This document shows positions 1 through 64,000 of a stretch of 64,000 bases of DNA, piece by piece. The stretch is from a virus. A program made the position numbers and the translations under genes. How positions within the stretch are numbered: position 1 is the stretch's first letter; each line of letters starts with the position of its first letter. Below the pieces are notes generated by a model. The model did no database searches. It was not told where the DNA came from and saw only the letters and a program-made list of their open reading frames with translations. The stretch spans positions 62,001 to 126,000 of the IMG/VR virus record IMGVR_UViG_3300023199_000127; one strand, given 5' to 3'.

Positions 1-780
1 TCCTCTCTAGCCGGCAAGGAGGTGTATGTCTCCTATCGGTATCGCAAGGAGATCCCCTACCTGGGTATGACTGTGCAGCAGCTGGCAGATGCCATGGAAG
101 CTATTACGATTGATGGCGTCCAGGTCTTGAATGTGTCCGTGAATGCGGACGCAGCAGCTTCTGCAGCCGCTGGGCTGGACCAGATCCAACCCACGGCAGT
201 ACTCAATGCTGAGCTTCCCGATGTCACTGGTACTCTGGTGGAGGGAGTGACGGTTCGCTGGTCCCCCATTCGTCTCTATTCCCTGACCGATCAGGAATAC
301 GAGGAGAACTTCCTTAATGAGTGGGGACATCTGTTCAGCACCAACTACGATGGGTGGGCTGACCAGCTGCGTTCCTTGACCAAGCAGGACTGGGGGCACC
401 TGGTTGCAGACAAGGCCTTCTTCCAGGACACCGATATCATCAAGGGTGGAGTGGGACTGCGTACCACCATGGATATCGCATATGGGTTCTACAAGAGCTC
501 CTGTAACTCCACTAAATATGACATCGACCAGTTCATTGCCCTGGGTGGCATTTGTCCCCTGGATGGCTCCAGCTTGATCCTAGTCGGCGTCCCTGATACT
601 CTTTTGAAGTCTGGCGTCGGGAGCCATGACGACTTGATTGTGCGTATCAAGAGTGTAAGCGGGACCCTTTCTGAGACGCCCGAGGTTCAGACCTCGGTCG
701 TGCAGCTCCGTAGCGCGGAGCTGACCGACCTTGCTGAATCGCCGGAGGCTGGTCAGGATCTCGCCGTGGAGAACTACTAG
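1..780 (+). CDS. Probable virion structural protein, 3' part (cut by window edge)
   Basis: The frame is open from the first base of the window to TAG at 778-780, so the gene probably begins upstream. A GTG at 22 is preceded by AAGGAG and could be a real start giving 252 aa, but the seven codons before it read naturally into the protein. I recognise no domain. It is a mixed alpha/beta protein rich in Asp, Ser and Leu without membrane segments. It is joined by a one-base TAGTG overlap to the tail-spike-like gene that follows, so it is most likely a tail or baseplate component translated with it. Function is inferred only from position. Confidence 0.6.
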   Translation, partial: SSLAGKEVYVSYRYRKEIPYLGMTVQQLADAMEAITIDGVQVLNVSVNADAAASAAAGLDQIQPTAVLNAELPDVTGTLVEGVTVRWSPIRLYSLTDQEYEENFLNEWGHLFSTNYDGWADQLRSLTKQDWGHLVADKAFFQDTDIIKGGVGLRTTMDIAYGFYKSSCNSTKYDIDQFIALGGICPLDGSSLILVGVPDTLLKSGVGSHDDLIVRIKSVSGTLSETPEVQTSVVQLRSAELTDLAESPEAGQDLAVENY

Positions 781-3700
781 TGGCGGGTCGTGGCCTTTAT
801 CAAGTCGGACCGAGTCAGGAGTTTACCTCCCTCGGGGCAGCCGTATCCAAGCTCGTTGAAGAGCAGGGACATGGCGCCTTTACCGAAGCCCAGACTATCC
901 GCGTGGTCGAGTCTGGAATCTATGAGCCTGTTCAGGTTCCGCCTGGCAGCCTGAATCCGATCGCACAGAAGCGCCTGGTGTTTGATACGGCCTCGGGGGT
1001 GGATGCGATCATTTCTGGTCGTGCAGCTCCTGAGCGTTCACACTACGGCTTCAGCCTCTCCAACATTCCCTACGTCAAGATTGATGGGTTTGAGATCCAG
1101 GATGTCCGTAAGGGCATTGTAATGAATAGCTGCTTCCAGGCGCAGGTATACCAGAATCGTATCCAGCGGTGTCTGAACGCTGGTATCTGGATCAACAACT
1201 CTCAGCAGACAATGGTGCTGAACAATGCGCTTGTAGACAACTGGATCGGTCTAAGCTTCACCAGGTCGATCAATGCAGCAGCGTTCTTCAACACGATCTA
1301 CCAGCGACAGGGTCGTACGGTTGGCTGCTTCTTCGATGTCACTTCGGAGCACATAGACTTCTACTCAAACATCGTGCATACAGTGGGTCATCCCTGTGTG
1401 CAGATCTACCGTAAGAATCTGGACAGGCTCCGCAGCAACTACAATGTGCTCTGGGCACCGGGTTCTGATATTGGCCAGATCATCGAGAAGATCGGTGACT
1501 CGGATGTGCTATACGAGCGGCTCCAGGACTACGAGCGCTGGTACAGCACGTTCCAACAGGACTATGCGTCTGTATCCACTGATCCTCAGTTTGTGAACCC
1601 GCAGCCGACGCGTACAGCACCTGCTATCGACGTACGTCTCAGGAAGTTGTCAGTTGCACTGTCTGCAGGTCTCCACCTGGATGCTGCCAACGTCCAGCCC
1701 TGGCCCTCGTGGTCGGAGGATGCTAAGAGTGTTGCCGACACCGATATCGATGGTGTTACTCGTCCTCTGATCACTGAGAAGCGTACTCAGATCGCTGATC
1801 GAGTTGCGATCATCGATCTGATTAACCCTGTGACTGTCGCCGGCGCCTATGCTACTGCAGTGGATGAATCCACGTTCATGGGTGATCCCGTGTTCGTGGG
1901 TGATCGGCCTCCGGCCACTACTAACCTGACCTCCACGCGCCCTGGTGTAATCGAGAGGGCTGCTGACTCCTATGCCAAGCACGTCGAGTGTTGGCATCCT
2001 AGAATCGGCAAGGGCTTCTTCTGGGTCCGCGATCGACAGTATTACCTTTATGCCAGCAAGAGCACTTGCACGCTTGGTGACATCCAGGAAACTCTGTTCG
2101 ATCTACCCATTAAGCTTCTGCCGAATTCCGTCACGGTGACGGTTCGCGGACAGTCGGCGCCGCTCACCTCCTGGGATCTCCATGGCAACACCCTAGTCAT
2201 CAAGCACAAGGACCTTGGAGTAGAGAGCCTGAACGATGAGGCTCAGGTGACCGGTGACTACTACGAGTGGCAGGAGGCTAGCCACAAGTTCATCACCAAG
2301 TCCATTACGGTTCGCTTCAAGTTCCGTGATGGCGAGAACCGCTGGGTCCTTCCCGAGGCTCCCAAGGATGCTGCCCCGATCGTTGTGACTGACGATACCA
2401 TTGGTCGTATGGACCGTCGCACGATGCTGCACCAGCAGTATCGTGTGCAGGGATCAACTACTCCCGGAGAGCCTGCTGTGCTGGAGTTCCTCCACCACAA
2501 CAAGCTGCTGAACCCGGACTTCCACTACGGCAGTGACACGGGAGCTGGTGACTGGGAGATCGGCGGTTCACCCATTGTCCAGCGGTTGAGCTACTACACG
2601 GACGAAGATGATCAGAAGATCTACCCGTTGCGGGGCGGGAAGCTGTGCCATTTGGCGGCTGCTGCAGTGCCAACTGGCAACTACATCGGCCAGCAGGTGC
2701 GCGTTGACTACCGTGAGCCTCACGTGTTTTCGGTATACGCAAAAGCACCTGAGAGTGATCCTGCATCTCTGCACCTCACCGTTGTGGAGTATGACGCCCT
2801 GAACAGGGAAATCACTGGTGGCACCTACGAAGCTTCCGTGCCCACTGGTGATTGGCAGAGATTCGGATTGAATCTGTGGCGTACCCCCAGTACCCAGACC
2901 AACCTGGGCGACGCTGATCTCGACTTCTTCTTCAGCGCCAATGCGCTGGAGCTCAATACTGGTACCGCTAGTGTGCTGCTGAAACTCTCATCTGACAGCG
3001 ATGGAGTCTTGGTTGACGCTGCTCAGCTGGAGGAGGGTTACCGTCCTACTCGATTCACCAATCTACCCCGCGGTAGCGATGGAACGGTGGAGTATGAGAC
3101 CAGTGATGCGCAGATGTACCAGGTAAACGATCTGCCAGTCACTCCTATCAGAAACCCGAACCATGCTGGGTTCCTGTACATTGGCGCTGTGCCGGCTCAG
3201 CAGCTGGATACTGGTGCGCCGGCCGATGCCACTACGCTGAGTGACTGGGCCTGGCCCCGAGGTCGCACTAACTACCTGCCTTGGGCCAAGCTCCACGGTG
3301 CCAATAAGATGCGCCGTGTTTCGGAGTGGGATCAGTACGATTCTCCCCAGCTGCCCAGAGAGATTTCTCCGGGCTTGCCTGTTCCTAATGCTGGCGACAT
3401 CAGCATGGATCCGGGTGAGGTTGTGGCTCGACAGGGTAACAGCGGCGAAGGCTTCGCTCTGGGTATCCTGGATGGGTACGGTAATCCGTTTGCCTTCGAG
3501 CGTGCACGTCTCGAGCTCTACTGCGACAACGGAGCCTTCCCCGGCTACCTACATATTCGCGAGTGGGGCCTCAGCACAAAGCTTGGACAGGACGTTACAA
3601 AGATCACTAACGAGAAGGGTGAGGTGGCGGCTCGGTGGATCCCGCCTGCATCGGAGGATGTCGAGTTTCGTGGCACTGCTCCGTCTGTGCAAGGCACGGT

Positions 3701-4286
3701 CAACACGGGTGAAAACCAGCCCCTCCCCTTCTCCTTTGTCGATGTCCGCTACCCGGTCAATGCCACCAACCATGGCAATGCATCAGTCCATCAGGATGAT
3801 GACACCCAGATCCTGCTGACGGGCGTTAGCTCGGCAGTCAGGATCATGCCTCGCAACCAGCAGGGCAAGTCGGTATATGAGCTGACTGGCCAGTATCCCA
3901 ACTACGGATCTGTCACTGTCCAGCTCGAGAGTATTACCGGCGGGCTCGGATACCCCCTGATCGAGACGCGTAATCCCATCGTTGCTGGTGGGGAATTCTA
4001 TGTGGACTATGAGCGTGGCCAGATTATGGTCGAGGGCACCACGCAGGCTCCTGCCCGCGTGGTCTTCACTCCTCGTACCACATGGAGAAACCCGGTATAC
4101 CCCCGTCGAATTTACTTCGACGCTCGCTATCTGGATACTCTCACCGGTGACTTGGTGGTCCGGTATGATGCTTTCGCGCGGCTGAAGGTGACTGCACAGG
4201 AGCCCACTGGTGTTACCCAGGGGGCGACTGCTGAGCGCGTATTCAGTACGCTGGTAGCACAGAATCCGAACAGGGGAGACTTCTAG
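780..4286 (+). CDS. Large beta-helix tail-spike-like adhesin
   Basis: 1168 aa starting with GTG that shares one base with the previous TAG. Residues about 90-210 show the short repeated strands and Asn-rich turns of a right-handed parallel beta-helix (for example the segment around IPYVKIDGFEIQ and later NNALVDNWIGL), as in phage tail spikes and NosD/pectate-lyase-fold proteins. A second module at about 620-790 begins with LLNPDFHYG and has the Gly/Trp spacing of carbohydrate-binding jelly rolls, ending in the phrase DAAQLEEGYRPT that is typical of such domains. The C-terminal third looks like Ig-like or adhesin sheets. No catalytic residues for a glycanase can be assigned. Probably binds or processes host surface glycan as part of the tail; this is inference from fold and operon context. 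Confidence 0.75.
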   Translation: MAGRGLYQVGPSQEFTSLGAAVSKLVEEQGHGAFTEAQTIRVVESGIYEPVQVPPGSLNPIAQKRLVFDTASGVDAIISGRAAPERSHYGFSLSNIPYVKIDGFEIQDVRKGIVMNSCFQAQVYQNRIQRCLNAGIWINNSQQTMVLNNALVDNWIGLSFTRSINAAAFFNTIYQRQGRTVGCFFDVTSEHIDFYSNIVHTVGHPCVQIYRKNLDRLRSNYNVLWAPGSDIGQIIEKIGDSDVLYERLQDYERWYSTFQQDYASVSTDPQFVNPQPTRTAPAIDVRLRKLSVALSAGLHLDAANVQPWPSWSEDAKSVADTDIDGVTRPLITEKRTQIADRVAIIDLINPVTVAGAYATAVDESTFMGDPVFVGDRPPATTNLTSTRPGVIERAADSYAKHVECWHPRIGKGFFWVRDRQYYLYASKSTCTLGDIQETLFDLPIKLLPNSVTVTVRGQSAPLTSWDLHGNTLVIKHKDLGVESLNDEAQVTGDYYEWQEASHKFITKSITVRFKFRDGENRWVLPEAPKDAAPIVVTDDTIGRMDRRTMLHQQYRVQGSTTPGEPAVLEFLHHNKLLNPDFHYGSDTGAGDWEIGGSPIVQRLSYYTDEDDQKIYPLRGGKLCHLAAAAVPTGNYIGQQVRVDYREPHVFSVYAKAPESDPASLHLTVVEYDALNREITGGTYEASVPTGDWQRFGLNLWRTPSTQTNLGDADLDFFFSANALELNTGTASVLLKLSSDSDGVLVDAAQLEEGYRPTRFTNLPRGSDGTVEYETSDAQMYQVNDLPVTPIRNPNHAGFLYIGAVPAQQLDTGAPADATTLSDWAWPRGRTNYLPWAKLHGANKMRRVSEWDQYDSPQLPREISPGLPVPNAGDISMDPGEVVARQGNSGEGFALGILDGYGNPFAFERARLELYCDNGAFPGYLHIREWGLSTKLGQDVTKITNEKGEVAARWIPPASEDVEFRGTAPSVQGTVNTGENQPLPFSFVDVRYPVNATNHGNASVHQDDDTQILLTGVSSAVRIMPRNQQGKSVYELTGQYPNYGSVTVQLESITGGLGYPLIETRNPIVAGGEFYVDYERGQIMVEGTTQAPARVVFTPRTTWRNPVYPRRIYFDARYLDTLTGDLVVRYDAFARLKVTAQEPTGVTQGATAERVFSTLVAQNPNRGDF

Positions 4287-6307
4287 TGGCAACGAGCAAA
4301 GTGACTCAGGTCCTGGCTCTGACCGATGAAAACGGCCAGAAGACCGGCAAGGTCGGTATCGAATTCGAGGTATCGAGCAGTGGTCTCTGGCGTTTCCTGA
4401 ACAACTCCCCTGCCATCTTTGTCGACCAGGCTGGTAATCGCGGCCGGATGACGCCGGCCGAGGATCACCCTCTCCACCTGCAGACTCCTGCCCTGGTCGC
4501 AACCAAGCGCAGCTTCTGGTACATCTGGGATGCCTTCAAGGATGGCATCAACATCGACCAGTTCGATGTGCTCACCTGGGGCTATCAGATCCCCATGGTC
4601 AACGTGCAACATGGACTTGCGGTTGGTAGATCTACCCCCACCAGGCATCCCTCGATCGCCAAGCTAGATGCTGATATCGGTGATGCCGATCTAGCAGAGA
4701 CTCCCTCCAAGCCCACCGTGGCACCCTCATTCTCCCAGGACCCCACCTGGGCGCCTGAGGCGGCCCAGGAGAGCCCCAAGTCTGGGACGACCGAGGATGC
4801 CTCTGGGCATACGATCGTCCGACCTGGAGCGCCTGGCGTGCCCAGAACAGCCCTTCCTACCCAGAGTAGCCCTGGTGAGCTGGCTCAGGAGCCCAATTAT
4901 GGGTTCCCGGAGAGCCCTATTAGCCAGCCTGGAGCTGATACTGAGGACTCTGATGGGGTTGTGACCGAGTCTGCTGAGACGCCTGCACTGGCTGAATTCC
5001 CGGTGCCGGTAGGGAGCCAGGAGGCTCCCGACCTCAAGAAGCTGCAACAAAAGCAGGGGATAGACGGAGTAGGCAATGAGCCTGATGAGCCGGTGAAGGT
5101 TGCTGGCCGCAAGGTGGATATCCCTAATCTGTCGTCCAGTACCGCTTCGCTGAAGCCCGTTCCTTTCCTGGACTATCAAGCAGGGACTGCAGGTGACTCA
5201 TATCACTCGAGTGCTGCCGTGGCCGGCGAGGCTGATGCATCTCTGACTGTCCTCATGGAGCCGCGTGTGATCCCGGTTGGTGAATATGCTGCAGTCTCCG
5301 TACTAGTAAAGAACAGACATCATGCTGGCATGCTCACCAACGTGGGTCTCTATCTCGAAGCTCGTACTTCTGACGGACAGAGGATTGTCATCGCCAATGG
5401 CTCCAAGGATATCACGCTTGGGCCTGGTGAAAGCGTATCGCAGGACTTCAGGTTCGAAGTCAGAGACTTGGCGATCGGCGATGCCATCGTGACTGGCGTC
5501 CTGTTTAGTGCAGGCGGAGCGCCCATGGCTAAGAAGACTATCGACTTCTTCATTGGGCCCTCGGACTACAGCGCACGCTCTATGGGTCGTTCAGCTCCTG
5601 AGCAATTTGTCAGAGACGAGAAGCTGCCTAGCGAAGTCGTGAGCATCATCAATGCGAGCGACGCTGGGTGTAACTGTATTTCCGCGGGAATGTATCGGTA
5701 TGGCCAGCCCTGGATTTATCAGTTCCAGGCTACGAAAACGAACATTGGCTTTGCCCTTCAGTTGAATGGTATGGCAGACGCAGCCAATGTACGTATGCGT
5801 ATGCGTGTGGGCCGTGGCACCAACTTTGATGACTATGTCGAAGTGACACAGCCGCTCCAGACCGGTTCTGTGGTGATCCATCCTGGCACCCAAGCCGGCG
5901 CCATCGGCCTCACAGAACTTCTTGGAACCTCCATTGCATCAGGCGATCAGCTCTGGGTGTCTGTGGAGCAGACTACCCCGCTCTATGATCCTAGCTATGT
6001 GTTCACCCTGCACGCCAATGGTGCCCAGCTCCTGTCCCAGACTTCTCTGTTGGATGTAGATGTGGATGGGAATCTGAGCGGAACGCTCAAGATTCCCTAC
6101 CTTGCTCAAGATGTAATCCTGGAAAACACCAGGACTCTTGAGGTGCTGCGGCTTCTGATGCCTGGTGGCCCCGCAGATATCCAGGAGAGAGCTTGGCCAA
6201 GTGGTAGTCTTCTCGCAGTGGTCGCGGGAGACCAGATCGCGGTTAGGCCTGGCGGGGTCTTCAACCGGTTCGCTGATGTCTACGAGACCTTGACGGTGCC
6301 TGCATAA
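4286..6307 (+). CDS. Modular virion protein with Pro-rich linker and CARDB/Ig-like domain
   Basis: 673 aa with a GTG start overlapping the preceding TAG by one base. Residues 1-110 form a compact N-terminal domain that may attach to the tail. Residues about 120-290 are a low-complexity linker rich in Pro, Ser, Glu and Thr. Residues about 310-425 contain a beta-sandwich that reads like a CARDB/Ig-like module (LVKNRHHAGMLTNVGLYLEA and a GPGESVSQDF loop). The C-terminal 200 residues form another beta-rich unit. Domain-linker-domain architecture is typical of phage appendage proteins that hold receptor-binding parts away from the particle. No enzymatic motif was seen. Confidence 0.65.
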   Translation: MATSKVTQVLALTDENGQKTGKVGIEFEVSSSGLWRFLNNSPAIFVDQAGNRGRMTPAEDHPLHLQTPALVATKRSFWYIWDAFKDGINIDQFDVLTWGYQIPMVNVQHGLAVGRSTPTRHPSIAKLDADIGDADLAETPSKPTVAPSFSQDPTWAPEAAQESPKSGTTEDASGHTIVRPGAPGVPRTALPTQSSPGELAQEPNYGFPESPISQPGADTEDSDGVVTESAETPALAEFPVPVGSQEAPDLKKLQQKQGIDGVGNEPDEPVKVAGRKVDIPNLSSSTASLKPVPFLDYQAGTAGDSYHSSAAVAGEADASLTVLMEPRVIPVGEYAAVSVLVKNRHHAGMLTNVGLYLEARTSDGQRIVIANGSKDITLGPGESVSQDFRFEVRDLAIGDAIVTGVLFSAGGAPMAKKTIDFFIGPSDYSARSMGRSAPEQFVRDEKLPSEVVSIINASDAGCNCISAGMYRYGQPWIYQFQATKTNIGFALQLNGMADAANVRMRMRVGRGTNFDDYVEVTQPLQTGSVVIHPGTQAGAIGLTELLGTSIASGDQLWVSVEQTTPLYDPSYVFTLHANGAQLLSQTSLLDVDVDGNLSGTLKIPYLAQDVILENTRTLEVLRLLMPGGPADIQERAWPSGSLLAVVAGDQIAVRPGGVFNRFADVYETLTVPA

Positions 6308-6918
6308 TGCCTAGCTTGAAAGACATCCTCGAGTCCGGCCTTCCCGTTGGAAGCCCCGAAGGTACTTCAACTTACCCGGATAGCATTCCTACCCCTGAAG
6401 ATGCTGGTGTTCTGCGTCCTCCCGGACTGGGACTGGGTCTCGGTAATGAAGACAACTACCTGTCTCCTGATGATGTGGCACTGCTGGGCAATGGACTAGT
6501 AGCCAGTCGGGCGGCAACCGCCCGTGTGGCTACGGCTATTTCCTCCGGGACTGCAATTGATGATCTCTTGCAGGACCTGACAGGGATCATTCCCATGGCT
6601 CCATTTGTTGTGCGCTTTGATACTGTGGGTGACGGCAATATCTTTGGCTCTGATGTTAAGCCTTCCGTGATCCATCATCAGGTGGGTGTCGCACGTCGCA
6701 ATGCTGATGGCCACGAGCTCGGTGGCCTACAGTTCATCATCCAGCGGTACATCGGTACCCCCGATAACGTAGCTACGTTCCGCGACTGGACCACTTACGG
6801 GAACCTTCCTGGTAACGTGGCCTGGAACTTCTATGCTCGTCAAGATATCGAATATGGATATCGGATCAAGTGGAAGGGTTCTACGGAATCCAACTGGTCC
6901 TCCTGGAGTGTGGTGTAA
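6307..6918 (+). CDS. Virion appendage protein, function unknown
   Basis: 203 aa, ATG overlapping the previous TAA (TAATG). The first 50 residues are Gly/Pro-rich and probably extended. Residues about 100-203 are beta-rich with many aromatic residues near the end (a WKGSTESNWSSWSVV tail), suggesting a small adhesin or tip domain. I do not recognise a family. Its place between larger modular appendage genes in a translationally coupled chain supports a structural role. Confidence 0.6.
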   Translation: MPSLKDILESGLPVGSPEGTSTYPDSIPTPEDAGVLRPPGLGLGLGNEDNYLSPDDVALLGNGLVASRAATARVATAISSGTAIDDLLQDLTGIIPMAPFVVRFDTVGDGNIFGSDVKPSVIHHQVGVARRNADGHELGGLQFIIQRYIGTPDNVATFRDWTTYGNLPGNVAWNFYARQDIEYGYRIKWKGSTESNWSSWSVV

Positions 6919-7712
6919 TGCCCTCTTCTATTGAGTTCGATAGCGTTTACGACTTTGCAGGCCTTAGAGTGCACTGCAATGCTGAGCGCCGGGCTCGGAA
7001 CGGCGCTACTGATGGTGCCGATGTCCTGAACGTCCTGAACAATGTAGATAGAGGTCCTGATTGGACAGACGCGAACACTCCTACATGGCATGACAATCAG
7101 CTGAATGGCGAGCCGATCTTTAGGTTTGGTTCAAATGAAGGATTCACTGAAGCACTGGGAGATGGCAATCGCCAAGAAGAGCTGCACCCTCTGGTAGATG
7201 ACTGGATCCAGTGGATGTATGAAGGCCCCATTCTGGTGATGACAGTGATGCGACAGACCGGGGACTTCTCCGTGCAGCGGAACTGGTTTGGTTTCGGGGC
7301 TAGTCTTGGTTCTGGCTGGAACCTGCAGACCAATACCTCCACCCAGTTTGTTGCTGAATGGAGTGATGGCTCTAGTGACTATACACAGGTTCTAACACCC
7401 ACCCCGGTACAGAATGACTGGTACATCTGCATGTGGTCATGGGATGGTGAGACGGACAGCCAATTCAGGATTGGGCTCAACTCCTTCTACGAAGATGCAG
7501 ATTTGGTGGACTTGAGCTCGCAAAACTTCTTGGCCGAGGGCGCTGGTGGATATCCCTACGGGCCGTGGCAATTTGGCCAAGCGTGGGCTAATAACATAGA
7601 TGCTGGTGAATGTGCTATGTGGGCTTTCTGGCGTGGTATTGAAGCTAATGAAAAGGCATGGGATGGCTTGCTGCGCTATGCTGGCACCAAGTACGACATC
7701 TCTCTTTCGTAA
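6918..7712 (+). CDS. ConA-like/LamG-type appendage protein
   Basis: 264 aa. The frame is open further upstream, but the ATG at 6918 overlaps the preceding TAA exactly as in its neighbours, so this start is preferred. The sequence has the alternating aromatic strands of a concanavalin A-like jelly roll (for example WYICMWSWDGE followed by RIGLNSFYEDA), and the C-terminal part (GECAMWAFWRGI...WDGLLRYAGTKY) is typical of phage proteins that end in this fold. Predicted sugar-binding virion protein; the fold assignment is by eye. Confidence 0.6.
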   Translation: MPSSIEFDSVYDFAGLRVHCNAERRARNGATDGADVLNVLNNVDRGPDWTDANTPTWHDNQLNGEPIFRFGSNEGFTEALGDGNRQEELHPLVDDWIQWMYEGPILVMTVMRQTGDFSVQRNWFGFGASLGSGWNLQTNTSTQFVAEWSDGSSDYTQVLTPTPVQNDWYICMWSWDGETDSQFRIGLNSFYEDADLVDLSSQNFLAEGAGGYPYGPWQFGQAWANNIDAGECAMWAFWRGIEANEKAWDGLLRYAGTKYDISLS

Positions 7713-7969
7713 TGATTATCGTCCAATTCAATGAACTCTTCCCCGAGGGTCATCCGCTTAGCCTAGTGGAACTGCCGGATCTTCGTGGAAAGTATATGCC
7801 GTTTGACAACGAAGGAGATCTGGCGCCCACTAAGGGCGCCGGCGCACATGTTGGGGGCTTTACAGGTTGCCCAAAATGTGGAGAATGGGTACTGATTACC
7901 CTCGAGCAACGCCACGGGCAGCCTATCAAGTGCTCTTGTGGTGAGGAGTTCAGCCTGAATGACCTTTAA
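7712..7969 (+). CDS. Small zinc-ribbon-like protein
   Basis: 85 aa, ATG overlapping the previous TAA (TAATG). The C-terminal half carries CPKCG and, after about 17 residues, KCSCGEEF, a four-cysteine zinc-ribbon arrangement with a CxC second knuckle. The N-terminal half is short and mixed. Such ribbons in phage operons can be structural or nucleic-acid binding; nothing decides between these. The stop overlaps the next start by 11 bases. Confidence 0.6.
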   Translation: MIIVQFNELFPEGHPLSLVELPDLRGKYMPFDNEGDLAPTKGAGAHVGGFTGCPKCGEWVLITLEQRHGQPIKCSCGEEFSLNDL

Positions 7970-10900
7970 GCCCCCGGACGGGAAAACGTCCATTGAGAAG
8001 ATTGAAGACAGCCAGGTTCAAGGCTTTGTCTTCAGCGATCGCACCAAGCAGGGTGTGCAGGGCGGCTCCGTGCGCCTCCTCCCGCAGCTGACTGGTAACT
8101 TCCAGGCGATCGGGGCTAAGTGGCCGGTGGTCGCAAGCTGGGATCAGCAGGAAGAGTTCCCGGCTGACATCCCCAACTCCGTTGAGACCCGATGGGACGC
8201 GAACCATGATCCCGAGTTCGCAGTCTTCTCCGGCTACCTGAAACTGAACCCTACTGGACAGGCACTATTCCTCGAGCAGTCTGGGACCGGTGTCAATGGC
8301 ACCAAGTTCTCTGACGTAAGCCCCATCATTGGATACACCCTGCAGTTCAGGGCACAGGTTCTGAATCACGCTACTGGTGATGCCGTGCAGGGCGCTATGC
8401 TCCTGTTTGATGACGGATCCAAGCACGATGTGCTTCGACTGCGCAGTGATGGTGTGTACCTGGAATCCAATGAAGCTCTTGGCGTCGTGACGGATATGAA
8501 ATCCTCACCCAAGGATGTACGTCTCACTGTTCGTGGTGACGACTTCTGGTTGTGGGTCGAGGGTAACGACGGTGTATATGCAGAGAATGGATTGACTCAG
8601 GACTCCGCCACAGGAGCCACGAAGAAGCTTCTTCTTGGCTCCACTGGCGATGTGACTGCTGATCTGCGGATGGACTATCTGTATCAGAAGCACGAGGCCA
8701 TCACAGATGTGCCCGATTCGCTCGATACCGGGTTCGGATTCTCTACGGATTTGCAGAGCACGCGACTCCCGGCCTTCTATCCCAAGAGGTATGTGGATAG
8801 ATTCAACAAGGTTTTGGTGGACACGTCACATGGCGAGAGTGAGATCCAGTTTGAGTCCCCCTACCTCTTCAGTGAAGACTTCGACTCCAAGACGGACAAC
8901 ATAGACCTGCTCGTTATCGAGCCCACTATCTGGAGCGATGTCGCCGGTCCGAGTACAGGCAGTGGTGGCCTGAACGTTGACTTCGACGGGAGCGATGGTG
9001 TGCTGTGGTCTTCCAACCAGTATGTGCGATTCATCGGACATGTTGGAGAGTTGCGCGAGGACCATTATTTCCAGATCACCTATGGACGTGTGCGTACTGG
9101 TGACGGAAGCTTTATCGACAATGGCACCGATCGGTTCGCGAATAACATCCTTATGAAGGATGATGGATCCAGTCGCTACTACTATAGGATCGACTGGCAG
9201 GATCTGACTTCCTTTGCTGGTATCTCTCTGTTTATCTACAAGATTGACAGGACTACCAGCACTGCTTCGCTGAAGGCTTCGCAGTCCTGGACGTCTGGTG
9301 CTGATATTACTACCTACCGTCCGGACGATGGGAAGAAGATTCGTGTAGAGATCCGTGGTCGCGTGATCTCTGTGTACCTGGATGTCTTGGATGGGAATGG
9401 GCTGGTGAAACAGCTCGAATGGGAAGACACCGAGACTAGCACACTGCCGCCCAGCGATGGTGACCCTGGTCTATGGCTGGGGCCCCGACTGACAGGTGGT
9501 GGACAGTCCACGATTCGTGACCTGGAAGTTGGTAACTTCGAAGGAGGCGGTAGTAGTACCGTCACTGGCACTACAAGACTGAAGATCGAGAAGTCCACTG
9601 ACGGAGGCCAGACGTGGGGTCTCGCCAAGAGCGTCAGCATCACCTCCATTCCCCGGCAGGAAGTGAGCCTTAGCGATATTGCTATTGATGGTCTGGCAAA
9701 GGATGCACTGCGTTTCACGGTTGAGCAGTCCAGCCCCGGTGGCCTTGCAGAGGCCATCCGGGTAGACCAGCTCACCGTTAAGACGGATTTCAAGGAACCC
9801 TCCCTCGATGTCTTCCCGTGCTGGGGACCGAAGGTGGGAGGTACCAATGTGGCCCTCACGATCAAGGAAGGCGCCAAGGCACTATGTGCTACGCCTCCCA
9901 CAGAAAGTGATCACACCAAGATGTACACCGAGGACAGCACCGATACTGGTGTCGCCTCGATTTATGGTTCCAGTATGGCTGCCCCTCCTTACGGCAACGT
10001 GTACGGTTCGCCAACAGTTATTGGGGCACCTTCTCTTGGCCTCAGTACTGTAGAGGTGCCCATCGCAGACGAGGCTGGATATAGCAGCAAGTCTGCTCAG
10101 GAAGTCTGGGGCAACTCCGGTGATGGTGTCACCTATACCCTGAGTCCTCCGGGCTCTGGTAACCAGCTGTTGCGTGGGTACCTGGAGGTACTGAAGGGTG
10201 CTGCGTATCTGCAGGCCAACACTGGCCAGCAGCATGTGTTCCGCAACGACACCTACCAAGACACCCGACGAGTTGGCCTGGTGTTCTCTGGTGGCTCACT
10301 CGAGCTCATTGCTGCAGCATTCGAAGCTGACTCGCACTTCCGTCTGCACCTCGAGAACATGGCTGAGCTTACGCTCACCGGCACCTCTACTGGTGCCGCT
10401 GATGCACACCGTAGCCTGGAGACCTGGACCATTGTCGACGGTCTCAATACGGAGGGAGATACCTTGCTCTTGTCCACCAAGAGCACTGGTGAAGGACTTC
10501 AGCTGGGTCTAAATGCCGATGGTAGGCCGTTCATTCGCGTCTCGGATGGCACCACGGAAGAGGCACTGACTGGTGAGTTCCCTCTGACTATGGGGGATCT
10601 ACACCATGTGGCCGGCGGCATCGTGCAGTATCCTGATAGAGACGCACTAGAAATTTTGCTGAATGGAGAGATCTGTGGCCAAAAAGAATCCCAAGTCCAA
10701 TTCGCAGCGTACGGCGACGGGGAACAAGTCCAAGTCGCGCAAGGGGCCGACCCCGGATCAGCTGATTCCGCGGGAGCGGTCCGACTTGCGGAAGGACGGA
10801 CCCGGGCACAAGCTCCCGACTCGGAACGAAGGGTAGTCGAGCTTGGTATTGCTGACCCGTTCTTCGGGTTGGATACCAACTGGCCCCTACGCGATAGCAC

Positions 10901-12443
10901 CCGACTCCTTGCTCACATGGATGCCCAGCAGGGCTCCATTGTGGACAAGTCCCTGTACGGCCACTACCCGGTCGTCCTAGAGTCCAAGCGACGCAACACT
11001 GTCCGCGGTGCCGATGGGTACTTCGGGCGCTCTCTGTACGTCGTTGGCGCCCAGGGTGGAGCTCAGATCGCCCAGAAGGGCGAGCTGGAGCCTAACACCG
11101 GCATCACTATCTCCTTCTTCACCAAGGCCTATGCCAACCCCAGTGCTGACTCCAGTGTCTGGGCCCATGGCACCGGCCTGGATGTCGCTATCGACACTGA
11201 GGGCCAGCTCAAGGTCACGGTGCCGGGCGGTGAACATATCCATACCGGGCAGCTGCTGGGCGTCAACAAGTGGCGTCCTGCCTGGGTGCAGCTGGACGTC
11301 ACGGGCAACCTCGTTCGGACCAGGGTCGGTACTGGCGCCTGGGAAGAGAGCTCCATGTCGCTGGGTATCCCGGATCTCAGCGACCTGCCGGTGGAGCTCG
11401 GCTTCGGCCTCTGGGGTCTTCTGGATGAGGTTGCCTTCCATCGTGAGCTTCTGGATACCGGCCTGTACGATAGCCTAACCAGTCTCACAGGCGTCAAGAG
11501 CGACCCGAATGAAAATGTGATCTGGGGTGGCAGCTCGTTGGCAGCAGCCAACGTGCGCCACACCTATGTGAATCGCAAGCACATTCTGACGCCCACCGGA
11601 GCTGTTGGGGGTGTCTCGGTTGGCGTGGAGGTATATGGAAAGACCTGGCCGGCGGAGTGTGCGTTCAAGTACACCGATATCTACAGTCGGGAAATCGACG
11701 CATCGAAGTATGAGAGCCAGGCATGTAAGACCAAGGGCCCCTTCCGGATTGGTAATCGAGTCCCGGATGGCGGTGTGAACCTGGCGTTGCTGGGCGCTCC
11801 CCCGATGAGCGTGCCCAATAACGTGTCCCTAACGGACATGTCTGACCGTGAGGCAGCGAACATCGCCTTCTATAACCAGGGACGATTCATTCAGACGGAT
11901 CCGACGATTACTGGTCAGAACAGCGGCGAGTTCTACTACTCGCCTCAGTTCGATACCAAGGAGGTCTACATCTCGAACCGCTCGGTCATGCGCCGGCAGT
12001 TCAAGCAGCCCGTGCCGCTCTTCTTCAAGTACCTTGTTGGTCGCGGGCGGTTCTATGTCTACCAGCCCGATGCGACCGATGCTACTGATGCCGATCTCAT
12101 CAGGAAATCCATCCAGGTGCAGGACAGACAGGGTCGAACCATCCCGCTCGAGGTTTTCCCCTGGGACATTACCGTCTCCAGGCTGGACTACTACGGTTCG
12201 ACTCTGCCTACCAACACCTTCTCGGTCGTTTTGTATACCGAGCGTATTCCTCTCGGTGAGACTCGATTCGTGGTCTACAATGGTGCTGATGCCCAGGACA
12301 GCTTCAAGACTGTCCCGGGCAAGCGAGAGGTAATCAACCCGGTCCCGATCTTCGAGCTCGATGAGAGCGGGGATCTGACCCGTTTCGAGTTTGATATGAA
12401 TCTGGATACTGGAGGCTTTTATGACCTCCGCATCGTGAGGTAA
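7959..12443 (+). CDS. Giant LamG-repeat adhesin (virion)
   Basis: 1494 aa, the largest gene in the window. Several ConA-like/LamG units can be seen: one near residues 90-230 (GDAVQGAMLLFDDGS, VRLTVRGDDFWLWVEG), another at about 310-530, one at about 820-910 ending in LEILLNGEICG, and one at about 990-1180 (LLAHMDAQQGSIVDKS, ITISFFTKAY, and GFGLWGLLDEVAFHRELL, a classic LamG ending). A separate sheet domain ends the protein. The stretch encoded by about 10675-10836 reads unlike the rest and coincides with a well-formed small gene in another frame (separate entry). Likely a long host-glycan-binding appendage, coupled to upstream and downstream structural genes. Confidence 0.75.
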   Translation: MTFKPPDGKTSIEKIEDSQVQGFVFSDRTKQGVQGGSVRLLPQLTGNFQAIGAKWPVVASWDQQEEFPADIPNSVETRWDANHDPEFAVFSGYLKLNPTGQALFLEQSGTGVNGTKFSDVSPIIGYTLQFRAQVLNHATGDAVQGAMLLFDDGSKHDVLRLRSDGVYLESNEALGVVTDMKSSPKDVRLTVRGDDFWLWVEGNDGVYAENGLTQDSATGATKKLLLGSTGDVTADLRMDYLYQKHEAITDVPDSLDTGFGFSTDLQSTRLPAFYPKRYVDRFNKVLVDTSHGESEIQFESPYLFSEDFDSKTDNIDLLVIEPTIWSDVAGPSTGSGGLNVDFDGSDGVLWSSNQYVRFIGHVGELREDHYFQITYGRVRTGDGSFIDNGTDRFANNILMKDDGSSRYYYRIDWQDLTSFAGISLFIYKIDRTTSTASLKASQSWTSGADITTYRPDDGKKIRVEIRGRVISVYLDVLDGNGLVKQLEWEDTETSTLPPSDGDPGLWLGPRLTGGGQSTIRDLEVGNFEGGGSSTVTGTTRLKIEKSTDGGQTWGLAKSVSITSIPRQEVSLSDIAIDGLAKDALRFTVEQSSPGGLAEAIRVDQLTVKTDFKEPSLDVFPCWGPKVGGTNVALTIKEGAKALCATPPTESDHTKMYTEDSTDTGVASIYGSSMAAPPYGNVYGSPTVIGAPSLGLSTVEVPIADEAGYSSKSAQEVWGNSGDGVTYTLSPPGSGNQLLRGYLEVLKGAAYLQANTGQQHVFRNDTYQDTRRVGLVFSGGSLELIAAAFEADSHFRLHLENMAELTLTGTSTGAADAHRSLETWTIVDGLNTEGDTLLLSTKSTGEGLQLGLNADGRPFIRVSDGTTEEALTGEFPLTMGDLHHVAGGIVQYPDRDALEILLNGEICGQKESQVQFAAYGDGEQVQVAQGADPGSADSAGAVRLAEGRTRAQAPDSERRVVELGIADPFFGLDTNWPLRDSTRLLAHMDAQQGSIVDKSLYGHYPVVLESKRRNTVRGADGYFGRSLYVVGAQGGAQIAQKGELEPNTGITISFFTKAYANPSADSSVWAHGTGLDVAIDTEGQLKVTVPGGEHIHTGQLLGVNKWRPAWVQLDVTGNLVRTRVGTGAWEESSMSLGIPDLSDLPVELGFGLWGLLDEVAFHRELLDTGLYDSLTSLTGVKSDPNENVIWGGSSLAAANVRHTYVNRKHILTPTGAVGGVSVGVEVYGKTWPAECAFKYTDIYSREIDASKYESQACKTKGPFRIGNRVPDGGVNLALLGAPPMSVPNNVSLTDMSDREAANIAFYNQGRFIQTDPTITGQNSGEFYYSPQFDTKEVYISNRSVMRRQFKQPVPLFFKYLVGRGRFYVYQPDATDATDADLIRKSIQVQDRQGRTIPLEVFPWDITVSRLDYYGSTLPTNTFSVVLYTERIPLGETRFVVYNGADAQDSFKTVPGKREVINPVPIFELDESGDLTRFEFDMNLDTGGFYDLRIVR
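10675..10836 (+). CDS. Small Lys/Arg-rich protein encoded inside the LamG gene (different frame)
   Basis: 53 aa in the +1 frame of the giant LamG gene. It starts with GTG, preceded by GGAGAG at 10665-10670 with a four-base spacer, and ends at TAG 10834-10836. The product begins MAKKNPKSNSQRTATGNKSK and ends in GHKLPTRNEG. It is strongly basic and resembles in composition the tiny basic proteins at 17023-17394. Codons are G/C-ending (AAG, CCG, CGG, ACG), unlike the host gene's mix, while the host frame over the same bases gives an unnatural Gln/Ala/Gly/Arg-rich run. Either an overprinted gene or an in-frame insertion (162 bases, a multiple of three) carrying a small gene. Function unknown. Confidence 0.6.
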   Translation: MAKKNPKSNSQRTATGNKSKSRKGPTPDQLIPRERSDLRKDGPGHKLPTRNEG

Positions 12444-12445
12444 TC

Positions 12446-13012
12446 ATGGCTGAAACTCTTCGTACATATGCGCAGATGCTGACAGTTCTCGCCGACAACT
12501 CTGCCGGCGAGATCTCTGCTGCTGATCTGCGCTCGTCGCTGGCTAGCTTGACTCAGCTATGGGGCAGCTTCAGCATGTATCAGAGGACGAACTTTAGCCT
12601 CATCTCTGGTGAGGCCATCGTGACCTACGACCTCAAGACTGCCAGTGCTGCGCCCAGTGGTGTATTGTCTGGCACCGCAGGGACTGGAAGATGGACTGTC
12701 CCCACTAACGGGAATGGCTACTATCGCATTTCCTACGGTGGTGCATTGGAGCCTGGTAGATGGTCTGGGGATGGGCAGTATAGCCTCAGCATCTACAGGA
12801 ACGGTTCAGTGCTACTCAACGCACCTAGCCTGTATATGTCGGTCCATGAGAGTCTTGGGGGTATCGACTCCACTAACTCTGTTGCAGGCGAAGTCTTTGT
12901 CTTGTGCTCGGATGGCGACATCATTGACATGCGCCTCGACAAGGTCGACGGTAGCTCCGACTCCACGGTAGACATGAACACTGCCTTCTTGCTCATGCAG
13001 CGCATGCAGTAA
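12446..13012 (+). CDS. C1q/TNF-like knob protein
   Basis: 188 aa, ATG two bases after the previous TAA. Residues 1-40 are helical and could trimerise. Residues about 50-188 have the strand pattern of C1q/TNF-type trimeric jelly rolls seen in phage receptor-binding tips: a GYYRISYGG strand, then YSLSIYRNGS, then GEVFVLCSDGDIIDMRL and a hydrophobic C-terminal strand. Probably a trimeric fibre-tip or accessory knob acting outside the particle. The family assignment is by pattern only. Confidence 0.6.
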   Translation: MAETLRTYAQMLTVLADNSAGEISAADLRSSLASLTQLWGSFSMYQRTNFSLISGEAIVTYDLKTASAAPSGVLSGTAGTGRWTVPTNGNGYYRISYGGALEPGRWSGDGQYSLSIYRNGSVLLNAPSLYMSVHESLGGIDSTNSVAGEVFVLCSDGDIIDMRLDKVDGSSDSTVDMNTAFLLMQRMQ

Positions 13013-13018
13013 ACACCA

Positions 13019-14437
13019 ATGGTTGCCGAGTACAATAGCGCCTTTAACGAGGACTTCTTCATTGAGACCGCTGGCTCCGGATCAGGAGGTGGTGCAGGTG
13101 GTGCAGGTGGTGACTCAGGCTCTGAAGAGGCACCGTCCTCAGGTGGGTCAATTAGTGGTGGTAGCACGCCGGCCGTCGGAAGTACACCCACTGGCTTCGT
13201 CCCCGACTTTCTGCTGGAAAGTCCTGCCTTCAACCGTGCTCCTGCACTCGCGATCTACACGCCCAACGACGATATCCAGACTACAGATATCGTCTTGACC
13301 TCCGCTAAGGTGCGCCTCTGGGAGAGTCCTACCTGGCATGAGGTTAACTATGTCGGGCGCTCCATCAAAGAGGTAGTGGAAGAGATTAACCAGAGCTCAC
13401 AGCGATACTTCGCTGTCGAGCTCAATCAGTTGCCTGAGCTGGTCAGTAACGATTTGTTCCTGAATGATGGGGACTTCTCCCCCGACCTTGGTGCTATCGT
13501 TCGACTCAATGGTCACTCGTTCTCCTACCAGACCCAGACTCGCCTCAGGCTTCTGGCCCCGTATGAGGATGATCGTAGAAAGCCGTGGTATGGACGTGTG
13601 TCTGTGGGCGAGGTGGTGAAGGTCTTGAATGGAGTCCGACATGTGTTCCGTGTGCCGGAATACACTGACCAGCCCTGGTCTCACTACTACGGTAAGCCCT
13701 ACGTGGATATTCAGGATGTGCGTCCGGTGTTTGTGGACGGCAGGACTCTACGAGCTCCGCGCCGGCCTCTCTACTGGCTCCACAACAATATCGTCGTCCG
13801 TGTCAATGGCATCGCCCAGCCCTCCAGCATTATCGAGGATGTTGATGTTGAGAACGGCTTCATTTTCCTGGCCACAGAACTAGATCCTGGTGACCCCACG
13901 CTCCTTTCCTTTACCTACAAGGAAACGAGCCTGGTGTACAAGGGAATCAATGTCAATCCTTCGGTGGATCAACTACCTCAGTTCATTGGGCAGCATATCG
14001 TCTACTTCCTACGGCCTCAGGGTGATTCCCTCGGCCGTACCTGGGAGGAGTGTGTTTTCCATAGCGTGGCTCCTACGCTGGATGGTGCTATCTCTCAGAT
14101 CGAGGTCAGCGATGATGAGCCGGTGCTCCTCCTGGGAGCACTACAGGTTCGTCAGGCCAATGTGGTCGATGACGTGAGCATTACGGACACTAGGACAGTG
14201 GGCGGTGGTCTCAAGGATGATGAGCTCGAGCGAAGCAAGAAGCTCAATCGAGCCATGCAGGCTGTTACCGATCTTGGTAATCTGGATGGGGTCCCGTATC
14301 CTGGGAACGCGGTTGTCCTCGTGGATCTACCGGACTCCGTTCGTACTGCTATGACTAAAGACGAGCTCATGGAACGCATTAAGCGACACATCGCCTTCGG
14401 CGTGGTGCCGCTGGTGAACTTCAGGAGGGCAGACTAG
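13019..14437 (+). CDS. Tail/baseplate structural protein with Gly/Ser-rich N-terminal linker
   Basis: 472 aa starting six bases after the previous stop. Residues about 18-60 are a flexible linker of Gly, Ser, Ala and Pro, followed by a large folded domain. The C-terminal 60 residues (DELERSKKLNRAMQAVTDLGNLDG and a VPLVNFRRAD ending) look like a helical docking segment. No enzymatic motif seen. The next gene starts on its stop codon with GTG (TAGTG), so the two are translated together. Structural role inferred from context. Confidence 0.6.
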   Translation: MVAEYNSAFNEDFFIETAGSGSGGGAGGAGGDSGSEEAPSSGGSISGGSTPAVGSTPTGFVPDFLLESPAFNRAPALAIYTPNDDIQTTDIVLTSAKVRLWESPTWHEVNYVGRSIKEVVEEINQSSQRYFAVELNQLPELVSNDLFLNDGDFSPDLGAIVRLNGHSFSYQTQTRLRLLAPYEDDRRKPWYGRVSVGEVVKVLNGVRHVFRVPEYTDQPWSHYYGKPYVDIQDVRPVFVDGRTLRAPRRPLYWLHNNIVVRVNGIAQPSSIIEDVDVENGFIFLATELDPGDPTLLSFTYKETSLVYKGINVNPSVDQLPQFIGQHIVYFLRPQGDSLGRTWEECVFHSVAPTLDGAISQIEVSDDEPVLLLGALQVRQANVVDDVSITDTRTVGGGLKDDELERSKKLNRAMQAVTDLGNLDGVPYPGNAVVLVDLPDSVRTAMTKDELMERIKRHIAFGVVPLVNFRRAD

Positions 14438-17013
14438 TGCCCCTGCTCGATGCACTTCTTGACACCCTCCCCGGCGCACAGCGTAATGCCATTGATGCAT
14501 TGCTAGAGCAGCTACAGGAGCGTGGAAACACCACAGATCTACGTAAGCTGTCTAGAGAGGTGTCAGAGAAGGTAAACGAGGACCCCCGAGGTCCGACGTT
14601 CTTCCCCATCAAGGTTACGCCTGTCGCACGAGTTTCGTCACAGCTGTGGAACGATATCCAGCAGCGCATCTATCTGGACATGGTTACCATGTACACCCAG
14701 GTGCGTGCAATCGATCAGCAGGTGAAGAGCCAGGGTCAGATTACACAGAACGAGCTCATTAGAGCTCGTTCTGCACTGCACAAGATCATCCAGCAGGTAC
14801 GGGTTTACCAGTTCCTGCAGGAAAACCCCGAGTACCAGGATGTCCGCTTTGTGGACTTCATCGATGGTCGCAATGAGGCTGACCGTCCTCCGCGCGCTAA
14901 GGTGGACACAAGTGTCCAAAGACTGGAGCTCCCTGCCCGCCGACGCGCCCGCCTTGAGGGACGGAATGTGAATTTGAAACAGACTACGGTGACCACTGAG
15001 AATGTGGGCGGTGGCGTGGCTGGCGGGATGATTAAGGACTTTAAGCCCGAGAACATGCTCGACGGTGATCCGGATACGTTCTGGGCGGAGATGGTCTTGG
15101 CAGACGGCGTGATTCTCCAGGACTATAGCGCTTCGTGGGGCGTGCGCCGCTCACAAGGTGCGATCGGTGAGGTCAAGCTCAAGCTGAGCCAGACGTCGCG
15201 TATCAACAATGTCCGGATCCTGCCCTTTGGGCAGTTCCCGGTCAAGATCGTCGATGTGGCATACAAGACGTCAGAGACCGATGATCACTGGGAGACAATC
15301 CCGGACTTCGCGGTTACTGAGTCCACCCTAGGATGGCTCGAGTTCGATTTCTCTCCTCGTATGATGTCCGAGATCATCATTGTTATTGAGCAGCCCAATT
15401 ACACTCGGAACATCTACCATCTTCCCAGGAAGACTGCAGCGAACCATGTGTTCTGGGAGCAGGTGCTGGACTCTAAGTTCGATAGCACGATTCATACGAT
15501 CCGACTCGATACTGAAGGCGCCGGCAAGGTGGAGGCAGATCCCTCCAAGCTCGCGCACCTGAACGCACTGGAGCTTGTGAATGAGGAGCTTGCCGATATG
15601 GCACTCCGCGAGGAGCGTACTAAGCGCTACGAGCTCTCCTCTAAGCTCCTGGACGCTCAGGGCAAGGTGTTCTCCGAGACTGATCCCTCCAAGCAGGGAG
15701 AAGTGAAGGAACCTGTGGATGGAACACAGGTTCCGGATAACAACGACGTGCTGGATGTGCGTAAGTATGAGTACATGTATGGCATTCGCCAGATCGCACT
15801 CAACCAAGTGCTGTATGAGCCCTTCGCCTTCTACTCGTCTCCGAAGATGAACCCTGGTGCTACTGTGCTTTCCGTGGAGCTTGATACCAACGAGGAGCAT
15901 GTGACCTATCGGGACCCTCACGGCATCTATCGTCGTACCTCCGTAGAGTACGAAATTGCCGTGGCTGACAACCAGTCCTTCCCCATTCTGCCGGCTAACG
16001 TAGCCAACAGGACGGTGCAGGATGAGTACATCTTCGTTGATCGTCGCACCAGAACCGGATGGACCCGCTTCCCTGTGGATAGCCTTGGTGCAGTGGTGAG
16101 GCGCAATGGTGTGCGCCTCTTGTTCTCCGAGTACACACTAACGGTGGACTCTACGAAGAATGGCCGCGCTAAGTTGGTGGTGGTGCCCGGTGCTTACGAC
16201 CCCAATGCGGTATACACCATCACCTATCCGGCGACCATTGGGTCGACGAAGCTGGATCTAGATGCCAATGTGGTATCCACCCCGCTCTCTGATGCTGACG
16301 AGTTCAGCGAAACGGATAGGAATTCCAGCATCTTGCTAAGTGCCTATCCGTATATCGAGCGTGAGATCCTCAATTCGTCCCAGTGGCTCCAGGACGACGA
16401 GAACGACGCACGCTGGCGCTTCTCCCCGAGCCAGACAGATATCACCTCGGCCGACGGATCCACCGTCGAACTCACTGATGGGTCCCCGATTGTGATTGGT
16501 ACGGGGACTGACTTCACCCAACTCGACGCCGACAAGATCAACGTCTTCAGGGCGAAGGGTGATAGCGTGGTCTACAAGATTGCGTCAATTGACTCTGCTG
16601 TGCAGATCACGCTGGAAAAGAATTACGTCGGCAGCGGAACCGGTATCGGTTACGCAGCCGGCGAGGGTGTGGAGATTGATGGAGTCCTTTATGGCCTCAA
16701 CTCCAACATCTATGAGCCGGTCCAGGTATTCGTCAACGACCAGAAGGCCTTCAATCTGACCAACTATCTAACCCTGGAACATCAGGCATTTACCCCTATC
16801 CAGGAGAGTGGTAGAAGGTTCCAATTCATCCACGCTGGTAGGCGTTTGTACTTCAATACGCCTATTCAGGGTGCTAAGATCGAGGTATTCTACAGCTGGA
16901 GAGCTCAGTACCTGCAGTTGAAAGCGGTCCTCCGTAGCAACATCCCCGTGCTCACGGAGGTTACCCCTAAGCTGGTGGACTACAAGCTCAAGCTAAAGAC
17001 TACAAGCCTGTAA
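14437..17013 (+). CDS. Large virion protein with discoidin-like module (paralogue 1)
   Basis: 858 aa, GTG start overlapping the preceding TAG. Residues 1-190 are strongly helical (RKLSREVSEKVNED, then RARSALHKIIQQVRVYQFL). Near residues 205-215 lies ENMLDGDPDTFWAE, the signature of F5/8-type (discoidin, galactose-binding) beta-sandwiches, followed by strands up to about 330. A helix-rich section is next and then repeated beta domains to the end. The same DPDTFW-type motif occurs in the gene at 17395, so the two are diverged copies of one architecture. Probably a tail or baseplate-associated structural protein with a sugar-binding-like domain. Confidence 0.65.
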   Translation: MPLLDALLDTLPGAQRNAIDALLEQLQERGNTTDLRKLSREVSEKVNEDPRGPTFFPIKVTPVARVSSQLWNDIQQRIYLDMVTMYTQVRAIDQQVKSQGQITQNELIRARSALHKIIQQVRVYQFLQENPEYQDVRFVDFIDGRNEADRPPRAKVDTSVQRLELPARRRARLEGRNVNLKQTTVTTENVGGGVAGGMIKDFKPENMLDGDPDTFWAEMVLADGVILQDYSASWGVRRSQGAIGEVKLKLSQTSRINNVRILPFGQFPVKIVDVAYKTSETDDHWETIPDFAVTESTLGWLEFDFSPRMMSEIIIVIEQPNYTRNIYHLPRKTAANHVFWEQVLDSKFDSTIHTIRLDTEGAGKVEADPSKLAHLNALELVNEELADMALREERTKRYELSSKLLDAQGKVFSETDPSKQGEVKEPVDGTQVPDNNDVLDVRKYEYMYGIRQIALNQVLYEPFAFYSSPKMNPGATVLSVELDTNEEHVTYRDPHGIYRRTSVEYEIAVADNQSFPILPANVANRTVQDEYIFVDRRTRTGWTRFPVDSLGAVVRRNGVRLLFSEYTLTVDSTKNGRAKLVVVPGAYDPNAVYTITYPATIGSTKLDLDANVVSTPLSDADEFSETDRNSSILLSAYPYIEREILNSSQWLQDDENDARWRFSPSQTDITSADGSTVELTDGSPIVIGTGTDFTQLDADKINVFRAKGDSVVYKIASIDSAVQITLEKNYVGSGTGIGYAAGEGVEIDGVLYGLNSNIYEPVQVFVNDQKAFNLTNYLTLEHQAFTPIQESGRRFQFIHAGRRLYFNTPIQGAKIEVFYSWRAQYLQLKAVLRSNIPVLTEVTPKLVDYKLKLKTTSL

Positions 17014-17022
17014 GGAGATCCA

Positions 17023-17190
17023 ATGCCCGAACCGAAAAGACGTCAGAAAATGCCCGCGCGAGACAATCGCGACAAGACGAAAATCGTCCGCGAAGCTCAG
17101 AAGGAGTATCGCGAGGGCAAGCAGGACAGAAAAGAATGGCCCGGTGGCCCCAGTCGGGCTCCTGGTGCCCCCGAACCGAAGGGTGGTTAA
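17023..17190 (+). CDS. Tiny basic protein A (55 aa)
   Basis: 55 aa, ATG at 17023 with TAAGGAGATCCA directly upstream, a strong ribosome-binding site. The product is rich in Lys, Arg, Glu and Pro (starts MPEPKRRQKMPARDNRDK, ends GAPEPKGG) and looks disordered or helical. It is the first of three consecutive tiny basic genes placed between two large virion genes. Function unknown; its charge suggests nucleic-acid or acidic-surface binding, but this is inference. Confidence 0.65.
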   Translation: MPEPKRRQKMPARDNRDKTKIVREAQKEYREGKQDRKEWPGGPSRAPGAPEPKGG

Positions 17191-17191
17191 T

Positions 17192-17257
17192 ATGGCCAAG
17201 AAGAAGGACCGACCCAAGAAAAAGCCCTCCAAGAAGGGCAAGAAGAAGGGCTACTAA
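17192..17257 (+). CDS. Tiny poly-Lys protein B (21 aa)
   Basis: 21 aa, ATG two bases after the stop of protein A and overlapping the start of protein C (TAATG at 17255-17259). More than half of the residues are Lys (MAKKKDRPKKKPSKKGKKKG then Y). Translational coupling on both sides argues that it is expressed even though it is very short. It may act as a charged peptide packaged with or binding DNA; no evidence beyond composition. Confidence 0.5.
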   Translation: MAKKKDRPKKKPSKKGKKKGY

Positions 17258-17394
17258 TGCCCAAGGGCAGCAAGGTCGACAAGATCTACCGTGCTCTGCG
17301 CGAAGAGGGTATGTCTCGTGAAAAGGCTGCCCGTATCGCGCAGGACAGAAGTGGTCAGTCACTAAAGACCGGCAAGAAGCCCAAGAAGAAGTAG
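17257..17394 (+). CDS. Tiny basic helical protein C (45 aa)
   Basis: 45 aa, ATG on the stop of protein B. The sequence is a helical motif (VDKIYRALREEGMSREKAAR) followed by a Lys-rich tail (KTGKKPKKK). The core resembles short bacterial and phage ORFs of the type YRALRxEGxSxxKAARIA, a family of unknown function that I know only by pattern. The next gene begins immediately after the TAG. Confidence 0.6.
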   Translation: MPKGSKVDKIYRALREEGMSREKAARIAQDRSGQSLKTGKKPKKK

Positions 17395-18984
17395 ATGTTC
17401 AAGCTCCGCAATCCCAACCAGTCCCGCCTGGCTAACGCACGTCTAGGTATGTTCATGCAGCGCCTCCGTGAGAGCCTCACGGAGAGCGCCGACCTTTCTA
17501 CCCTCAGGCAGAAGATGGCTGAACTGTTCAAGCAGTTCTTTCAGTCTGGTGGGACCACTAACATCGATCTTGATAGAGTCCTGCTCAGTAAGACAGCACT
17601 TCCCTCTGTCCGTGAGTGGAACGAGCTCATGGACATGATCGAGAACGATATCACTGCTGGCTTCCAGGAGCTCGAGGCCCTGAACGAGATGGCTGTTGCC
17701 GCCAGCAATATGGGATCTGTGCTGGTTAATGACCTGCGCGAGCGAGTCTCCGTTGCGGCTTCCAAGGTCATTGATGTCAGGCTCAAGAGTGGACAGTTGA
17801 ACGAGCAGCTGATTGTAGCCGGCGACGACTTCAATGATCTGTCACTGGTGGATGTGAACTTCGCCCTCCAGAACCCTCAGGCACAGGTTATTACTGGTCA
17901 GGGTGCAGTGACGCTAGCCAGAGCAGAAGCGCTCAATCTGATCAACCCGGATAATGTCCAGGTGCAGGTCAAGCCGCTGAATCAGAACATCACCACAGGG
18001 CCTACTCCCGACAACACCAACCGTTTCTATGAGGGGAACTTCTTCGACTTCCTTGGCAAGGCTCGCCCTGAAGGTGGTCAGTTCCACCTCGAGGAGAAAG
18101 CGAAGCCCGGCGTAGCTCGTCAGGGTGACGGTGGTATTCGTGTCCTGGACCTCGAGCAAGGTGGTTTCTTCGATCAGGTAGGGGATCTGCGACGTCTCAA
18201 CGAAGACGTTAACAGAGACGGCCTGCCCTATAAGCCCGAAGACATCCTGGTCATTGATCGTGGGGCCACTCAGGAAGAGAAAGCCGAACAGCGTCGTAAG
18301 ATGCTGGACGGCAACCCCGATACCTTCTGGGAGTGTGAAGTGGTGCAGCGTGCTGAGGAGCTCAGCCGGCTTGCACGCGGCAATCCCATCGAAGGCACCA
18401 ACGGCAACCCGGATGACCGATACTTCATTCAGGAGTATGCCAAGGGCGCTATAGACGCCCTTCTGCCTAACTCGGCACAGCCTAGCTCCTCGAATGTCCT
18501 TCGGGAGCCGGAACCCCTGGATGATCCTGCCACTCCCGACACACTGAGGGCTAAGGCAGCTTCCGCAGAGATCGATAGATTCGATCTTGAGATCGAGATC
18601 CAGCTCAGACTGCCGTCTCCTCAGCCACTGAACTTCCTGACGCTGAATCCATACAACTTCGACGAGACTGCATGGCTGGAAGTCTTCGAAATCTCCACTT
18701 CTCCCGATGAGAGCTCGGCCTTTGAGCTGATCGAGGGGTTCGCGACCAACCAGTTCGAGAACACCCTAACCGATGAGGCCAATGAAGAGCTGTCCCCGGA
18801 AGAGGCCAAGGTGGTCCTGTCTCCCAACCGATATGCCTACAGGGGCCAGGGTTTCTGGAGCTTCCCGGTACGTACCGTGCGACTGATCAAGTTCAAGATC
18901 CGGCAGAGAACGCCAGTCCCTAACCCGTACCAGCGCGTGATTGTTCAGCTTCGTCGACAGTTGACGAAGACCGTGAGTAAGTAA
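17395..18984 (+). CDS. Virion protein with discoidin-like motif (paralogue 2)
   Basis: 529 aa, ATG directly after the preceding TAG. Residues 1-150 are helical (LRQKMAELFKQFF, LREWN-like segments), the middle is mixed, and KMLDGNPDTFWECEV near residue 300 repeats the motif of the 858-aa gene upstream. The C-terminal part is a beta-sandwich ending with VRLIKFKIRQRTPVPNPYQR. Same helical N-terminus plus galactose-binding-like layout, so a diverged copy with a related structural role. No catalytic motif seen. Confidence 0.6.
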   Translation: MFKLRNPNQSRLANARLGMFMQRLRESLTESADLSTLRQKMAELFKQFFQSGGTTNIDLDRVLLSKTALPSVREWNELMDMIENDITAGFQELEALNEMAVAASNMGSVLVNDLRERVSVAASKVIDVRLKSGQLNEQLIVAGDDFNDLSLVDVNFALQNPQAQVITGQGAVTLARAEALNLINPDNVQVQVKPLNQNITTGPTPDNTNRFYEGNFFDFLGKARPEGGQFHLEEKAKPGVARQGDGGIRVLDLEQGGFFDQVGDLRRLNEDVNRDGLPYKPEDILVIDRGATQEEKAEQRRKMLDGNPDTFWECEVVQRAEELSRLARGNPIEGTNGNPDDRYFIQEYAKGAIDALLPNSAQPSSSNVLREPEPLDDPATPDTLRAKAASAEIDRFDLEIEIQLRLPSPQPLNFLTLNPYNFDETAWLEVFEISTSPDESSAFELIEGFATNQFENTLTDEANEELSPEEAKVVLSPNRYAYRGQGFWSFPVRTVRLIKFKIRQRTPVPNPYQRVIVQLRRQLTKTVSK

Positions 18985-18999
18985 TTCTGGGTAGAAATG

Positions 19000-19029
19000 T
19001 TGAGATCCTTTCTGACTCCGGGTTAGGAT
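19000..19029 (+). promoter_or_regulatory. Candidate sigma-70-type promoter inside the structural operon
   Basis: TTGAGA (19000-19005) and TAGGAT (19024-19029) are separated by 18 bases, in one of the few gaps (65 bases) of the operon, 21 bases before the ATG at 19050. TAnnnT boxes of this type are usual in actinobacterial housekeeping promoters. It could reinforce transcription of the downstream part. Prediction only. Confidence 0.4.
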
Positions 19030-19049
19030 AGGATCCAAGGTAGACGTAG

Positions 19050-19241
19050 ATGGCAATCAAGAAGATCACCTTCGCAGCCCGCGGGACCAATTTCCTGCGC
19101 GTGACTGAGACCCTCGATACATACGAGATCGCGTATGTAAGCGATGGCCCCGTCATTCAACTGCACCATGATCCGGACACCATCACTCGTCTGCTTGCCG
19201 ATATTCATATTGAAGGCTGGCAGGTGAGAGATGGGGACTAA
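19050..19241 (+). CDS. Small protein, function unknown
   Basis: 63 aa starting MAIKKITFAARGTNFLRV, all short strands, no recognisable family. AAGG at 19036-19039 is a weak ribosome site. The stop at 19239-19241 overlaps the start of the next gene by 11 bases, the same arrangement as at 7959, which supports expression. Probably part of the tail module. Confidence 0.55.
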   Translation: MAIKKITFAARGTNFLRVTETLDTYEIAYVSDGPVIQLHHDPDTITRLLADIHIEGWQVRDGD

Positions 19242-19968
19242 GACCTACTTCCAGTCCCTCACTCGAGAAGTCCGGTTCTCGTATCTCCAGACGTTGCAGC
19301 TGGTCTCCGACCAGGTCAACGCTGGAGAGCTTGCTGGTGAGACGCAGGGTTTCTCGCTAAGCGCCAACCGCACTAAGGGTGGGCGTTCCGGGTTCCTGGG
19401 CATTGGCGCCAAAGGCGCATCTTCCTCCTCCGTTTCCGTAGATGATTCAGGATGGATCATCTCTCGTACATGGCAGGAGACCTTCTACGATCGCATTCGG
19501 TACTCCATCGGCATTCGTGACATCGGTGCCTTCTCGTACCGCTTCGAGCCGAGCTCAGAACTCGTCTCTCTGCCTTTCCGTTCACCCAGGGAGCTCCTTA
19601 AGATAGAGCTCAGGGTGGATGAGTTCATCCCCAGTGTCCTGCCGAACAACCGTAGGTGGATCGAGTACTACGTATCCATTGATAACGGACAGGACTGGAT
19701 CAGGATGAATCCGCTGGATCATCCGACGCTCTTCAACGACGCCGGCAATATCGTCCCGCGGACCCTTACTCTCAATCTTGATGACGGTGGTCCGCAAGGT
19801 GATGCCGTCACCGCAATGAAGACGGAGCGGCCTGTGTACGAAGCCAGGTTCCGGGCTGTCTTCTTTAATGATCCCACGTTGCCGGACGGGGATCGCTTCA
19901 GCCCGGTACTAAAGGGGTATCGACTGTTGATGCTGCCGAGAGGTGGCCTTAGTGATGCCGGCATCTAA
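19231..19968 (+). CDS. Tail/baseplate structural protein, unknown fold
   Basis: 245 aa. The N-terminal half contains a Gly/Ser-rich loop around residues 45-70, then a sheet-rich domain (FYDRIRYSIGIRDIGAFSYRF, then WIEYYVSIDNGQDWIRM). Phrases of the type IGIRDIG and fully described strand pairs also occur near the ends of the large virion genes here, so it is probably a stand-alone relative of those C-terminal modules. No enzymatic motif. Confidence 0.55.
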   Translation: MGTKTYFQSLTREVRFSYLQTLQLVSDQVNAGELAGETQGFSLSANRTKGGRSGFLGIGAKGASSSSVSVDDSGWIISRTWQETFYDRIRYSIGIRDIGAFSYRFEPSSELVSLPFRSPRELLKIELRVDEFIPSVLPNNRRWIEYYVSIDNGQDWIRMNPLDHPTLFNDAGNIVPRTLTLNLDDGGPQGDAVTAMKTERPVYEARFRAVFFNDPTLPDGDRFSPVLKGYRLLMLPRGGLSDAGI

Positions 19969-19977
19969 GGGGTAGAT

Positions 19978-21129
19978 ATGGACAAGCGTACGCGTAAGGC
20001 ACTCGCAAAGAAATTCCCGGAGGAGATGAAGCGTAGCTTCCTCTGCACTTCGGGAGATGAGGAGAAGTTGGCTCTTCTCCAGTTCCGGGACAAGAACGAG
20101 ATTCCGGAACCCTCTCCCAAGGAGAGGGTGCAGACTGACATCCAGATGCGCACCCTCGAGCAGAAAAACAAGAAGCTCTCGAAGCACAACCGTGATCTGG
20201 TGGACCAGTTCCGGGAAATGCAGGAGCAGATGGATGTGATGTCTATGCTGCCTAAGCCCCAGCGGGTGAAGACCGGCATTAAGTCGCGTCATGGCGCAGG
20301 TGTGGATGAGGCAGTCGCAGTCTTCGTGACTAGCGACTGGCACATCGAAGAGCAGGTTGATCCCTCTACGATCAGCGGCATGAACGAGTACACTCCTGAG
20401 ATCGCCGGAAAGCGTCTCACCAAGATGTGGGAGAGCGCTCTCCGCTGTGTTGATAAGGAGCGTAGTATCTCCAAGATCGACACCATGGTTTGCGCTGTCA
20501 TCGGAGACCTTATCACCGGCTTCATTCATGATGAGCTGGTGGAGAGTAACTGGCTGCACCCGCTCGAGGCTCTCGAGCTGGCACAGAACCATTTGATCGA
20601 TGGACTGTCCTTCCTTGCTGATCACGGCAAGTTCAAGGAAATCGTGGTTCCCTGCTGTTTCGGCAACCATGGTCGTACTACGACCAAGCGCCGCGTCTCT
20701 ACGGCTGCGAAGAACAACTACGAGTGGTTCATGTACCGACAGGTCGCGAAGTACTTCGAGGGAGACAAGCGCTTCCGCTTCCTCCTGACGGATGGCTACT
20801 TCATCACCGAGGACATCATGGACACTCGTGTCCGGTTCCACCACGGAGATAACGTGCGCTACTACGGTGGAGTTGGTGGTCTCACCATTCCCCTGAACAA
20901 GTCGATCCAGCAGTGGAACAAGAACAACCCGCGTCCTGCAGACTATGATGTGCTGGGGCATTACCACCAGCTACAGTTCACGCCGGACGCAATGATCAAT
21001 GGCAGTGTCGTTGGATACAACCCGTACGCCCTGTCTATCAAGGCACGCTACGAGCCGCCCCAACAGGGTCTGTTCCTCGTGGCCAAGGATCATGGCCCCA
21101 CGTGCTTTAACCGCGTGTGGGTGGAGTAG
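19978..21129 (+). CDS. Calcineurin-like metallophosphoesterase
   Basis: 383 aa. Residues 1-95 are charged and helical with a coiled-coil-like stretch (RTLEQKNKKLSKHNRDLV). The rest is a dimetal phosphoesterase: SDWHIEE (D120, H122), GDLITG near 175, GNHGR near 227, HHGD near 288 and GHYHQ near 330, so all five metal-binding motifs are present. The family includes phage and bacterial nucleases of the Mre11/SbcD type and phosphodiesterases; the substrate cannot be read from sequence. It sits among virion genes on the plus strand, so it may be packaged or act on DNA or cell surface during late infection. GGGGTAG lies just before the ATG. Confidence 0.8.
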   Translation: MDKRTRKALAKKFPEEMKRSFLCTSGDEEKLALLQFRDKNEIPEPSPKERVQTDIQMRTLEQKNKKLSKHNRDLVDQFREMQEQMDVMSMLPKPQRVKTGIKSRHGAGVDEAVAVFVTSDWHIEEQVDPSTISGMNEYTPEIAGKRLTKMWESALRCVDKERSISKIDTMVCAVIGDLITGFIHDELVESNWLHPLEALELAQNHLIDGLSFLADHGKFKEIVVPCCFGNHGRTTTKRRVSTAAKNNYEWFMYRQVAKYFEGDKRFRFLLTDGYFITEDIMDTRVRFHHGDNVRYYGGVGGLTIPLNKSIQQWNKNNPRPADYDVLGHYHQLQFTPDAMINGSVVGYNPYALSIKARYEPPQQGLFLVAKDHGPTCFNRVWVE

Positions 21130-21140
21130 GTAAACTGATG

Positions 21141-21215
21141 CCCTCTACGGAGGGTATCACGCCATCTACCCCCAGCTGCAGGCCCCCGGGGGTGGTCCCC
21201 GGGGTGCCTGTCAGC
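21141..21215 (+). promoter_or_regulatory. Tandem strong RNA hairpins in a structural-operon gap
   Basis: Two inverted repeats fill most of the 98-base gap before the ATG at 21228. The first is CCCTC/GAGGG (21141-21154) closed by a TACG loop, a UNCG-type stable tetraloop in RNA. The second pairs CAGGCCCCCGGGG (21179-21191) with CCCCGGGG plus GCCTG (21197-21210) around a five-base loop, one bulged T, and four more pairs outside (21175-21178 with 21212-21215). There is no T-run, so it is not a classic intrinsic terminator; mRNA stabilisation, processing or translational control are possible. Confidence 0.6.
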
Positions 21216-21227
21216 GCTGGAGAAGAG

Positions 21228-21575
21228 ATGAACGAAGAAACTGAATTCAACCCTGAGCCCAACGAAGATCGCATCAAGCTAGCCGACAAAGCTCGTGAAG
21301 AGTTCGAGGCCATGCTTGCTCTCATTTCTGACGAGCATCTTGATGCCATGGTGAACACTCTCGAAAAGGCCACGTTGGACTTTGCTAGGCACAACATACT
21401 CGCTTACGCCCTACTTGAGCGGAATGGGCTCGACAATATGGGCATGGCCCTAGGCCATATCATCGCCAGCTTCCAGGATCTGGGGGCAAGAATGATCAAC
21501 GATCTGGATACCGACGAGGAGACCTACGATCCTACTTGGCGTGGACGTCCTCGATCCACTCACCGTGAGGCGTAG
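21228..21575 (+). CDS. Small acidic helical protein, function unknown
   Basis: 115 aa from the ATG at 21228, which has GGAGAAGAG immediately upstream. An earlier in-frame ATG at 21138 would force the ribosome to translate through two very stable hairpins and add a Pro-rich leader, so it is rejected. The protein is acidic and helical (REEFEAMLALISDEHLDAM, LGHIIASFQDLGARM). I do not recognise a family. It lies between the metallophosphoesterase and the 960-aa virion gene. Confidence 0.65.
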   Translation: MNEETEFNPEPNEDRIKLADKAREEFEAMLALISDEHLDAMVNTLEKATLDFARHNILAYALLERNGLDNMGMALGHIIASFQDLGARMINDLDTDEETYDPTWRGRPRSTHREA

Positions 21576-21584
21576 AATTACAGC

Positions 21585-24467
21585 ATGGGAATCGCGAAGC
21601 GGCAGTTCGACACTCTGACGGCTGATGGCGTCCTGGAGGCACTCCAGGCCGGCCGTATGCCCTCTCTCCGTGAGCTGGCTGCGGGAGTCTCCAAGCTGAC
21701 AGAACGCCCTGACGGGCCTGGTATGCCCCTTATGAGGGTGCGTCCGCAGGCTCGCCGGCGCCAATGGGACGTGGAGGGGTTCAATAAGACCCTCACGGAG
21801 CTCGAATTCGACCTGTCCCTCTTCTTCGAGGAAACCCTAGCGCTGGGTAATGAGATCCTGGCACGTCACAATTTCCAGATGGCGTCCTATAGATCCCAGA
21901 GCCGGCAGCTAGAAAAGCTGCTCGGCTCACTGGACAACTTGCTGTTTGTCACGAAGAATGCTGACGATCGGTTCTTTGGATTGTTCGACAACTTCGCAGA
22001 TCTCAGCAAGCTTAACCTGGATCTGACTACAAAGGACTGCATCGATCTAGATGAGCAGGTGGCTCTACTGCCTGCTGGATTGCAGTCTGCTAGGAAACTG
22101 GAGATGACCCATCTGTTCTCCAAGGCTACCTGGGGTGTGACCCCGTCGGTGACCGAGGGAGTCCGGGTGCTCAATAACAAGGCGGGAGCGGATGCACCGT
22201 TTGGTAACGCGTTCCAGGACCTCGTGAATGTCTGGCGTCAAGACGTGGTGGTGGACCGGCCTGTGCCGGTGACTATAGAGTTCACTGTTCCCATTTCCGG
22301 GATCAAGACTCAGCAGGTGTCGATTACGCGGGTAAAGCTCGCTCCGCATCTGACCCGGCCAATGAAGGTACAGGTTTTGACCAGTACTGATGGCGTCAAC
22401 TTCCTCAGTCTCGGGGAGGCTATGGTTCTGAAGCGTACTGATCGTGTGAGAAACCTCGACGTCCCGAGCACCCGGGTTCGCTTGGTCCGATTCAAGTGTA
22501 CACTGGATACACCTGACGAGCAGCTAGAGGATGGAAACTATCGGTACTCGTTTGGCTTCCAGCATATTGGCTTCTACACAATGGGGCGTGCTACACAAGC
22601 TGAGCTAGTGTCTGTAGCCGACAGGCCGCAGAACATGTCTGGACCCATCTCCAAGGTGTCTCTGGTGGCTGAGGAAGATATCCCTGCTGGATGCCAGATC
22701 GACTACTTTGTAGCCAGGGCGAACGCTGATGGCGATCGCCTGGATGACTGGCGTCCTATCTCTCCACAGAATCGTGGTGTTGCAGAACATCCTTTGGTTA
22801 TCGAGTTTGCCCAGGCTAATACTGTGCGTCGGCTCATCAGAGCCGATAGCGCACAGGTACATAGCACCCGTAAGAGTGCTAGTTTCTATAGGCTGGAGCC
22901 CGACAGTCTTCTGACTGAGGACATCATCTTTGGATCTGCCAAGCTCCTGCGTGGCAGGAATGCATGGGTGCGTAATACCCGACGGGATCGCATTCTTCGA
23001 TCCGTGAACGATGCCTACATCTCATTTAATGACGGAAACACGCAGAACATCTATGCGGTAGTCAAGGAAGTCGCCTCAATCTCCGCGAAGGACTACAACG
23101 ATGAAGCTGTGAGCTGGCTTGAGATCGACCAGGTTGTAGACTACAACGCTGCTCTGATGGATCTCATCCCTGGTGACAACGTCGACGTGAATACGGATCA
23201 GACTCCGAACTATGCGGTCTACTCTGTAAAGCGATTCCGTCAGACCATGTCTATCTCCAATGAGGAGATTACTCTGACTGGTCTTGCCCTGCAGAGCCTG
23301 GCTCATCCCAAGATCATTCGCACTGGTGCCTCCGCACCAGTGGTTACGAATGATGCAAGTACTGTCACGTACACAGAGGGTGTTGACTATGTCTTCCAAG
23401 AAGATGCGAATGGTGCAATCCAGATCAAGCGTGCATCTGGAACCACCATTAGCTCCGGTGCTACGGTCAAGGTGTCATACACCATTGACCCCGACATCAC
23501 CTCGCTAGTCGAGGCGGTTTACCAGAACAACGTGATTCTTAAGGTGAACTTGGAGGCTGAGGACGATGAGCGCTTCGAGGTCCAGTACCGCTTTGTTCCG
23601 ACGGGCGCCAATGAAATCGTGAAGAGCACCATTAAGGTGACTGAAAAGTATGGCCCCGACTCTGGCAAGCAGTACAACGAAGGCCCCGACTACGCTATTG
23701 ATCTCATCAACGGCAAGATCACTCGTGTCCCCCAAGGTGATATCCAGGGTGCTGGTGCAGACGCGGATGCCCAGATTGCTGCCTATGTAGACTTCAAGTA
23801 CATCGAGACTCCGAAGGTCCTAGACACTTTCTCGGCCTGGGTGTATGTAGAGAGCTCTACTCCTGTACAGTTTGAATTCAGCTCGCTCAGCCTCGACACC
23901 GAGGCCGGTGAGCGTGTGACCATTCTAACTGGTGGGGAAACCCAGGACATCTCGGAGCTCACAGAGAGCCCCGAGTTGCCCAATGGGTGGCACCAGGTCA
24001 TCGTCAAGTCCAAGGATCCCGACTCGTTCTCTGATGCCGCGATCCGCAAGATCACTGCTCTCTTCGACACGGACAATAACCCCGTGTTCTTGGCTGGTGG
24101 CAGATACTTCAGCCGGCTTACTGCTGAAAGACAGCCGATGCGTCAGGTCACCATCGAGTTCCTGCGTACTGCAGTGCTCCCTCAGGACCACACAGCTTTT
24201 GCCATCGACAATGATGGCTCTGTGGTGGTCAATTTCGAACCTGGTGCAACCAGCGACTTGTTTCTCTATGGTCTCCGCTACTCTCCTTCTACTGAAACCT
24301 ATGCTGCAGGTACTTTCGATGAAGAGTTCGATCTGGAATACAGATACCGGATCACCAACGCAGAGACTACGCAAAATATCATGTTCCGAGCCCTTCTCTC
24401 CCGTCGATCCAGTGCGGACAACGGGCTAACCCCGAAGCTTCGTCAGTACGCCCTAAGGATCGGGTAG
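21585..24467 (+). CDS. Large virion protein, relative of the discoidin-like group (paralogue 3)
   Basis: 960 aa. It has a helical N-terminus (residues about 50-130, including ARHNFQMASYRSQSRQLEKL), then beta-sandwich units around 190-350 that end with YSFGFQHIGFYTMGRA, and several more sheet domains to the end (ending NGLTPKLRQYALRIG). The layout of helical head plus galactose-binding-like and Ig-like units matches the genes at 14437, 17395 and 24480, although the DPDTFW signature is not retained. Probably a long tail or baseplate protein. The stop is followed by GGAGTCCCA before the next ATG. Confidence 0.65.
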   Translation: MGIAKRQFDTLTADGVLEALQAGRMPSLRELAAGVSKLTERPDGPGMPLMRVRPQARRRQWDVEGFNKTLTELEFDLSLFFEETLALGNEILARHNFQMASYRSQSRQLEKLLGSLDNLLFVTKNADDRFFGLFDNFADLSKLNLDLTTKDCIDLDEQVALLPAGLQSARKLEMTHLFSKATWGVTPSVTEGVRVLNNKAGADAPFGNAFQDLVNVWRQDVVVDRPVPVTIEFTVPISGIKTQQVSITRVKLAPHLTRPMKVQVLTSTDGVNFLSLGEAMVLKRTDRVRNLDVPSTRVRLVRFKCTLDTPDEQLEDGNYRYSFGFQHIGFYTMGRATQAELVSVADRPQNMSGPISKVSLVAEEDIPAGCQIDYFVARANADGDRLDDWRPISPQNRGVAEHPLVIEFAQANTVRRLIRADSAQVHSTRKSASFYRLEPDSLLTEDIIFGSAKLLRGRNAWVRNTRRDRILRSVNDAYISFNDGNTQNIYAVVKEVASISAKDYNDEAVSWLEIDQVVDYNAALMDLIPGDNVDVNTDQTPNYAVYSVKRFRQTMSISNEEITLTGLALQSLAHPKIIRTGASAPVVTNDASTVTYTEGVDYVFQEDANGAIQIKRASGTTISSGATVKVSYTIDPDITSLVEAVYQNNVILKVNLEAEDDERFEVQYRFVPTGANEIVKSTIKVTEKYGPDSGKQYNEGPDYAIDLINGKITRVPQGDIQGAGADADAQIAAYVDFKYIETPKVLDTFSAWVYVESSTPVQFEFSSLSLDTEAGERVTILTGGETQDISELTESPELPNGWHQVIVKSKDPDSFSDAAIRKITALFDTDNNPVFLAGGRYFSRLTAERQPMRQVTIEFLRTAVLPQDHTAFAIDNDGSVVVNFEPGATSDLFLYGLRYSPSTETYAAGTFDEEFDLEYRYRITNAETTQNIMFRALLSRRSSADNGLTPKLRQYALRIG

Positions 24468-24479
24468 ACTGGAGTCCCA

Positions 24480-25820
24480 ATGAGCAATCCGAGCGATATC
24501 GAGCTGTTCTTTACGCCCTCCATTGAGCGGGCTCGTTTCCCCTACCAGGGAACGATCCATTCCAAGGTTCTTGATGGCCTGGCAGAGCAGGCAGGCAATG
24601 ACCTAATTGGTCTTGGCGCTCTCCACAATGCTCTGGTGAGCCGCGTGTCCGCACAGGACGCCGCGGCACACCGTGACGTGAAGTTCCTCGCCAAGCAAGT
24701 GAGTGACCTCATGGAGGAGCTCAAGTACCAGCGACAGGTGCGTTCCGAAAATGGTGTTCGTATCACCAACTGGCACACCTTCCGTGACACTGGCCCCATC
24801 AGCTTCCTCTCCGGCACCCCTTTGAGCCGGCGAGCAATGGTGGACGGTTTGTTCGGGGAGGCTACGGTGCCCCTGAACGCTATCCAGTCCAAGTTCTACA
24901 GCACCAGCCCTCGCACGGGTCGAATCATCCCCGATGATGACTTGTCGATCGATGTGACTGGCTCGTTCGATAAACAGGATGGCGATGGTGTAGTTGATCG
25001 GGAATACACCAGCCAGCAGACGCGGTTGGACGAGGGCACCCCGTCATACGCCTTCAATGGCACTAACCTTGACCGGTGGGTCCGTCGGATCGAGTTCGAT
25101 CTCGACTCCGACGTGGACTCAGTGGAGACTCAGATCACCGTTCGTGTGCCCCCGAGCCAGAACCCGGAGTCCAACGTCCTGACCATCAACCCGCATCCGG
25201 TGGGCTGCATCGACATCCTTGGTCTGTTCACCGCCCCGGACCTCTCGGACTCATTCACACAGGTTTCCAGCTTCTCTTCAGTGGAGAGTACGTGGGCCCG
25301 TAGATGGTTCTTCCCTGCAGCGCAGGTGCAGCAGATCCGTATCTGGCTGCGCCAGCGCAACTGGGTGGAAGAGAACGGTAAGAAGGTCTTCTACATTGGC
25401 GCCGAAGAGATCGGTCTCTTCCTTGCTGACTGGGACAAGACCTATGAGGCCGCTGGTGAGCTCACGGACAATCACTCTGTGGTCACGCGCGTCGACGCTC
25501 CCTCTGGCTACCGATTTGCCACTCTGCACAACTTCCGCACGGATCCCTTCTTCACTCTCGAAGACGATGGTAGCCGGCATCTGCACTTCCAGATTGCTAC
25601 TGACGAAGCATTCACCAACGTGGTATGGGATTCCGACTCAGACGCCCTGCCCCAGACCCTGTCCCAGGGCCTGGCACTGGGCGGCACCTCTGGTGTTCTC
25701 TATGTACTCAGCACCCTGAACTGGGTGCAGTCGAGCGGTGGGGTCAGCTCCCCGTTCGAGGTCAACACTCCGCCGTACCTCCGAGGCTTCGGTCTCGAGA
25801 CGTCGGTGGTGGAGGAGTAA
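24480..25820 (+). CDS. Virion structural protein (helical head, beta-sandwich tail)
   Basis: 446 aa. Residues 35-95 are helical (VSAQDAAAHRDVKFLAKQ, then VSDLMEELKYQRQ), followed by strand-rich domains. The section around residues 265-320 (ARRWFFPAAQVQQIRIWL, then FYIGAEEIGLFLADW) repeats the ending seen in the 960-aa protein. The last 100 residues look like an Ig/FN3-type unit (LHFQIATDEAFTNVVWDSD). It completes a run of related architectures from 14437 onward. Structural role inferred from family resemblance and position. Confidence 0.6.
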   Translation: MSNPSDIELFFTPSIERARFPYQGTIHSKVLDGLAEQAGNDLIGLGALHNALVSRVSAQDAAAHRDVKFLAKQVSDLMEELKYQRQVRSENGVRITNWHTFRDTGPISFLSGTPLSRRAMVDGLFGEATVPLNAIQSKFYSTSPRTGRIIPDDDLSIDVTGSFDKQDGDGVVDREYTSQQTRLDEGTPSYAFNGTNLDRWVRRIEFDLDSDVDSVETQITVRVPPSQNPESNVLTINPHPVGCIDILGLFTAPDLSDSFTQVSSFSSVESTWARRWFFPAAQVQQIRIWLRQRNWVEENGKKVFYIGAEEIGLFLADWDKTYEAAGELTDNHSVVTRVDAPSGYRFATLHNFRTDPFFTLEDDGSRHLHFQIATDEAFTNVVWDSDSDALPQTLSQGLALGGTSGVLYVLSTLNWVQSSGGVSSPFEVNTPPYLRGFGLETSVVEE

Positions 25821-25821
25821 T

Positions 25822-26052
25822 ATGCCCCTAATCCCCGACGATGAAGCTGCCGACCTGCTCGCACGTCACCAGCAGCTCGAGACTATCGTAGCTAGCATGA
25901 TGAAGACTGCAGCTGCTACGACCCAGATCAGCAACGTGTCCACAGAGATCGCCACGGAGGCCGCCAAGCTGGACGCGCTACGTGTGCGGCTCAATGCCGC
26001 ACTCGAGCGCCAGAATGACCACGAGGATCGCCTGGCTGCACTGGAAGCATAA
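25822..26052 (+). CDS. Small coiled-coil protein D
   Basis: 76 aa from the ATG at 25822, one base after the preceding TAA. GGAGGAG lies just upstream. The protein is almost all helix with heptad-like spacing (ARHQQLETIVASMMKTAA, LDALRVRLNAALERQNDHED) and ends DRLAALEA. Its TAA overlaps the next ATG (TAATG). Probably an oligomerising linker or chaperone-like protein of the structural module. Confidence 0.65.
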   Translation: MPLIPDDEAADLLARHQQLETIVASMMKTAAATTQISNVSTEIATEAAKLDALRVRLNAALERQNDHEDRLAALEA

Positions 26053-26264
26053 TGAGTGCTGCAGCAATCCGTGCTATCCAAACCACCGCACGTAAGACGT
26101 GGGGGACCTACCTGCAACAGCAGGACCTCCGCGATGTACTGCGGCGCAAGCGCCGCACACTGGAGGACATTCGTGAAAAGCGACGAGAGCTCGAAAAAGC
26201 AGTTGACCGACTCGAAAAGAGACTCGAGTCCGCAGACGCACGAATCACGGCACTCGAGCCTTAG
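26052..26264 (+). CDS. Small coiled-coil protein E
   Basis: 70 aa, ATG on the previous TAA. After 25 mixed residues it is a very charged coiled coil (LRRKRRTLEDIREKRREL then EKAVDRLEKRLESADARI). It ends CCT TAG, and the +1 frame across this stop is open into the next coding region, so a frameshifted longer product is possible (see finding). Translationally coupled to protein D. Confidence 0.65.
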   Translation: MSAAAIRAIQTTARKTWGTYLQQQDLRDVLRRKRRTLEDIREKRRELEKAVDRLEKRLESADARITALEP

Positions 26265-26514
26265 GCTCCCGCCGGCTTCAGATGAGATTGACTGGGGCCT
26301 GGTCTCTACCAGGGAGCTCATCAAGGCTCTGAAGAAGCGCTGTGACGGCCTGATCCTCATCACGTACGAGCACAACAATGGTGAGGACTACGAGGGTGAC
26401 TTCAGCTATCACGGGTCTAAGACGATCCTGAGAGGCCTCAGGGACACCCTGATGGACGACCTCGCCCGGTTCTTCGGTGAGCTGCCTTCATACGACGACG
26501 AGGAGACGGCCTAG
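26173..26514 (+). CDS. Acidic C-terminal protein overlapping protein E (start uncertain)
   Basis: The frame codes convincingly from about 26278 (DEIDWGLVSTRELIKALKKR and LILITYEHNNGEDYEGDF) to TAG at 26512-26514, but no normal start lies at its beginning. A GTG at 26173 has GGAGG six bases upstream and would give 113 aa with a Ser/Lys-rich N-terminus overlapping protein E by 92 bases. The alternative is a +1 shift at CCT TAG of protein E, fusing the two. The body looks like a small alpha/beta protein with conserved-looking RCDGLILITYE strand. Last gene of the plus-strand structural block. Confidence 0.5.
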   Translation: MKSDESSKKQLTDSKRDSSPQTHESRHSSLRLPPASDEIDWGLVSTRELIKALKKRCDGLILITYEHNNGEDYEGDFSYHGSKTILRGLRDTLMDDLARFFGELPSYDDEETA

Positions 26515-26680
26515 GCTCGCTTTGTCGGCCTTTACCCCCTCGTGGTACCTGTTCGGGTGAAATGCTCTCACAAAGCCTTCTAGAGGGTCTGGTAGTACCG
26601 AACTGATCCCTAACATATTGTGCCTGCAGGCATGTTAGTAAAGGAAAGGCACCCTCTCCTTTCATAAGCCGGCCGCTATG
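26515..26680. terminator. Intergenic region between convergent operons with hairpins
   Basis: Here the plus-strand block ends (26514) and a minus-strand gene ends (26681). The gap holds CTAACA/TGTTAG (26610-26615 with 26633-26638) enclosing TGCC-TGCA-GGCA, and an AAAGGA/TCCTTT inverted repeat shortly after. Neither has a clear T-run, so these are only candidate terminators for opposing transcripts. Confidence 0.35.
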
Positions 26681-26914
26681 TTAGCTATCCTTCTTTAGCA
26701 TGAAGACGAAGGAGCCCTTGTACTCTCCTTCAATCTTGATGCGACCGCGCACTCCTCCATCGACTGGCTCCACTCTGATATCCCCCTGCTCTGCTTGGAA
26801 GTACTCATTGAGATACTGACCCAGAGCATGGATGAAGGTGTTGAGTGCCTCGACATTGGCATTAGGAGAACCCGCTTTAATGGTCTCTTGGAAGGTTTTG
26901 GAATCATGAATCAT
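26681..26914 (-). CDS. Small protein, function unknown
   Basis: 77 aa, ATG overlapping the upstream TGA by four bases. Helical first half (TFQETIKAGSPNANVEALN) and a strand pair at the end (GRIKIEGEYKGSFVFML). No recognised family. Last gene of the short minus-strand operon that starts with the ClpP-like protease. Confidence 0.6.
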   Translation of the reverse strand: MIHDSKTFQETIKAGSPNANVEALNTFIHALGQYLNEYFQAEQGDIRVEPVDGGVRGRIKIEGEYKGSFVFMLKKDS

Positions 26915-27207
26915 GAGGAAGAGTCAGGCGACTCGCCATCCCCATTGGGATGGCGAGTGCTTTGATTGTTGATAGTATGAATGGCCCGGGATCGGTGATA
27001 ATCTTCTGCTCGGGCCTCCCTTGCCTTCGTCACCGCAATAGATATCATCACCTGTTGTACCACCCTGCCCAAGATGTAGGGCAACCAGATCATGATGAAG
27101 CACCAGGCAGTAACGCTCGGCTTATAGCCCCCAGACATCCAGAGGGCAACGATCAGCAAGATCGTGCCCTCTACCAGGGCCCAGAGGAACTGGCGTTGTC
27201 TATCCAT
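26911..27207 (-). CDS. Small membrane protein, two predicted TM helices
   Basis: 98 aa from the ATG at 27207, which overlaps the end of the protease gene by a few bases; a longer upstream frame exists but its extra residues are encoded within the protease. Residues about 8-26 (LWALVEGTILLIVALWM) and 34-55 (AWCFIMIWLPYILGRVVQQV) are hydrophobic and should span the membrane. The C-terminus is polar. Possible roles include anchoring or lysis control; none is supported directly. Confidence 0.6.
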   Translation of the reverse strand: MDRQRQFLWALVEGTILLIVALWMSGGYKPSVTAWCFIMIWLPYILGRVVQQVMISIAVTKAREARAEDYHRSRAIHTINNQSTRHPNGDGESPDSSS

Positions 27208-27793
27208 AGCGCTTAATCTTTCCACCAGGGAGGATGATGCCATCCACTAGGCCCCATTCTAGCACCTCTTCAGCCAGGGCGTAGGTGTCCAGTCCCTTGC
27301 CGCGGCGATTGGCCTGGCCGAACCACCACAGGTAGTTCTTGTTCGTCCGCTCAGCCATAGCCTTGGCATAGAGCTTCTCCATCTTCTCGTAGTGCTCCAT
27401 GGTGACCTTGGCGTTATTGTGCCGCTCCTCCAGTCCATAGCTCTCTTCGTGGAACATGAACTGGGTGTGGGGATAGCAGAAGCGCTCGTCGCCGGCCGCA
27501 AGGACGAGCGGCGCAGCGCTCATGATCTTGCCAATGGCAGTGACACGGATCGTGTGCTGGTGGGAGCTGCGGATAGCATCATATGCAGCCCACATCTCGT
27601 ACTGGTCACCCCCACAGGAGCTCAAAACCACGTCGATAGGGTCATTTCCATGAGACTTCAGGATCTCAAGACCCATGACGAACTGGCTGATGCTGTCCTC
27701 GTCGACATCGCCCCACAAAAACAGCCTCCTGTCCCGAAAATTCAGGCCATAGGAGAAATAGTTGTCGATGTAATCGGGTGCTAGTCGCGCCAT
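27200..27793 (-). CDS. ClpP-like serine protease
   Basis: 197 aa with the ClpP/SppA fold. GKIMSAAPLVLAAG carries the nucleophile (Ser92), FMFHEESYG the His (115), and GLDTYALAEEVLEWGLVDGI the expected Asp (169) and the closing helix; the oxyanion strand SSCGGDQYE is also present. Length matches ClpP. Phage ClpP-type proteins serve either as capsid maturation proteases or as self-compartmentalised proteases; no head genes are in the window, so this cannot be decided. A GAGGAGGATCC ribosome site precedes the ATG and the gene is the first of a minus-strand operon with its own candidate promoter. Confidence 0.8.
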   Translation of the reverse strand: MARLAPDYIDNYFSYGLNFRDRRLFLWGDVDEDSISQFVMGLEILKSHGNDPIDVVLSSCGGDQYEMWAAYDAIRSSHQHTIRVTAIGKIMSAAPLVLAAGDERFCYPHTQFMFHEESYGLEERHNNAKVTMEHYEKMEKLYAKAMAERTNKNYLWWFGQANRRGKGLDTYALAEEVLEWGLVDGIILPGGKIKRYG

Positions 27794-27811
27794 TGGATCC
27801 TCCTCGGATCT

Positions 27812-27820
27812 AGTGTACCA
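27812..27820 (-). promoter_or_regulatory. Candidate extended -10 promoter for the ClpP-like operon
   Basis: On the minus strand TGGTACACT (TG-N-TAnnnT, an extended -10 box) lies about 20 bases upstream of the ATG at 27793, with the ribosome site in between. The identical nine bases precede tRNA-Asn at 48634-48642. No good -35 is visible. Confidence 0.35.
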
Positions 27821-27857
27821 TCAGAGGGGGTGAAAAAAGATAAGTGGTTACACGACA

Positions 27858-28103
27858 ATGGTTTACGCCATTTCTGTGTCTTATCTGAGATGCGGAGCCG
27901 AAATAGAGTGTGAGGTGCCCATGGAAAGGCTACAATGGAGATGTGCGGCATTTTACCGCATTATGGGTCCAGAGGACGAGGAACAGATCGTACTACATAG
28001 AAATCTCTACGTATATACCTGTGGTAACCCAGATCCAGCTTCATTGATCTGCAACGGTTCCATCAGAGTACCGTTAGCTGCTCACATGAGAAGGCTAAGG
28101 TGA
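27858..28103 (+). CDS. Small protein, function unknown (possible gene)
   Basis: 81 aa starting MVYAISVSYLRCGAEIEC. Mixed strands with four Cys (CGAEIEC, CGNPDPASLIC), no family recognised. It is the only long frame in the 317-base gap between the minus-strand protease and the plus-strand gene at 28111, and its TGA is followed by that gene's ribosome site. The ribosome site of its own is weak (AAGTGG 16 bases upstream). Confidence 0.45.
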   Translation: MVYAISVSYLRCGAEIECEVPMERLQWRCAAFYRIMGPEDEEQIVLHRNLYVYTCGNPDPASLICNGSIRVPLAAHMRRLR

Positions 28104-28110
28104 GTTCCTA

Positions 28111-28497
28111 ATGGCAAAAATTACCTCTCTACCCACACTGAGACTCAGTGTCGTACGAGGCATCACGTTCTTCCTGGAACATCCTGTCACCAATGATGAT
28201 GCTGTAGGCGAAGTCTACTTGCCGGAAGAACTCGTGATAGATGAATTGCGCGCAGTTGTGCGCGACGGCATTACCCCGTCCGTCACCTTTACCCTACGCT
28301 TTGCATCAGACAGAAATGCTGCCGGCATAGAAGTGGTTACAGGCGGAAGCATTATCACGAGCCAGCAGGGCCAGAGTATCTCTCTGCTAGACAACGACAC
28401 GATCCCAGCGGGATCGTGGGTCTGGCTTGAGATCATTAACGCCACCACTGGTGTTGACCTTCCCGAATCCTTCAGCGTTACTATCGTAGGCCAATAA
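28111..28497 (+). CDS. Small virion-type beta protein, function unknown
   Basis: 128 aa, ATG preceded by AAGGTGAG. Strand-rich with a GSIITSQQGQSISLLDNDTI loop and a WVWLEIINATTGVD strand, like the small jelly-roll or Ig-like proteins of phage appendages. First convincing gene of the plus-strand island between the two minus-strand blocks. Confidence 0.55.
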   Translation: MAKITSLPTLRLSVVRGITFFLEHPVTNDDAVGEVYLPEELVIDELRAVVRDGITPSVTFTLRFASDRNAAGIEVVTGGSIITSQQGQSISLLDNDTIPAGSWVWLEIINATTGVDLPESFSVTIVGQ

Positions 28498-28499
28498 CC

Positions 28500-29666
28500 A
28501 TGGCTACGATACTCACTAATGGGATCATTGCCCGTGCAGAGGCTGACACATGGGCTCATGCATTTCAAAGTCCCAACATCACGCCCTACCAAGACCCCAG
28601 TCTGATCATGGGCAACTTCTTCATTGGCCTGCAATCGACCATATTCTGGAAGTTCACAGGGCACGGCATTCCTCGAGGTGCTCAGATAGAATCTGCTCTC
28701 ATCGACATGGATGCCGCATTCACTAGTGGTGTCGGCACCAAAGCATCTCGCTTTACTATCTCAGACATGTCTGGCCATAGATCAGAGGCGTTGCTCGATA
28801 ACACCTTTGGTCCCGCCTGGAGAGCAATGCTATGGGGAAGGTTTAAGGTCATTCTGCGTAACAGCCCATCCTCTATTATCACTGACACTCTGCCATCTAT
28901 CGCTACGAATGGCGCCTGGGCCATTCGCTGGCAGAACAACTCTGCCGGTGGTGTCATGAACGACCAAATGGCTCAGCGTATCACGCTTGGAGCCTCTCCG
29001 GGTGTCCTTGGATCTGCTCAGCTCCAGCTCAACAGAGTTGGAGCTCCGGCAGGCAACATGCAGGTGCAGATTGCTGCTGTGACGACTGTAAATGGACTCA
29101 CGGTCCCAGGGTCTATCCTGGCAAGCTCCAACACCATCACAGCTTCCAGTATTCCCCTGACGCCAGGCCTTGTGACCTTCAACTTCTCTGGGGCCAACCA
29201 GATCTCGTTGCCGGCGAACACTGATGTGTTCTTGATCCTTCGGTCTACGCTACCCTACAACGTGGACGGAACGAACTTCATTAACTGGCACCAGCAACGA
29301 GCATTCTTTGGAGCGGGTGGTGGCCGACACTATGGCACCGGCGTGGACTTTGACTTCCAGAACTTCCCTGGTGCAGCTGATGTCTACCAGGTGCAATCTG
29401 TAGAAGGCCTTACCCCAACAGTGCCCTGGGATACGCCCCCATTCACGGCTGGCAATACCTACCAAAGCCCTGACCTAACTGCATTGGTTCAACACGCGGT
29501 TAGTAGACCCACATACAACGATGGGGGACCCATCGTTGTATCGTGGATACCAACCAACACGAATAATTTGAACAGACGGATCGCATCATTCAACCACCCA
29601 ACATTGAACTCTGCTGAATTGGTAGTGACCTATCGCCAGCGCCGCATATGGACGATGATCTCATGA
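28500..29666 (+). CDS. Appendage/adhesin-like protein
   Basis: 388 aa starting two bases after the previous stop. The N-terminal 90 residues read like a DNRLRE-type beta-sandwich (STIFWKFTGHGIPRGAQIES followed by ALIDMDAAF), and the final part (TYQSPDLTALVQHAVSRPTY, then NSAELVVTYRQRR) is the matching end of that fold, with another sheet domain inserted between about 150 and 270. This is a common architecture in phage and secreted adhesins. Stop overlaps the next start (ATGA). Confidence 0.6.
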   Translation: MATILTNGIIARAEADTWAHAFQSPNITPYQDPSLIMGNFFIGLQSTIFWKFTGHGIPRGAQIESALIDMDAAFTSGVGTKASRFTISDMSGHRSEALLDNTFGPAWRAMLWGRFKVILRNSPSSIITDTLPSIATNGAWAIRWQNNSAGGVMNDQMAQRITLGASPGVLGSAQLQLNRVGAPAGNMQVQIAAVTTVNGLTVPGSILASSNTITASSIPLTPGLVTFNFSGANQISLPANTDVFLILRSTLPYNVDGTNFINWHQQRAFFGAGGGRHYGTGVDFDFQNFPGAADVYQVQSVEGLTPTVPWDTPPFTAGNTYQSPDLTALVQHAVSRPTYNDGGPIVVSWIPTNTNNLNRRIASFNHPTLNSAELVVTYRQRRIWTMIS

Positions 29667-30226
29667 GCGTACTCCACGCATTCAAAACCAGCACGACATT
29701 TCACCTATCCCTGCTCATTGAAACCCTAGGTGAAGGAGGCGTAGCCGGAGCTACGCCGACGGTAGGCATTAGGGAAAGCGATACCGACGACTTGTACCTG
29801 GACTGGGATGATATGACGTTCAAGACAAGTGGCTGGGGTACCCAGTATGCCGCCATGGAAGATCATGGAAACGGGTACTACAGACGATTGCTGAACTTCT
29901 CAGCAATCACCAATCTAACCACAGATCCAACAAAAATGTTGGTGGCGGAGTATACAGCTCCTGCCCACGGCGTCGCACAGGACCTGATACAGATGAACCC
30001 GGTGATGCTCGAGGAGATCAGGGACGGTGTCATAGGCACCGGATTCATTGATGTGGCCTCGGATCCCAACGGATGGCAGGAGCTGCGATATCAACGAGGT
30101 ACAAACACTGTAGTGGCGCGCTTTGAGCTCTATGATCAGGATAGTGTGCGAATCACACAGCAACGCAACCCTCTAAACACTCCCGGGATTCTCATCTCGG
30201 AACGCAGGTGGATTGGAGACACCTAG
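29663..30226 (+). CDS. Virion-type protein, function unknown
   Basis: 187 aa. The ATG at 29663 overlaps the upstream TGA by four bases and is preferred to an ATG five codons earlier. A beta-rich N-terminal domain (YLDWDDMTFKTSGWGTQYAA) is followed by a segment resembling the tail of phage appendage proteins (LEEIRDGVIGTGFIDVAS and a NTVVARFELYDQDS strand). Probably works with the preceding adhesin-like protein. Confidence 0.55.
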   Translation: MSVLHAFKTSTTFHLSLLIETLGEGGVAGATPTVGIRESDTDDLYLDWDDMTFKTSGWGTQYAAMEDHGNGYYRRLLNFSAITNLTTDPTKMLVAEYTAPAHGVAQDLIQMNPVMLEEIRDGVIGTGFIDVASDPNGWQELRYQRGTNTVVARFELYDQDSVRITQQRNPLNTPGILISERRWIGDT

Positions 30227-30465
30227 TGCCGTTTGGATCACCGGCCTCCAAGGGCATACAGCCGCTAAACCCCTCGTTCTCTAGTACTAGCACTCAGACT
30301 AACGAGCGGATTGTGGCTATACACATTACAGAGGGCATACTGGGAACGTGCAGTCTGATTGCACCTCCTGCACCCACTCCTACTAGCACTAGGTCATATC
30401 GAACCATGCCAATAGGTTACTGCAACGCTCCGCTATGTAGCATGCCATCTCAGCCATCCTCGTAG
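30226..30465 (+). CDS. Small Pro/Ser-rich protein
   Basis: 79 aa from a GTG that overlaps the TAG at 30224-30226, the genome's usual coupling. Low-complexity, rich in Pro, Ser and Thr (LIAPPAPTPTSTRSYRTMP), so probably a flexible peptide. Its end overlaps the convergent gene at 30433 by 33 bases. Unknown function; moderate evidence. Confidence 0.45.
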   Translation: MPFGSPASKGIQPLNPSFSSTSTQTNERIVAIHITEGILGTCSLIAPPAPTPTSTRSYRTMPIGYCNAPLCSMPSQPSS

Positions 30466-30657
30466 ATGTACCAATGTGAAGAGGATCTGAGAGAACCACA
30501 CGGCCGGAGATGCCATCAAGATGCCGGCGGCGATCCATAGGAGATCGCCGACGCCTTGGAATACCCAGCCCGTGATACACCTGTTTCCAAGCCGGGTATA
30601 CCCATAGAGAAGCAGACCAGTACCTAGAATGCCCAGAAGCTCAGGAAGCAAATCCAT
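30433..30657 (-). CDS. Small membrane protein, three hydrophobic segments
   Basis: 74 aa from the ATG at 30657. Three stretches (ELLGILGTGLLLYGYTRL, TGWVFQGVGDLLWIAAGIL, VWFSQILFTLVHLRGW) are membrane-spanning-like. The size and three-helix layout recall half-transporters of the PQ-loop/SemiSWEET kind, but I cannot confirm that. Overlaps the upstream gene by 17 bases. Possible roles: small-molecule transport or membrane modification. Confidence 0.55.
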   Translation of the reverse strand: MDLLPELLGILGTGLLLYGYTRLGNRCITGWVFQGVGDLLWIAAGILMASPAVWFSQILFTLVHLRGWLRWHAT

Positions 30658-31036
30658 CACAGGGATCCCCGACGGTCAGATTGAATCTCTTGCGAAGCTG
30701 TTGAGCACTTTCCTCGAGATACACAATCTTGTTTTTGACACGCTCGAGAGCCTCAGCTTCAGCCTCCTCACGAGTCTCAAAGCTGTCATCGCCCTCCAGG
30801 CTGTCCCAGCCATCGGCACTACGACCTAGGGGAGAAAACTCTTTGTCAGGCCCATAGCGCTGCTCAACCGCCCAGTGATTTTCAAAATCTGCACCGGGAG
30901 AACCAGAATCGAACTGGCCCCACGGATGATCCACCCATTTCACACAAGTCTCATAGAAAGTAGCTCGGTACTCTACGATTTGATAATCGTGTGAAATCCT
31001 ATACCAGTAGCGTGTGGCCAAATGTCGCTCGCTCAT
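30641..31036 (-). CDS. Charged protein, function unknown
   Basis: 131 aa. First half aromatic-rich (RYWYRISHDYQIVEYRA, WVDHPWGQF), second half acidic and helical with a coiled-coil-like end (REEAEAEALERVKNKIVYLE). No family recognised. Part of a run of small minus-strand genes. Confidence 0.6.
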   Translation of the reverse strand: MSERHLATRYWYRISHDYQIVEYRATFYETCVKWVDHPWGQFDSGSPGADFENHWAVEQRYGPDKEFSPLGRSADGWDSLEGDDSFETREEAEAEALERVKNKIVYLEESAQQLRKRFNLTVGDPCDGFAS

Positions 31037-31054
31037 GCTTACTCCGTATAGGCG

Positions 31055-31282
31055 CTACTGGCAACGCTTCTCATGCTCTCGACCAGCTTCAAAGGCCTGC
31101 ATGGCCTTCACACGAAGTCCAGGCGGGACATCTGTCCACACCCCGTCATACCCAAGCTGATAGGCCATATCGATTTTGGCATCAGACATCAGGGAACCAG
31201 GGTTAGCTTGATGACTGGCGCCAAACTCACGACAGGCATTCTCTCCCTCGAACTCTTCTACGTCTTTGTGTAGTCTGTCCAT
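31055..31282 (-). CDS. Small protein, function unknown
   Basis: 75 aa from the ATG at 31282, which overlaps the upstream TGA (ATGA). Charged N-terminal helix then AKIDMAYQLGYDGVWTDVPP and a C-terminal helix. No recognised family. Confidence 0.55.
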   Translation of the reverse strand: MDRLHKDVEEFEGENACREFGASHQANPGSLMSDAKIDMAYQLGYDGVWTDVPPGLRVKAMQAFEAGREHEKRCQ

Positions 31283-31587
31283 CACGCTTTCCTCTTCGGG
31301 CAAGGGGTCTGGGAGCCAGGAACCTTGCCCGCCGGCCCATTGCGTTCCACGATCATGATAGCCATGTTGTGACTCTCATCCGTATCACGCAGGAGCCAAT
31401 AGCGCCTGCGTGTCGGAGAATCAATGAGCTGACAAATCTGATCAATCTGACGATCATCAAGCTCATGACCCGGCCCAACAGTCGGCGGGCTATCACAGTG
31501 AAAGCACCCCTTAGCAGGCACATCATTGGACCTGATCGGGAGAAAACACTTGCAGCAAGGTCGATACTTAGGCATTGGCGAATTCAT
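31282..31587 (-). CDS. Small zinc-ribbon-like protein
   Basis: 101 aa; a second ATG at 31575 would give 97 aa and a smaller overlap with the upstream gene. Two CxxC pairs (RPCCKC and GCFHCD) near the N-terminus form a likely zinc ribbon, followed by a helical region (DRQIDQICQLIDS) and a strand (NMAIMIVERN). Ribbon proteins of this kind are common in phage accessory regions; partner unknown. Confidence 0.55.
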   Translation of the reverse strand: MNSPMPKYRPCCKCFLPIRSNDVPAKGCFHCDSPPTVGPGHELDDRQIDQICQLIDSPTRRRYWLLRDTDESHNMAIMIVERNGPAGKVPGSQTPCPKRKA

Positions 31588-31843
31588 TCATTCGTCTGTA
31601 CTGAGACCAAGTCATCCCAGACTCCATCAGGCGCCACTCGTTCAAAGCTATGACGATGGACAACTTATGGGAGTCACCATGCTGACGATGGTCCATGTAC
31701 ACGTGGTAATTCATAAGCGGAGACCTCTCCAGCTCTTTGCGCTCCTCGGGACTAAGCCGGGGCTCAATGAGTAGACCAGCTCCGTCCTCTCTCGACTCTA
31801 CTCTAGGAGACTGGGTGGATTTCGTGGAGGACTTGGACATCAT
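31568..31843 (-). CDS. Small charged protein, function unknown
   Basis: 91 aa from ATG 31843 (a second ATG follows at once and a GTG lies two codons before, so the start is uncertain). Ser/Glu-rich N-terminus, then PEERKELERSPLMNYHVYMD and a helical end (NEWRLMESGMTWSQYRRM). It overlaps the end of the metallophosphoesterase gene by about 40 bases. Confidence 0.5.
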   Translation of the reverse strand: MMSKSSTKSTQSPRVESREDGAGLLIEPRLSPEERKELERSPLMNYHVYMDHRQHGDSHKLSIVIALNEWRLMESGMTWSQYRRMNEFANA

Positions 31844-32456
31844 GATCACTCACTAGTTGTACCGTACGACCCATGAAGGTACGCGGTAGAGACGAGAAGT
31901 ATTCCTGGTGCAGGTGTCCAAACACCAGGTGCTCAATCTTAGTCATATCCAGAGAGTCTTTCCAGATTTCCTTGGCTACCTGATTAGAGAAAAACGGGAA
32001 ATGGGACATGAGAATGTGGGCATCACCAGCAGTGATGGCCATAAGCTGAGCATGCTGGCCCTCTTGCTCACGAGTCAAAGTGTCATGGTGGTGAGACCAG
32101 GGAAGTGAGCCATAATTACCACCCTCCAGAAGAGCAACGTCTGGTATCGGCTTCTGCTGATAGTAGTGCTTCTCACTGAGAAGAGACTTCTTCATCCAGC
32201 TTTGCCACCAGTCATTGTTCCCAGGCACGAACGTGACTTCGTATGCACTAAGGGCATTACTGAGTCTGCGGTCTGCTTTCTCCCAGTCCTGTACAGGGTC
32301 GATGATATCGCCCAGTAGGACGATACGAGACCCGATGGGAATATCACGCAGTTCCTCATGGAACCGCTCCTCAGTCTCGCTGATTGTGCCTACCAGGTGT
32401 AGGCACGAAGTCGCGAACAGCTTCGTGGTCTCGGATTGCGCCGAGGATTCGCTCAA
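31803..32456 (-). CDS. Calcineurin-like metallophosphoesterase with altered first motif
   Basis: 217 aa. GDIID (49-53), GNND (79-82), SHFP (151-154) and GHLHQ (180-184) are in order and typical. The first motif, normally DxH, reads CLH (Cys18, His20), so one metal ligand is replaced. The protein could be less active or use one metal differently. It overlaps the upstream HAD gene by 86 bases, unusually long for this genome. Position next to the sugar nucleotidyltransferase and HAD phosphatase suggests a part in the glycan cassette; the substrate is unknown. Confidence 0.7.
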   Translation of the reverse strand: MSESSAQSETTKLFATSCLHLVGTISETEERFHEELRDIPIGSRIVLLGDIIDPVQDWEKADRRLSNALSAYEVTFVPGNNDWWQSWMKKSLLSEKHYYQQKPIPDVALLEGGNYGSLPWSHHHDTLTREQEGQHAQLMAITAGDAHILMSHFPFFSNQVAKEIWKDSLDMTKIEHLVFGHLHQEYFSSLPRTFMGRTVQLVSDHDVQVLHEIHPVS

Positions 32457-33030
32457 TTGTTACCTCTTCCGGATTCTTCACAGCACAGAGACGACAGCCT
32501 GCCTCTAGGCAGGCTCTCTGACCATTGATGTTGTCTTCAACTACTAGAACCTCAGCCGGCTCAAGCTCCAACCTACGGCAGGCCTCGAGGTAAATGTCCG
32601 GATGGGGCTTTGGGTTATCGACATCCTCATTAGAAAGAGTGAATTCCATGAATGGCATAGCACCAACACCAGTGACCATCAGATCAACAGACTGACGAAT
32701 GGAATTGGAGGCACAGCCCAGTTTGTACCCACGGTCACGGAGGCCCTGCAATAGGGCCACCGTGCCGGTATCAATTCGCACAACCTCAGCAAGCATTTCT
32801 GAAGTACAGTCCTGCTTAAGCTGCCAGATGCGCGTTGCCTCTTTTCCCTCGATACCAAGCATCTTCATCTTCACATTGGTCGGCAGTCCATCAAACTTAC
32901 CCTTATGGTCTCCACGACTAATAGGGTCATGTCCTGCTCTTTCCAGAGCCTTATTCAAGGCCTGGTAGTGCAGGTCACATGCATCGAACAGGACGCCATC
33001 CAAATCGAATACGACAGCCCGGATCTTCAT
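32371..33030 (-). CDS. HAD-family phosphatase (beta-phosphoglucomutase-like)
   Basis: 219 aa. VFDLDGVLFDA (motif I, Asp9 and Asp11), CASNS (motif II), KPHPD (motif III Lys) and VVEDNINGQRAC (motif IV) make a complete HAD active site with the small helical cap of the phosphoglycolate phosphatase/beta-phosphoglucomutase group. Likely removes a phosphate from, or isomerises, a sugar phosphate. It lies next to a nucleotidyltransferase, the usual pairing for making an activated sugar. Confidence 0.8.
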   Translation of the reverse strand: MKIRAVVFDLDGVLFDACDLHYQALNKALERAGHDPISRGDHKGKFDGLPTNVKMKMLGIEGKEATRIWQLKQDCTSEMLAEVVRIDTGTVALLQGLRDRGYKLGCASNSIRQSVDLMVTGVGAMPFMEFTLSNEDVDNPKPHPDIYLEACRRLELEPAEVLVVEDNINGQRACLEAGCRLCAVKNPEEVTIERILGAIRDHEAVRDFVPTPGRHNQRD

Positions 33031-33040
33031 GCTACTTACC

Positions 33041-33868
33041 CTAGCCTGTATCCTTCATACCAAAGGGCGTAGCACTTTGCTTAGGATATACACTAATATC
33101 GCAGCTTGAGAACTTCTCCACATCCTCCGGCGTGCCAATGCCTCGCATTACACACGACAGAGTTTGGCCAATGAACTTCTTGCGAATCAAATAGTTCAAA
33201 GAAGGGGCAATGTAAAACTCCCCATTCACCATATCACCCACACGCATCATTTCCTCAATGGCTTTATCAGCCATCGAGGTTGAAGCATACACAAAGATAC
33301 CAACAATCGCCTCGGAACACGCCGGCTTCACAACCGGCTTCTCCACACAGGCAGCAATGTACTTTGTTTTGTCCTCAACACATGCAAAACTCCACTTACT
33401 CTCGTCTGCTGAGAACGTGGGAACCATGAAATCCACATCTCCCGCTAGAACCTGATACAGCTTAGCCCAACCTCTATTACCCAAAGGTTTCACCCATTGA
33501 TCACAGTTGGCAATCATGAGAGGGCTTTTCTTGTCGATGGAAATCGCTTCAGCAATCCCCACACGGGCACTACTAGCTTGGCCACGAGGATCCGGATCAA
33601 TAACCGCCTGAAACTCCGTCCGCGGATACTGATCACGCATCTGATGTACTGCTCTGCGAATCTGCTGGTCATTCTCACGATTCGTAACCAAGATACAGTT
33701 CTTCACAAGCTCCATCGGAAGACCGTCCAGCGACCACTGCAATAGCGTCTTGGAATCACCAGTAACACCGTTCTCGACAACGATCAGAGGCTTGGGAATG
33801 CTGGCATCATACCCGGCTTCCATAAACCGACTGCCTTGACCGGCCACGGGAATGACAAGATTGAACAC
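33041..33868 (-). CDS. Sugar nucleotidyltransferase-like enzyme
   Basis: 275 aa. IPVAGQGSRF (6-15) replaces the GGxGTR loop, followed by KPLIVV and a NCDQW metal-binding Asp about residue 119. This is the Rossmann-like NTP transferase fold that joins NTP to a sugar phosphate (glucose-1-phosphate thymidylyl/uridylyl type) or to choline-like groups. The precise sugar cannot be read. One base from the next glycosyltransferase gene downstream in the operon, so probably the activating step of the cassette. Confidence 0.75.
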   Translation of the reverse strand: MFNLVIPVAGQGSRFMEAGYDASIPKPLIVVENGVTGDSKTLLQWSLDGLPMELVKNCILVTNRENDQQIRRAVHQMRDQYPRTEFQAVIDPDPRGQASSARVGIAEAISIDKKSPLMIANCDQWVKPLGNRGWAKLYQVLAGDVDFMVPTFSADESKWSFACVEDKTKYIAACVEKPVVKPACSEAIVGIFVYASTSMADKAIEEMMRVGDMVNGEFYIAPSLNYLIRKKFIGQTLSCVMRGIGTPEDVEKFSSCDISVYPKQSATPFGMKDTG

Positions 33869-34678
33869 TTACCTCTCCTTGCGGGCTTCGCCCACTCTTT
33901 CATTGTACACATGCTCAATATGGCGCCAAAGTAGCCAATGATCCTGCTCCAGGAATCCAGTATGAGCTACAGCATCTTTGTAGGTCTGGGACTGCGGGCC
34001 TTGCCCGTGTCCCAGAGCCTCATTATGCTCTCGGAAGAAGAAACTACAGGGCACCACATAAGGATCACCCATGATTCCGCAATGAGCAATGATCCATGCT
34101 TCCGCACATGCACCAGCATGCATGGGATAGTCACATGCCCCAGAACTCACAAACGGTTCACGCTTCACTAGGAAGCTGTAGACGGGCAACGTAGGTCCAG
34201 TCGCAGGCACCATCTTAGTCGCACGATCAAAATCGTGCAACACCCTGCGATTCTCCTGGCCACCGGCATTCACAAAGATCGTCCTGCCACAGAATGACCA
34301 ATCGCGCTGCCACTTCTGCATTCCCTCAATCTGCATAGAGATGCGAGACCGACTACTGTAGTCATCAGAAAACTGATAAGCCACATAGTCTGCCTTGCTG
34401 GTAAGCGCATGCTCAAAGAACGGACGGTGGATTGCACCAGGCCTCCAGTTGGACCGACCAGGTCCAAACTGGAGTCGCACAGTCCGTTCTCTGGGATGCA
34501 TTCTAGCAAGCTCAGCCCACCTGTGAGCAAGAGCTGCAGTTCCATCAACAGACTGATCGTCTACCAGCAACACATCAATAGACCCATCATAGTCTTGGTC
34601 AACCAGACTCTTGATGCACTGGTCCAAAGTATGTTCTCTATTCCATATCGGAATGACGATGCTGACTGTAGGTAGCAT
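33869..34678 (-). CDS. GT-A family 2 glycosyltransferase
   Basis: 269 aa. SIVIPIWNREHTLDQ and VLLVDDQSVDGT are the nucleotide-sugar site of GT2 enzymes; QFSDDYS about residue 115 is the metal-binding acidic motif. Soluble, without membrane helices. Transfers a sugar from an activated donor to an unknown acceptor. One-base overlap with the sulfotransferase gene. Confidence 0.8.
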   Translation of the reverse strand: MLPTVSIVIPIWNREHTLDQCIKSLVDQDYDGSIDVLLVDDQSVDGTAALAHRWAELARMHPRERTVRLQFGPGRSNWRPGAIHRPFFEHALTSKADYVAYQFSDDYSSRSRISMQIEGMQKWQRDWSFCGRTIFVNAGGQENRRVLHDFDRATKMVPATGPTLPVYSFLVKREPFVSSGACDYPMHAGACAEAWIIAHCGIMGDPYVVPCSFFFREHNEALGHGQGPQSQTYKDAVAHTGFLEQDHWLLWRHIEHVYNERVGEARKER

Positions 34679-35400
34679 TAGTATCCTAGCTGACGGAAGT
34701 CCTTATGAAATGACAAAGACAGCAACCGATAAGCATCAGGATGGTAGAAATAACTAGGGAAGGGAACCTTCCCATTCTTATGCTTACACCGTTGCTGTAG
34801 ATGTTCGACCGTATAGTCCCACAACTGAGACTCATTTACACCAAAATAGGCCATGGCATTTTCGACCTTTGGCCAGGGAGTGCCGTAGTAGCGAGCAAAA
34901 TCCCTCACTGCCAACGGATCCTCTAGCGGGATGATCACTGTATCCCCAGAGGTTCTGGTATTCAAATCCCAACCAAGAACCTGAGGTTGGTAGTGTGCAT
35001 CGAGCGCGTACGGGTCGTATCTACAGACGGCCCGTACGAAGTCGAGGAAACACCAGTTCTTAAAGTCTTCCTGGTACACACAATTACGGTCAATGTAGAG
35101 CAGATCTTGCTGAATGAACTTGTTCAAAAATGCACTGACCAGACGATCCCAAGGATGCCTGGTGAACACATAAAAGTCCTTCTTGTAATCCAATCGATGG
35201 ATAGGACACCACCACTCAGAATTCTCGGCATATCCCATGCAATTATGCAGCTCGCCAATGCCCATTTCATTAGCTCCAGACAAGCCAATAAGGTTAGCCC
35301 ACCACCTCTTGATTGTGGTGCAACCAGCCCTCTGCTTCCAGGCAATTGCTAGCTGATGCTCATCACTAGAGAAAACGTTGTAGGAGTACTGGGTGCTCAT
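34678..35400 (-). CDS. Carbohydrate sulfotransferase-like protein
   Basis: 240 aa. KQRAGCTTIKRW (22-33) fits the 5'-phosphosulfate loop (PKxGCTSxKxx) and FTRHPWDRLVSAFLNKF (79-95) fits the 3'-phosphate motif (RDPxxRxVSAY) of PAPS-dependent sulfotransferases, including the conserved Arg and Ser. No signal peptide or membrane segment, unlike the Golgi enzymes, so it works in the infected cell. It stands between a GT2 enzyme and a methyltransferase, so an O-sulfated glycan is the likely product. Phages rarely carry this family as far as I know. Confidence 0.75.
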   Translation of the reverse strand: MSTQYSYNVFSSDEHQLAIAWKQRAGCTTIKRWWANLIGLSGANEMGIGELHNCMGYAENSEWWCPIHRLDYKKDFYVFTRHPWDRLVSAFLNKFIQQDLLYIDRNCVYQEDFKNWCFLDFVRAVCRYDPYALDAHYQPQVLGWDLNTRTSGDTVIIPLEDPLAVRDFARYYGTPWPKVENAMAYFGVNESQLWDYTVEHLQQRCKHKNGKVPFPSYFYHPDAYRLLSLSFHKDFRQLGY

Positions 35401-36143
35401 CTCTGTCTAAACCCACTAACCCACAACCACTCACCATGATCATCAATCGGTTCCGTCTCCCAGGTGTTTAGCGCATGAAGGCCCGCCTCCTCACATACCC
35501 GGACAATTTCCTCATGTGTGTAGGCGCATCCCTCCTCGGCTTGGAGGTGTTCAGGAAGCTCATCGTACCCAGTGGAATCTGGCTCCCCACTGGCCGGCGG
35601 GACATAGTCCCACGGCCGTAGACCATCTCGATACTTCTTCACCTGCAAGGTAAACCAGCCACCCTGCACCAAACACCGTCTCCACGAAGCCAAAATGCTC
35701 CGAACCACAGAATGATCGGCGATGTGCTGGAAGGTGATCACCGAGTAGATATGGTCCACACTGTGGGGTTCCACAAATCCCTCAGGAATACCATCGCCGT
35801 CAGCGGTGGCTACTCCTGCTACGTTATCAGCATCTCCATCCCCAATCTTGTCGGAAACAACCTGAATCATATCTGGGGAAATATCAACCCCGTACCAAAT
35901 ACCACCAAGTTGTGCAGAAAGGGGCAGCAGAAGACGACCAACACCGCAACCATAGTCCAGGATGGTCTCAGCAGGACAGCTACCCACAGCATCCAGTCCA
36001 CCATCTAGCATATGATCGAAGATCTGCTCACGATACCAGTCAACGCTGGCTTTATCGAACTGGTTGTAGCCAACACGATGCTTGAGTTCTTCTTCTCCAC
36101 CAAGCCACCGCTGTCGAGCACCCTTAAGGTACTGGTTGGTCAT
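35397..36143 (-). CDS. Class I SAM-dependent methyltransferase
   Basis: 248 aa. ILDYGCGVGRLLLPL is the SAM-binding motif I, followed by GVDISPDMI (motif post-I), an aspartate-containing HSVDHIYSVITFQHI stretch (motif II-like) and ADHSVVRSILASWRRCL. Typical of small-molecule or sugar O-methyltransferases. ATGA overlap with its neighbours in the cassette. Probably methylates a sugar on the phage glycan; substrate inferred from context only. Confidence 0.75.
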   Translation of the reverse strand: MTNQYLKGARQRWLGGEEELKHRVGYNQFDKASVDWYREQIFDHMLDGGLDAVGSCPAETILDYGCGVGRLLLPLSAQLGGIWYGVDISPDMIQVVSDKIGDGDADNVAGVATADGDGIPEGFVEPHSVDHIYSVITFQHIADHSVVRSILASWRRCLVQGGWFTLQVKKYRDGLRPWDYVPPASGEPDSTGYDELPEHLQAEEGCAYTHEEIVRVCEEAGLHALNTWETEPIDDHGEWLWVSGFRQR

Positions 36144-36961
36144 GCACGTGCTCCTGAAACAGAAAGCATACGGTCATAGCTGGACCACTCAAGGAAATCC
36201 TTCGGGTCTACGCCAGCTTCCCGTGCGCCCTCGGCAAACACCTCACCCCAGTGTATGCCGTAACGACGCTCCAACTCATAAAGCATGTTATTGCGAGCTT
36301 TCTTACGCATTTCTTCGTTCGGCTCGACCTTGGCTTTTTCGTGGTTGATATGCGTGGTACCTGGTTGGTGCAAAATACCTACATCCTGATGGATGTACGA
36401 CTTGAATCCCAACCGATGGCCCAGGTAGGCCATCTCGTAATCCACGCCCCAACCATACATGAAGTCCTTGCTAATGCCGGGCATCTTGAACTCTTCAAAG
36501 CAGCTACGAACAAAGGAGCCACTCAGCAAAGGACAAACAAACTCGACAAAAGAGGTATTCCGTACACCAGATCCCCTTTTCCCCTGCGCACTAGTTGCAG
36601 GATGGCTCTTCTGGTACGGATGAATCTGCGCAGTCGCCGGCGGCATGTCGGCGACAAGCCTATCTAGCGTTCCATCGTCCACAATCTGAGCATCATTACA
36701 GAGACACCAGTAATGGTCAAAATTGTACTCCCCATTGAACCAGATTGACTTAATAGCCTCATGGAAAGACCAGGCCCAACGATTGTTCTCACGCAACATC
36801 AGGTTGTGGTCAGCATTCCTAGTCACCTCGTCAGCATCCGAATCGGCATCGATGTTGAAGATCGTTACTTCAACATCATGCGTGGTCTGACGGATACTGT
36901 CGATCAGACTTTCGGTCATCTCACGCATATTGCGATTGAGTACCAGTGCTGCTACGTTCAT
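36140..36961 (-). CDS. GT-A glycosyltransferase
   Basis: 273 aa. Short N-terminal Rossmann strand (AALVLNRNMREMTESLI), WCLCNDAQIVDDG with an acidic ND/DD motif around residue 85, and FMYGWGVDYEMAYLGHRLG, the aromatic/acidic acceptor motif of GT2-like enzymes. Closest in layout to the next gene upstream. Transfers an unknown sugar; part of the tightly overlapping cassette. Confidence 0.7.
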   Translation of the reverse strand: MNVAALVLNRNMREMTESLIDSIRQTTHDVEVTIFNIDADSDADEVTRNADHNLMLRENNRWAWSFHEAIKSIWFNGEYNFDHYWCLCNDAQIVDDGTLDRLVADMPPATAQIHPYQKSHPATSAQGKRGSGVRNTSFVEFVCPLLSGSFVRSCFEEFKMPGISKDFMYGWGVDYEMAYLGHRLGFKSYIHQDVGILHQPGTTHINHEKAKVEPNEEMRKKARNNMLYELERRYGIHWGEVFAEGAREAGVDPKDFLEWSSYDRMLSVSGARA

Positions 36962-37692
36962 TCCATGATCCTCTTATGCCAATTAGCCCCGTACTTCTCC
37001 GTGAGACGCTTATTCATCTCACTGTAGGCGCTCTTGTAGAACTCCTCCACACTCTCTGGCGCCACACCGCTGCTATATGTCTTGGAGGCTTCATGTTTGA
37101 CAGTGATGTTGTCATCAATGACCACTCGATAGCCTCTCCGACGGGCTTGGTAGCAGGTGTCATAATCGATACCCCAACCCCTATACAATTCAGGGTCAAA
37201 GACAGGCACATTAGCCTGGGGACCGATCATTTGCCAGATCAAGTTGATGTTCAAAGCAGGACAGATGGAATCTGTCATCCGAACATCTCTAAGCCCAATG
37301 CCTTGATAGAACATCCAGGGGTACGCATACCCCTGGATTCGTTCAACCGCGGGGTGCCACCACCCAACATCATTCTTCAAACGATGATGGAAGAAGTCCG
37401 GCGATGGAACTCCGCCGGTGATCTCGAAGTCGTTGGTACACAACCAGAGCCAGTCAATAGACTCACTCCTGTGCTTTTTTACAATGTAGTTCCAACCACC
37501 AGTCATACGCAAGTTGCCACCAGTGAAATGTGTGACATACTGTGACACATCACTATGACTCTCGTCTTCGCTACCATTCTCGTAAACAAAGAGATTCCTG
37601 CCTATTTCCCATCCACAGTTGAGAAGATTGTCAACTGTGCGATCGGTTAGCTCAGCCATCTTGTAGCTGAGAATGCAGCAATGAGCACTCAT
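36958..37692 (-). CDS. GT-A glycosyltransferase
   Basis: 244 aa. ILSYKMAELTDRTVDNLL at the N-terminus, WLWLCTNDFEITGG with the acidic metal motif, and RGWGIDYDTCYQARRRG as acceptor motif; it parallels its downstream neighbour, which argues for a duplication. ATGA overlaps on both sides. Sugar and acceptor unknown. Confidence 0.7.
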   Translation of the reverse strand: MSAHCCILSYKMAELTDRTVDNLLNCGWEIGRNLFVYENGSEDESHSDVSQYVTHFTGGNLRMTGGWNYIVKKHRSESIDWLWLCTNDFEITGGVPSPDFFHHRLKNDVGWWHPAVERIQGYAYPWMFYQGIGLRDVRMTDSICPALNINLIWQMIGPQANVPVFDPELYRGWGIDYDTCYQARRRGYRVVIDDNITVKHEASKTYSSGVAPESVEEFYKSAYSEMNKRLTEKYGANWHKRIME

Positions 37693-38501
37693 AGGTAATC
37701 AGGACTCCTGCGAGGGATAGGTCCACCATTCCTTACCACTGTACGTTGACCAGGTTTGAAGTGATGAGACGCCGTCTGTGGGGTCCGCAAGTCATGATCC
37801 AGATGATACACAAGAGCATCAGTTCTGTGGAAGGCCAGGCCAGAGCGGTGCAACCGCTCGGCCATATCTTCATCCTCACCACCCCAGCCTATGAAGGACT
37901 CATCGAAACCACCCATTCTTCGCATCGCATCTGCCGATGCAGAGAAATTACACCCCCAGCAGACCACCCAAGGATTGGGCACATCGGGCAGCTGGGCATA
38001 GGTACGGCCAAAGACGGTGCTCTCGTCGAGCCTGATGTCCTTCACAGTGGCATTCTCAGCCCAGAAGCTATCATGGACCCTGATATCCAAAGACCCCTCT
38101 ACGAGGCTCTGAGGCACCCTAGAACGAAGGCCCACAAAAACGTCTTTGGGCCGGCCTTCCTGTCCATGTTTGTGGACAAACCTGGTCTCCGGGACAGTAT
38201 CACAGTCGCAGATGATTACCCGGTCTCCTTCAGCATGGCTCAGGCCCATATTTCGGGCCTGGGCTAAGCGGAAGTCTGAACTTCGAGGATGCAGGTAGTG
38301 ATACTGCAGACCGGCAAAGCCTGCTGCATCCTGCATCCAGTTGTTGGCGTAGTGGACCGCATCTCGCGTATCACCATAGCCACCGTCGTTTACAACGATC
38401 AGTTCCCAGAGAGGAGCATCAACCTGCTGGCTAAAGCCACGCAAAGTTTGGAGCAGTCGAGCATTGTCATTACAGACTGTAAGGACGACTGAGATCTTCA
38501 T
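37689..38501 (-). CDS. GT2 glycosyltransferase, chondroitin-synthase-like
   Basis: 270 aa. SVVLTVCNDNARLLQTL and VVNDGGYGDTRDAV form the donor site, ICDCDTVPE gives the DxD motif, and WGCNFS plus FIGWGGEDEDMAERLHRSG is the GalNAc/Gal-transferase-type C-terminal motif, in which the GEDED acids help bind substrate. This pattern recalls bacterial chondroitin or capsule polymer transferases. The donor (perhaps GalNAc or Gal) is inferred. Confidence 0.75.
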   Translation of the reverse strand: MKISVVLTVCNDNARLLQTLRGFSQQVDAPLWELIVVNDGGYGDTRDAVHYANNWMQDAAGFAGLQYHYLHPRSSDFRLAQARNMGLSHAEGDRVIICDCDTVPETRFVHKHGQEGRPKDVFVGLRSRVPQSLVEGSLDIRVHDSFWAENATVKDIRLDESTVFGRTYAQLPDVPNPWVVCWGCNFSASADAMRRMGGFDESFIGWGGEDEDMAERLHRSGLAFHRTDALVYHLDHDLRTPQTASHHFKPGQRTVVRNGGPIPRRSPDYL

Positions 38502-39097
38502 TAGTGTTTCACCCTCAGGCTATGCTCGCTTACCACTACTACCTTCTTACCAGTGCGGAGCACGGGAATGTTCCTCTTACGCAACTCCGGAATCAGCAGA
38601 CGACCCTTCTCAGCATCTTGCTTGTGCTCGACCTCTTCATAATCCTCACAGTCATCAAGAGCAATGATGCCACCCGACTTACAGAGTCTCTCAGCCTGCT
38701 CAAACAATTTGAGCGTGTACTCAGCATCATCTGGTCCATCCAAGTAGATGAAATCGAAGAAATTCCAGGTATTCTGCATGAACTGCAGACCATCATGCTG
38801 AACCAGGTTTACATCATAGCGCAACCCTGCCTCTTCCAAAGCAGCATCGGCACAACTGATGTCTAGGTCAACACTAGTGAAAATGGATTCAGTATCCTGC
38901 GCAAACTGAGCAAAGTGCAAGGTACTATGACCATCGCCCTTGGCATATTCCTCGGTGTTGACCCGCATGGATCCGATCTCAAGGATTTGAATCCCACCAT
39001 GCTCCTCAACAAGAGTCTGCATAGGGATCAGTAGATTCCACGCTCGATGCGCAGGATCATGAAGCTGGAAGATCCGGTCGGTGTCTTGAAGAATCAT
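38501..39097 (-). CDS. Class I SAM-dependent methyltransferase-like protein
   Basis: 198 aa. ILEIGSMRVNTEEYAKGDG is a motif I variant (Gly-poor), TSVDLDISCADAA follows, FFDFIYLDGPDDAEYTLKL matches the Methyltransf_24-type motif II, and GGIIALDDCEDYEE the next strand. A methyltransferase or a related SAM-fold protein. One-base overlap with the GT gene upstream. Second methylation step of the cassette by inference. Confidence 0.65.
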   Translation of the reverse strand: MILQDTDRIFQLHDPAHRAWNLLIPMQTLVEEHGGIQILEIGSMRVNTEEYAKGDGHSTLHFAQFAQDTESIFTSVDLDISCADAALEEAGLRYDVNLVQHDGLQFMQNTWNFFDFIYLDGPDDAEYTLKLFEQAERLCKSGGIIALDDCEDYEEVEHKQDAEKGRLLIPELRKRNIPVLRTGKKVVVVSEHSLRVKH

Positions 39098-39873
39098 TAG
39101 GGGTAGCTTGCAACGTTACCCGCATTGCGGATCACGTACTTTCCAGGGTTAGGGTCTTGATTAATGGGCAGGTTATTGAAATGCTGGTCATGAAACTTAG
39201 GTGTCGCATGTACACCACCTTCACGACCGATATGATTACTACGAGAGAATGCAGGCGTTAGGGTCATCAACGGCTTCTCTATAGCCATCATTGATGTAAT
39301 TGCCCAGTCCCAGCCTATATAGTGTTTACCCCATGCCTGTTTAGACTTGGAGTCATCATGCCAACTAGGCTTGAACCATCTCTCCCAACTGGGTCTAGTC
39401 ATTACCACGCCCAGAGCATTGAACGCCTTAGACTCCAGCAGACCAACAGGGTCTGCTGGGTTACTCCCATTATGGAAGTAGTTCAGACTAAGCCATCGTT
39501 CCTGATCAGCACGCGTAATATCCCAATACCAGTTCGCCATGCGTATTGCATCTTTCGAGAGGACTACATCCTCCTCCAGGTAGATGTTCATCTTTGAGTC
39601 GTCGTTAAACACACGACAAAGGGCAGCAAAAGGATTCTCTCGTACACCCATCCGTTTACGGTTAACGATGATCTCTTTGTGGGGCCAATCGAACTCTTCA
39701 CACACCTTCACAGTCTCAGCACATCCCGGTTCCAGAAAGCAATAGAGCTTCCAGTCCTTAAGCTTCCTGGAGTCCGGCGATTTCAGATCATTCTGCGCCA
39801 GGGTTTCCAGGGATTTTCTGAGATAGTGAGGCCTCTTCCAGCCTGTGATAGTAATCGTTCGCAGATCGGACAT
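39097..39873 (-). CDS. GT-A glycosyltransferase (GT13/GT2-like)
   Basis: 258 aa. Opens TITITGWKRPHYLRKSLETL, has IYLEEDVVLSKDA (an E/D-rich metal motif like the EED of GnT-I) near residue 100 and a GWDWAITSM acceptor motif near 200. The final 40 residues are basic and aromatic. First gene of the cassette in the transcription direction. Sugar unknown. Confidence 0.7.
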   Translation of the reverse strand: MSDLRTITITGWKRPHYLRKSLETLAQNDLKSPDSRKLKDWKLYCFLEPGCAETVKVCEEFDWPHKEIIVNRKRMGVRENPFAALCRVFNDDSKMNIYLEEDVVLSKDAIRMANWYWDITRADQERWLSLNYFHNGSNPADPVGLLESKAFNALGVVMTRPSWERWFKPSWHDDSKSKQAWGKHYIGWDWAITSMMAIEKPLMTLTPAFSRSNHIGREGGVHATPKFHDQHFNNLPINQDPNPGKYVIRNAGNVASYP

Positions 39874-39887
39874 TCTCTTGAGTCATT

Positions 39888-40232
39888 CTATCCCGCATGA
39901 ACTCGAAAAACCTGATCGAACCGCATGAAGTTATACATACAGCCCCCATCTACTATAGGACACTTAGGACCTGACAAAATGTACACAACGTCATCCACAT
40001 GAGTAGCTATAGGCGGCTGTTCTCCACCAATAATCCAGATGCCAGATTGACAAGTCAGGTACTTCAGATGGACACGTAGATTGCGCATAAACTCATGCGT
40101 CACAGCAATCTTTGCACCCTGCTTTTTACCAGAACGATTAAAATACCTACTATTAGGTCGATAATCGGATCTGATCACATCAGCATAGGGCAGAGGACGC
40201 TCTCCAGCTACTGCATGGACCATCAACGCCAT
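39888..40232 (-). CDS. Small protein, function unknown
   Basis: 114 aa. Sheet-rich with a SGIWIIGGEQPPIATHVDDV loop and CPIVDGGCMYNFM near the end. Separated by short gaps from both neighbours. No family recognised. Confidence 0.55.
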   Translation of the reverse strand: MALMVHAVAGERPLPYADVIRSDYRPNSRYFNRSGKKQGAKIAVTHEFMRNLRVHLKYLTCQSGIWIIGGEQPPIATHVDDVVYILSGPKCPIVDGGCMYNFMRFDQVFRVHAG

Positions 40233-40234
40233 AA

Positions 40235-40615
40235 CTATTTCCTGGGCAGATCAGGCCGGCTAGCATTCTCCTGGGAGAGAATAGCATCCTTGGACGACGA
40301 AGGGATAATGATCTGAGACCCATTCGGATCATCGATCATCCTATTATCGTTCTCGTCAGCAGGATTCTCAAACCAGCGTGCATGACGGCAAAGGACATCA
40401 TGTCCTAGCTGCTTGATGAACCGATACTCGTTCCGTTCAGCGGCAACCAGATTAGACCACAACGCATACCCCTTATCCAGGGCCTCAGGCGAGAGGTAAA
40501 CCTCCTTGCCACGTGTGTAGTCAGAAATCCATGCCAATACATCCGGATCTGTATCATTCATCTGTAGCACTTGCTCAATGCCTAGTGCAATGCATTTCAC
40601 TCTGAGTTCGGTCAT
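40235..40615 (-). CDS. Small protein, function unknown
   Basis: 126 aa, ATG overlapping the preceding TAA (TAATG). Helical (KCIALGIEQVLQM, LSPEALDKGYALWSNLVAA) with a polar tail. It follows the Cas4-like nuclease gene directly, so it may belong to the replication/recombination set. Confidence 0.55.
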   Translation of the reverse strand: MTELRVKCIALGIEQVLQMNDTDPDVLAWISDYTRGKEVYLSPEALDKGYALWSNLVAAERNEYRFIKQLGHDVLCRHARWFENPADENDNRMIDDPNGSQIIIPSSSKDAILSQENASRPDLPRK

Positions 40616-41682
40616 TAAATGGGACTCCCTTCGGTATCCTCCACCGGCTTAGGCTCAGCAGGAGCCAAGCTGGTGGGATTCTCCTGACGGATAGGACCGC
40701 CAGCCATGTGTTTGATGCCATGCTTGCACAAGGTATAGAACTCGCAGTACCTACACTGCCAGTCCCCCTTCTGAACGAGCGGATTACTATCATCCTTCAA
40801 TCGCTCAGGATCCTTCTTCACTGCATTTAGCACAGCCTTAGTCTGAGTCTTGTTCAGCTTGTCCCACCTACCGTGCTTGGCATACGTGTGGATACGAGCG
40901 TTGCTCCACTGGTCCACATAGTCCCCCTCAGGAACCTCCTTAGCACGAATATGCTTGACCAGTTGCTGGACTCGCTTGTACACCCCACGAACCGTTAGGT
41001 GCTTGAGGTTCCACAAGCCAGTCTCATTCTCCACACGAATGAAACGCTGATCATCCTCCACCTTTATGCCATATGCACCCTGGCCACCAAAGTACACAGT
41101 GTGCTCAACATAGTCCATGGAGTCACGGCACAGATAAAGCAGAGTACCCTTGATGTTGGGAATGAACTGACTATAGTAGTCTAAGTAGGGGATCATCTGC
41201 AACAGATGATCCTCCTTCGGAGTCATCTTGTTATCCACCGGCTGCATACAGCCCCTGGTACCCCAGAGACCAGTAGTCTTCATTTCGGTAGGGACCAGAA
41301 CCTCACCGTTCTCGGTGTTAACCGTCGGATCCGCAAGCCAGAAGTCGATCCGGCCTGAGATATTGAAACGAGGGTTCTTGAAGCTGGTTTCTGAACCACG
41401 CCAAAGCCCTGTCAGCTTGAACTTCTCCTCAATCATGTCCTGGAGATAGTTACCAGCCTCCATCTTCAACATGCCAGGTCCATCACGCTCAGTGTTGGTA
41501 GGTACGGCGCCGGTCAATCGATAGTACTGCTTACGCAGACAACCGCCAGCCACCTCCCGAAGCCCTGTATTCTCATCTGTGTAAGCAATGGAAGACTCAG
41601 AGGCATACAGACTAGTCGACTTGCGCTGGCTGGAGACCGGCGGGTCTACGATTGCTTGGGTGAGATGTTTCTTGAAAATCAT
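40615..41682 (-). CDS. Cas4/RecB-like PD-(D/E)XK nuclease with probable Fe-S cluster
   Basis: 355 aa. GGCLRKQYY (Cys48) plus WQCRYCEFYTLC near residue 312 supply the four cysteines of a Cas4/AddB-type iron-sulfur cluster. ISGRIDFWL (Asp113) and PTEMKTTG (E133, K135) are the PD-(D/E)XK catalytic motif. The family degrades DNA ends and works with helicases. It lies just after the primase-helicase and a 63-aa gene in the transcription order, so it may process ends during replication or recombination. No CRISPR array is present. The Pro/Glu-rich C-terminus is probably disordered. Confidence 0.75.
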   Translation of the reverse strand: MIFKKHLTQAIVDPPVSSQRKSTSLYASESSIAYTDENTGLREVAGGCLRKQYYRLTGAVPTNTERDGPGMLKMEAGNYLQDMIEEKFKLTGLWRGSETSFKNPRFNISGRIDFWLADPTVNTENGEVLVPTEMKTTGLWGTRGCMQPVDNKMTPKEDHLLQMIPYLDYYSQFIPNIKGTLLYLCRDSMDYVEHTVYFGGQGAYGIKVEDDQRFIRVENETGLWNLKHLTVRGVYKRVQQLVKHIRAKEVPEGDYVDQWSNARIHTYAKHGRWDKLNKTQTKAVLNAVKKDPERLKDDSNPLVQKGDWQCRYCEFYTLCKHGIKHMAGGPIRQENPTSLAPAEPKPVEDTEGSPI

Positions 41683-41873
41683 CAGATGTCTTCTTGGCTA
41701 GGGGCATCAGCAGGACGCAAAATGATTTCATCAATGCGTCCCGGCACACCGATCAGGTCTGTAGTAACACCTTTGCCGGCATGCTTGTCATAGATGCGTT
41801 CGAGTTGTCGTTCCTCACGACTATTCTCAGGAATCAAATGGACGTCGTAGCCCTGGGTAATCTTCACTTTCAT
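41682..41873 (-). CDS. Small protein, function unknown
   Basis: 63 aa from ATG 41873, one base after the primase-helicase stop. A longer frame exists but lies within that gene. KITQGYDVHLIPENSREER then LIGVPGRIDEIILRPA: strand-helix-strand. Sits between primase-helicase and the Cas4-like gene. Confidence 0.6.
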   Translation of the reverse strand: MKVKITQGYDVHLIPENSREERQLERIYDKHAGKGVTTDLIGVPGRIDEIILRPADAPSQEDI

Positions 41874-41874
41874 A

Positions 41875-44382
41875 TCAGAATTCTGGGGCTTCTTCTTGGT
41901 GATCGGCAACCCCAATGATGTTATCCACAAGGGCACCACTGTCTACAGATGTCATCTTCTTGATCTCATCCTCAACTTCCTCTCGCGAGGTAGGTATGAG
42001 ACGAGCACTCTCTTCATGAAACTTAAACCACAGGGTGCCCTTGAAGCTGTTTACCTTATTCTTCTCAATCTCCATCTGGACGACAGGGCGTTTACGAAGC
42101 TCCAGCTGCGGATTGTCAGCCTGATCCAACCAGTAATGCTCTGCCTTCTCTCTACGGTCATGTAGCTCGTTGTACAACACACCAACAAGCTTAGCACCAT
42201 AGGCGATCTTAGCCGTTTCGGCAGCATGCCAGAAACGGCCCTTCCCCTCAAACCCAGCCTTGGTCATCTCAAGAGACCAAAGCGAGGTGTAGTCAAGATG
42301 ATCAGAGCTATCCTGCGCCCACTGGAAGGCAGCCTTGAACCTAGCTCTATCTTCACCCTCACCACCGATATTGTGGAAGGAGTCACCGAAGAGAATCACC
42401 GGACGTCCGGTCTGATCCTGCACCGTTTTAATGAGTCGCTCAAAGACCTTGGTACTGTTGCCCAGGTTCGTACCCTGGATCACCAGCCGGCCAGAGTCGA
42501 CCCACTCGAGGATCTTGTCGCGCCACTGAACCCAGATGCGCTTCTGGTCCTCGTCCTTCCACACTCTCTCGTTAGGGAAGATCACGTCCTGAATGTTAAA
42601 GCCAGAGGCAATAGCCATAAGCTTAGCGAGAGTAGTCTCCCGCGGATCATCCAGGGACAAGTAAATGCACGCAGGTTCTGCGTTGTGCTGAATGATACCA
42701 GTGCACAAATTCCCTAGCGATGCTGACTTACCAACGTTAGGTCCCCCAAGAAAGCAGTAAACCTCCTTGGATTTCTTCAACCCCTTAAGGTGATGGTCCC
42801 AATTAGACATGCCAGTAAGCCAGCCAAGTTCACCTTCCTGGGTATTGGCGAACTTCTCAAAGGCTCCACGAGCAAACGACACAGTCTCGTCGGGGCGAGC
42901 CACCTCATCCTTCTCTCCCATGGTCTCAATAGTATCAACGGCATGGTAGAGCAGGTTCTTTTTGCTCCTGGAGTCCCTAGCACGACGCAGGTCCCACATG
43001 AGACGCTCAATTGCTGTCTCGACCTCCTTGTCTTCAATCGTATCGATCTCAGACCTGATGTCCTGTTCAGGAACGCCAGTGACATCTGCCAACTTACGGC
43101 AGAGCAACCCACGTTCAATAGGACTCTCCTCATTGAGGATGAAGCCAACCATCTCCTTGACGATATCCAGAGAGCCCATATCAGGCTCCTTCTGATACAC
43201 ACCAAGCTGATAGTCAAAAGCTGAAGTAGGCTGGTGGGCAAAGAAATTCGACAGGCCCTCTACAAGGTTAGGCCATGCACGAATATAGAAGTCAACATCC
43301 CTATCACTAGGAGGTGTTGCCTCATTGAAGGTCAGGAACATAGCCGTGACCCGTAGGCCCTTCTGGTTCCTGAACTTCTCGAGGTACTTGATCATGTTGG
43401 TCCGACCAACCTCATCTCCGTTAAGGACGAGGTTCACATGTCGGAAACCACATTCTCGAATTACCTCTACTTGCAAGTCAGTCAGTGCAGTGCCGCAAAG
43501 AGCGGCACAGCACGGATGACCTGCTAGGACTGCAGTAGCCCAGTCCATGTAGCTCTCGAAAACATCGAGACGCTTCATGGGATGCTGCTTGGCAACATGA
43601 ATGCCATACAGCAAGGTCTCCTTGCGTAGAATCATGCACTTCTCCTGCGAAGTAATCTGATACTTCGGAGGATAGTACTGACCAGCCGCCATATAACTCT
43701 TGTACTCTTCCTTGTCGAACAGAGTATAGCGGCGGTCAAAGCCCACGATCTTTCCCTTGAAGTCGCGAAGTGTAATCGTCATGCGATCCAGGCCAATTTT
43801 GTCCTGGTTAATGCCTGAAGACTTCACGTACTCACGGGAAAACCCGCGGTTCTGGATCTCAGTGATGAACTGCTCCCAGTTCACCACACCGATCCCATGT
43901 TCAAGCTGGAAGCCATGTGGAATCCCTCTATTTCTCACGTACTCCTGGTTCTCAGGGTACTTCTCGATGAGGTCCACAATAATCTCTGCTGCAGCAGTAT
44001 AGAGACGTTCCTGTTTAAGCTCTTGCAACTCTTGCTCAGAAAGCTCCAGCTTTTCATGAGGAATACGATACTTCTCTGCCAGGAAGTACACGTTATCGAA
44101 CAGGAATCCCTTCCCATCCAACGGTTTGCCATCGAAGATATTAGCCGCATGGAAGATATCAAGCACACGACCACACCCGAAACACTTCAAGAAGGTTTCA
44201 GGCTCAGTATCGTTGCGCTTCAAGTACCCCATTGAAGGGGTCTTGTCATTATGCTGCGGATGAATGCAGCACGTCTTGCCGGCCTGCGTAAAGGTTACTC
44301 CATGTTCCTGGAGATAATCGGGCAAGTATGCCCGAACCTTCTTTAGCAAGGCCTCAAATGCGGGATCGTCTCTACGGCTCAT
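41875..44382 (-). CDS. Fused DNA primase-helicase (T7 gp4-like arrangement)
   Basis: 835 aa. The N-terminus has a CHC2 zinc finger (Cys38, His41, Cys67, Cys70) followed by a TOPRIM fold (DVFESYMDWATAVLAG and VLNGDEVGR, about residues 270-325). The C-terminal part is a RecA-fold replicative helicase: Walker A GGPNVGKS near 548 and Walker B-like VILFGDSFHN near 664. Together it would make RNA primers and unwind the fork, replacing separate DnaG and DnaB. The linker between them (about 380-500) is helical. Core replication gene; sizes match phage primase-helicase fusions. Confidence 0.85.
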   Translation of the reverse strand: MSRRDDPAFEALLKKVRAYLPDYLQEHGVTFTQAGKTCCIHPQHNDKTPSMGYLKRNDTEPETFLKCFGCGRVLDIFHAANIFDGKPLDGKGFLFDNVYFLAEKYRIPHEKLELSEQELQELKQERLYTAAAEIIVDLIEKYPENQEYVRNRGIPHGFQLEHGIGVVNWEQFITEIQNRGFSREYVKSSGINQDKIGLDRMTITLRDFKGKIVGFDRRYTLFDKEEYKSYMAAGQYYPPKYQITSQEKCMILRKETLLYGIHVAKQHPMKRLDVFESYMDWATAVLAGHPCCAALCGTALTDLQVEVIRECGFRHVNLVLNGDEVGRTNMIKYLEKFRNQKGLRVTAMFLTFNEATPPSDRDVDFYIRAWPNLVEGLSNFFAHQPTSAFDYQLGVYQKEPDMGSLDIVKEMVGFILNEESPIERGLLCRKLADVTGVPEQDIRSEIDTIEDKEVETAIERLMWDLRRARDSRSKKNLLYHAVDTIETMGEKDEVARPDETVSFARGAFEKFANTQEGELGWLTGMSNWDHHLKGLKKSKEVYCFLGGPNVGKSASLGNLCTGIIQHNAEPACIYLSLDDPRETTLAKLMAIASGFNIQDVIFPNERVWKDEDQKRIWVQWRDKILEWVDSGRLVIQGTNLGNSTKVFERLIKTVQDQTGRPVILFGDSFHNIGGEGEDRARFKAAFQWAQDSSDHLDYTSLWSLEMTKAGFEGKGRFWHAAETAKIAYGAKLVGVLYNELHDRREKAEHYWLDQADNPQLELRKRPVVQMEIEKNKVNSFKGTLWFKFHEESARLIPTSREEVEDEIKKMTSVDSGALVDNIIGVADHQEEAPEF

Positions 44383-44557
44383 CCTCTATTTTGGCTTTCT
44401 GTAACCACCTCGGTAGTCTATTCCGCCCCACCCGGAGAAAGGTGGCAACCTTTCTACGGGAACCTAGACGTTCTAGCAGATACCGCAGGTAGTGCTCTCC
44501 TGTGGTGTCCTCAGCGAAGAGCAGCTTACGCAGACTTCGGGCTGAGGGTTCCGGCAT
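44372..44557 (-). CDS. Small HTH-like protein
   Basis: 61 aa from ATG 44557; the longer frame upstream lies inside the GT4 gene. The body TTGEHYLRYLLERLGSRRKV then ATFLRVGRNRLPRWLQ resembles a helix-turn-helix with a basic recognition helix. It overlaps the GT4 gene end by 32 bases and the primase-helicase start by 11. Could be a regulator or a replication accessory. Confidence 0.5.
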   Translation of the reverse strand: MPEPSARSLRKLLFAEDTTGEHYLRYLLERLGSRRKVATFLRVGRNRLPRWLQKAKIEDEP

Positions 44558-45749
44558 TGTACAGCTCAGCCATCCGCTCGGCAACAAGCTTTGCGATGGC
44601 AGGGATGCTACAGGTCTCTTCAACAGCTTCTTGTCCAGCCTGACGCATGGCATCCACCTTGTCACGATCCCACTGCATGGCTTCAATGATCCTTGCAGTA
44701 GCTCCGTACATATCAATACGAGCCCACCATTGATCAGCTCGATACCACGGGTTATAACTCATCCCGTAAACCGGCTCCATGGTAAAAGGCAAGAGGATGC
44801 CAGACTCACCATCCTGGATATAGTCCGTGGGACCTCCCCAGCCTGTATGGGCAGCAATGCAACCCGAGGCCATAGCCTGTACGACGGGGAAGGCAAAGCC
44901 TTCACCACGGCTAAACGAAACGTACATATCCACAGTCTGGAACCACTGAGCAATCTCATCATCAGAGAGATGCTCAGTGAGCATAAAGATGTCGGCGCCT
45001 TTCACCTCCTCAGGACCAAACTGCACTAGGCTACGACATGCTTGCACACGATCGAAGACCTGTTGCTGCTGGCTACCTTCAATGTGACTTCCATAGGTTT
45101 TGATCAGACCAGCGACCTTCTTGCCGCTGAACTGAGTCATCAACCAGATAAGCCACTCCTCAATGTTCTTACGCTTGGTCCACTGGCCCATAAATCCGAT
45201 GACAAACGGACGCTCCTCTCGGGGAATCTCATTTCCCATAGCGTCCACAGTCAGACCAGTGATAGGCAACTCTTCCAAACCAGATCGATGTAGAGAAGTA
45301 TCTACGGGACCAGGCATCACAGTTACAGGAACTGTGACTCCACTACGTGAAAATGCCTTCTTCGCATCTGTACTAGAAGTCCAGATCTCGTCCATACGAT
45401 TCATCTGTGTGACCCAGTTCAACCTGGGCTGTCCATGCATGTCCGTATCTGGGATGCGAGTAGTCTCCCACTGCGTGAATCCAATGTTATACCGATCCGG
45501 CTGGGGATTGTAGAACTCTGGAGTCTCGAAGTGGATAGCCACATCAGGATCATCCCACGATTTTGAGGCAAGATCCTTGTAGTGCTGACGCTGCGCAGAA
45601 TCCATGCGAATAGTAGCAGAATCATGCTTGTTCGGCTGTAGCTTGATATCAAGATCTTCAACAAGCTCCATAGACTTGAGAAGATTACGGGCGTGAGTCG
45701 AATAGCCAGAAGGGCTATCGATGTCGGTAACAAATAGAACCTTAATCAC
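44526..45749 (-). CDS. GT-B family 4 glycosyltransferase
   Basis: 407 aa. N-terminal SPSGYSTHARNLL acceptor-side loop, IGFMGQWTKRKNIEEWL linker motif and FSRGEGFAFPVVQAMASG donor motif; the second Glu of the usual Ex7E is Gln here. WGGPTDYI follows. GT4 enzymes use NDP-sugars and build lipopolysaccharide-, capsule- or protein-linked glycans. Overlaps its partner by four bases. Confidence 0.75.
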   Translation of the reverse strand: MIKVLFVTDIDSPSGYSTHARNLLKSMELVEDLDIKLQPNKHDSATIRMDSAQRQHYKDLASKSWDDPDVAIHFETPEFYNPQPDRYNIGFTQWETTRIPDTDMHGQPRLNWVTQMNRMDEIWTSSTDAKKAFSRSGVTVPVTVMPGPVDTSLHRSGLEELPITGLTVDAMGNEIPREERPFVIGFMGQWTKRKNIEEWLIWLMTQFSGKKVAGLIKTYGSHIEGSQQQQVFDRVQACRSLVQFGPEEVKGADIFMLTEHLSDDEIAQWFQTVDMYVSFSRGEGFAFPVVQAMASGCIAAHTGWGGPTDYIQDGESGILLPFTMEPVYGMSYNPWYRADQWWARIDMYGATARIIEAMQWDRDKVDAMRQAGQEAVEETCSIPAIAKLVAERMAELYNAGTLSPKSA

Positions 45750-47086
45750 AGTCGAACTCCGAAAGCAGAACGCCCCTCCTGGGCAGCTAAATCATCAAGC
45801 AGTTTCTTCCACTGAGCAGCAATGATGGTGTAGTCAAAATTCTCTACCACTGAACGTCGTCCTGCACGTCCCATAGACTTACGCATCTCCTTGTTCTGCG
45901 CAAGCAGGTAACAGTGCAAGACACACTGTGCAATATCAGGAATCACCCGCTCGATACCTGAGCCGTGCTCCGTAATACGAGCAGCCTCCGGCACAGCAAT
46001 GCCACCAATCTGTTTCCCAACCTCTCCTTGTCCAGAGTAGTCTGAGTAAATCACAGGCACGCCGGCTGCGGCAGCCTCAATCAGAGGCATGCCGAAGCCC
46101 TCACCACCAGACATCGACACATACATGTCGAACAGGTTGTAGACGTCGTTCATGGCCCCATCATCAAAGCCCTTGGTGTGACCCAGGCCTTGCGTGTAGA
46201 TCACTTCGCCCTTCTGGCCCCACAGTTCCTCCTGGTAGGGGAAGTTGATACCTCCCTCCTGAGCAAAACTGTGCACCCAGAAACGCATGTTCGGCATAGC
46301 CTTGGGATGAATCCAGTCACCACTCGTATTTCCTTGAGGTGCATATCCCTTACGTGCATTGCGATCGTAATGTCCAAGTTCCACGCCACCATCTGCCTTG
46401 TACATCCAATTTCCTGAACGCAGATAATACTGAATCGGGTATATGATCCAGGGCATCTTACGAAACTGATTCTTACCAACGAAGCCCATCACGATGGCAT
46501 CCTTGGAGTACCGTGAGCCCAGCGCATGCTTACGCAAGTTCTCTCGCTGATCATCGGATAGAGGCTTAAACACCTCAGGATCTACACCATGATAAACAGT
46601 CTCCGCAGAACCACCAGTCAAACTCTGCATGGCCTTAGAACCCCACTTGGTGACACCCACCAGCAGATCACACTGCTGCAGGGTGTCCTTGTACACCGAG
46701 GGGATCGGCTCTCCATCTATGGGAATCCACAGTGCAAGCTTGAAACCCATAGTGCGACGCCACTCTGCAAGGTGTTCAATCATGTATGCATCAGCCAAAG
46801 ACCAGACAATGTCTGGTCTCATCTGATGCACCAGACGACCAAAGGACTGTGCTCCATATCGATCCCCCTCCTGTAGCATCGGTCGACCCTCAGGATCGAA
46901 ACCTGCATTGGTGGGGTAAATCTCAAAAGGAACCTCTAGTCCTTCGATCGTCTTCTGATGGAACCACGCATGCTGAGCAATACGATACTGACCTGTCTGC
47001 AAAAGTGCAGTCCAGAGGTCGCGAGTAATGCGACCAAAAGACGTGTGCGTTGCAGCACTGTAAGTGGACAACAGGATCTTGGTCAT
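45746..47086 (-). CDS. GT-B family 4 glycosyltransferase
   Basis: 446 aa. Starts LLSTYSAATHTSFGRITRDL; YHGVDPEVF is the hinge phrase, IVMGFVGKNQFRK the C-domain start, and SGGEGFGMPLIEAAAAG an intact Ex7E donor motif. It forms a pair with the next GT4 gene and follows the Cas4-like gene at 47083 (ATGA overlap). Second part of the phage glycan machinery, about 5 kb from the main cassette. Confidence 0.8.
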   Translation of the reverse strand: MTKILLSTYSAATHTSFGRITRDLWTALLQTGQYRIAQHAWFHQKTIEGLEVPFEIYPTNAGFDPEGRPMLQEGDRYGAQSFGRLVHQMRPDIVWSLADAYMIEHLAEWRRTMGFKLALWIPIDGEPIPSVYKDTLQQCDLLVGVTKWGSKAMQSLTGGSAETVYHGVDPEVFKPLSDDQRENLRKHALGSRYSKDAIVMGFVGKNQFRKMPWIIYPIQYYLRSGNWMYKADGGVELGHYDRNARKGYAPQGNTSGDWIHPKAMPNMRFWVHSFAQEGGINFPYQEELWGQKGEVIYTQGLGHTKGFDDGAMNDVYNLFDMYVSMSGGEGFGMPLIEAAAAGVPVIYSDYSGQGEVGKQIGGIAVPEAARITEHGSGIERVIPDIAQCVLHCYLLAQNKEMRKSMGRAGRRSVVENFDYTIIAAQWKKLLDDLAAQEGRSAFGVRL

Positions 47087-47952
47087 TTCATTCGGTTCTT
47101 CAGAACTTCAATATCGTGCTTATGCACGCGCCCTGTGTGGGCCTCGTTGCAGATTTTCTGGAATGGACAGGTTCTACACCTGCTCATATGCGGGGTCTGA
47201 AATACCACATTCTCCTGCATACCCCGCACCAGATTTTTCAGTGTAGCAGAGAAGCCACGATTTCGCACCCTGATGGTCTTTATCTCTGGAGACTGGGATC
47301 TATGCCAGGGACTGAAGGAGACGTGATGAATCTGAGCCTTGGGCTCCGCGTCCCGCAATACCGCCTGAGTCCAGGCCCCCTTGATAGGGTAGAACCGTGG
47401 AGAGGACAAGGAACTCTTCTCATTGGTGATATGGAGGACGATTGGCCCATGACAGTACGTTCTGTCTCGAGCCATCATGATTCCATCCAGCTCACCCTCA
47501 ATGACGTGCCCCCAGAGCTCCACAGCGGCCGGCAGACGGCCTGCAGAGATCTCGAAGTCTCCTCGGTAGCTAGTCCACCTAGCGAACTCCTGGAGGGCCA
47601 GAGAGCCCTCCTGGAGGTACAGGGAGTACTTGGCAGCCTGGTCTAGCATCCCACCAGCTGCACTGAAGCCCTTAGAGAGCACCTTCTTGAAGATCTCGAC
47701 AGCCTGAGAGGCTGGCGATCGCTTCGAATTTGCTCCCACCTCAGTCATCTTGTACGCATAGTGACTAATCGCTTCGCGTACAGATTCGTAGTACACCTGC
47801 TCAAGATCCCGCTCCGCATGGGGCAAGCTCCACTGGTACTGATACCGCCATTTCAATGAACAGTATCCATAGGTCAGGATCTCATTGATGTGCATGAATA
47901 AAGGAGCCCAGGGTGAACCCCCGGGTTCCCCATTGCAAGAAGCATCCTCCAT
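47083..47952 (-). CDS. Second Cas4-like PD-(D/E)XK nuclease
   Basis: 289 aa (an in-frame ATG at 47895 gives 270 aa and follows a small GC-rich hairpin, so the start is uncertain). YGYCSLKWRY supplies the first Cys, GELDGIM the Asp and ITNEKSS the ExK of the catalytic core, and CRTCPFQKIC the cysteine cluster near the C-terminus. Same layout as the 355-aa gene but clearly diverged. Probably an Fe-S nuclease for DNA ends. Confidence 0.65.
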   Translation of the reverse strand: MEDASCNGEPGGSPWAPLFMHINEILTYGYCSLKWRYQYQWSLPHAERDLEQVYYESVREAISHYAYKMTEVGANSKRSPASQAVEIFKKVLSKGFSAAGGMLDQAAKYSLYLQEGSLALQEFARWTSYRGDFEISAGRLPAAVELWGHVIEGELDGIMMARDRTYCHGPIVLHITNEKSSLSSPRFYPIKGAWTQAVLRDAEPKAQIHHVSFSPWHRSQSPEIKTIRVRNRGFSATLKNLVRGMQENVVFQTPHMSRCRTCPFQKICNEAHTGRVHKHDIEVLKNRMK

Positions 47953-47967
47953 GACGAAGGTTTTATT

Positions 47968-48468
47968 CTAGTCGGACTTGGGCTCGATCGCAAGAACATC
48001 TGACCAATCGATCACGTCGATGGACAGAGCCTTGGCGCCAACGGTGAGACCAATCTTCTTCTGCCCAATGGGCGGATAGTAGATGAGATCACCCGTATGC
48101 ACCTCAGAAACCGGGAGGTAGTCCACCTCCAGTTCGAGATTGCTCTTGATGATGTCAAAGCTCAGTGACTCATCCGTCATCTGGAAGCCGGCGGCCTGCA
48201 GCACGCCTGCTTTCAGATGATTGTTCTGGATGATCACAGCAATGTCCTTGCTGGGCCGAATCACCATGCCCTTCTTAGCAGCTGCCTGGTGAATATCCTG
48301 GGCATTCTGGGGCATATAGATTCGGCCGATCTTCTCCTCCTTGGGGAACTCCACAACGAGGATGCGAGAGCCATGAACCTGAAGGTTCTGTGCCTTCTCC
48401 AGAAGGAGCTTCATCTCCTCCTTAGTAAGGGGCTCTTGATTCTTAGGGGCTTCTTGAATGAGATCCAT
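47968..48468 (-). CDS. GroES-like co-chaperonin-type protein
   Basis: 166 aa from ATG 48468 with AGAGGAAAC upstream; a longer frame runs through the tRNA and is rejected. HGSRILVVEFPKEEKIGRIY then MPQNAQ recalls the GroES start (SRIL/V, then a mobile loop and GxIxxP), and GDLIYYPPIGQKK with DVIDWSDVLAI matches the GroES end (GDxVxY...xSDILAI). Phage GroES homologues such as T4 gp31 cap the host GroEL to fold capsid protein. The helical 40-residue N-terminus is extra. A strong terminator lies only 12 bases upstream of the start. Confidence 0.6.
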   Translation of the reverse strand: MDLIQEAPKNQEPLTKEEMKLLLEKAQNLQVHGSRILVVEFPKEEKIGRIYMPQNAQDIHQAAAKKGMVIRPSKDIAVIIQNNHLKAGVLQAAGFQMTDESLSFDIIKSNLELEVDYLPVSEVHTGDLIYYPPIGQKKIGLTVGAKALSIDVIDWSDVLAIEPKSD

Positions 48469-48479
48469 GTTTCCTCTAC

Positions 48480-48506
48480 AAAAAAGGTGGGGGCCCGAAG
48501 GCCCCC
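48480..48506 (-). terminator. Intrinsic terminator downstream of tRNA-Asn, just before the GroES-like gene
   Basis: On the minus strand GGGGGCC-TTCG-GGCCCCC (48506 to 48489), a seven-pair stem closed by a stable UUCG loop, is followed by ACC and six T (48485-48480). This is a textbook rho-independent terminator for transcripts coming from tRNA-Asn. The GroES-like start codon follows only 12 bases after the T-run. Confidence 0.85.
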
Positions 48507-48545
48507 GATTCACACAACAACAGGAGTCGCAAACTGGCCGAAGCC

Positions 48546-48621
48546 TGGCTGTGGGGGCAGGAATTGAACCTGCGACCAACGCATTAACAGTGCGCCGCTC
48601 TACCAACTGAGCTACCCCACA
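48546..48621 (-). tRNA. tRNA-Asn (GTT)
   Basis: Full cloverleaf on the minus strand: acceptor TGTGGGG/CCCCACA, D arm GCTC..GAGC, anticodon loop CTGTTAA with stem GCGCA/TGCGT, T arm GCAGG-TTCAATT-CCTGC, discriminator G, and an encoded CCA (48548-48546). Reads AAC/AAU codons. Confidence 0.95.
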
Positions 48622-48633
48622 AACGGGTTGCTC

Positions 48634-48642
48634 AGTGTACCA
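48634..48642 (-). promoter_or_regulatory. Candidate extended -10 promoter for tRNA-Asn
   Basis: TGGTACACT on the minus strand, 12 bases before the tRNA 5' end, giving a start close to the mature RNA. The same nine bases lie upstream of the ClpP-like gene (27812-27820). No recognisable -35. Confidence 0.35.
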
Positions 48643-48810
48643 CTCCCAGACTAACTAGGCTAGGCTAGCTTCTCCAAGACTACTTCAGTGATCCAGTCTC
48701 CAGGATCAAGCTGACAACTGCTTACCGTCTCAAAAGGTATTTCTTGAATCTCCAGAAGTTCAAATTATCGAAATGTGGGGCTGTATACCCGGATAAAGAT
48801 CGCAGCTTTG
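48643..48810 (-). other. Non-coding remnant between tRNA-Asn promoter and the truncated P-loop gene
   Basis: No complete gene. The minus strand shows short open fragments in different frames, one ending PGDWITEVVLEKLA at 48660 without a usual start codon. This and the truncated gene just upstream suggest decay of a former larger gene. Confidence 0.4.
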
Positions 48811-48942
48811 CTAGACCAGGCCCTTGGCGTATTCAGTGGCGTACTCAGCATTGACATAAAGCTTCTTCAGTTTGCTGAAGACACTGGCAGCCGTAGTGCT
48901 TTTACCAGTGCTAGGACCACCAAAGAGATTTACTACCAACAT
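48811..48942 (-). pseudogene. Truncated P-loop kinase/AAA-like gene (N-terminal 43 aa only)
   Basis: ATG 48942 to TAG 48811-48813. The product has VVNLFGGPSTGKSTTAA (Walker A) and LKKLYVNAEYATEYAKGLV, which matches the first 45 residues of phage AAA/NadR-type P-loop proteins normally about 170-200 aa long. The stop falls where the family continues, and no Walker B or lid region can be found downstream. I read it as a broken gene; a short functional peptide is less likely. Confidence 0.6.
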
Positions 48943-48945
48943 TGA

Positions 48946-49113
48946 CTACACCACTTCGCCTTCCATATCAGTGCACGTCATAAAGACACCCCAGTGTCCG
49001 AATTCTCGCGCCTGCTTCTTGGCCTCGGCAATAGCTTCTTCCTCAGACTCAGCAATGATTTCCACATGACCCTCGAGAGTGACGCGGAGATCAATTCCGT
49101 ATGTTTTCAGCAT
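48946..49113 (-). CDS. Small protein, function unknown
   Basis: 55 aa, ATG 49113 three bases after the upstream stop, TAG three bases before the truncated P-loop gene. Strand-helix-strand: YGIDLRVTLEGHVEIIAES, EEEAIAEAKKQAREFG, GVFMTCTDMEG. No family recognised, but codon use and packing are normal. Confidence 0.6.
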   Translation of the reverse strand: MLKTYGIDLRVTLEGHVEIIAESEEEAIAEAKKQAREFGHWGVFMTCTDMEGEVV

Positions 49114-49116
49114 GAC

Positions 49117-49551
49117 TTAGTCGTGATCGTACTCAGAAATCTCAATACCGTCACGCTTTACTGTGACGGCAACGTGATCACCAAACATGTCCTCGTAAGC
49201 ATCAGTACTAAACAACTCCAGGAACCGGTGAACAGCGTCGCTAACTGCTAGTTGATCTTCTGTGTAATTCGAAGAATCACAGTATAAACCAGGACGCTCA
49301 AACTGTACGATCTCTTCACCATCATTCCATTCCATCTCACCATAGTCAGTATATACTGAGAAGATACAAGCATCTCCATCATTGAAATGGGGGGTGTACT
49401 GATGCCAGCTGAAGCTGACTAGCTTCGGGAACTTAGCAAAGACCTCGTCAACGCCTTCCTGGAAGGCGAGACGAGCTGCTGTCAGAGCAGCTTCCAAAGC
49501 CGCATCAGCGTCTTTCTGCGCTGCCGCATACTTTTCCATGAAAGTAGACAT
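49117..49551 (-). CDS. Acidic protein, function unknown
   Basis: 144 aa. Helical N-terminus (KYAAAQKDADAALEAALTAA) then sheet-rich (LVSFSWHQYTPHFNDGDA, CIFSVYTDYGEMEW) and a TVKRDGIEISEYDHD end. No catalytic motif; common type of phage accessory protein. Confidence 0.6.
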   Translation of the reverse strand: MSTFMEKYAAAQKDADAALEAALTAARLAFQEGVDEVFAKFPKLVSFSWHQYTPHFNDGDACIFSVYTDYGEMEWNDGEEIVQFERPGLYCDSSNYTEDQLAVSDAVHRFLELFSTDAYEDMFGDHVAVTVKRDGIEISEYDHD

Positions 49552-49559
49552 TGAAACTC

Positions 49560-50027
49560 CTAATCAACAAACATTCCACCACCGTGGCTGTCTTTCTTAC
49601 TTGAAATACCAGGTTGATAAACAAACTGGTCCCACGACTGTTGCTTGCCAGGAGCAGCGGGCTTCTCCAGCTTCCTACAAGAAGCAGGAGGAGCCCCCTT
49701 GCCCTTCAGCATCCACTCTTCCATTTCTATGTTAGACAGATAGTCCTGAGCCGATGGGATAAAGCGACCGCCAAAGTCCTCAAGCACATGCTGCTCACCA
49801 ACGTCACGTACTGACACCTTCTTGCCATCTGAATTGACAATATACACTCCAAAGATCTTCTCCAGAATGGTGCCAACAAACCAGCTTGTATGAGTCAATG
49901 CACGGTGGCGACTATTTGCTACCGTAGCCTTGGAAGAATCCATCAGGTTATGAATATCCAGATAGTCCTCTACTTTACCGCCGAACTTCTTGACCGAAGA
50001 CTCAGCGTGGATCAACGGCTTGGCCAT
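49560..50027 (-). CDS. Conserved phage-type protein (DUF6915-like)
   Basis: 155 aa. The core (AESSVKKFGGKVEDYLDIHN, then RHRALTHTSWFVGTILEKIF and VRDVGEQHVLEDFGGRFIPS) matches from memory a family of short phage and bacterial proteins annotated as DUF6915. The HxAL/THTSWF and EQHVLEDF blocks look conserved, with several His that could bind metal. The C-terminus is Lys/Gly-rich. Function unknown. Confidence 0.6.
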   Translation of the reverse strand: MAKPLIHAESSVKKFGGKVEDYLDIHNLMDSSKATVANSRHRALTHTSWFVGTILEKIFGVYIVNSDGKKVSVRDVGEQHVLEDFGGRFIPSAQDYLSNIEMEEWMLKGKGAPPASCRKLEKPAAPGKQQSWDQFVYQPGISSKKDSHGGGMFVD

Positions 50028-50031
50028 CCTG

Positions 50032-50253
50032 CTATCCCTCTATGCACAGAGCATCAAACAATGTCATCAGATCGATAGGCGCCTTGATATAGATGATGCG
50101 AACATGACCTTATTGTTTGGCTTGCTCTATCTTGTCATCAAACCCCTGAGGATTTGCATCATCAGCATCGAACACATCCCATGCTTCAAATACCTCAGGG
50201 AAATCTTCAGTACGACGCCAAAGAATGATGCATTTCAGTATAGTGGTGGGCAT
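50032..50253 (-). pseudogene. Small gene interrupted by an in-frame TAA
   Basis: ATG 50253 overlaps the preceding TAA (TAATG) and encodes 47 aa (MPTTILKCIILWRRTEDF, then EAWDVFDADDANPQGFDD) to TAA at 50110-50112. The same frame then continues for 24 codons (HVRIIYIKAPIDLMTLFD) to TAG at 50032-50034, and this part also looks like protein. Together they form one 72-residue small protein of a common strand-helix-strand type, so the TAA is either a mutation or a read-through point. If the first stop is used, the 47-aa protein is made. Confidence 0.5.
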
Positions 50254-50549
50254 TACAAACCTCGGTTCTTAATGAACCTGTTTAGTCGATCAATGAATCG
50301 ACACCCATCCTCGAGACGTGTAAACCACACATTCAGAGAACAATACTCTGAGTCGGGGTGCATCTGTTCGTCGATTACACTAGTATCGATGAGCTTATCT
50401 TCCACGTCCCCATTACCATCACAGTCCTCAAAGAGACCATAAGCTGCGCAGGTCCCTATCATGCTTCTCTCAAAGCACCATAGACCACTATCAGACTGCT
50501 CAATGTCTTCATAGGTGAAGACAGGCATCGTTTCATTCTGGTAGTACAT
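50253..50549 (-). CDS. Small acidic protein, function unknown
   Basis: 98 aa, ATG overlapping the stop of the 35-aa membrane peptide gene. FTYEDIEQSDSGLWCFERSM, then YCSLNVWFTRLEDGCRF and a basic end. No recognised family. Confidence 0.6.
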   Translation of the reverse strand: MYYQNETMPVFTYEDIEQSDSGLWCFERSMIGTCAAYGLFEDCDGNGDVEDKLIDTSVIDEQMHPDSEYCSLNVWFTRLEDGCRFIDRLNRFIKNRGL

Positions 50550-50656
50550 TAGCTACACGCTCTCAAAATGTATGCAGTAGCAACACAAAGGAAGGCCAAC
50601 TGGACCACTCGCAGAGTAATAACAGTTATGCATAGCAACCAGTCCTGAAAACTCAC
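50549..50656 (-). CDS. Single-helix membrane mini-protein (35 aa)
   Basis: 35 aa. GTG 50656 overlaps the dCMP deaminase TAG (TAGTG) and its TAA overlaps the next ATG (TAATG), so it is coupled on both sides. Nearly all of it is one hydrophobic helix (LLCITVITLRVVQLAFLCVA). Such peptides can modulate membranes or lysis; no proof. Confidence 0.6.
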   Translation of the reverse strand: MSFQDWLLCITVITLRVVQLAFLCVATAYILRACS

Positions 50657-51162
50657 TAGATCTTCTCTACCACACGCAGCATGACACCACATTCATTGAT
50701 GTGCTGCACGGAGAATCTACAGGACTCCCTCCACCTATCAGAGACTTCCTGGTCTCTAAAATTATGGTACTCCGGAATGAAGATGGCACGAATGCCGGCC
50801 TGAATCAGGCCTCGAGTGCAATCTACACAGGGCGGCCCGGTGACGAAGGCAACGGTGCCGTCCGTAGCAACGCCACGTCGAGCAGCACCATAAAGCGCAT
50901 TGCGCTCCGAGTGTTCAAAGAAGGCATACTTCTGCGGACGCTGATGACGCCAGCTTACGGCATCATCCATGCCACGAACCATACCGTTGTAACCAAAGGC
51001 CACCTCGTTACGGTTAAGATCGACCAAGACACAGCCACACTGTGTGCTCGTATCCTTGGACATAGACGCTTTCAGACGTGCCTGCTCAATGAAGTGACGC
51101 TGCCACTTCGTAGTAAAAACAAGCTGCACGTCTTCGTGGCACACATCGTTATTTTCCATCAT
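50656..51162 (-). CDS. Deoxycytidylate (dCMP) deaminase family protein
   Basis: 168 aa. FEHSERNAL gives the HxE catalytic pair (His84, Glu86) and GPPCVDC the PCxxC zinc ligands (Cys112, Cys115). Layout fits phage dCMP deaminases that make dUMP for thymidylate synthesis. Works with the thymidylate kinase and MazG fusion elsewhere in the window to balance dNTPs. Confidence 0.85.
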   Translation of the reverse strand: MMENNDVCHEDVQLVFTTKWQRHFIEQARLKASMSKDTSTQCGCVLVDLNRNEVAFGYNGMVRGMDDAVSWRHQRPQKYAFFEHSERNALYGAARRGVATDGTVAFVTGPPCVDCTRGLIQAGIRAIFIPEYHNFRDQEVSDRWRESCRFSVQHINECGVMLRVVEKI

Positions 51163-51168
51163 GGGACT

Positions 51169-51540
51169 TTACCGATCTTTGAGCCGATCCATATCCTGGC
51201 ACAGCTCTCGTAGAAGTCGCTCACTGCTCTCAAACCAAATCATGGTGATCTCAGTATCAGGACCAAAGTCCTCATAAGCACCACCATACTTACGCATATG
51301 CTCATAGAACTGCTGAGAGTTGTCATACCCCAACAGAAAAGCATCAGCAAACCGAGCGGTTGTTTTCTCAACACCAAAGATCAAGATAGGCTTCGAGTAA
51401 CTTCTGTCCTCAGAAACAGCACGACACTCACCAGGAATGTAATCACGGAAACCTGCTCTCACCGTTACTCTAATGTCTTCGCTCTTGATGCCAGGCAAAA
51501 GGTCATCTGCGAAGACAAGCGGTGCATTCACAATTTCCAT
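51169..51540 (-). CDS. Small protein, possibly ASCH-like
   Basis: 123 aa. APLVFADDLLPGIKSEDIRV then TVRAG and YIPGE resemble the opening of ASCH-type RNA-binding domains (GxKxxTxR then GD/GE), and MIWFESSERLLRELC ends it. The match is loose. Lies directly after the ligase gene in the transcription order. Confidence 0.5.
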   Translation of the reverse strand: MEIVNAPLVFADDLLPGIKSEDIRVTVRAGFRDYIPGECRAVSEDRSYSKPILIFGVEKTTARFADAFLLGYDNSQQFYEHMRKYGGAYEDFGPDTEITMIWFESSERLLRELCQDMDRLKDR

Positions 51541-52728
51541 TCATACATCCTCTCGAAAAGTGATGCCAACAGGTAGGAAAGGCTTTAGGTCCTTGGTCCT
51601 TTGCTGGAATCGCACCGTCAGCTTCCTACCAATGTAGTCATCCTTGTTGGACAAATATCCTTCGCGGATCTGCTGATTACCACGCGGAACGACGTCAAAC
51701 TCCTCGTCATTGACGTCGTTCTTGCAGACAAAGACCACAGCCTTTTCATGCTTGCCCTTACCAGGCTTAGCATCAATAACCATGAACTCCTCGTCCTCGA
51801 ACTGTTTCAACTTCAGCAGTTCGTTAGAGCGATAACCCCATTCATAGAACCCAGTACGAGAGCGTACCATGGCGCCCTCATATCCCCTGGCAACTACTCT
51901 GGTCTCCGCAGCTTTCAGCTCCTGCAGATCATTCACTGTCTTTGAAGGTACGAGACGTATCAACGGCTCGTGCCGGCGGAACTTCTCGCCGTATATGAGA
52001 TAGAGATACTCAGCGCGCTCTGACCAAGGAGCTTCGTCTCCATGCACAGGAATAACCGGCATGTCGAAGATCCAATACTCGAGCTTCACACGATCGTCCT
52101 TCGGGTTCTTGGAATTATGCTTAGGGACCAAGGCATTGATCTCCTCTAGCAGCATCCCATGGATGTACAACTCGCCATCGAAGACACATCCTCGAGGCAA
52201 GATGTTCTGGATGGGGTCCGTGACATGCTCCAGGAAAGGAAAGAGCTTGCCGCTGTTAGAGCGCAAGGTGACCTTGCCCTCCTCCCATTGTGCGGTTGCA
52301 CGGACCCCATCCAGCTTGGGCTGGACATCAAAGCCACTTGAATTGGCCTCCATGAACTTCTTGGCTTTGGAGGTGAGGTGATACTCGCCTTCCTTGTCTT
52401 GCCGATAGAAGGGCTGAGCCTTCATCGGCTGGGACAAGGGTGCCTGAGCATCCTCCACGGTAAGCGAGTATTTGCGCTCCAGCTTATGCTTGTGCTTATA
52501 CAGAGCCTCATTAATAGCCTGCTGCTCTGCTGTAGTCTCATGCTTCTTGCCCACATTTGTCGGCTGAGCGCGTACCTTCGACGTCTGCTTCTTACCGTCG
52601 ATAGTACCGTAGCTAGTGTAGACAAACTGATCCTTAGCCCACACCTGCCACACTCTCATTTCGCCCTTTCTGCCCTTATGGTAGAGAGGGGGGCATGTAT
52701 GCGATGCATCATCCGGAGCGAGATTCAT
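51541..52728 (-). CDS. ATP-dependent DNA ligase with N-terminal WGR-like domain
   Basis: 395 aa. Residues about 12-88 form a WGR-like module (WQVWAKDQFVYTSYGTIDGK, AEQQAINEALYKHKHK). The catalytic core follows: PKLDGVR with the nucleotidyl Lys138 (motif I), CVFDGELY (III), GYEGAMVR (IV) and ELLKLKQF (V), then an OB-fold end. It joins nicked DNA during phage replication. WGR domains bind DNA ends in other repair proteins, so the fusion may target the ligase. Confidence 0.85.
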   Translation of the reverse strand: MNLAPDDASHTCPPLYHKGRKGEMRVWQVWAKDQFVYTSYGTIDGKKQTSKVRAQPTNVGKKHETTAEQQAINEALYKHKHKLERKYSLTVEDAQAPLSQPMKAQPFYRQDKEGEYHLTSKAKKFMEANSSGFDVQPKLDGVRATAQWEEGKVTLRSNSGKLFPFLEHVTDPIQNILPRGCVFDGELYIHGMLLEEINALVPKHNSKNPKDDRVKLEYWIFDMPVIPVHGDEAPWSERAEYLYLIYGEKFRRHEPLIRLVPSKTVNDLQELKAAETRVVARGYEGAMVRSRTGFYEWGYRSNELLKLKQFEDEEFMVIDAKPGKGKHEKAVVFVCKNDVNDEEFDVVPRGNQQIREGYLSNKDDYIGRKLTVRFQQRTKDLKPFLPVGITFREDV

Positions 52729-52999
52729 GGTACTTCCTTAGAAACCTTTCAACGCCTCTTACAGAAAAAGGCCACACATCCATTTCAGTATAGATCCTGA
52801 CGTTGTCAAAGAAACATCCTCGATATTCAACCGTTCCCGGGTCCTTAGTTTCTTGGAATCTATTCATTCTATACACCAGAATATCAATCTGCTGTACTGT
52901 GAGATACAACACAGGTGCCAGGTGAGCGTCACTGCCAATGGGAACAAAATCAATGTGTTCAGGTATTCTTCTAAGGTTCATTTCATAGCAAGGAGCCAT
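52709..52999 (-). CDS. Small protein, function unknown
   Basis: 96 aa, overlapping the ligase gene start by 20 bases. FVPIGSDAHLAPVLYLTVQQ, then helix and strand parts (YRGCFFDNVRIYTEMDVW). A second ATG six codons in is possible. No family recognised. Confidence 0.55.
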   Translation of the reverse strand: MAPCYEMNLRRIPEHIDFVPIGSDAHLAPVLYLTVQQIDILVYRMNRFQETKDPGTVEYRGCFFDNVRIYTEMDVWPFSVRGVERFLRKYHESRSG

Positions 53000-53026
53000 G
53001 AAACCGTAGCAACCTTCTTCTTTGTA

Positions 53027-53049
53027 CCGCGTGCCCTAATGGCGCGCGG
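53027..53049 (-). other. GC-rich hairpin downstream of tRNA-Ala
   Basis: Nine-pair inverted repeat CCGCGTGCC/GGCGCGCGG (with one G-T) around a five-base loop, 33 bases past the tRNA-Ala 3' end on the minus strand. No T-run follows. It could end or protect the tRNA precursor. Confidence 0.45.
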
Positions 53050-53081
53050 GACTAACGTGTAGTGCCATATCTAAAGAGGAA

Positions 53082-53157
53082 TGGTGGACCCGACAGGATT
53101 TGAACCTGCGACCCCCTGCGTGCAAAGCAGGTGCTCTCCCAGCTGAGCTACGAGCCC
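53082..53157 (-). tRNA. tRNA-Ala (TGC)
   Basis: Canonical cloverleaf on the minus strand: acceptor GGGCTCG/CGGGTCC with the G3:T70 pair that alanyl-tRNA synthetase reads, anticodon loop TTTGCAC, stem CCTGC/GCAGG, T arm GCAGG-TTCAAAT-CCTGT, discriminator A and an encoded CCA. Confidence 0.95.
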
Positions 53158-53514
53158 ATGTTGTTGTGGAAATTCCCTACCTGGTCTTTTTGTTCCGAAG
53201 ACAGAGTTCCAGAGCTGAAGTGTATGCGGCCGGCACCACCCATATGGTCTGTCCAGGTTCTGTCCTTAGCTGAAGTCAATGTGGCCACGCCGACAGCTCT
53301 TTTAGGATAGACTAGCCAGTCAACTACCCGTGAACACTTATTCGCAGGCAGGTAGGGGTCATCGATCTCTCATCGATTTTGGTCCTTGTGTTTTTTGTGC
53401 AGTCATCAAAGGCCTAAACATTGACTGCTTGTAACTCGCGGTGACCTCTTCAACGGTGCCCTCGTCAACCTATGGTCAACTGCCAGGGTCCTATCCTGTC
53501 GATCACCGAGAGAA
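53158..53514. other. Non-coding spacer between tRNA-Ala and tRNA-Met
   Basis: 357 bases without a credible gene. It holds an ATCGAT/ATCGAT repeat with TTTT after it on the plus strand (53361-53380), a GCAGTCA/TGACTGC inverted repeat, and TAGGATAG-like strings (53303-53310 plus; 53490s minus). No third tRNA is visible. Confidence 0.5.
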
Positions 53515-53588
53515 TGGAGGCGGGGTGGGACTCGAACCCACGACCTTCAGCTTATGAGGCTGACAAACTACCACTACTCCACCCCGCC
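53515..53588 (-). tRNA. tRNA-Met (CAT), one base short in the acceptor/T region
   Basis: Minus strand: anticodon loop CTCATAA with stem TCAGC/GCTGA, T arm GTGGG-TTCGAGT-CCCAC, CCA encoded. The 5' GGCGGGG would pair with CCCCGCC, but that needs the last C of the T stem, so acceptor plus T stem have 11 rather than 12 pairs. The perfect first pair and lack of the three G-C anticodon-stem pairs argue for an elongator (or Ile2) and not initiator. Discriminator is T. Confidence 0.85.
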
Positions 53589-53657
53589 GGGTAAAGACTC
53601 AAGCTTAAATGCACAAGGGCGCTTGAGTTGTGCCTATGCTATAGGTGCATCTCTTTT

Positions 53658-54056
53658 TGGTGGAGGCGGTGGGAATCGAACCCACGTGCTGCATCGTCCT
53701 TCCAAGGACATCTACATGTGTGTCTCATTGCTTCGTGGATTAAAGCATTCAAGCGCAATGAGCAAAGCGTCCCTACTAGAAAGCTTTCCCTTACCAGGGC
53801 AGCGCTTTCGCTGAGTCAGCAGTCTTTCCTGCCGTCATCCTCCTGGAACCTGGAGGCAAGGCTTGCGGCCCTTAGGCCGCGAGGCGAGCGACGCCACCGG
53901 AGCTCTTAACGAGCACCGGCACGAGGCTGCCGAGGGTGCGCTTGGAGCGCTTGAAACCGTTCTTTGCGGTTACGTTGTCCAGGGTTTTACGAGGCCACCT
54001 GGAACCTCGACATGCAGTCTCTTTTCAGTAACGACCAGTCGATACCGGTCGCCCCC
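53658..54056 (-). ncRNA. ssrA: Transfer-messenger RNA (tmRNA)
   Basis: 399 bases on the minus strand. 5' GGGGGCG pairs with 3' CGCCTCC including G3:U70 (alanine identity), followed by ACCA. GGTATCGAC after the acceptor and the GTGGG-TTCGATT-CCCAC T arm are tmRNA hallmarks. Helix 2 pairs CTGCATGT (54017-54010) with ACATGTAG (53719-53712). Pseudoknot 1 reads GAGG..CCAGG..CCTC GTAAAAC CCTGG, matching the E. coli arrangement. The resume codon GCA (53967) opens a 31-codon tag beginning AKNGFKRSKR and ending GGVARLAA before TAA (53872-53874), which sits in a GCGGCC/GGCCGC hairpin. It would rescue stalled ribosomes with host SmpB and mark products for ClpXP-type proteases. The tag is unusually long and basic. 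Confidence 0.95.
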
Positions 54057-54073
54057 ATGTTGTTAAAGACCAG

Positions 54074-54107
54074 GGACCCAGTCTATCCTAAAGGATGAAC
54101 TGGGTCC
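54074..54107 (-). other. Strong hairpin across the stop of the 60-aa gene, 18 bases before tmRNA
   Basis: GGACCCAGT/ACTGGGTCC (9 pairs) with an inner ATCC/GGAT stem and TAAA loop. It covers the TAG at 54088 and ends 18 bases from the tmRNA 5' end. It could terminate upstream mRNA, shape tmRNA 5' processing, or both. Confidence 0.5.
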
Positions 54108-54270
54108 AAATATAGAGGGTGTAACCCATCTGTTCAACAAAATGCTTGAATGCTTCAAGGTCATTTTTGATGTCGGGCAGATCTTCCCAATCATCTACTA
54201 TGTACACGTCGAGGATCCAGTCATCATGGATCTCCTTGATCCATTCAAAGAAAATAGGTGCGACTTGCAT
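54088..54270 (-). CDS. Small protein, function unknown
   Basis: 60 aa, ATG with GAGGA about 10 bases upstream. Acidic (VYIVDDWEDLPDIKNDLEAF) with hydrophobic ends. Last gene before the tmRNA on this strand. Confidence 0.6.
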   Translation of the reverse strand: MQVAPIFFEWIKEIHDDWILDVYIVDDWEDLPDIKNDLEAFKHFVEQMGYTLYIWTQFIL

Positions 54271-54283
54271 GATCGCCTGATCC

Positions 54284-54382
54284 TCAGTACCGCTGGTTCA
54301 TATACGAGTCTTCATTCTCCTCCAACTCAATGACCCAAACCTGCGTTTGCTGCAATTCGGTGTCACATACACGAAATGCCAT
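54284..54382 (-). CDS. Mini-protein (32 aa), tentative
   Basis: ATG 54382, overlapping the end of the previous gene, to TGA 54284-54286. LQQTQVWVIELEENEDS is protein-like; the longer frame upstream overlaps the preceding gene out of frame and is rejected. GGAG lies 15 bases upstream. Confidence 0.35.
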   Translation of the reverse strand: MAFRVCDTELQQTQVWVIELEENEDSYMNQRY

Positions 54383-54575
54383 GCTCTGTGTATCTCCAAG
54401 CTCCGTGATTGATGATAGTCCCGTCACGTTTAGTGACCGGATAAATCCGCGACAACCATACGTGAGTAGCCTGCATGTGTCTACGAAATAGACGTCCCTG
54501 CATATAGCCCATGCGACACTCATGCATAGGACTATACACCCACGGCGCAAACCTGGGAGATACGGCAGCTGCCAC
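54363..54575 (-). CDS. Small basic protein, function unknown
   Basis: 70 aa. GTG overlaps the TAG of the preceding deoxyribosyltransferase gene (TAGTG). YSPMHECRMGYMQGRLFRRH, THVWLSRIYPVTKRDGTIIN: aromatic and basic. No family recognised. Coupling supports expression. Confidence 0.5.
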   Translation of the reverse strand: MAAAVSPRFAPWVYSPMHECRMGYMQGRLFRRHMQATHVWLSRIYPVTKRDGTIINHGAWRYTEHGISCM

Positions 54576-55465
54576 TAGTATCTCTTGTTGTGTGTCGCTG
54601 GACGCTTGGAGTTCACCTGGAATTTCGCATGAATCTCCTGAGCAAAACGGTACGGAGTCATCTCATGACGCTCGCAATAGCGGCGCACAAAGTCGCAGAG
54701 TCGAATGAACACATCGCTCACCTCCTCCCAGACACCGTCCTTGCCATTCCAGTTTGCAGGCTTCTTGCGGAGAGCTTCAATGGCCTCATGGACCTCACCG
54801 GCCATGAGGGCCAGCATGATAGCAGGATCACCAACAACATCAGCTCTATGCAAAGCTTCCACTGCAGTCTCAATATCCTGCTGCTGGAATCCAGCCTCCC
54901 GCAAAGCTTGACGTGCCATGTTTTTATGGCACTCCCAGAATCCCTTGTTCTCTGACTGCTTACCGCAGGCATCGACAAAGGCAGCAAAGCTACGACAGAA
55001 TGTCTCTACATCCCTATCGTCTTCGTTTAGCTCATCCAGCCACTCCTGGAAGTTCCACTGGTGGCCACCTACATCTCCATGCCACTTCTTAATCCACGTA
55101 TCAGCCTCCTCCAAGGAGTTTGTTACAGGGATATCGTTCTTATGGCAAAAGGTAACCTCACGGTCCGCTCCGGCCGAAAGGCCAGGGATGCGGACCAGCA
55201 TGTCACAACGCAGGATAACCTGCTCATCCATGCCCAGCCAATACTCCCACGTATGGTAGTACTTGCCTTCGTCCAGGATCTGTCCCAGATGGGACAGATG
55301 CGGGACAAAAACTGCAGCACCCATTGCACGGACCTTATCGCCCCACTCAATAGCGGTACGCACATGGTCCATACGAACTTCCTCTTCGAATCCACCATCG
55401 ACATTCCGCTCACCAGAGAGCGGACCAGCAATGTAGATCAAAGGTTCAGAGGGTCTATTGCGCAT
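54575..55465 (-). CDS. Nucleoside 2-deoxyribosyltransferase-like / MazG-like fusion
   Basis: 296 aa from ATG 55465 with AAAGGA six bases upstream (a TTG six codons earlier is less likely). The N-terminal 125 residues (YIAGPLSGERN, FVPHLSHLG, YHTWEYWLGMDEQVILRCDM, GLSAGADREV) fit the DUF4406/nucleoside deoxyribosyltransferase fold. The last 90 residues carry AGEVHEAIEAL and WEEVSDVFIRLCDF, the ExxE..ExxD metal motif of MazG-type NTP pyrophosphohydrolases. A nucleotide-salvage and nucleotide-sanitising enzyme in one chain; phage-specific substrate unknown. Confidence 0.75.
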   Translation of the reverse strand: MRNRPSEPLIYIAGPLSGERNVDGGFEEEVRMDHVRTAIEWGDKVRAMGAAVFVPHLSHLGQILDEGKYYHTWEYWLGMDEQVILRCDMLVRIPGLSAGADREVTFCHKNDIPVTNSLEEADTWIKKWHGDVGGHQWNFQEWLDELNEDDRDVETFCRSFAAFVDACGKQSENKGFWECHKNMARQALREAGFQQQDIETAVEALHRADVVGDPAIMLALMAGEVHEAIEALRKKPANWNGKDGVWEEVSDVFIRLCDFVRRYCERHEMTPYRFAQEIHAKFQVNSKRPATHNKRY

Positions 55466-55656
55466 TTGTTTTCCTTTGTACAATGTGAAGCCAGTAATAA
55501 CACTAACGTCAAGTCAAGACCAAATACTTTCTCTGACCATTGCCTTAATGTTCGATATCCCTTGGGTGCCTCTCGTCGCTCATACAAAGAGAAAAACACA
55601 CGCAGTGCCTGATGACGTTTATAAGAAGGAACCTTCCAGGGTTCATTCTTAATCAT
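55438..55656 (-). CDS. Small basic protein, function unknown
   Basis: 72 aa. WKVPSYKRHQALRVFFSLYE, then TLRQWSEKVFGLDLTLVLLL: amphipathic helices. Overlaps the next gene's start by 28 bases. Codon use looks normal but no ribosome site is obvious. Confidence 0.45.
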   Translation of the reverse strand: MIKNEPWKVPSYKRHQALRVFFSLYERREAPKGYRTLRQWSEKVFGLDLTLVLLLASHCTKENKCAIDPLNL

Positions 55657-55668
55657 TCGCGCAGGAAT

Positions 55669-55743
55669 CTATATTCCTATCAGGATCCTGGCATAAGTAT
55701 CAATCGGATCGTCGGGCATTTTATCGACAATACGGATAGCCAT
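55669..55743 (-). CDS. Mini-protein (24 aa)
   Basis: ATG 55743 preceded by CGGAGGATAGT, a near-perfect ribosome site, to TAG 55669-55671. Product: MAIRIVDKMPDDPIDTYARI plus four more residues. It begins two bases after the nuclease stop. Short, but the ribosome site is among the best in the region. Confidence 0.5.
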   Translation of the reverse strand: MAIRIVDKMPDDPIDTYARILIGI

Positions 55744-55744
55744 A

Positions 55745-56374
55745 CTATCCTCCGAGCTGATCTTGTAGTTCCTGAGAGATCTGCAAAGCAACGATCTTAC
55801 CACCTCCAGGTCCCTGCATGCGGATAGGGCTAGCAAGACAAATGATGGGCAGAACACGCCCAAGAACTTCCGGCTTCCATCCCCTAGTCTGGTCTTCCCA
55901 TTCCTGAAAATAGTTCGGAGCTTCCCGGTTCGTATGAATGAACATGAAATGACGAGTAAGCTGGCGGAGCCAGTCCATTCCCTGTAGTTCGCTACACAGT
56001 ACAGCTCTGTAGAACGCAGGGAAATCATTCAATGACATGACCATCCAATCCCCTCTTAGGGTAAGGATCATGCGCATCTTATCGAGCGGAAAGCTAGCCG
56101 GGAACTTCTCTCGTTCCTTCTTGTAGCGCTTTGGCCACGTAGCTACATCGCTCTTGAGATTTCCAGTGTGTTTGCACTCGACAATAATCGAGTCAAACGG
56201 CTTAGGCCAATCCTTCTTACCGATGTGCTCATACCACTCGTCAACATCAACCACCACGTCGGACGGCGATGTGCCTGTCCGACGATGATCGTTCTTCAGG
56301 CTCTGTTTATGACGCTCAGTGCCGAAGAGTTTAGCGACAGATCGTTCGTGGACTTTCCAAGCTTTATCTACCAT
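55745..56374 (-). CDS. PD-(D/E)XK endonuclease, Holliday-junction-resolvase-like
   Basis: 209 aa. Residues HERSVAKLFG (Glu10), PSDVVVDV (Asp39) and IIVECKHTG (E66, K68) form a resolvase-like PD-(D/E)XK core of the archaeal Hjc type, extended by a C-terminal 110 residues of unknown fold. Probable recombination or packaging nuclease. Confidence 0.65.
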   Translation of the reverse strand: MVDKAWKVHERSVAKLFGTERHKQSLKNDHRRTGTSPSDVVVDVDEWYEHIGKKDWPKPFDSIIVECKHTGNLKSDVATWPKRYKKEREKFPASFPLDKMRMILTLRGDWMVMSLNDFPAFYRAVLCSELQGMDWLRQLTRHFMFIHTNREAPNYFQEWEDQTRGWKPEVLGRVLPIICLASPIRMQGPGGGKIVALQISQELQDQLGG

Positions 56375-56379
56375 AGCTG

Positions 56380-57153
56380 TTACAGAATACCATGGGCCCT
56401 GATATGCACCATGATCTCCTTATGAATCTCTTCGGCCGGCCTATCTGCCCAGACACGCATCACGGGACCGTACTCGACGTCGTTCCAGTTATGCTCAAAG
56501 AGATTCTCAAAAGCCTCCTGAGTTTTCAGGAGGCGATCGCCCTTCTCGTAAAGACTCTGCTGAACTTTACCACCTGCACCAGCCCCTTCAGCACGACGCT
56601 TGATACGATTCATCGTGACCTCCACAGGCTGGTCCAGCCAGATCCAAAGATCAGGAGCCTTAAGTTTCTCAGCAGCCACGAGAGCCAGCTGCTGGACCTC
56701 GGGGCTGTTGAACTGATAGGCATAAGTGCTAGCCCAACTACGAGACTGAATGACGAAGGTTCTATCGATTTCCTCATTCTCCTTACGTAGCCAAGCAGCA
56801 TGATGCTCATGCTCCTCCAGATCATAAGGAGTCAGCTCACCACGAGATTCCGAATTACTGCCCCAGACCTTACGGTCCAAGGAGATCATATCCGTAAGGA
56901 ACAGTGGAGACGTCATTAGATGTGCCACACTGGGATCCATTCCATGCTCACTGATTTCCTGCCAAGCCTTACGGAGCATCTCGCCATACTGCGTCTGCTC
57001 ATTCTGAGGAAGACCCGGGTCATTACCACCCGTAGGCGTGCGCAGAAAGTAGGGCACCTTCCCATACGTCTGCACATTGGTATGCAGCATTTGAAGCTGG
57101 GTATCCTTACCCGTACCGTCAATGCCCTCGATAATGATGTGGCGTGCACTCAT
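56380..57153 (-). CDS. Thymidylate kinase-like dNMP kinase
   Basis: 257 aa. IIIEGIDGTGKDTQ (Walker A, 6-19), an RSWASTYAYQ motif in place of the DRY loop near 140, WLDQPVEVTMNRIKRRAEG (lid start). Slightly longer than bacterial Tmk because of an insert around residues 90-125. Converts dTMP (or another dNMP) to the diphosphate in phage dNTP synthesis. Confidence 0.8.
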   Translation of the reverse strand: MSARHIIIEGIDGTGKDTQLQMLHTNVQTYGKVPYFLRTPTGGNDPGLPQNEQTQYGEMLRKAWQEISEHGMDPSVAHLMTSPLFLTDMISLDRKVWGSNSESRGELTPYDLEEHEHHAAWLRKENEEIDRTFVIQSRSWASTYAYQFNSPEVQQLALVAAEKLKAPDLWIWLDQPVEVTMNRIKRRAEGAGAGGKVQQSLYEKGDRLLKTQEAFENLFEHNWNDVEYGPVMRVWADRPAEEIHKEIMVHIRAHGIL

Positions 57154-57196
57154 AGTTTTCTCTGTATGTAAGAACTACTCCTAAGCACTAGACGGC

Positions 57197-57219
57197 GAAG
57201 CGAGGAGTATCCTCGCTTC
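57197..57219 (-). other. Hairpin after the SSB-like gene
   Basis: Perfect ten-pair inverted repeat GAAGCGAGGA/TCCTCGCTTC with a three-base loop, 30 bases after the SSB-like stop and before the thymidylate kinase start. No T-run on the minus strand; may act as an mRNA end or attenuator. Confidence 0.5.
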
Positions 57220-57249
57220 TCCCTCTAGCTAGTACTACAGAGTTCAACC

Positions 57250-57867
57250 CTAGAAAGGGATGTCCTCGTCGGGAAGATCGTCACCACCAGCCACCGGCGG
57301 AGTAGCCGGAGCAGCAGGGGCGGCAGGCGCTGCAGGTGCAGCCGGTGCCGCGGGAGCTGCGGGTGCAGCTGGCGGCGCAGCCGGAGTGGTCGGAGCCGGC
57401 TGGGTCGGAGGCGTGGGGCCTCCAGAAGCAGCAGCCGGGGCATTGTTGCCCTTGTCAGGCGCCGGAGAACCGACAGGGAGACCAAGGCGAGCACACTCAG
57501 CCTCATAGTCCTTGATGATCTTGTCGGTGAACTTGAAGAACAAGTTCTTGTCCTCCGGGAAGAAGTAGACGACATTCGCCCACTCATCCTTGCCATTCTT
57601 CTGGTACTTGCGGCTGGGCATGGCAACCCACCACTTGTTCTTGTCCCGGGAGAAGCGGATGATCAGATCCTGGATCGAGACCCAACGCTGTCCACCAGCT
57701 TCCGGTTTCTTGTTGTATACATCGACCGTGACCCGGGCAAACATGCCCTTCTGGATCATAGCCGCCGTACCCAGCTGGACTTTATTTACCAGCCACATAC
57801 GGTTCACATCGCCACCAGTAGTGGCTGCGGCCGCCGGTGCTGCCGGCGGAGGGGGAGGGGTACTCAT
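57250..57867 (-). CDS. Single-stranded DNA-binding protein-like
   Basis: 205 aa. Residues about 20-130 are a beta-rich domain (MWLVNKVQLGTAAMIQKGMF, WWVAMPSRKY) compatible with an OB fold; residues about 150-192 are an Ala/Pro linker with repeated PAA units; the end DLPDEDIPF is the acidic tip that bacterial SSB uses to recruit partners. Probably coats replication ssDNA. The Ala/Pro repeat is GC-rich and repetitive in DNA. ATGA overlap with the upstream gene. The N-terminal PPPPPAAPAAAA also is low-complexity. Confidence 0.7.
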   Translation of the reverse strand: MSTPPPPPAAPAAAATTGGDVNRMWLVNKVQLGTAAMIQKGMFARVTVDVYNKKPEAGGQRWVSIQDLIIRFSRDKNKWWVAMPSRKYQKNGKDEWANVVYFFPEDKNLFFKFTDKIIKDYEAECARLGLPVGSPAPDKGNNAPAAASGGPTPPTQPAPTTPAAPPAAPAAPAAPAAPAAPAAPAAPATPPVAGGDDLPDEDIPF

Positions 57868-58460
57868 ACTTCGGTTTCTCCTTGAGCTTCTTCATGCTCA
57901 TCTATCAAATCGTCCGGTAATGCATCTCCATGAGCGTAGACACTACTACTAATAGTGCCCATCCTCTGGTACATGCGTTCTTCAATCGTTTCTCGTTCTT
58001 TCCCAAGCTTACTAATGAATTTCAGGAAACGCTGGAGACTCAGAACAGTAGGTTGTGCAGTCGACAGGATGTGGATTATGGCACGCAGCCCTACCTGTGC
58101 TCCTACTGCTGCGTATACCATTTCATCTTCACAGTCATCCTCATCGACATGGTCGATGAGGTACCTCACGTCACACTCAAAAATGTCCCAGAGAAGACGG
58201 ACTACGTCAACTATTCTGGGATCATCATTTTGTTCACGTGCATTTTCATAAGCAATGCAAACTGCATTCTCTGCTGCAGCTTGTAACTCACGAGATCTAT
58301 TCAACAAACCCGTTATCGAAGCTCGCAGTTTTTTGGCAACACGTTCATGATCCTGAGCAGACTCAACTAGCAGCATTGCTCGTTGCCACGCTTGGTCTGC
58401 ATCAAGTCCAGTATGCTCTAGATACTCAGGAAGGCCTGCCAGTCCAACACGTTGAGCCAT
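57864..58460 (-). CDS. Helical protein, function unknown
   Basis: 198 aa, ATG overlapping the RecA-like TAA (TAATG). Helical (ERVAKKLRASITGLLNRSRE, then LSLQRFLKFISKLGKERET) and acidic C-terminus. Between recombinase and SSB-like genes, so a replication/recombination helper is plausible. Confidence 0.6.
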   Translation of the reverse strand: MAQRVGLAGLPEYLEHTGLDADQAWQRAMLLVESAQDHERVAKKLRASITGLLNRSRELQAAAENAVCIAYENAREQNDDPRIVDVVRLLWDIFECDVRYLIDHVDEDDCEDEMVYAAVGAQVGLRAIIHILSTAQPTVLSLQRFLKFISKLGKERETIEERMYQRMGTISSSVYAHGDALPDDLIDEHEEAQGETEV

Positions 58461-59710
58461 TAGAAGGGCGTAGTCTCCTCGGAAGTCTCTGACTCAGGAT
58501 CAAAACCATCCTGTACGCCACCAACTTCCTGGAACTCAGTGAGGTTTCTAATGTCATCGCGAATCATCTCGAGAACCTCCGGGTTCTCTACGATGAACTT
58601 CTTGGCATTGTCTTTGCCTTTGATGCGATTCTGACCCTTACTATCCTCCGGGAAGCCCTTGTACTTGTAGTAGGCACCACCCTGTAGGATTACACCAAGA
58701 GCCATAGCGCTGTTAATAGCTGCAGCATCGGTGTCAAAGCCAAGTCCAAACTGGAAGGGCAGAGCAATCTCATGACCTTCCGTGGCAGACTGTTTGGTCT
58801 TATCGATCTTGATGATGCCATTGTAACCAAGCATCACCTTCTTCTTCTGCCCATCCGGCATGACAATATCGCCCTTGCGATCCTTGTCATATTGTCGTCG
58901 AAGAAATAGTCTCAGGTGGGCAAAGTGCTTCAATGCAGTGCCACCCTTCTGCTGGTAGGACGTACGTCCAGTGGGATTAATGTCCTGATACACATGGCCG
59001 ATGAGAATCTGAACCATCGGATTCTCGAGGCCACCAAGCTTAAGGTTAGCAATACCCAGGAACTTACTGAGCACCTTCGGCAAAGCGGCTACCGTATCAG
59101 CGTGTACAGTCTTCGCCACGCCATCCTGGCCAATCTTGGCAGGCTTACTCTGGATCTCCTGCGAGGTGACAAAGCCACCAAGAGAGTCGACCACGTAGCC
59201 AACAAATGCACCAGTCTCACCAAGGTCCAGCAGCATCTGTACAAGATCTTCCATGATGGCAGTGCCAGGCAGAAGCACCAGACGAGTCAAGTCGATGCCA
59301 ATATGCTCAGCATACGACTTGTCGAAAGAGTTCTCCGTATCCACCCAGATCCAGTCACCGATCTCGTTGTTCTGCATCCAGTGAGCAATGATCTGCATGA
59401 TCAAAGTGGTCTTGCCGGCGCCGGGGTTACCGAACACCGTTGTGAACTTGCCCTTCGGCAAACCGCCACCGCTAAGTCTATCAAGCTCCGGGAACGGAGT
59501 GCCAACGCGCTCGTACTCCACGAAACGCTTCATTGACTCATCGTTCGCGTAGCCCACATGTGCGCGCGGGTATTGCTCCTGCAACTTGTTCATAAGAAGC
59601 TTCGCTTTACGCTGCTTATTCGCCTGCTCTTTCTTTAGATCAGGTTGAATAGTTAGTGCCGCCGCCTTTTTAGTGGCCTTCTTCTTCGAGGCCTTCTTCT
59701 TAGCTGCCAT
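58460..59710 (-). CDS. RecA/UvsX-like recombinase
   Basis: 416 aa from ATG 59710 with AGAGGACC before it; the longer frame is rejected. A Lys-rich N-terminus (AAKKKASKKKATKKAA) precedes the RecA core: GNPGAGKTT Walker A (94-102), VDTENSFDKSYAEHIG, GYVVDSLGG Walker B (VVDS) and the LGGLENPMVQILIGHVYQDI region with an NPTGRTSYQQKGGTALKHF loop 2-type stretch. Ends acidic (SETSEETTPF). Strand exchange in phage recombination-dependent replication. Confidence 0.85.
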   Translation of the reverse strand: MAAKKKASKKKATKKAAALTIQPDLKKEQANKQRKAKLLMNKLQEQYPRAHVGYANDESMKRFVEYERVGTPFPELDRLSGGGLPKGKFTTVFGNPGAGKTTLIMQIIAHWMQNNEIGDWIWVDTENSFDKSYAEHIGIDLTRLVLLPGTAIMEDLVQMLLDLGETGAFVGYVVDSLGGFVTSQEIQSKPAKIGQDGVAKTVHADTVAALPKVLSKFLGIANLKLGGLENPMVQILIGHVYQDINPTGRTSYQQKGGTALKHFAHLRLFLRRQYDKDRKGDIVMPDGQKKKVMLGYNGIIKIDKTKQSATEGHEIALPFQFGLGFDTDAAAINSAMALGVILQGGAYYKYKGFPEDSKGQNRIKGKDNAKKFIVENPEVLEMIRDDIRNLTEFQEVGGVQDGFDPESETSEETTPF

Positions 59711-60050
59711 GGTCCTCTTTTCTATAGTCATCCAGTTCCTCATACAGTCCAATGAAATCATCCCAGCGCAGGACAGCGAAGGTATCACCACGCTTAGTCC
59801 TATGTACCATGAGAGGCATTTTACTGTGGAGGAGGGACACTCTCAGGGTTTTCTCGATCCATTCCCTACGAAAGGCTACGCCCTCAGCGTAGCCGTTCTT
59901 CGCCTCGATCTGAAAATCCTTGGTCTGCAGGTCCGCGTCACTAAAGACAGCACCTGAGTTCAAGGTTTCTCTGATGTCATCAGGGAGGGGCCAACTGTTC
60001 TTAATGAACAGTTCCAGATCATCTCCCTGAGTCTTGTTGGGATTAGTCAT
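59700..60050 (-). CDS. PD-(D/E)XK nuclease-like small protein
   Basis: 116 aa. FSDADLQTKDFQIEAKNG contains a D-x(8-10)-ExK signature (D40, E49, K51) typical of resolvase-like nucleases; GVAFRREWIEKTLRV helix and VLRWDDFIGLYEEL follow. Overlaps the recombinase start by 11 bases. Likely a DNA junction or end nuclease. Confidence 0.6.
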   Translation of the reverse strand: MTNPNKTQGDDLELFIKNSWPLPDDIRETLNSGAVFSDADLQTKDFQIEAKNGYAEGVAFRREWIEKTLRVSLLHSKMPLMVHRTKRGDTFAVLRWDDFIGLYEELDDYRKEDHGS

Positions 60051-60055
60051 GCTAT

Positions 60056-60430
60056 CTAGGTAGAAATTACCAAAGGAAGGGTAAATGCTACATTATCCCT
60101 ATCACGATCTGTCTTGTCGTGAGGAGGTGCCGGGGGCGCTACAGCAGGATGCCAGTAGCCCCTGAACTTACCATGGCATCTAGCAAAACGTCCTAGATTT
60201 GTACGCTTGTAGATCAGGCTGTTCCCTGCACGATTCACTCGCACCCTATACGGCCCAGTCATGAACCTCACCCAACGCCGTTGGCGATAGGCATAGATCT
60301 TTGCAAGCCAGACTTTACCCTGGGCTCCCTCGTTACGACACTCGGAGTACCAATACCAGCCGTTCTTCTCCGGCAGTTCATCGCTCCAAAGAGAAGAGAA
60401 TGCACGACCAGAATCGATCCTCGCGGCCAT
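60056..60430 (-). CDS. Basic protein, function unknown
   Basis: 124 aa from ATG 60430 with TAAGGAATGGAAC upstream. Trp/Tyr and Arg-rich (ELPEKNGWYWYSECRN, RQRRWVRFMTGPYRVRV). SH3-like small barrel possible. No family recognised. Confidence 0.55.
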   Translation of the reverse strand: MAARIDSGRAFSSLWSDELPEKNGWYWYSECRNEGAQGKVWLAKIYAYRQRRWVRFMTGPYRVRVNRAGNSLIYKRTNLGRFARCHGKFRGYWHPAVAPPAPPHDKTDRDRDNVAFTLPLVIST

Positions 60431-60478
60431 GTTCCATTCCTTAACAATAGTTTCAGTCTGTCTTTGTGTACTCCACAA

Positions 60479-60757
60479 CTACCCATAGTCTGGCGCCCAC
60501 CCCATTTCAGGCCCATCGTAGAAGACGTCATCATCGCCTCCATCTACAATATCGTCGCCAGATCTACCAGAAAGTACTAGACCGGCAGGCTGAGTGGGAT
60601 CCAGACCAAGCGCAGCTCTACGTGCGCCAGCACGTTGAGTAATGCGTTTCTTGGCCGCATTCCACGTCATCCATGACACATCACGCACGATCAAACGTAG
60701 TAACGTGTAGGCGAAGAGGCCTGCTACCTGTCTAACCAGATAGTGAGGGGAACTCAT
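60479..60757 (-). CDS. Small protein, function unknown
   Basis: 92 aa, ATG overlapping the upstream TGA (ATGA). Hydrophobic helix near the N-terminus (LVRQVAGLFAYTLLRLIV) then Arg/Ala-rich middle and an acidic Gly-rich tail. May touch the membrane. Confidence 0.55.
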   Translation of the reverse strand: MSSPHYLVRQVAGLFAYTLLRLIVRDVSWMTWNAAKKRITQRAGARRAALGLDPTQPAGLVLSGRSGDDIVDGGDDDVFYDGPEMGWAPDYG

Positions 60758-61215
60758 TCGAAGTCAGATTCTAGATCAATATCATCCGGAACTGAATCGA
60801 TCTTAGGATCCTCATCAGGGGGAAGATCATCTTCCGGCGACTTAGGCTCCGGATAATCAAGCACCGGAACCATGTTGTGCGGATCCAGATGCGAGCGTCG
60901 CTCTCCCATGTACAAGCCAAAGAGAAACGCCTCCATGAGGTGCTTGTGAATCAAGACCGCAAAGAAGGGGTGCTGAGCGAATAGACCTTGTAGCCTACGG
61001 CCCAACTGATTGACAGTGGAGTAGTGAACCTCCTCTGCATAGTCCATCAAGGCCGGTTCCTTGTCGTAGCAACGACTCTTCCATGCTTCGGAACGACCCA
61101 GGTGAGTGGCGATCTGGGAAAATTCCTTGATCACCTTCTCGCTGATCAGGCCACGGTCATCAGGCGCCGTTGGCCGAGGGGTCTTGTCCGGGATGGGGTT
61201 CTTGTCCTTGCTCAC
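60754..61215 (-). CDS. Acidic-tailed protein, function unknown
   Basis: 153 aa. Helical core (LGRRLQGLFAQHPFFAVLIH, then LMEAFLFGLYMGERR) and a long acidic Pro-rich C-terminus. Overlaps the preceding gene by 56 bases. Confidence 0.55.
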   Translation of the reverse strand: MSKDKNPIPDKTPRPTAPDDRGLISEKVIKEFSQIATHLGRSEAWKSRCYDKEPALMDYAEEVHYSTVNQLGRRLQGLFAQHPFFAVLIHKHLMEAFLFGLYMGERRSHLDPHNMVPVLDYPEPKSPEDDLPPDEDPKIDSVPDDIDLESDFE

Positions 61216-61690
61216 GAATTTTAGCCTCGATGCGTTCTCGTTCTTCTTGATTGATATCTCTAACTTCCACGCGTACTTCGCACTTCTTGTTTTTCAAGAA
61301 CCGGCCTACCAGTAGACCATGCGTGAAGTAGGAGTGGAAATTACCCATTGCTGCTCTAATGCCTCCGTCGGCAAAGCCTACGAAGGCATAGAAGTTTGTC
61401 AGAGCCATGTCAGGGTACTTCTTCTGCGCAGTATCTACATCCTCCGCAGTCACAACGGGTTCACCATCCTCTTCCTCGTCAGGCCTAGTATCCTCGTTGC
61501 GTTTCTCAATGATTCTCTTCACCGCAAGACAGATCTCTTTGCTAAGCCAACGTCGTGTCTCACCTTCCCCACCAGGGATTACTGAGACAATGATCAGCTC
61601 TGTCTTCTTGCCTCGATAGAGATCCCACAAAGTATCTGTGCTCTCATCGAAGTAGTGAGTGGCGATCTGATTTGCGCCTTCAAAATTCAT
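61160..61690 (-). CDS. Protein of unknown function
   Basis: 176 aa. LWDLYRGKKTELIIVSVIPG, then RWLSKEICLAVKRIIEKRNE, an acidic loop and FYAFVGFADGGIRAAMGNFH. ATGA overlap with the clamp-like gene. No family recognised. Confidence 0.55.
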   Translation of the reverse strand: MNFEGANQIATHYFDESTDTLWDLYRGKKTELIIVSVIPGGEGETRRWLSKEICLAVKRIIEKRNEDTRPDEEEDGEPVVTAEDVDTAQKKYPDMALTNFYAFVGFADGGIRAAMGNFHSYFTHGLLVGRFLKNKKCEVRVEVRDINQEERERIEAKIREQGQEPHPGQDPSANGA

Positions 61691-62808
61691 GAGTCCAACT
61701 CTCGCAGTGCATTCACGGGATCAAGTGAAATGACCTCGTGACTTTCCTGATCCACCAAGTGTAGCATAGGCGAACCCTCAATACCCAGGTTCTCCTGGAT
61801 CTTGATAATGATCTTCTTGAATGAGCTATTGCTCACAGCATTCAGAAGCCGACTGCCAGTAACACCAAAGGAATAGTTCTTCTGGAGGGTTGAAGTTGCT
61901 TCCAGATCGAACGCAACCTCATTACCCTCTTCTTCACCAAACCAATAGGCTTTGCCGTCCTCAAGACGACAGGTGATCAAGGCTTCCTTGCCTAGCACCT
62001 GTACTGCAGTACTCAGTTCGCTATGTAGCTCCTTTTTGTCCAGCTCCACCGAATCTACGAAGGTGATATTCTGGAACATCTCGAGCACTTGAGAAACGAA
62101 CTTAGGTTCCTTCTGCTGTTTCAGGGCAAGCGTATTGCCCGGAGATGACATGACAAGCCACTTGTCGGAGAGCCTTACGGTGATGAATTCACCGAGGGTA
62201 CCCAATCGTACAAGTTCCTTTCCGGCTACGAATGCACGTTTGTCCTGAGGTAGGAGGTCGCAGTCGACCATAATGATCTGGTCTACCCAGGCAGCCAAAA
62301 GCTGCCTGGGGAGAACCGTTACACAACGCGCAGTCAGAGGTCCAGCAGAAGAGGACGCAAAGCAATGCTCTGCACGCTCGATGTTCGGAATGGGATTAGA
62401 GATCCCGTCAAGCACCTTCTCTGCCTTGGTAACACCCTCGGGGAACCTACCAAACATGGTAGGTTCGAAGGTAGCTACCTTGATCTTGCCGAACTTGATA
62501 CCGGTCTTGAGAAACCGGATTTCTTGGACACCCTTGGCCTTTGCCAGTTGTCTAGTTGCAGCCAGCAACTTAGGACCCTCTACTGCCACTCGAATAGACT
62601 CCTCCGGACCCTTCTCCACTTCCATTGAAAGCTGGAGGATAGCCAGATTAGACTGGCTACGGAAGAAGAGTCTGCCGTCCTTGTAGACGACGGCGACCAT
62701 ACCACCCGTTGCAGTGTCTTTCTCAGTACGAGCAAGACGCTCGATTTCGACGACAATGCGTTTGAGTTCGACCGTATCCAGAGAGATCTTGATGCCAGTA
62801 GACGCCAT
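61687..62808 (-). CDS. Sliding-clamp-like protein (DNA polymerase III beta type)
   Basis: 373 aa, the usual length of bacterial beta clamps. Strand-helix pattern compatible with three clamp repeats: AVVYKDGRLFFRSQSNLAIL near 40-57, KLLAATRQLAKAKG, LLAAWVDQIIMVDCDLL mid-protein, and LLNAVSNSSFKKIIIKIQEN near the end. No conserved signature exists for clamps, so this is a fold guess based on length, pattern and its place among replication genes. Confidence 0.55.
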   Translation of the reverse strand: MASTGIKISLDTVELKRIVVEIERLARTEKDTATGGMVAVVYKDGRLFFRSQSNLAILQLSMEVEKGPEESIRVAVEGPKLLAATRQLAKAKGVQEIRFLKTGIKFGKIKVATFEPTMFGRFPEGVTKAEKVLDGISNPIPNIERAEHCFASSSAGPLTARCVTVLPRQLLAAWVDQIIMVDCDLLPQDKRAFVAGKELVRLGTLGEFITVRLSDKWLVMSSPGNTLALKQQKEPKFVSQVLEMFQNITFVDSVELDKKELHSELSTAVQVLGKEALITCRLEDGKAYWFGEEEGNEVAFDLEATSTLQKNYSFGVTGSRLLNAVSNSSFKKIIIKIQENLGIEGSPMLHLVDQESHEVISLDPVNALRELDS

Positions 62809-62810
62809 AA

Positions 62811-63272
62811 CTAACGAGGCTTCAGAATAGTCATCGCTTTGTTGGCCTCACCATAGACACCAATGACAGCCTGAACGTCACGAGTGTGCAGATGCTGCAC
62901 CACGTTCTCGGCCAGCTCCTGAAGATTCTCCTCAGGGACATCGGCAGCGATCACGATGCGACCAGAACCGACCTGAATAGGCATCGGATCCTCGACATGC
63001 GGGTCACGGCGACAGGTGACATAAAGGTCACCAGTGGCGGGCTGCACCCAGGCAGTGTAGGGAACAAACTTCGGGTCGATACCGAAAGCCATGAGGGCCT
63101 CAAGACGCGGGATCTTGAAGGTACCATGCTCGACCTCGTTCACATCGAGAGTCTTGGTACCCTTCACCAGCTCCATCTCTGCCATGATCTCCGCGGCTTC
63201 GCGTCGTTCCCCTTCCGGAATCTTGGCAAGCAGCTGCTTGGCCAGCTTCTTGCTATCCACCTGTTCGGGCAT
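62811..63272 (-). CDS. Protein of unknown function
   Basis: 153 aa from ATG 63272 with AGGAG eight bases upstream; overlaps the upstream gene by 20 bases. KLAKQLLAKIPEGERREAAE helix, then sheet (FVPYTAWVQPATGDLYVTC) and a final helix-strand. Adjacent to the clamp-like gene. Confidence 0.6.
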   Translation of the reverse strand: MPEQVDSKKLAKQLLAKIPEGERREAAEIMAEMELVKGTKTLDVNEVEHGTFKIPRLEALMAFGIDPKFVPYTAWVQPATGDLYVTCRRDPHVEDPMPIQVGSGRIVIAADVPEENLQELAENVVQHLHTRDVQAVIGVYGEANKAMTILKPR

Positions 63273-63951
63273 TGCTATACTCCTGCTTGTGCTGACGTTG
63301 TGCAATCTTTTCTAGCTGATCCGCAAACCGGGTGATTGCAAAGTACCCATTGCGAATGACACTCGCGACAGTCGCTGTCTGGCGACTGTCTTCATCCATC
63401 TGTTTGGTCACAGCCTTCGAGATGTTATCTGCATCTGAATCTGTCACCACTGTTTTCAATGCATCTCGTGCTCGCTTAGCCACAATGTAAGCGCCAGCAC
63501 GTGAGATCTTGACCTGATTCTCAGACTGTACTGAGACACCGCTAAAGAAGCCAACGATCATACTCAGGCGCACAAGGGCGCCCTGCAAAGTGATCAAGTC
63601 ATCGTTAACGGTGGCCAAGTGGGCCCTGAATCCCTGTTGCTCATACTTCTTAATAATGTCAAAGCAACGATTGAGATCCTCAAAGTACTCATCGCGAACG
63701 AGGATCTCTCGATACGGTTCCGGGATCCTTAGGTCGGTGAAGTCATCCGAGTTCTTACGCACATAGTCCTGCACGTCCTGGATATTCTTCTTGGCTTGTC
63801 GCACCTGCTTAGCAGCTTTACCAGCTGCATCCTTGGTAGCGACATCCTCATCCAGACCCGGAATCTCATCCTCGCAGTCCTCAGGTTCGCCGACGACGAG
63901 ATCCTCTGCGATCTCGGCTTCGGCCAAAGTGTCTTCGATTTCCTTCGTCAT
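63253..63951 (-). CDS. Helical protein of unknown function
   Basis: 232 aa. Acidic first 45 residues, then long helices (AKQVRQAKKNIQDVQDYVRK, VRLSMIVGFFSGVSVQSENQ). No motif. Four-base overlap (ATGA) with the partial gene at the window edge. Confidence 0.6.
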   Translation of the reverse strand: MTKEIEDTLAEAEIAEDLVVGEPEDCEDEIPGLDEDVATKDAAGKAAKQVRQAKKNIQDVQDYVRKNSDDFTDLRIPEPYREILVRDEYFEDLNRCFDIIKKYEQQGFRAHLATVNDDLITLQGALVRLSMIVGFFSGVSVQSENQVKISRAGAYIVAKRARDALKTVVTDSDADNISKAVTKQMDEDSRQTATVASVIRNGYFAITRFADQLEKIAQRQHKQEYSNARTGG

Positions 63952-64000
63952 ACCATGTCCCCTAGAAGTTCATCGATCAAATCATCGCCGCCTTCGACAT
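63948..64000 (-). CDS. C-terminal end of a gene cut by the window edge
   Basis: The last 16 codons (VEGGDDLIDELLGDMV) and TGA 63948-63950 are visible; the gene continues to the right. Acidic tail. Identity cannot be told. Confidence 0.5.
   Translation of the reverse strand, partial: VEGGDDLIDELLGDMV

Follow-up and report, generated by a model that had tools for sequence, protein, structure and literature searches.

The closest described relatives of the locus reported here are the LPS/capsular polysaccharide clusters of cyanophages, of which those of P-SSM2 and S-SSM7 were taken from the literature and those of S-8S55, B23 and DSL-LC03 were examined in this analysis. They comprise long co-directional runs of glycosyltransferase genes and a HAD-NTP module. 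Phage clusters of the LPS/capsule type are recognized by clustered co-directional glycosyltransferases together with a nucleotide-sugar activation enzyme, for which the HIGH superfamily is named in cyanophages (PMC7824862, excerpt), and a NAD-dependent epimerase/dehydratase is described for complete clusters only. In the mycobacteriophages Che8, Corndog and Myrna, phage glycosyltransferases serve the glycosylation of the virion, according to the excerpted sources. A further system is GtrABC of temperate phages.

The ten-gene cassette and its surroundings

The window, i.e., the whole stretch of DNA that was analyzed, comprises 64,000 nucleotides (positions 62,001 to 126,000 of IMG/VR record IMGVR_UViG_3300023199_000127) of the 180.8-kb record of a contractile-tailed phage. 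On its minus strand, from 39873 to 32371, lies a cassette of ten co-directional genes, and all ten open reading frames described as tightly overlapping in an earlier note on this DNA were recovered. The junctions in the order of transcription are -1, -1, -4, -4, -4, -4, -1, 0 and +10 bases, so that eight of nine are overlaps or abutments. Pfam matches above the curated cut-off were obtained for seven of the ten genes.

Like the cyanophage clusters, the cassette combines a co-directional run of glycosyltransferase genes with a HAD-NTP module, and its activation enzyme belongs to the NTP_transferase family and not to the HIGH superfamily. It differs from them in that HAD and NTP are separate genes in reverse order, in its GT13-like and GT_B/GT_C enzymes, in the missing epimerase and in a phage backbone for which the collections searched contained no close relative. 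The cassette is a richer version of the known sugar-making clusters of ocean viruses (the "LPS/capsule" kind), and since sulfotransferase genes were also found inside three other such phage loci, the predicted sulfation makes it a variant and not a new kind.

The DNA of the cassette showed no similarity to 50,697 phage records, and single-sequence scans of IMG/VR with NTP, GT_C, SULF and the primase-helicase gave no close relatives. A recent acquisition, argued from composition, was dropped, because the low hexamer scores came from a training set consisting mainly of structural genes of the plus strand, and because the lower G+C content is common to the entire minus-strand block, cassette included.

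The gene directly after HAD, with an overlap of 86 bases, encodes a co-directional metallophosphoesterase (31803..32456, minus strand; Metallophos 1.2e-10) and is a putative member of the cassette. The two GT4 genes placed 5 kb away by the earlier note proved to be a real pair, starting about 4.7 kb beyond the cassette. GT4a (44526..45749, minus strand; Glyco_trans_1_4 1.5e-9, phrog_2170 8.8e-24) and GT4b (45746..47086, minus strand; Glycos_transf_1 2.5e-9) overlap by 4 bases. A scan of 81 viral loci gave homologs of GT4a in 7 of them, and the order GT4b-GT4a is kept beside the HAD-NTP module in six loci of one other phage lineage, which share 80-95% identity and were counted as one observation. 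A third GT4 gene lies outside the window (record positions 137282-138676; L006:11783-13177).

Transferases of the cassette

Five genes had been described as GT-A transferases; three of these assignments (GT_A, GT_D and GT_E) are supported, whereas GT_B and GT_C, with weak matches, are probable GT-A enzymes. GT_E, the first gene of the cassette (39097..39873, minus strand, as for all genes below), is predicted to encode a GT13-like enzyme. It has no Pfam match above cut-off, and its two-sequence profile matches the beta-1,2-GlcNAc-transferase relatives POMGNT1 (3.6e-7) and GnT-I (8.6e-5), which we take to be members of CAZy family GT13. Homologs were found in Microbacterium phage Magritte, in the phage HAD-NTP locus L038 and in the bacterial HAD-NTP locus L121. 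The structure predictions for GT_E and GT_B, with a mean pLDDT of 40.4 and 35.8, respectively, were unusable.

GT_D (37689..38501) is a predicted GT2 glycosyltransferase with the GT7C motif (Glyco_transf_7C 1.6e-14, Glycos_transf_2 2e-13), present as GWGGEDED. Its matches to chondroitin synthase (1.2e-9) and beta-1,4-galactosyltransferase (6e-4) are local, spanning about 60 residues, lie in the C-terminal motif region which these enzymes have in common with it and do not point to a glycosaminoglycan. The predicted GT2 glycosyltransferase GT_A (33869..34678; Glycos_transf_2 8.6e-14) partially matches a GtrB-like family in its N-terminal region (1.1e-5), a likeness to GtrABC.

The paralogs GT_B (36140..36961) and GT_C (36958..37692) match one another at 4e-15 (BLASTP), and both are without a Pfam match above cut-off. 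The label GT-A is suggested by a C-terminal GWG.DY motif (GWGIDY in GT_C) and by a profile match of low significance (hhalign E 0.001, probability 21%). Searches of PDB profiles with and without a GT_B homolog from the bacterial HAD-NTP locus L119 (1.2e-11) gave no credible relative, and tblastn of GT_C against phages gave no match.

The sulfotransferase of the earlier note is borne out by SULF (34678..35400), predicted to be a PAPS-dependent enzyme of the carbohydrate type. It falls into Sulfotransfer_2, as carbohydrate sulfotransferases do, with 3.1e-8 and 34.5 bits (Pfam cut-off 22), and retains both PAPS-binding motifs, as QRAGCTT and RHPWDRLVS. No match to phages was found by tblastn, and the sole PDB match, an antibody chain at 0.39, was rejected as chance. 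In cyanophage S-8S55 the cluster with the HAD-NTP gene also includes a Sulfotransfer_2 gene, which follows about 2.7 kb downstream. The function of phage sulfotransferases is stated as unclear in an excerpt of PMC10580990; the position of such a gene within the glycan locus, here as in the three other loci, points to the formation of sulfated glycans.

The two methyltransferases of the earlier note are predicted class I SAM enzymes, namely MT1 (35397..36143; Methyltransf_25 7.9e-13) and MT2 (38501..39097; Methyltransf_24 4e-10). MT1 additionally shows a partial match to a phage family named "DNA methyltransferase" (1.9e-5).

The HAD-NTP module

NTP (33041..33868), which starts with GTG, is a predicted sugar-phosphate nucleotidyltransferase, in agreement with the earlier note (NTP_transferase 1.3e-5, phrog_3980 1.2e-30), with invariant GxGxRF and PK. 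Its constant partner HAD (32371..33030) had been called a HAD phosphatase. The family holds (HAD_2 4.4e-32), and the phosphatase label is not established, because the protein is closest to beta-phosphoglucomutases: its family profile matches beta-PGM at 2.2e-27. It misses both NCBIfam mutase cut-offs, with 75.8 of 189.4 bits for TIGR01990 and 88.3 of 153.35 bits for TIGR02009. D9, D11, H21 and K72 are kept in 97-100% of 78 phage HADs, and we take them to be the counterparts of the catalytic Asp pair, His20 and Lys76 of beta-PGM. At the position which we take to be that of Arg49 in beta-PGM stands Thr51, and a mutase action is therefore unproven; the enzyme may be a mutase or a phosphatase.

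HAD and NTP form one dedicated activation module. A relative of NTP is found by tblastn (E 1e-3) in at least 558 of 600 viral stretches that had been selected by pattern matching. Among the best 80 of these 558, fetched by NTP, both genes are present in 78 loci (fused in 73, as two genes of one locus in 5), which are mutually related and not independent events; in the other two the contig ends just upstream of NTP. Clustering at 70% identity reduced 85 NTP sequences to 11 clusters and 78 HAD sequences to 43. HAD in turn was used to fetch 80 cellular loci, L096 not among them. Six-frame counting, by which L106 and L108 are counted correctly, placed NTP beside 22 of 23 HADs of the family type and beside none of the 57 others; the single family-type HAD without NTP is cut at the end of its own contig.

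The neighbours of the module are glycosyltransferases, epimerases, methyltransferases and LPS-type genes, and in isolated cyanophages it also lies amid glycan genes. The cellular homologs adjoin genes for WavE LPS synthesis, an epimerase and a cytidylyltransferase, which favours a role at the host surface. The module is common to hundreds of environmental phages and to diverse bacteria. For its product no description was found: a search for mutase-nucleotidyltransferase fusions in a polysaccharide context returned no paper, and none of the papers listed for phage glycan biosynthesis with these enzymes treats it.

Proposed pathway and probable acceptor of the glycan

The earlier note held the gene set sufficient to build and decorate an oligosaccharide, and this is supported: the predicted enzymes for activation, transfer, methylation and sulfation of sugars are encoded in one co-transcribable set. 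We infer a soluble phage-encoded pathway with the glycan most likely on virion proteins, a reading on which we are evenly divided. With NTP as pyrophosphorylase and HAD as mutase or phosphatase, a nucleotide sugar would be made from a sugar phosphate. From this donor and from nucleotide sugars of the host, the GT4 pair and as many as five GT-A enzymes would build a short glycan. The host would have to provide most donors, since no epimerase (PF01370) was found in the record, while controls were positive in 14 of 14. Hydroxyls may then be decorated by the two methyltransferases, and the sulfotransferase may add negative charge with host PAPS as donor. Attachment to one or more virion proteins would take place in the cytoplasm. 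For such an acceptor there is a precedent, as phage glycosyltransferases glycosylate the capsid and tail tube of mycobacteriophages (as cited in excerpts of PMC12363180 and PMC12619734). Like that system, the cassette encodes glycosyltransferases for a glycan that may be located on virion proteins; it differs in having far more enzymes, among them those predicted for activation and sulfation. A fuller claim is put forward tentatively and is rather doubtful: the phage particle would be covered by a sulfated, methylated oligosaccharide for whose synthesis, beginning with the HAD-NTP module, the phage itself supplies nearly all enzymes.

A virion protein is the most likely acceptor and the host surface is its close rival. 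In the latter case the enzymes would act on lipid-linked O-antigen, capsule or LPS and block competing phages during infection or pseudolysogeny, which is possible, if less probable. Clusters of cyanophages and pelagimyophages have been interpreted in this way in the literature (PMC7824862, PMC7029224, excerpts). Furthermore, the cassette has the same direction as the replication genes and may be expressed before virion assembly. Nevertheless, seven glycosyltransferases and a sulfotransferase would be costly for a phage with a lytic cycle, and no membrane protein resembling a flippase, polymerase or ligase was found. None of the 12 pathway proteins has a hydrophobic segment, none of the 188 open reading frames of the record has four or more, and GtrA, integrase and resolvase were not found in the record, which may be incomplete. 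This fits a cytoplasmic acceptor; it speaks less strongly against the host surface, since a lytic phage can borrow lipid carriers and flippases of its host. Gtr-type serotype conversion was rejected on the same findings.

A soluble glycosylated small molecule, i.e., a secondary metabolite or toxin in place of a particle- or surface-bound glycan, is improbable: such a product has been proposed for cyanophage clusters of another type, the second, in which methyltransferases and HADs occur (PMC7824862, excerpt), but the ten genes are rich in glycosyltransferases and include no halogenase, carbamoyltransferase or scaffold-forming enzyme.

Slightly less probable still is the glycosylation of modified DNA bases in the manner of T4 or of TET phages, which the earlier note had set against its own reading. 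Phage glycosyltransferases that act on DNA are known and were reportedly described by Pyle et al. in 2024. The GT4 pair is surrounded by replication genes and shares 4 bases with a gene that matches PD-(D/E)XK below threshold, and the partial match of MT1 points the same way. Against this, the three families searched gave no match in the 180.8-kb record, namely Thymidylat_synt (the dCMP/dUMP hydroxymethylase superfamily; positive in 9 of 14 control genomes), C5 DNA_methylase (11 of 14) and Tet_JBP, whose control was weak (1 of 14, below its cut-off). The thymidylate synthase encoded outside the window matches the phage family of that name and is presumably ThyX-like. Since the searches for TET/JBP, for a hydroxymethylase of the thymidylate-synthase type and for a C5-methylase were all negative, the known routes of DNA-base modification appear unlikely.

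Finally, the idea that the cassette is filler DNA without a function, serving headful packaging, had at one time been raised for the LPS clusters of cyanophages (PMC3037559, excerpt); here it is scarcely credible given ten open frames, nine of ten genes abutting or overlapping a neighbour, retained catalytic motifs and a HAD-NTP pairing conserved across phages and cells.

With its compact cassette, an assayable first step and a sulfation that would change charge and mass, this phage makes the purpose of phage glycan clusters testable. The HAD-NTP module is so recurrent that identifying its product would shed light on hundreds of phage clusters at once.

Gene order and protein families of the cassette

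The virus record of 180,792 bases, of which bases 62001-126000 form the window, belongs to a contractile-tailed phage and carries genes for the terminase large subunit, tail sheath, structural proteins and a primase-helicase. On the minus strand, ten ORFs occupy 39873 to 32371 in a head-to-tail arrangement and are transcribed in the order GT_E, MT2, GT_D, GT_C, GT_B, MT1, SULF, GT_A, NTP and HAD (GT, glycosyltransferase; MT, methyltransferase; SULF, sulfotransferase; NTP, sugar-phosphate nucleotidyltransferase; HAD, beta-phosphoglucomutase-type HAD). Eight of the nine junctions abut or overlap by 1 or 4 bases and the final one is a 10-base gap, which confirms the tight packing described in the earlier note. 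Upstream, small genes, a Cas4/RecB-like gene, the primase-helicase gene and a GT4 glycosyltransferase pair (GT4a and GT4b, 44526-47086) follow the same direction up to 47952. Since this run reaches the primase-helicase, the cassette may be expressed together with the replication genes. In the GT4 pair region (44526-47952, minus strand), the pair shares a 4-base overlap with a gene showing a sub-threshold PD-(D/E)XK nuclease match, and the pair is followed by the primase-helicase gene, which places these glycosyltransferases among replication genes.

A third GT4-type glycosyltransferase gene lies beyond the window on the minus strand (L006:11783-13177, record 137282-138676). Near the terminase gene, L002:7551-10268 (plus strand) encodes a protein of 905 residues whose C-terminal part is Cas4/exonuclease-like. 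Rfam (114 bits) and ARAGORN identify a tmRNA gene at 53658-54056 on the minus strand; its predicted tag, at 31 residues, is unusually long, and the phage collection gave no similar DNA.

Seven of the ten cassette proteins exceed a Pfam cut-off. GT_E stays below the cut-offs, but its profile matches POMGNT1 (3.6e-7) and GnT-I (8.6e-5). GT_B and GT_C are paralogs (4e-15); neither reaches a Pfam cut-off, and a bacterial homolog in locus L119 (1.2e-11) has no Pfam match, so they form a poorly described family whose putative GT-A placement derives from the C-terminal motif that they share and from weak profile similarity. Thus, the five GT-A transferases claimed earlier gain support for GT_E and stay provisional for GT_B and GT_C. 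Both PAPS-site motifs are retained in SULF.

The HAD-NTP activation module

NTP relatives were found in 16 phage records, every one a Synechococcus phage. Three of the five inspected encode a single HAD-NTP protein with HAD first, and in the other two NTP forms the N-terminus of a longer protein without a match to the cassette HAD. A profile scan of IMG/VR yielded at least 558 NTP relatives among the 600 stretches listed. Of the best 80 of these loci, 73 encode a HAD-NTP fusion, 5 carry HAD and NTP as separate genes, and 2 are truncated by a contig end immediately upstream of NTP. Independently, HAD was used as query against genomes of bacteria and archaea; this gave 80 loci, for which E below 1e-50 defined a cassette-type HAD and E below 1e-20 the presence of NTP. 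NTP accompanies 22 of 23 cassette-type HADs, the single miss being cut at a contig end, and none of 57 other HADs (Fisher 8e-19, the loci being partly dependent). From the fusions in phage loci and the co-occurrence in phage and cellular loci, we conclude that HAD and NTP serve a single step.

The solved structures closest to the HAD family profile are beta-phosphoglucomutases (2.2e-27). The family conserves an Asp pair, a His and a Lys, and has Thr at the position of Arg49 of beta-phosphoglucomutase. The predicted step is that of a sugar-phosphate mutase or phosphatase supplying the nucleotidyltransferase; the phosphatase originally proposed is one candidate role and a mutase the other. Searches of open-licence papers gave no described product of the pair. 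Two NTP paralogs stand beside a single HAD in several bacterial loci (L103, L104, L108, L110, L114, L115, L119) and GDPD-like genes lie close to some modules, features that may be clues to the compound being activated.

Neighbouring genes and sulfotransferases

Among the phage-locus neighbours of the module (148 representatives, from 148 of 408 clusters), glycosyltransferases, FkbM and other methyltransferases, and epimerases are commonest, and Sulfotransfer_2 accounts for two representatives. The 90 neighbours from cellular loci, counted as members and not as loci, include epimerases, WavE, methyltransferases and glycosyltransferases. GT_E relatives share a locus with the module in a phage (L038) and a bacterial (L121) case, as does a GT_B/GT_C relative in L119. 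Six loci, all from a single phage lineage, carry a GT4b-GT4a pair upstream of the module.

A search of 31 records, drawn from 87 phage loci (L010-L096), gave Sulfotransfer_2 matches in 4. The gene lies within the glycan locus in three (S-8S55, G003, G024) and about 39 kb from it in G001. In Synechococcus phage S-8S55 the gene (9.6e-9; L012:11387-12085, plus strand; OQ504983 153872-154570) is annotated as 'hypothetical protein'. Phage sulfotransferases have already been described, with their function stated to be unclear (PMC10580990).

Target of the glycan and relation to known clusters

The earlier note proposed the capsid, tail or host surface as target and named action on DNA bases as the opposing case, for which the whole record offers no match to Tet_JBP (weak control), Thymidylat_synt or DNA_methylase. 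Likewise, no GtrA, integrase or resolvase gene for serotype conversion was found in the record, none of the 12 enzymes has a hydrophobic segment, and four or more such segments occur in 0 of 188 ORFs (at least 90 residues, unbroken by piece borders). These negative results leave a cytoplasmic acceptor, e.g., a virion protein, or a pathway using host lipid carriers. We place the virion slightly ahead. The host surface, which would be reached via host lipid carriers, follows slightly behind; it is favoured in published readings of similar clusters (PMC7824862; PMC7029224), and a further source left function open (PMC3037559).

The cassette is real and coherent, and is a variant of an already known type, as cyanophage clusters likewise combine glycosyltransferases, HADs, nucleotidyltransferases and O-methyltransferases (PMC7824862). 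It differs from these in that HAD and NTP are unfused, a sulfotransferase and two methyltransferases are packed into one ten-gene unit, a GT13-like enzyme is included, and the phage has no close relatives in the collections searched. The cassette DNA matched none of 50,697 phage records; for the structural protein encoded at 21585-24467, these records gave a single weak relative, in Bacillus phage vB_BauM_KLEB27-3 (25.8% over 43%). The cassette merits a biochemical test, and the leads of greatest value are the HAD-NTP module and the recurrence of a sulfotransferase within phage glycan loci.

Follow-up and report, generated by a model that had tools for sequence, protein, structure and literature searches.

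A one-piece tmRNA with a 31-residue tag ending in LAA, encoded by a large phage

The 64,000-nucleotide window, by which we mean the whole stretch of viral DNA analyzed here, carries a tmRNA gene (ssrA) beside tRNA genes, flanked by a gene for an ATP-dependent DNA ligase and one for a deoxyribosyltransferase/pyrophosphatase (Table 1). The phage genes around it comprise this ligase and deoxyribosyltransferase, a thymidylate kinase, and UvsX; a tail sheath and a major head protein are encoded elsewhere in the virus record, which also has a gene for a DnaE-type DNA polymerase. Taken together, the sheath, head protein, polymerase, and UvsX genes indicate a large contractile-tailed phage. Directly upstream of the tmRNA lies a strong hairpin of 14 pairs without a T run (54068-54107, minus strand; -23 kcal/mol, z -4.1), which overlaps the end of a 60-codon open reading frame (54088-54270). 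At 31803-41682, also on the minus strand, about a dozen adjacent open reading frames, mostly of 200-275 codons, form a run.

Table 1. Features of the tmRNA locus, in positions of the window
Feature	Position	Strand	Basis and remarks
tmRNA (ssrA), one-piece, 399 nt, CCA encoded	53658..54056	-	RF00023 and ARAGORN
Resume codon GCA (tmRNA position 90), TAACC just before it	53965..53967	-	ARAGORN and script reading of the strand
Tag frame, 31 codons and TAA	53872..53967	-	ARAGORN and strand reading; LAA end in 0.18% of shuffles
Stop hairpin GCGGCC-UAAG-GGCCGC, UAA stop in the loop	53865..53880	-	Perfect, six pairs
Internal hairpin CCGG-U-GCUC-GUUAA-GAGC-U-CCGG, inside the tag frame	53897..53919	-	The UAA it contains is not in frame with the tag
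tRNA, CAU anticodon, just downstream of the tmRNA	53516..53589	-	ARAGORN; RF00005, 52.6 bits
tRNA-Ala (TGC), downstream of the tmRNA	53082..53157	-	ARAGORN and Rfam
Promoter-like site TTGAAC-17-TATATT, upstream of the tmRNA	54109..54137	-	Weak; the number of such sites is close to chance expectation

The sequence-only reading had described a phage tmRNA and had named a covariance-model search as a check. That search agrees with the description: RF00023 matches the gene from end to end (model positions 1-374 of 374) with 114.1 bits and an E value of 2.5e-45, against a curated cut-off of 47 bits. ARAGORN places identical ends on the same strand, with the coding part at tmRNA positions 90-185. 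This is the sole tmRNA above the RF00023 cut-off in the whole virus record (180,792 bases scanned), and the fold of the complete molecule is stronger than that of shuffled sequences (z -4.2). The acceptor, T arm, helix 2, pseudoknot 1, and resume GCA that had been pointed out are all readable, while the RF00023 alignment of pseudoknots 2-4 has low posterior values and mispairs. Read directly, the tRNA-like domain has the ends GGGGGCG...CGCCTCCACCA, an acceptor GGGGGCG/CGCCTCC with G3.U70, which is the alanine identity pair, an encoded ACCA, and a T arm GTGGG-TTCGATT-CCCAC (GTGGGTTCGATTCCCAC). With this anatomy, we consider it very probable that the phage encodes a functional tmRNA. Its phage neighbor genes and the two adjoining tRNAs speak for this too, as does the occurrence of intact tmRNAs, with tags of ordinary as well as great length, in other viral contigs and in named phages.

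The signals for resuming translation are also in place. A TAA frame signal occupies tmRNA positions 85-87, ahead of the GCA at 90, and the spacing equals that of E. coli tmRNA, which has UAG at 85-87 and GCA at 90. Upstream of the resume codon, AUAG or AUAA is preferred, and a +2 codon starting with two adenosines is conserved (PMC4236655); the phage tmRNA has these two adenosines in its +2 codon AAG, but its upstream tetramer is GUAA. The tag frame that follows, 96 bases long with its TAA, encodes AKNGFKRSKRTLGSLVPVLVKSSGGVARLAA, and the 31-codon tag ending in LAA that was first read from the letters is the very tag that ARAGORN reports. It closes with ...ARLAA*, a hydrophobic AA-type degron, and its UAA falls in the loop of the GCGGCC/GGCCGC hairpin; tmRNAs usually have their stop in the helix-5 loop, as the E. 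coli type also does. When the sequence downstream of the resume codon was shuffled 20,000 times with dinucleotides preserved, an LAA end arose in 0.18% of the shuffles, and we therefore regard the degron end as significant. The same shuffles gave an open frame of at least 31 codons in 42% of cases, the stretch being G+C-rich, and a net charge of at least +7 over 31 residues in 5.5%. Thus, the length and basicity of the tag are not significant as such, and nothing special is required to account for how basic it is.

The hairpin inside the tag frame raises the question of whether the true tag is short. RF00023 puts helix 5 and its UUAA on this internal hairpin and not on the stop hairpin, so that 26 nt of the tag are treated as inserted sequence, as would be expected if the internal UUAA-loop hairpin were the real helix 5 and the frame (or the assembly) had shifted by one base and so ran on. 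However, a frame read to that UAA would end in ...PRAGAR*, which is no degron, and would not start with GCA, for which reasons we hold a short tag to be very unlikely. The frame as read, moreover, ends in the LAA that so few shuffles attain, at a stop in the loop of a second, perfect hairpin. Still less probable, in our view, is that the tmRNA acts as a decoy or inhibitor, titrating host SmpB and so blocking host trans-translation. Such a role has been proposed for the form found in phage DS6A, which consists of the tRNA-like domain only, and a similar molecule strongly inhibits tmRNA (PMC4131195). A decoy would need none of the mRNA-like part, the resume signal, the open tag, or the degron end, yet all of these are kept here.

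The least probable of these alternatives is that the gene is a non-functional relic taken from a host. It is true that ssrA is a common integration site and that ssrA fragments occur in prophages (PMC9004378), and no relative was found in which conservation of the tag could be followed. Against this, neither the tRNA-like domain nor the resume signal nor the tag frame is damaged, the fold is better than that of shuffles, and the gene belongs to a tRNA cluster with phage metabolic genes on either side.

The best-supported interpretation is that of ordinary trans-translation by the phage tmRNA with host SmpB, giving a long tag with a standard Clp degron; we infer the steps of charging, SmpB use, tagging, and degradation from the anatomy described above and from what is established of trans-translation. 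The tmRNA would be transcribed together with the neighboring tRNAs and then processed, and would be charged with alanine by the host AlaRS via G3.U70. SmpB would carry it into stalled ribosomes, and given that no SmpB gene was found in the virus record by a search that recovers SmpB in 10 control genomes, the host protein would serve. Alanine and the 31 encoded residues would then be added to the unfinished protein. From the LAA end, ordinary Clp degradation is predicted, with the product passing to host ClpXP/ClpAP-type proteases. The benefit to the phage may be that ribosome recycling is kept up while host and phage mRNAs are cut during infection. The extra length of the tag would correspond to coding sequence equivalent to one more hairpin in the region of helix 5.

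Several searches were made for relatives. A distant blastn search of the tmRNA against a phage collection gave nothing beyond 29-32-base T-arm matches, a near search with 24 kb of the phage DNA returned tRNA-Ala matches only, a UvsX-based search of viral contigs gave no relative, and a strict tmRNA pattern had no match in viral contigs. For the DNA polymerase, identity to its relatives does not exceed 33% in viral contigs or 37% in named phages, and the closest tmRNAs collected reach at most 69% identity over the two conserved ends. A relative close enough for conservation of the tag to be assessed was thus not found by the tmRNA, 24 kb DNA, UvsX, or DNA polymerase searches. Bacterial genomes in which the acceptor and T arm are the same invariably carry tags of 9-10 residues, and they indicate no single host.

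How unusual is such a tag? The sequence-only reading had stressed that it is longer and more basic than known host tags. That it is long and basic stands, but this is not evidence of novelty: published tmRNA tags range from 8 to 35 residues (PMC8012679), the commonest length being 10 (PMC11915505), a mycobacteriophage tag has 25, tags of 30 and 32 occur in viral contigs, and two 23-residue tags are basic, with net charges of +6 and +8. Our census of viral contigs, made with looser tmRNA patterns, holds 67 distinct one-piece tags, this phage's included, and may take in some bacterial contigs; at least 20 residues are found in 8 of the 67 and 30-32 residues in 3. The longest has 32 residues and comes from a 138-kb contig, while the contig with the 30-residue tag (L315) has a transposase and sigma factors near it and is possibly not a phage. 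The 31-residue tag is therefore rare but precedented, close to the top of the lengths known. One could imagine that selection in the phage has favored the long basic tag for a task additional to degradation, such as attachment to nucleic acid or membranes, or a slower or redirected proteolysis of tagged host proteins; we think this very improbable. The basic N-terminal part most likely plays no role of its own, and none of the findings points to an effect of it on the location or degradation of tagged proteins, which is a speculative possibility.

Phage tmRNAs are known but little studied. The present one, with a tag among the longer ones, is a clean case from a phage for which no close relative was found. 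Together with the other long and basic tags encountered here, it shows that tag length and charge are more variable among phages than among the commonest host tags. The tmRNA is real but a rather unremarkable further case of something known, and alone it changes no current view.

Among named phages, the closest parallel is Mycobacterium phage ET08 (GQ303260.1; Bixzunavirus, Bxz1-species), likewise a large phage with a one-piece, long-tagged tmRNA beside a tRNA cluster, found by both RF00023 and ARAGORN. Its tag differs in having 25 residues, being acidic, and ending in ALV (ATDTDATVTDAEIEAFFAEEAAALV). Another mycobacteriophage, Nanosmite (L392; MW578836.1:56746-57098), has a full-length tmRNA match of 111.5 bits that is unannotated in its record and missed by ARAGORN, with a GOLLD RNA about 900 bases beyond it. 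The uncultured viral contig IMGVR_UViG_3300002092_001548 (L004, 138 kb) resembles this phage in a 32-residue tag ending in LAA, with resume GCA-AAG at position 91, and in several tRNA-like matches near the tmRNA; its tag, of net charge -2, is unrelated in sequence (AKAITNAVSAVKSAMTNVVEFFCEEESYALAA). Long, strongly basic tags ending in LAA are shared by the viral contigs L328 (net +8), which bears a phage clamp loader gene, and L344 (net +6), but these have 23 residues (ANKKRRFVYAKPAARQRRLALAA) and resume at GCC. The tags of these two contigs and their relatives are highly arginine-rich, and all three differences between the two tag types change the amino acid. Finally, compared with the standard bacterial one-piece tmRNA (RF00023, e.g. 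E. coli), the order of the parts and the position of the resume codon are equal, whereas the tag has 31 residues in place of 10 and is spanned by two hairpins in place of one helix 5.
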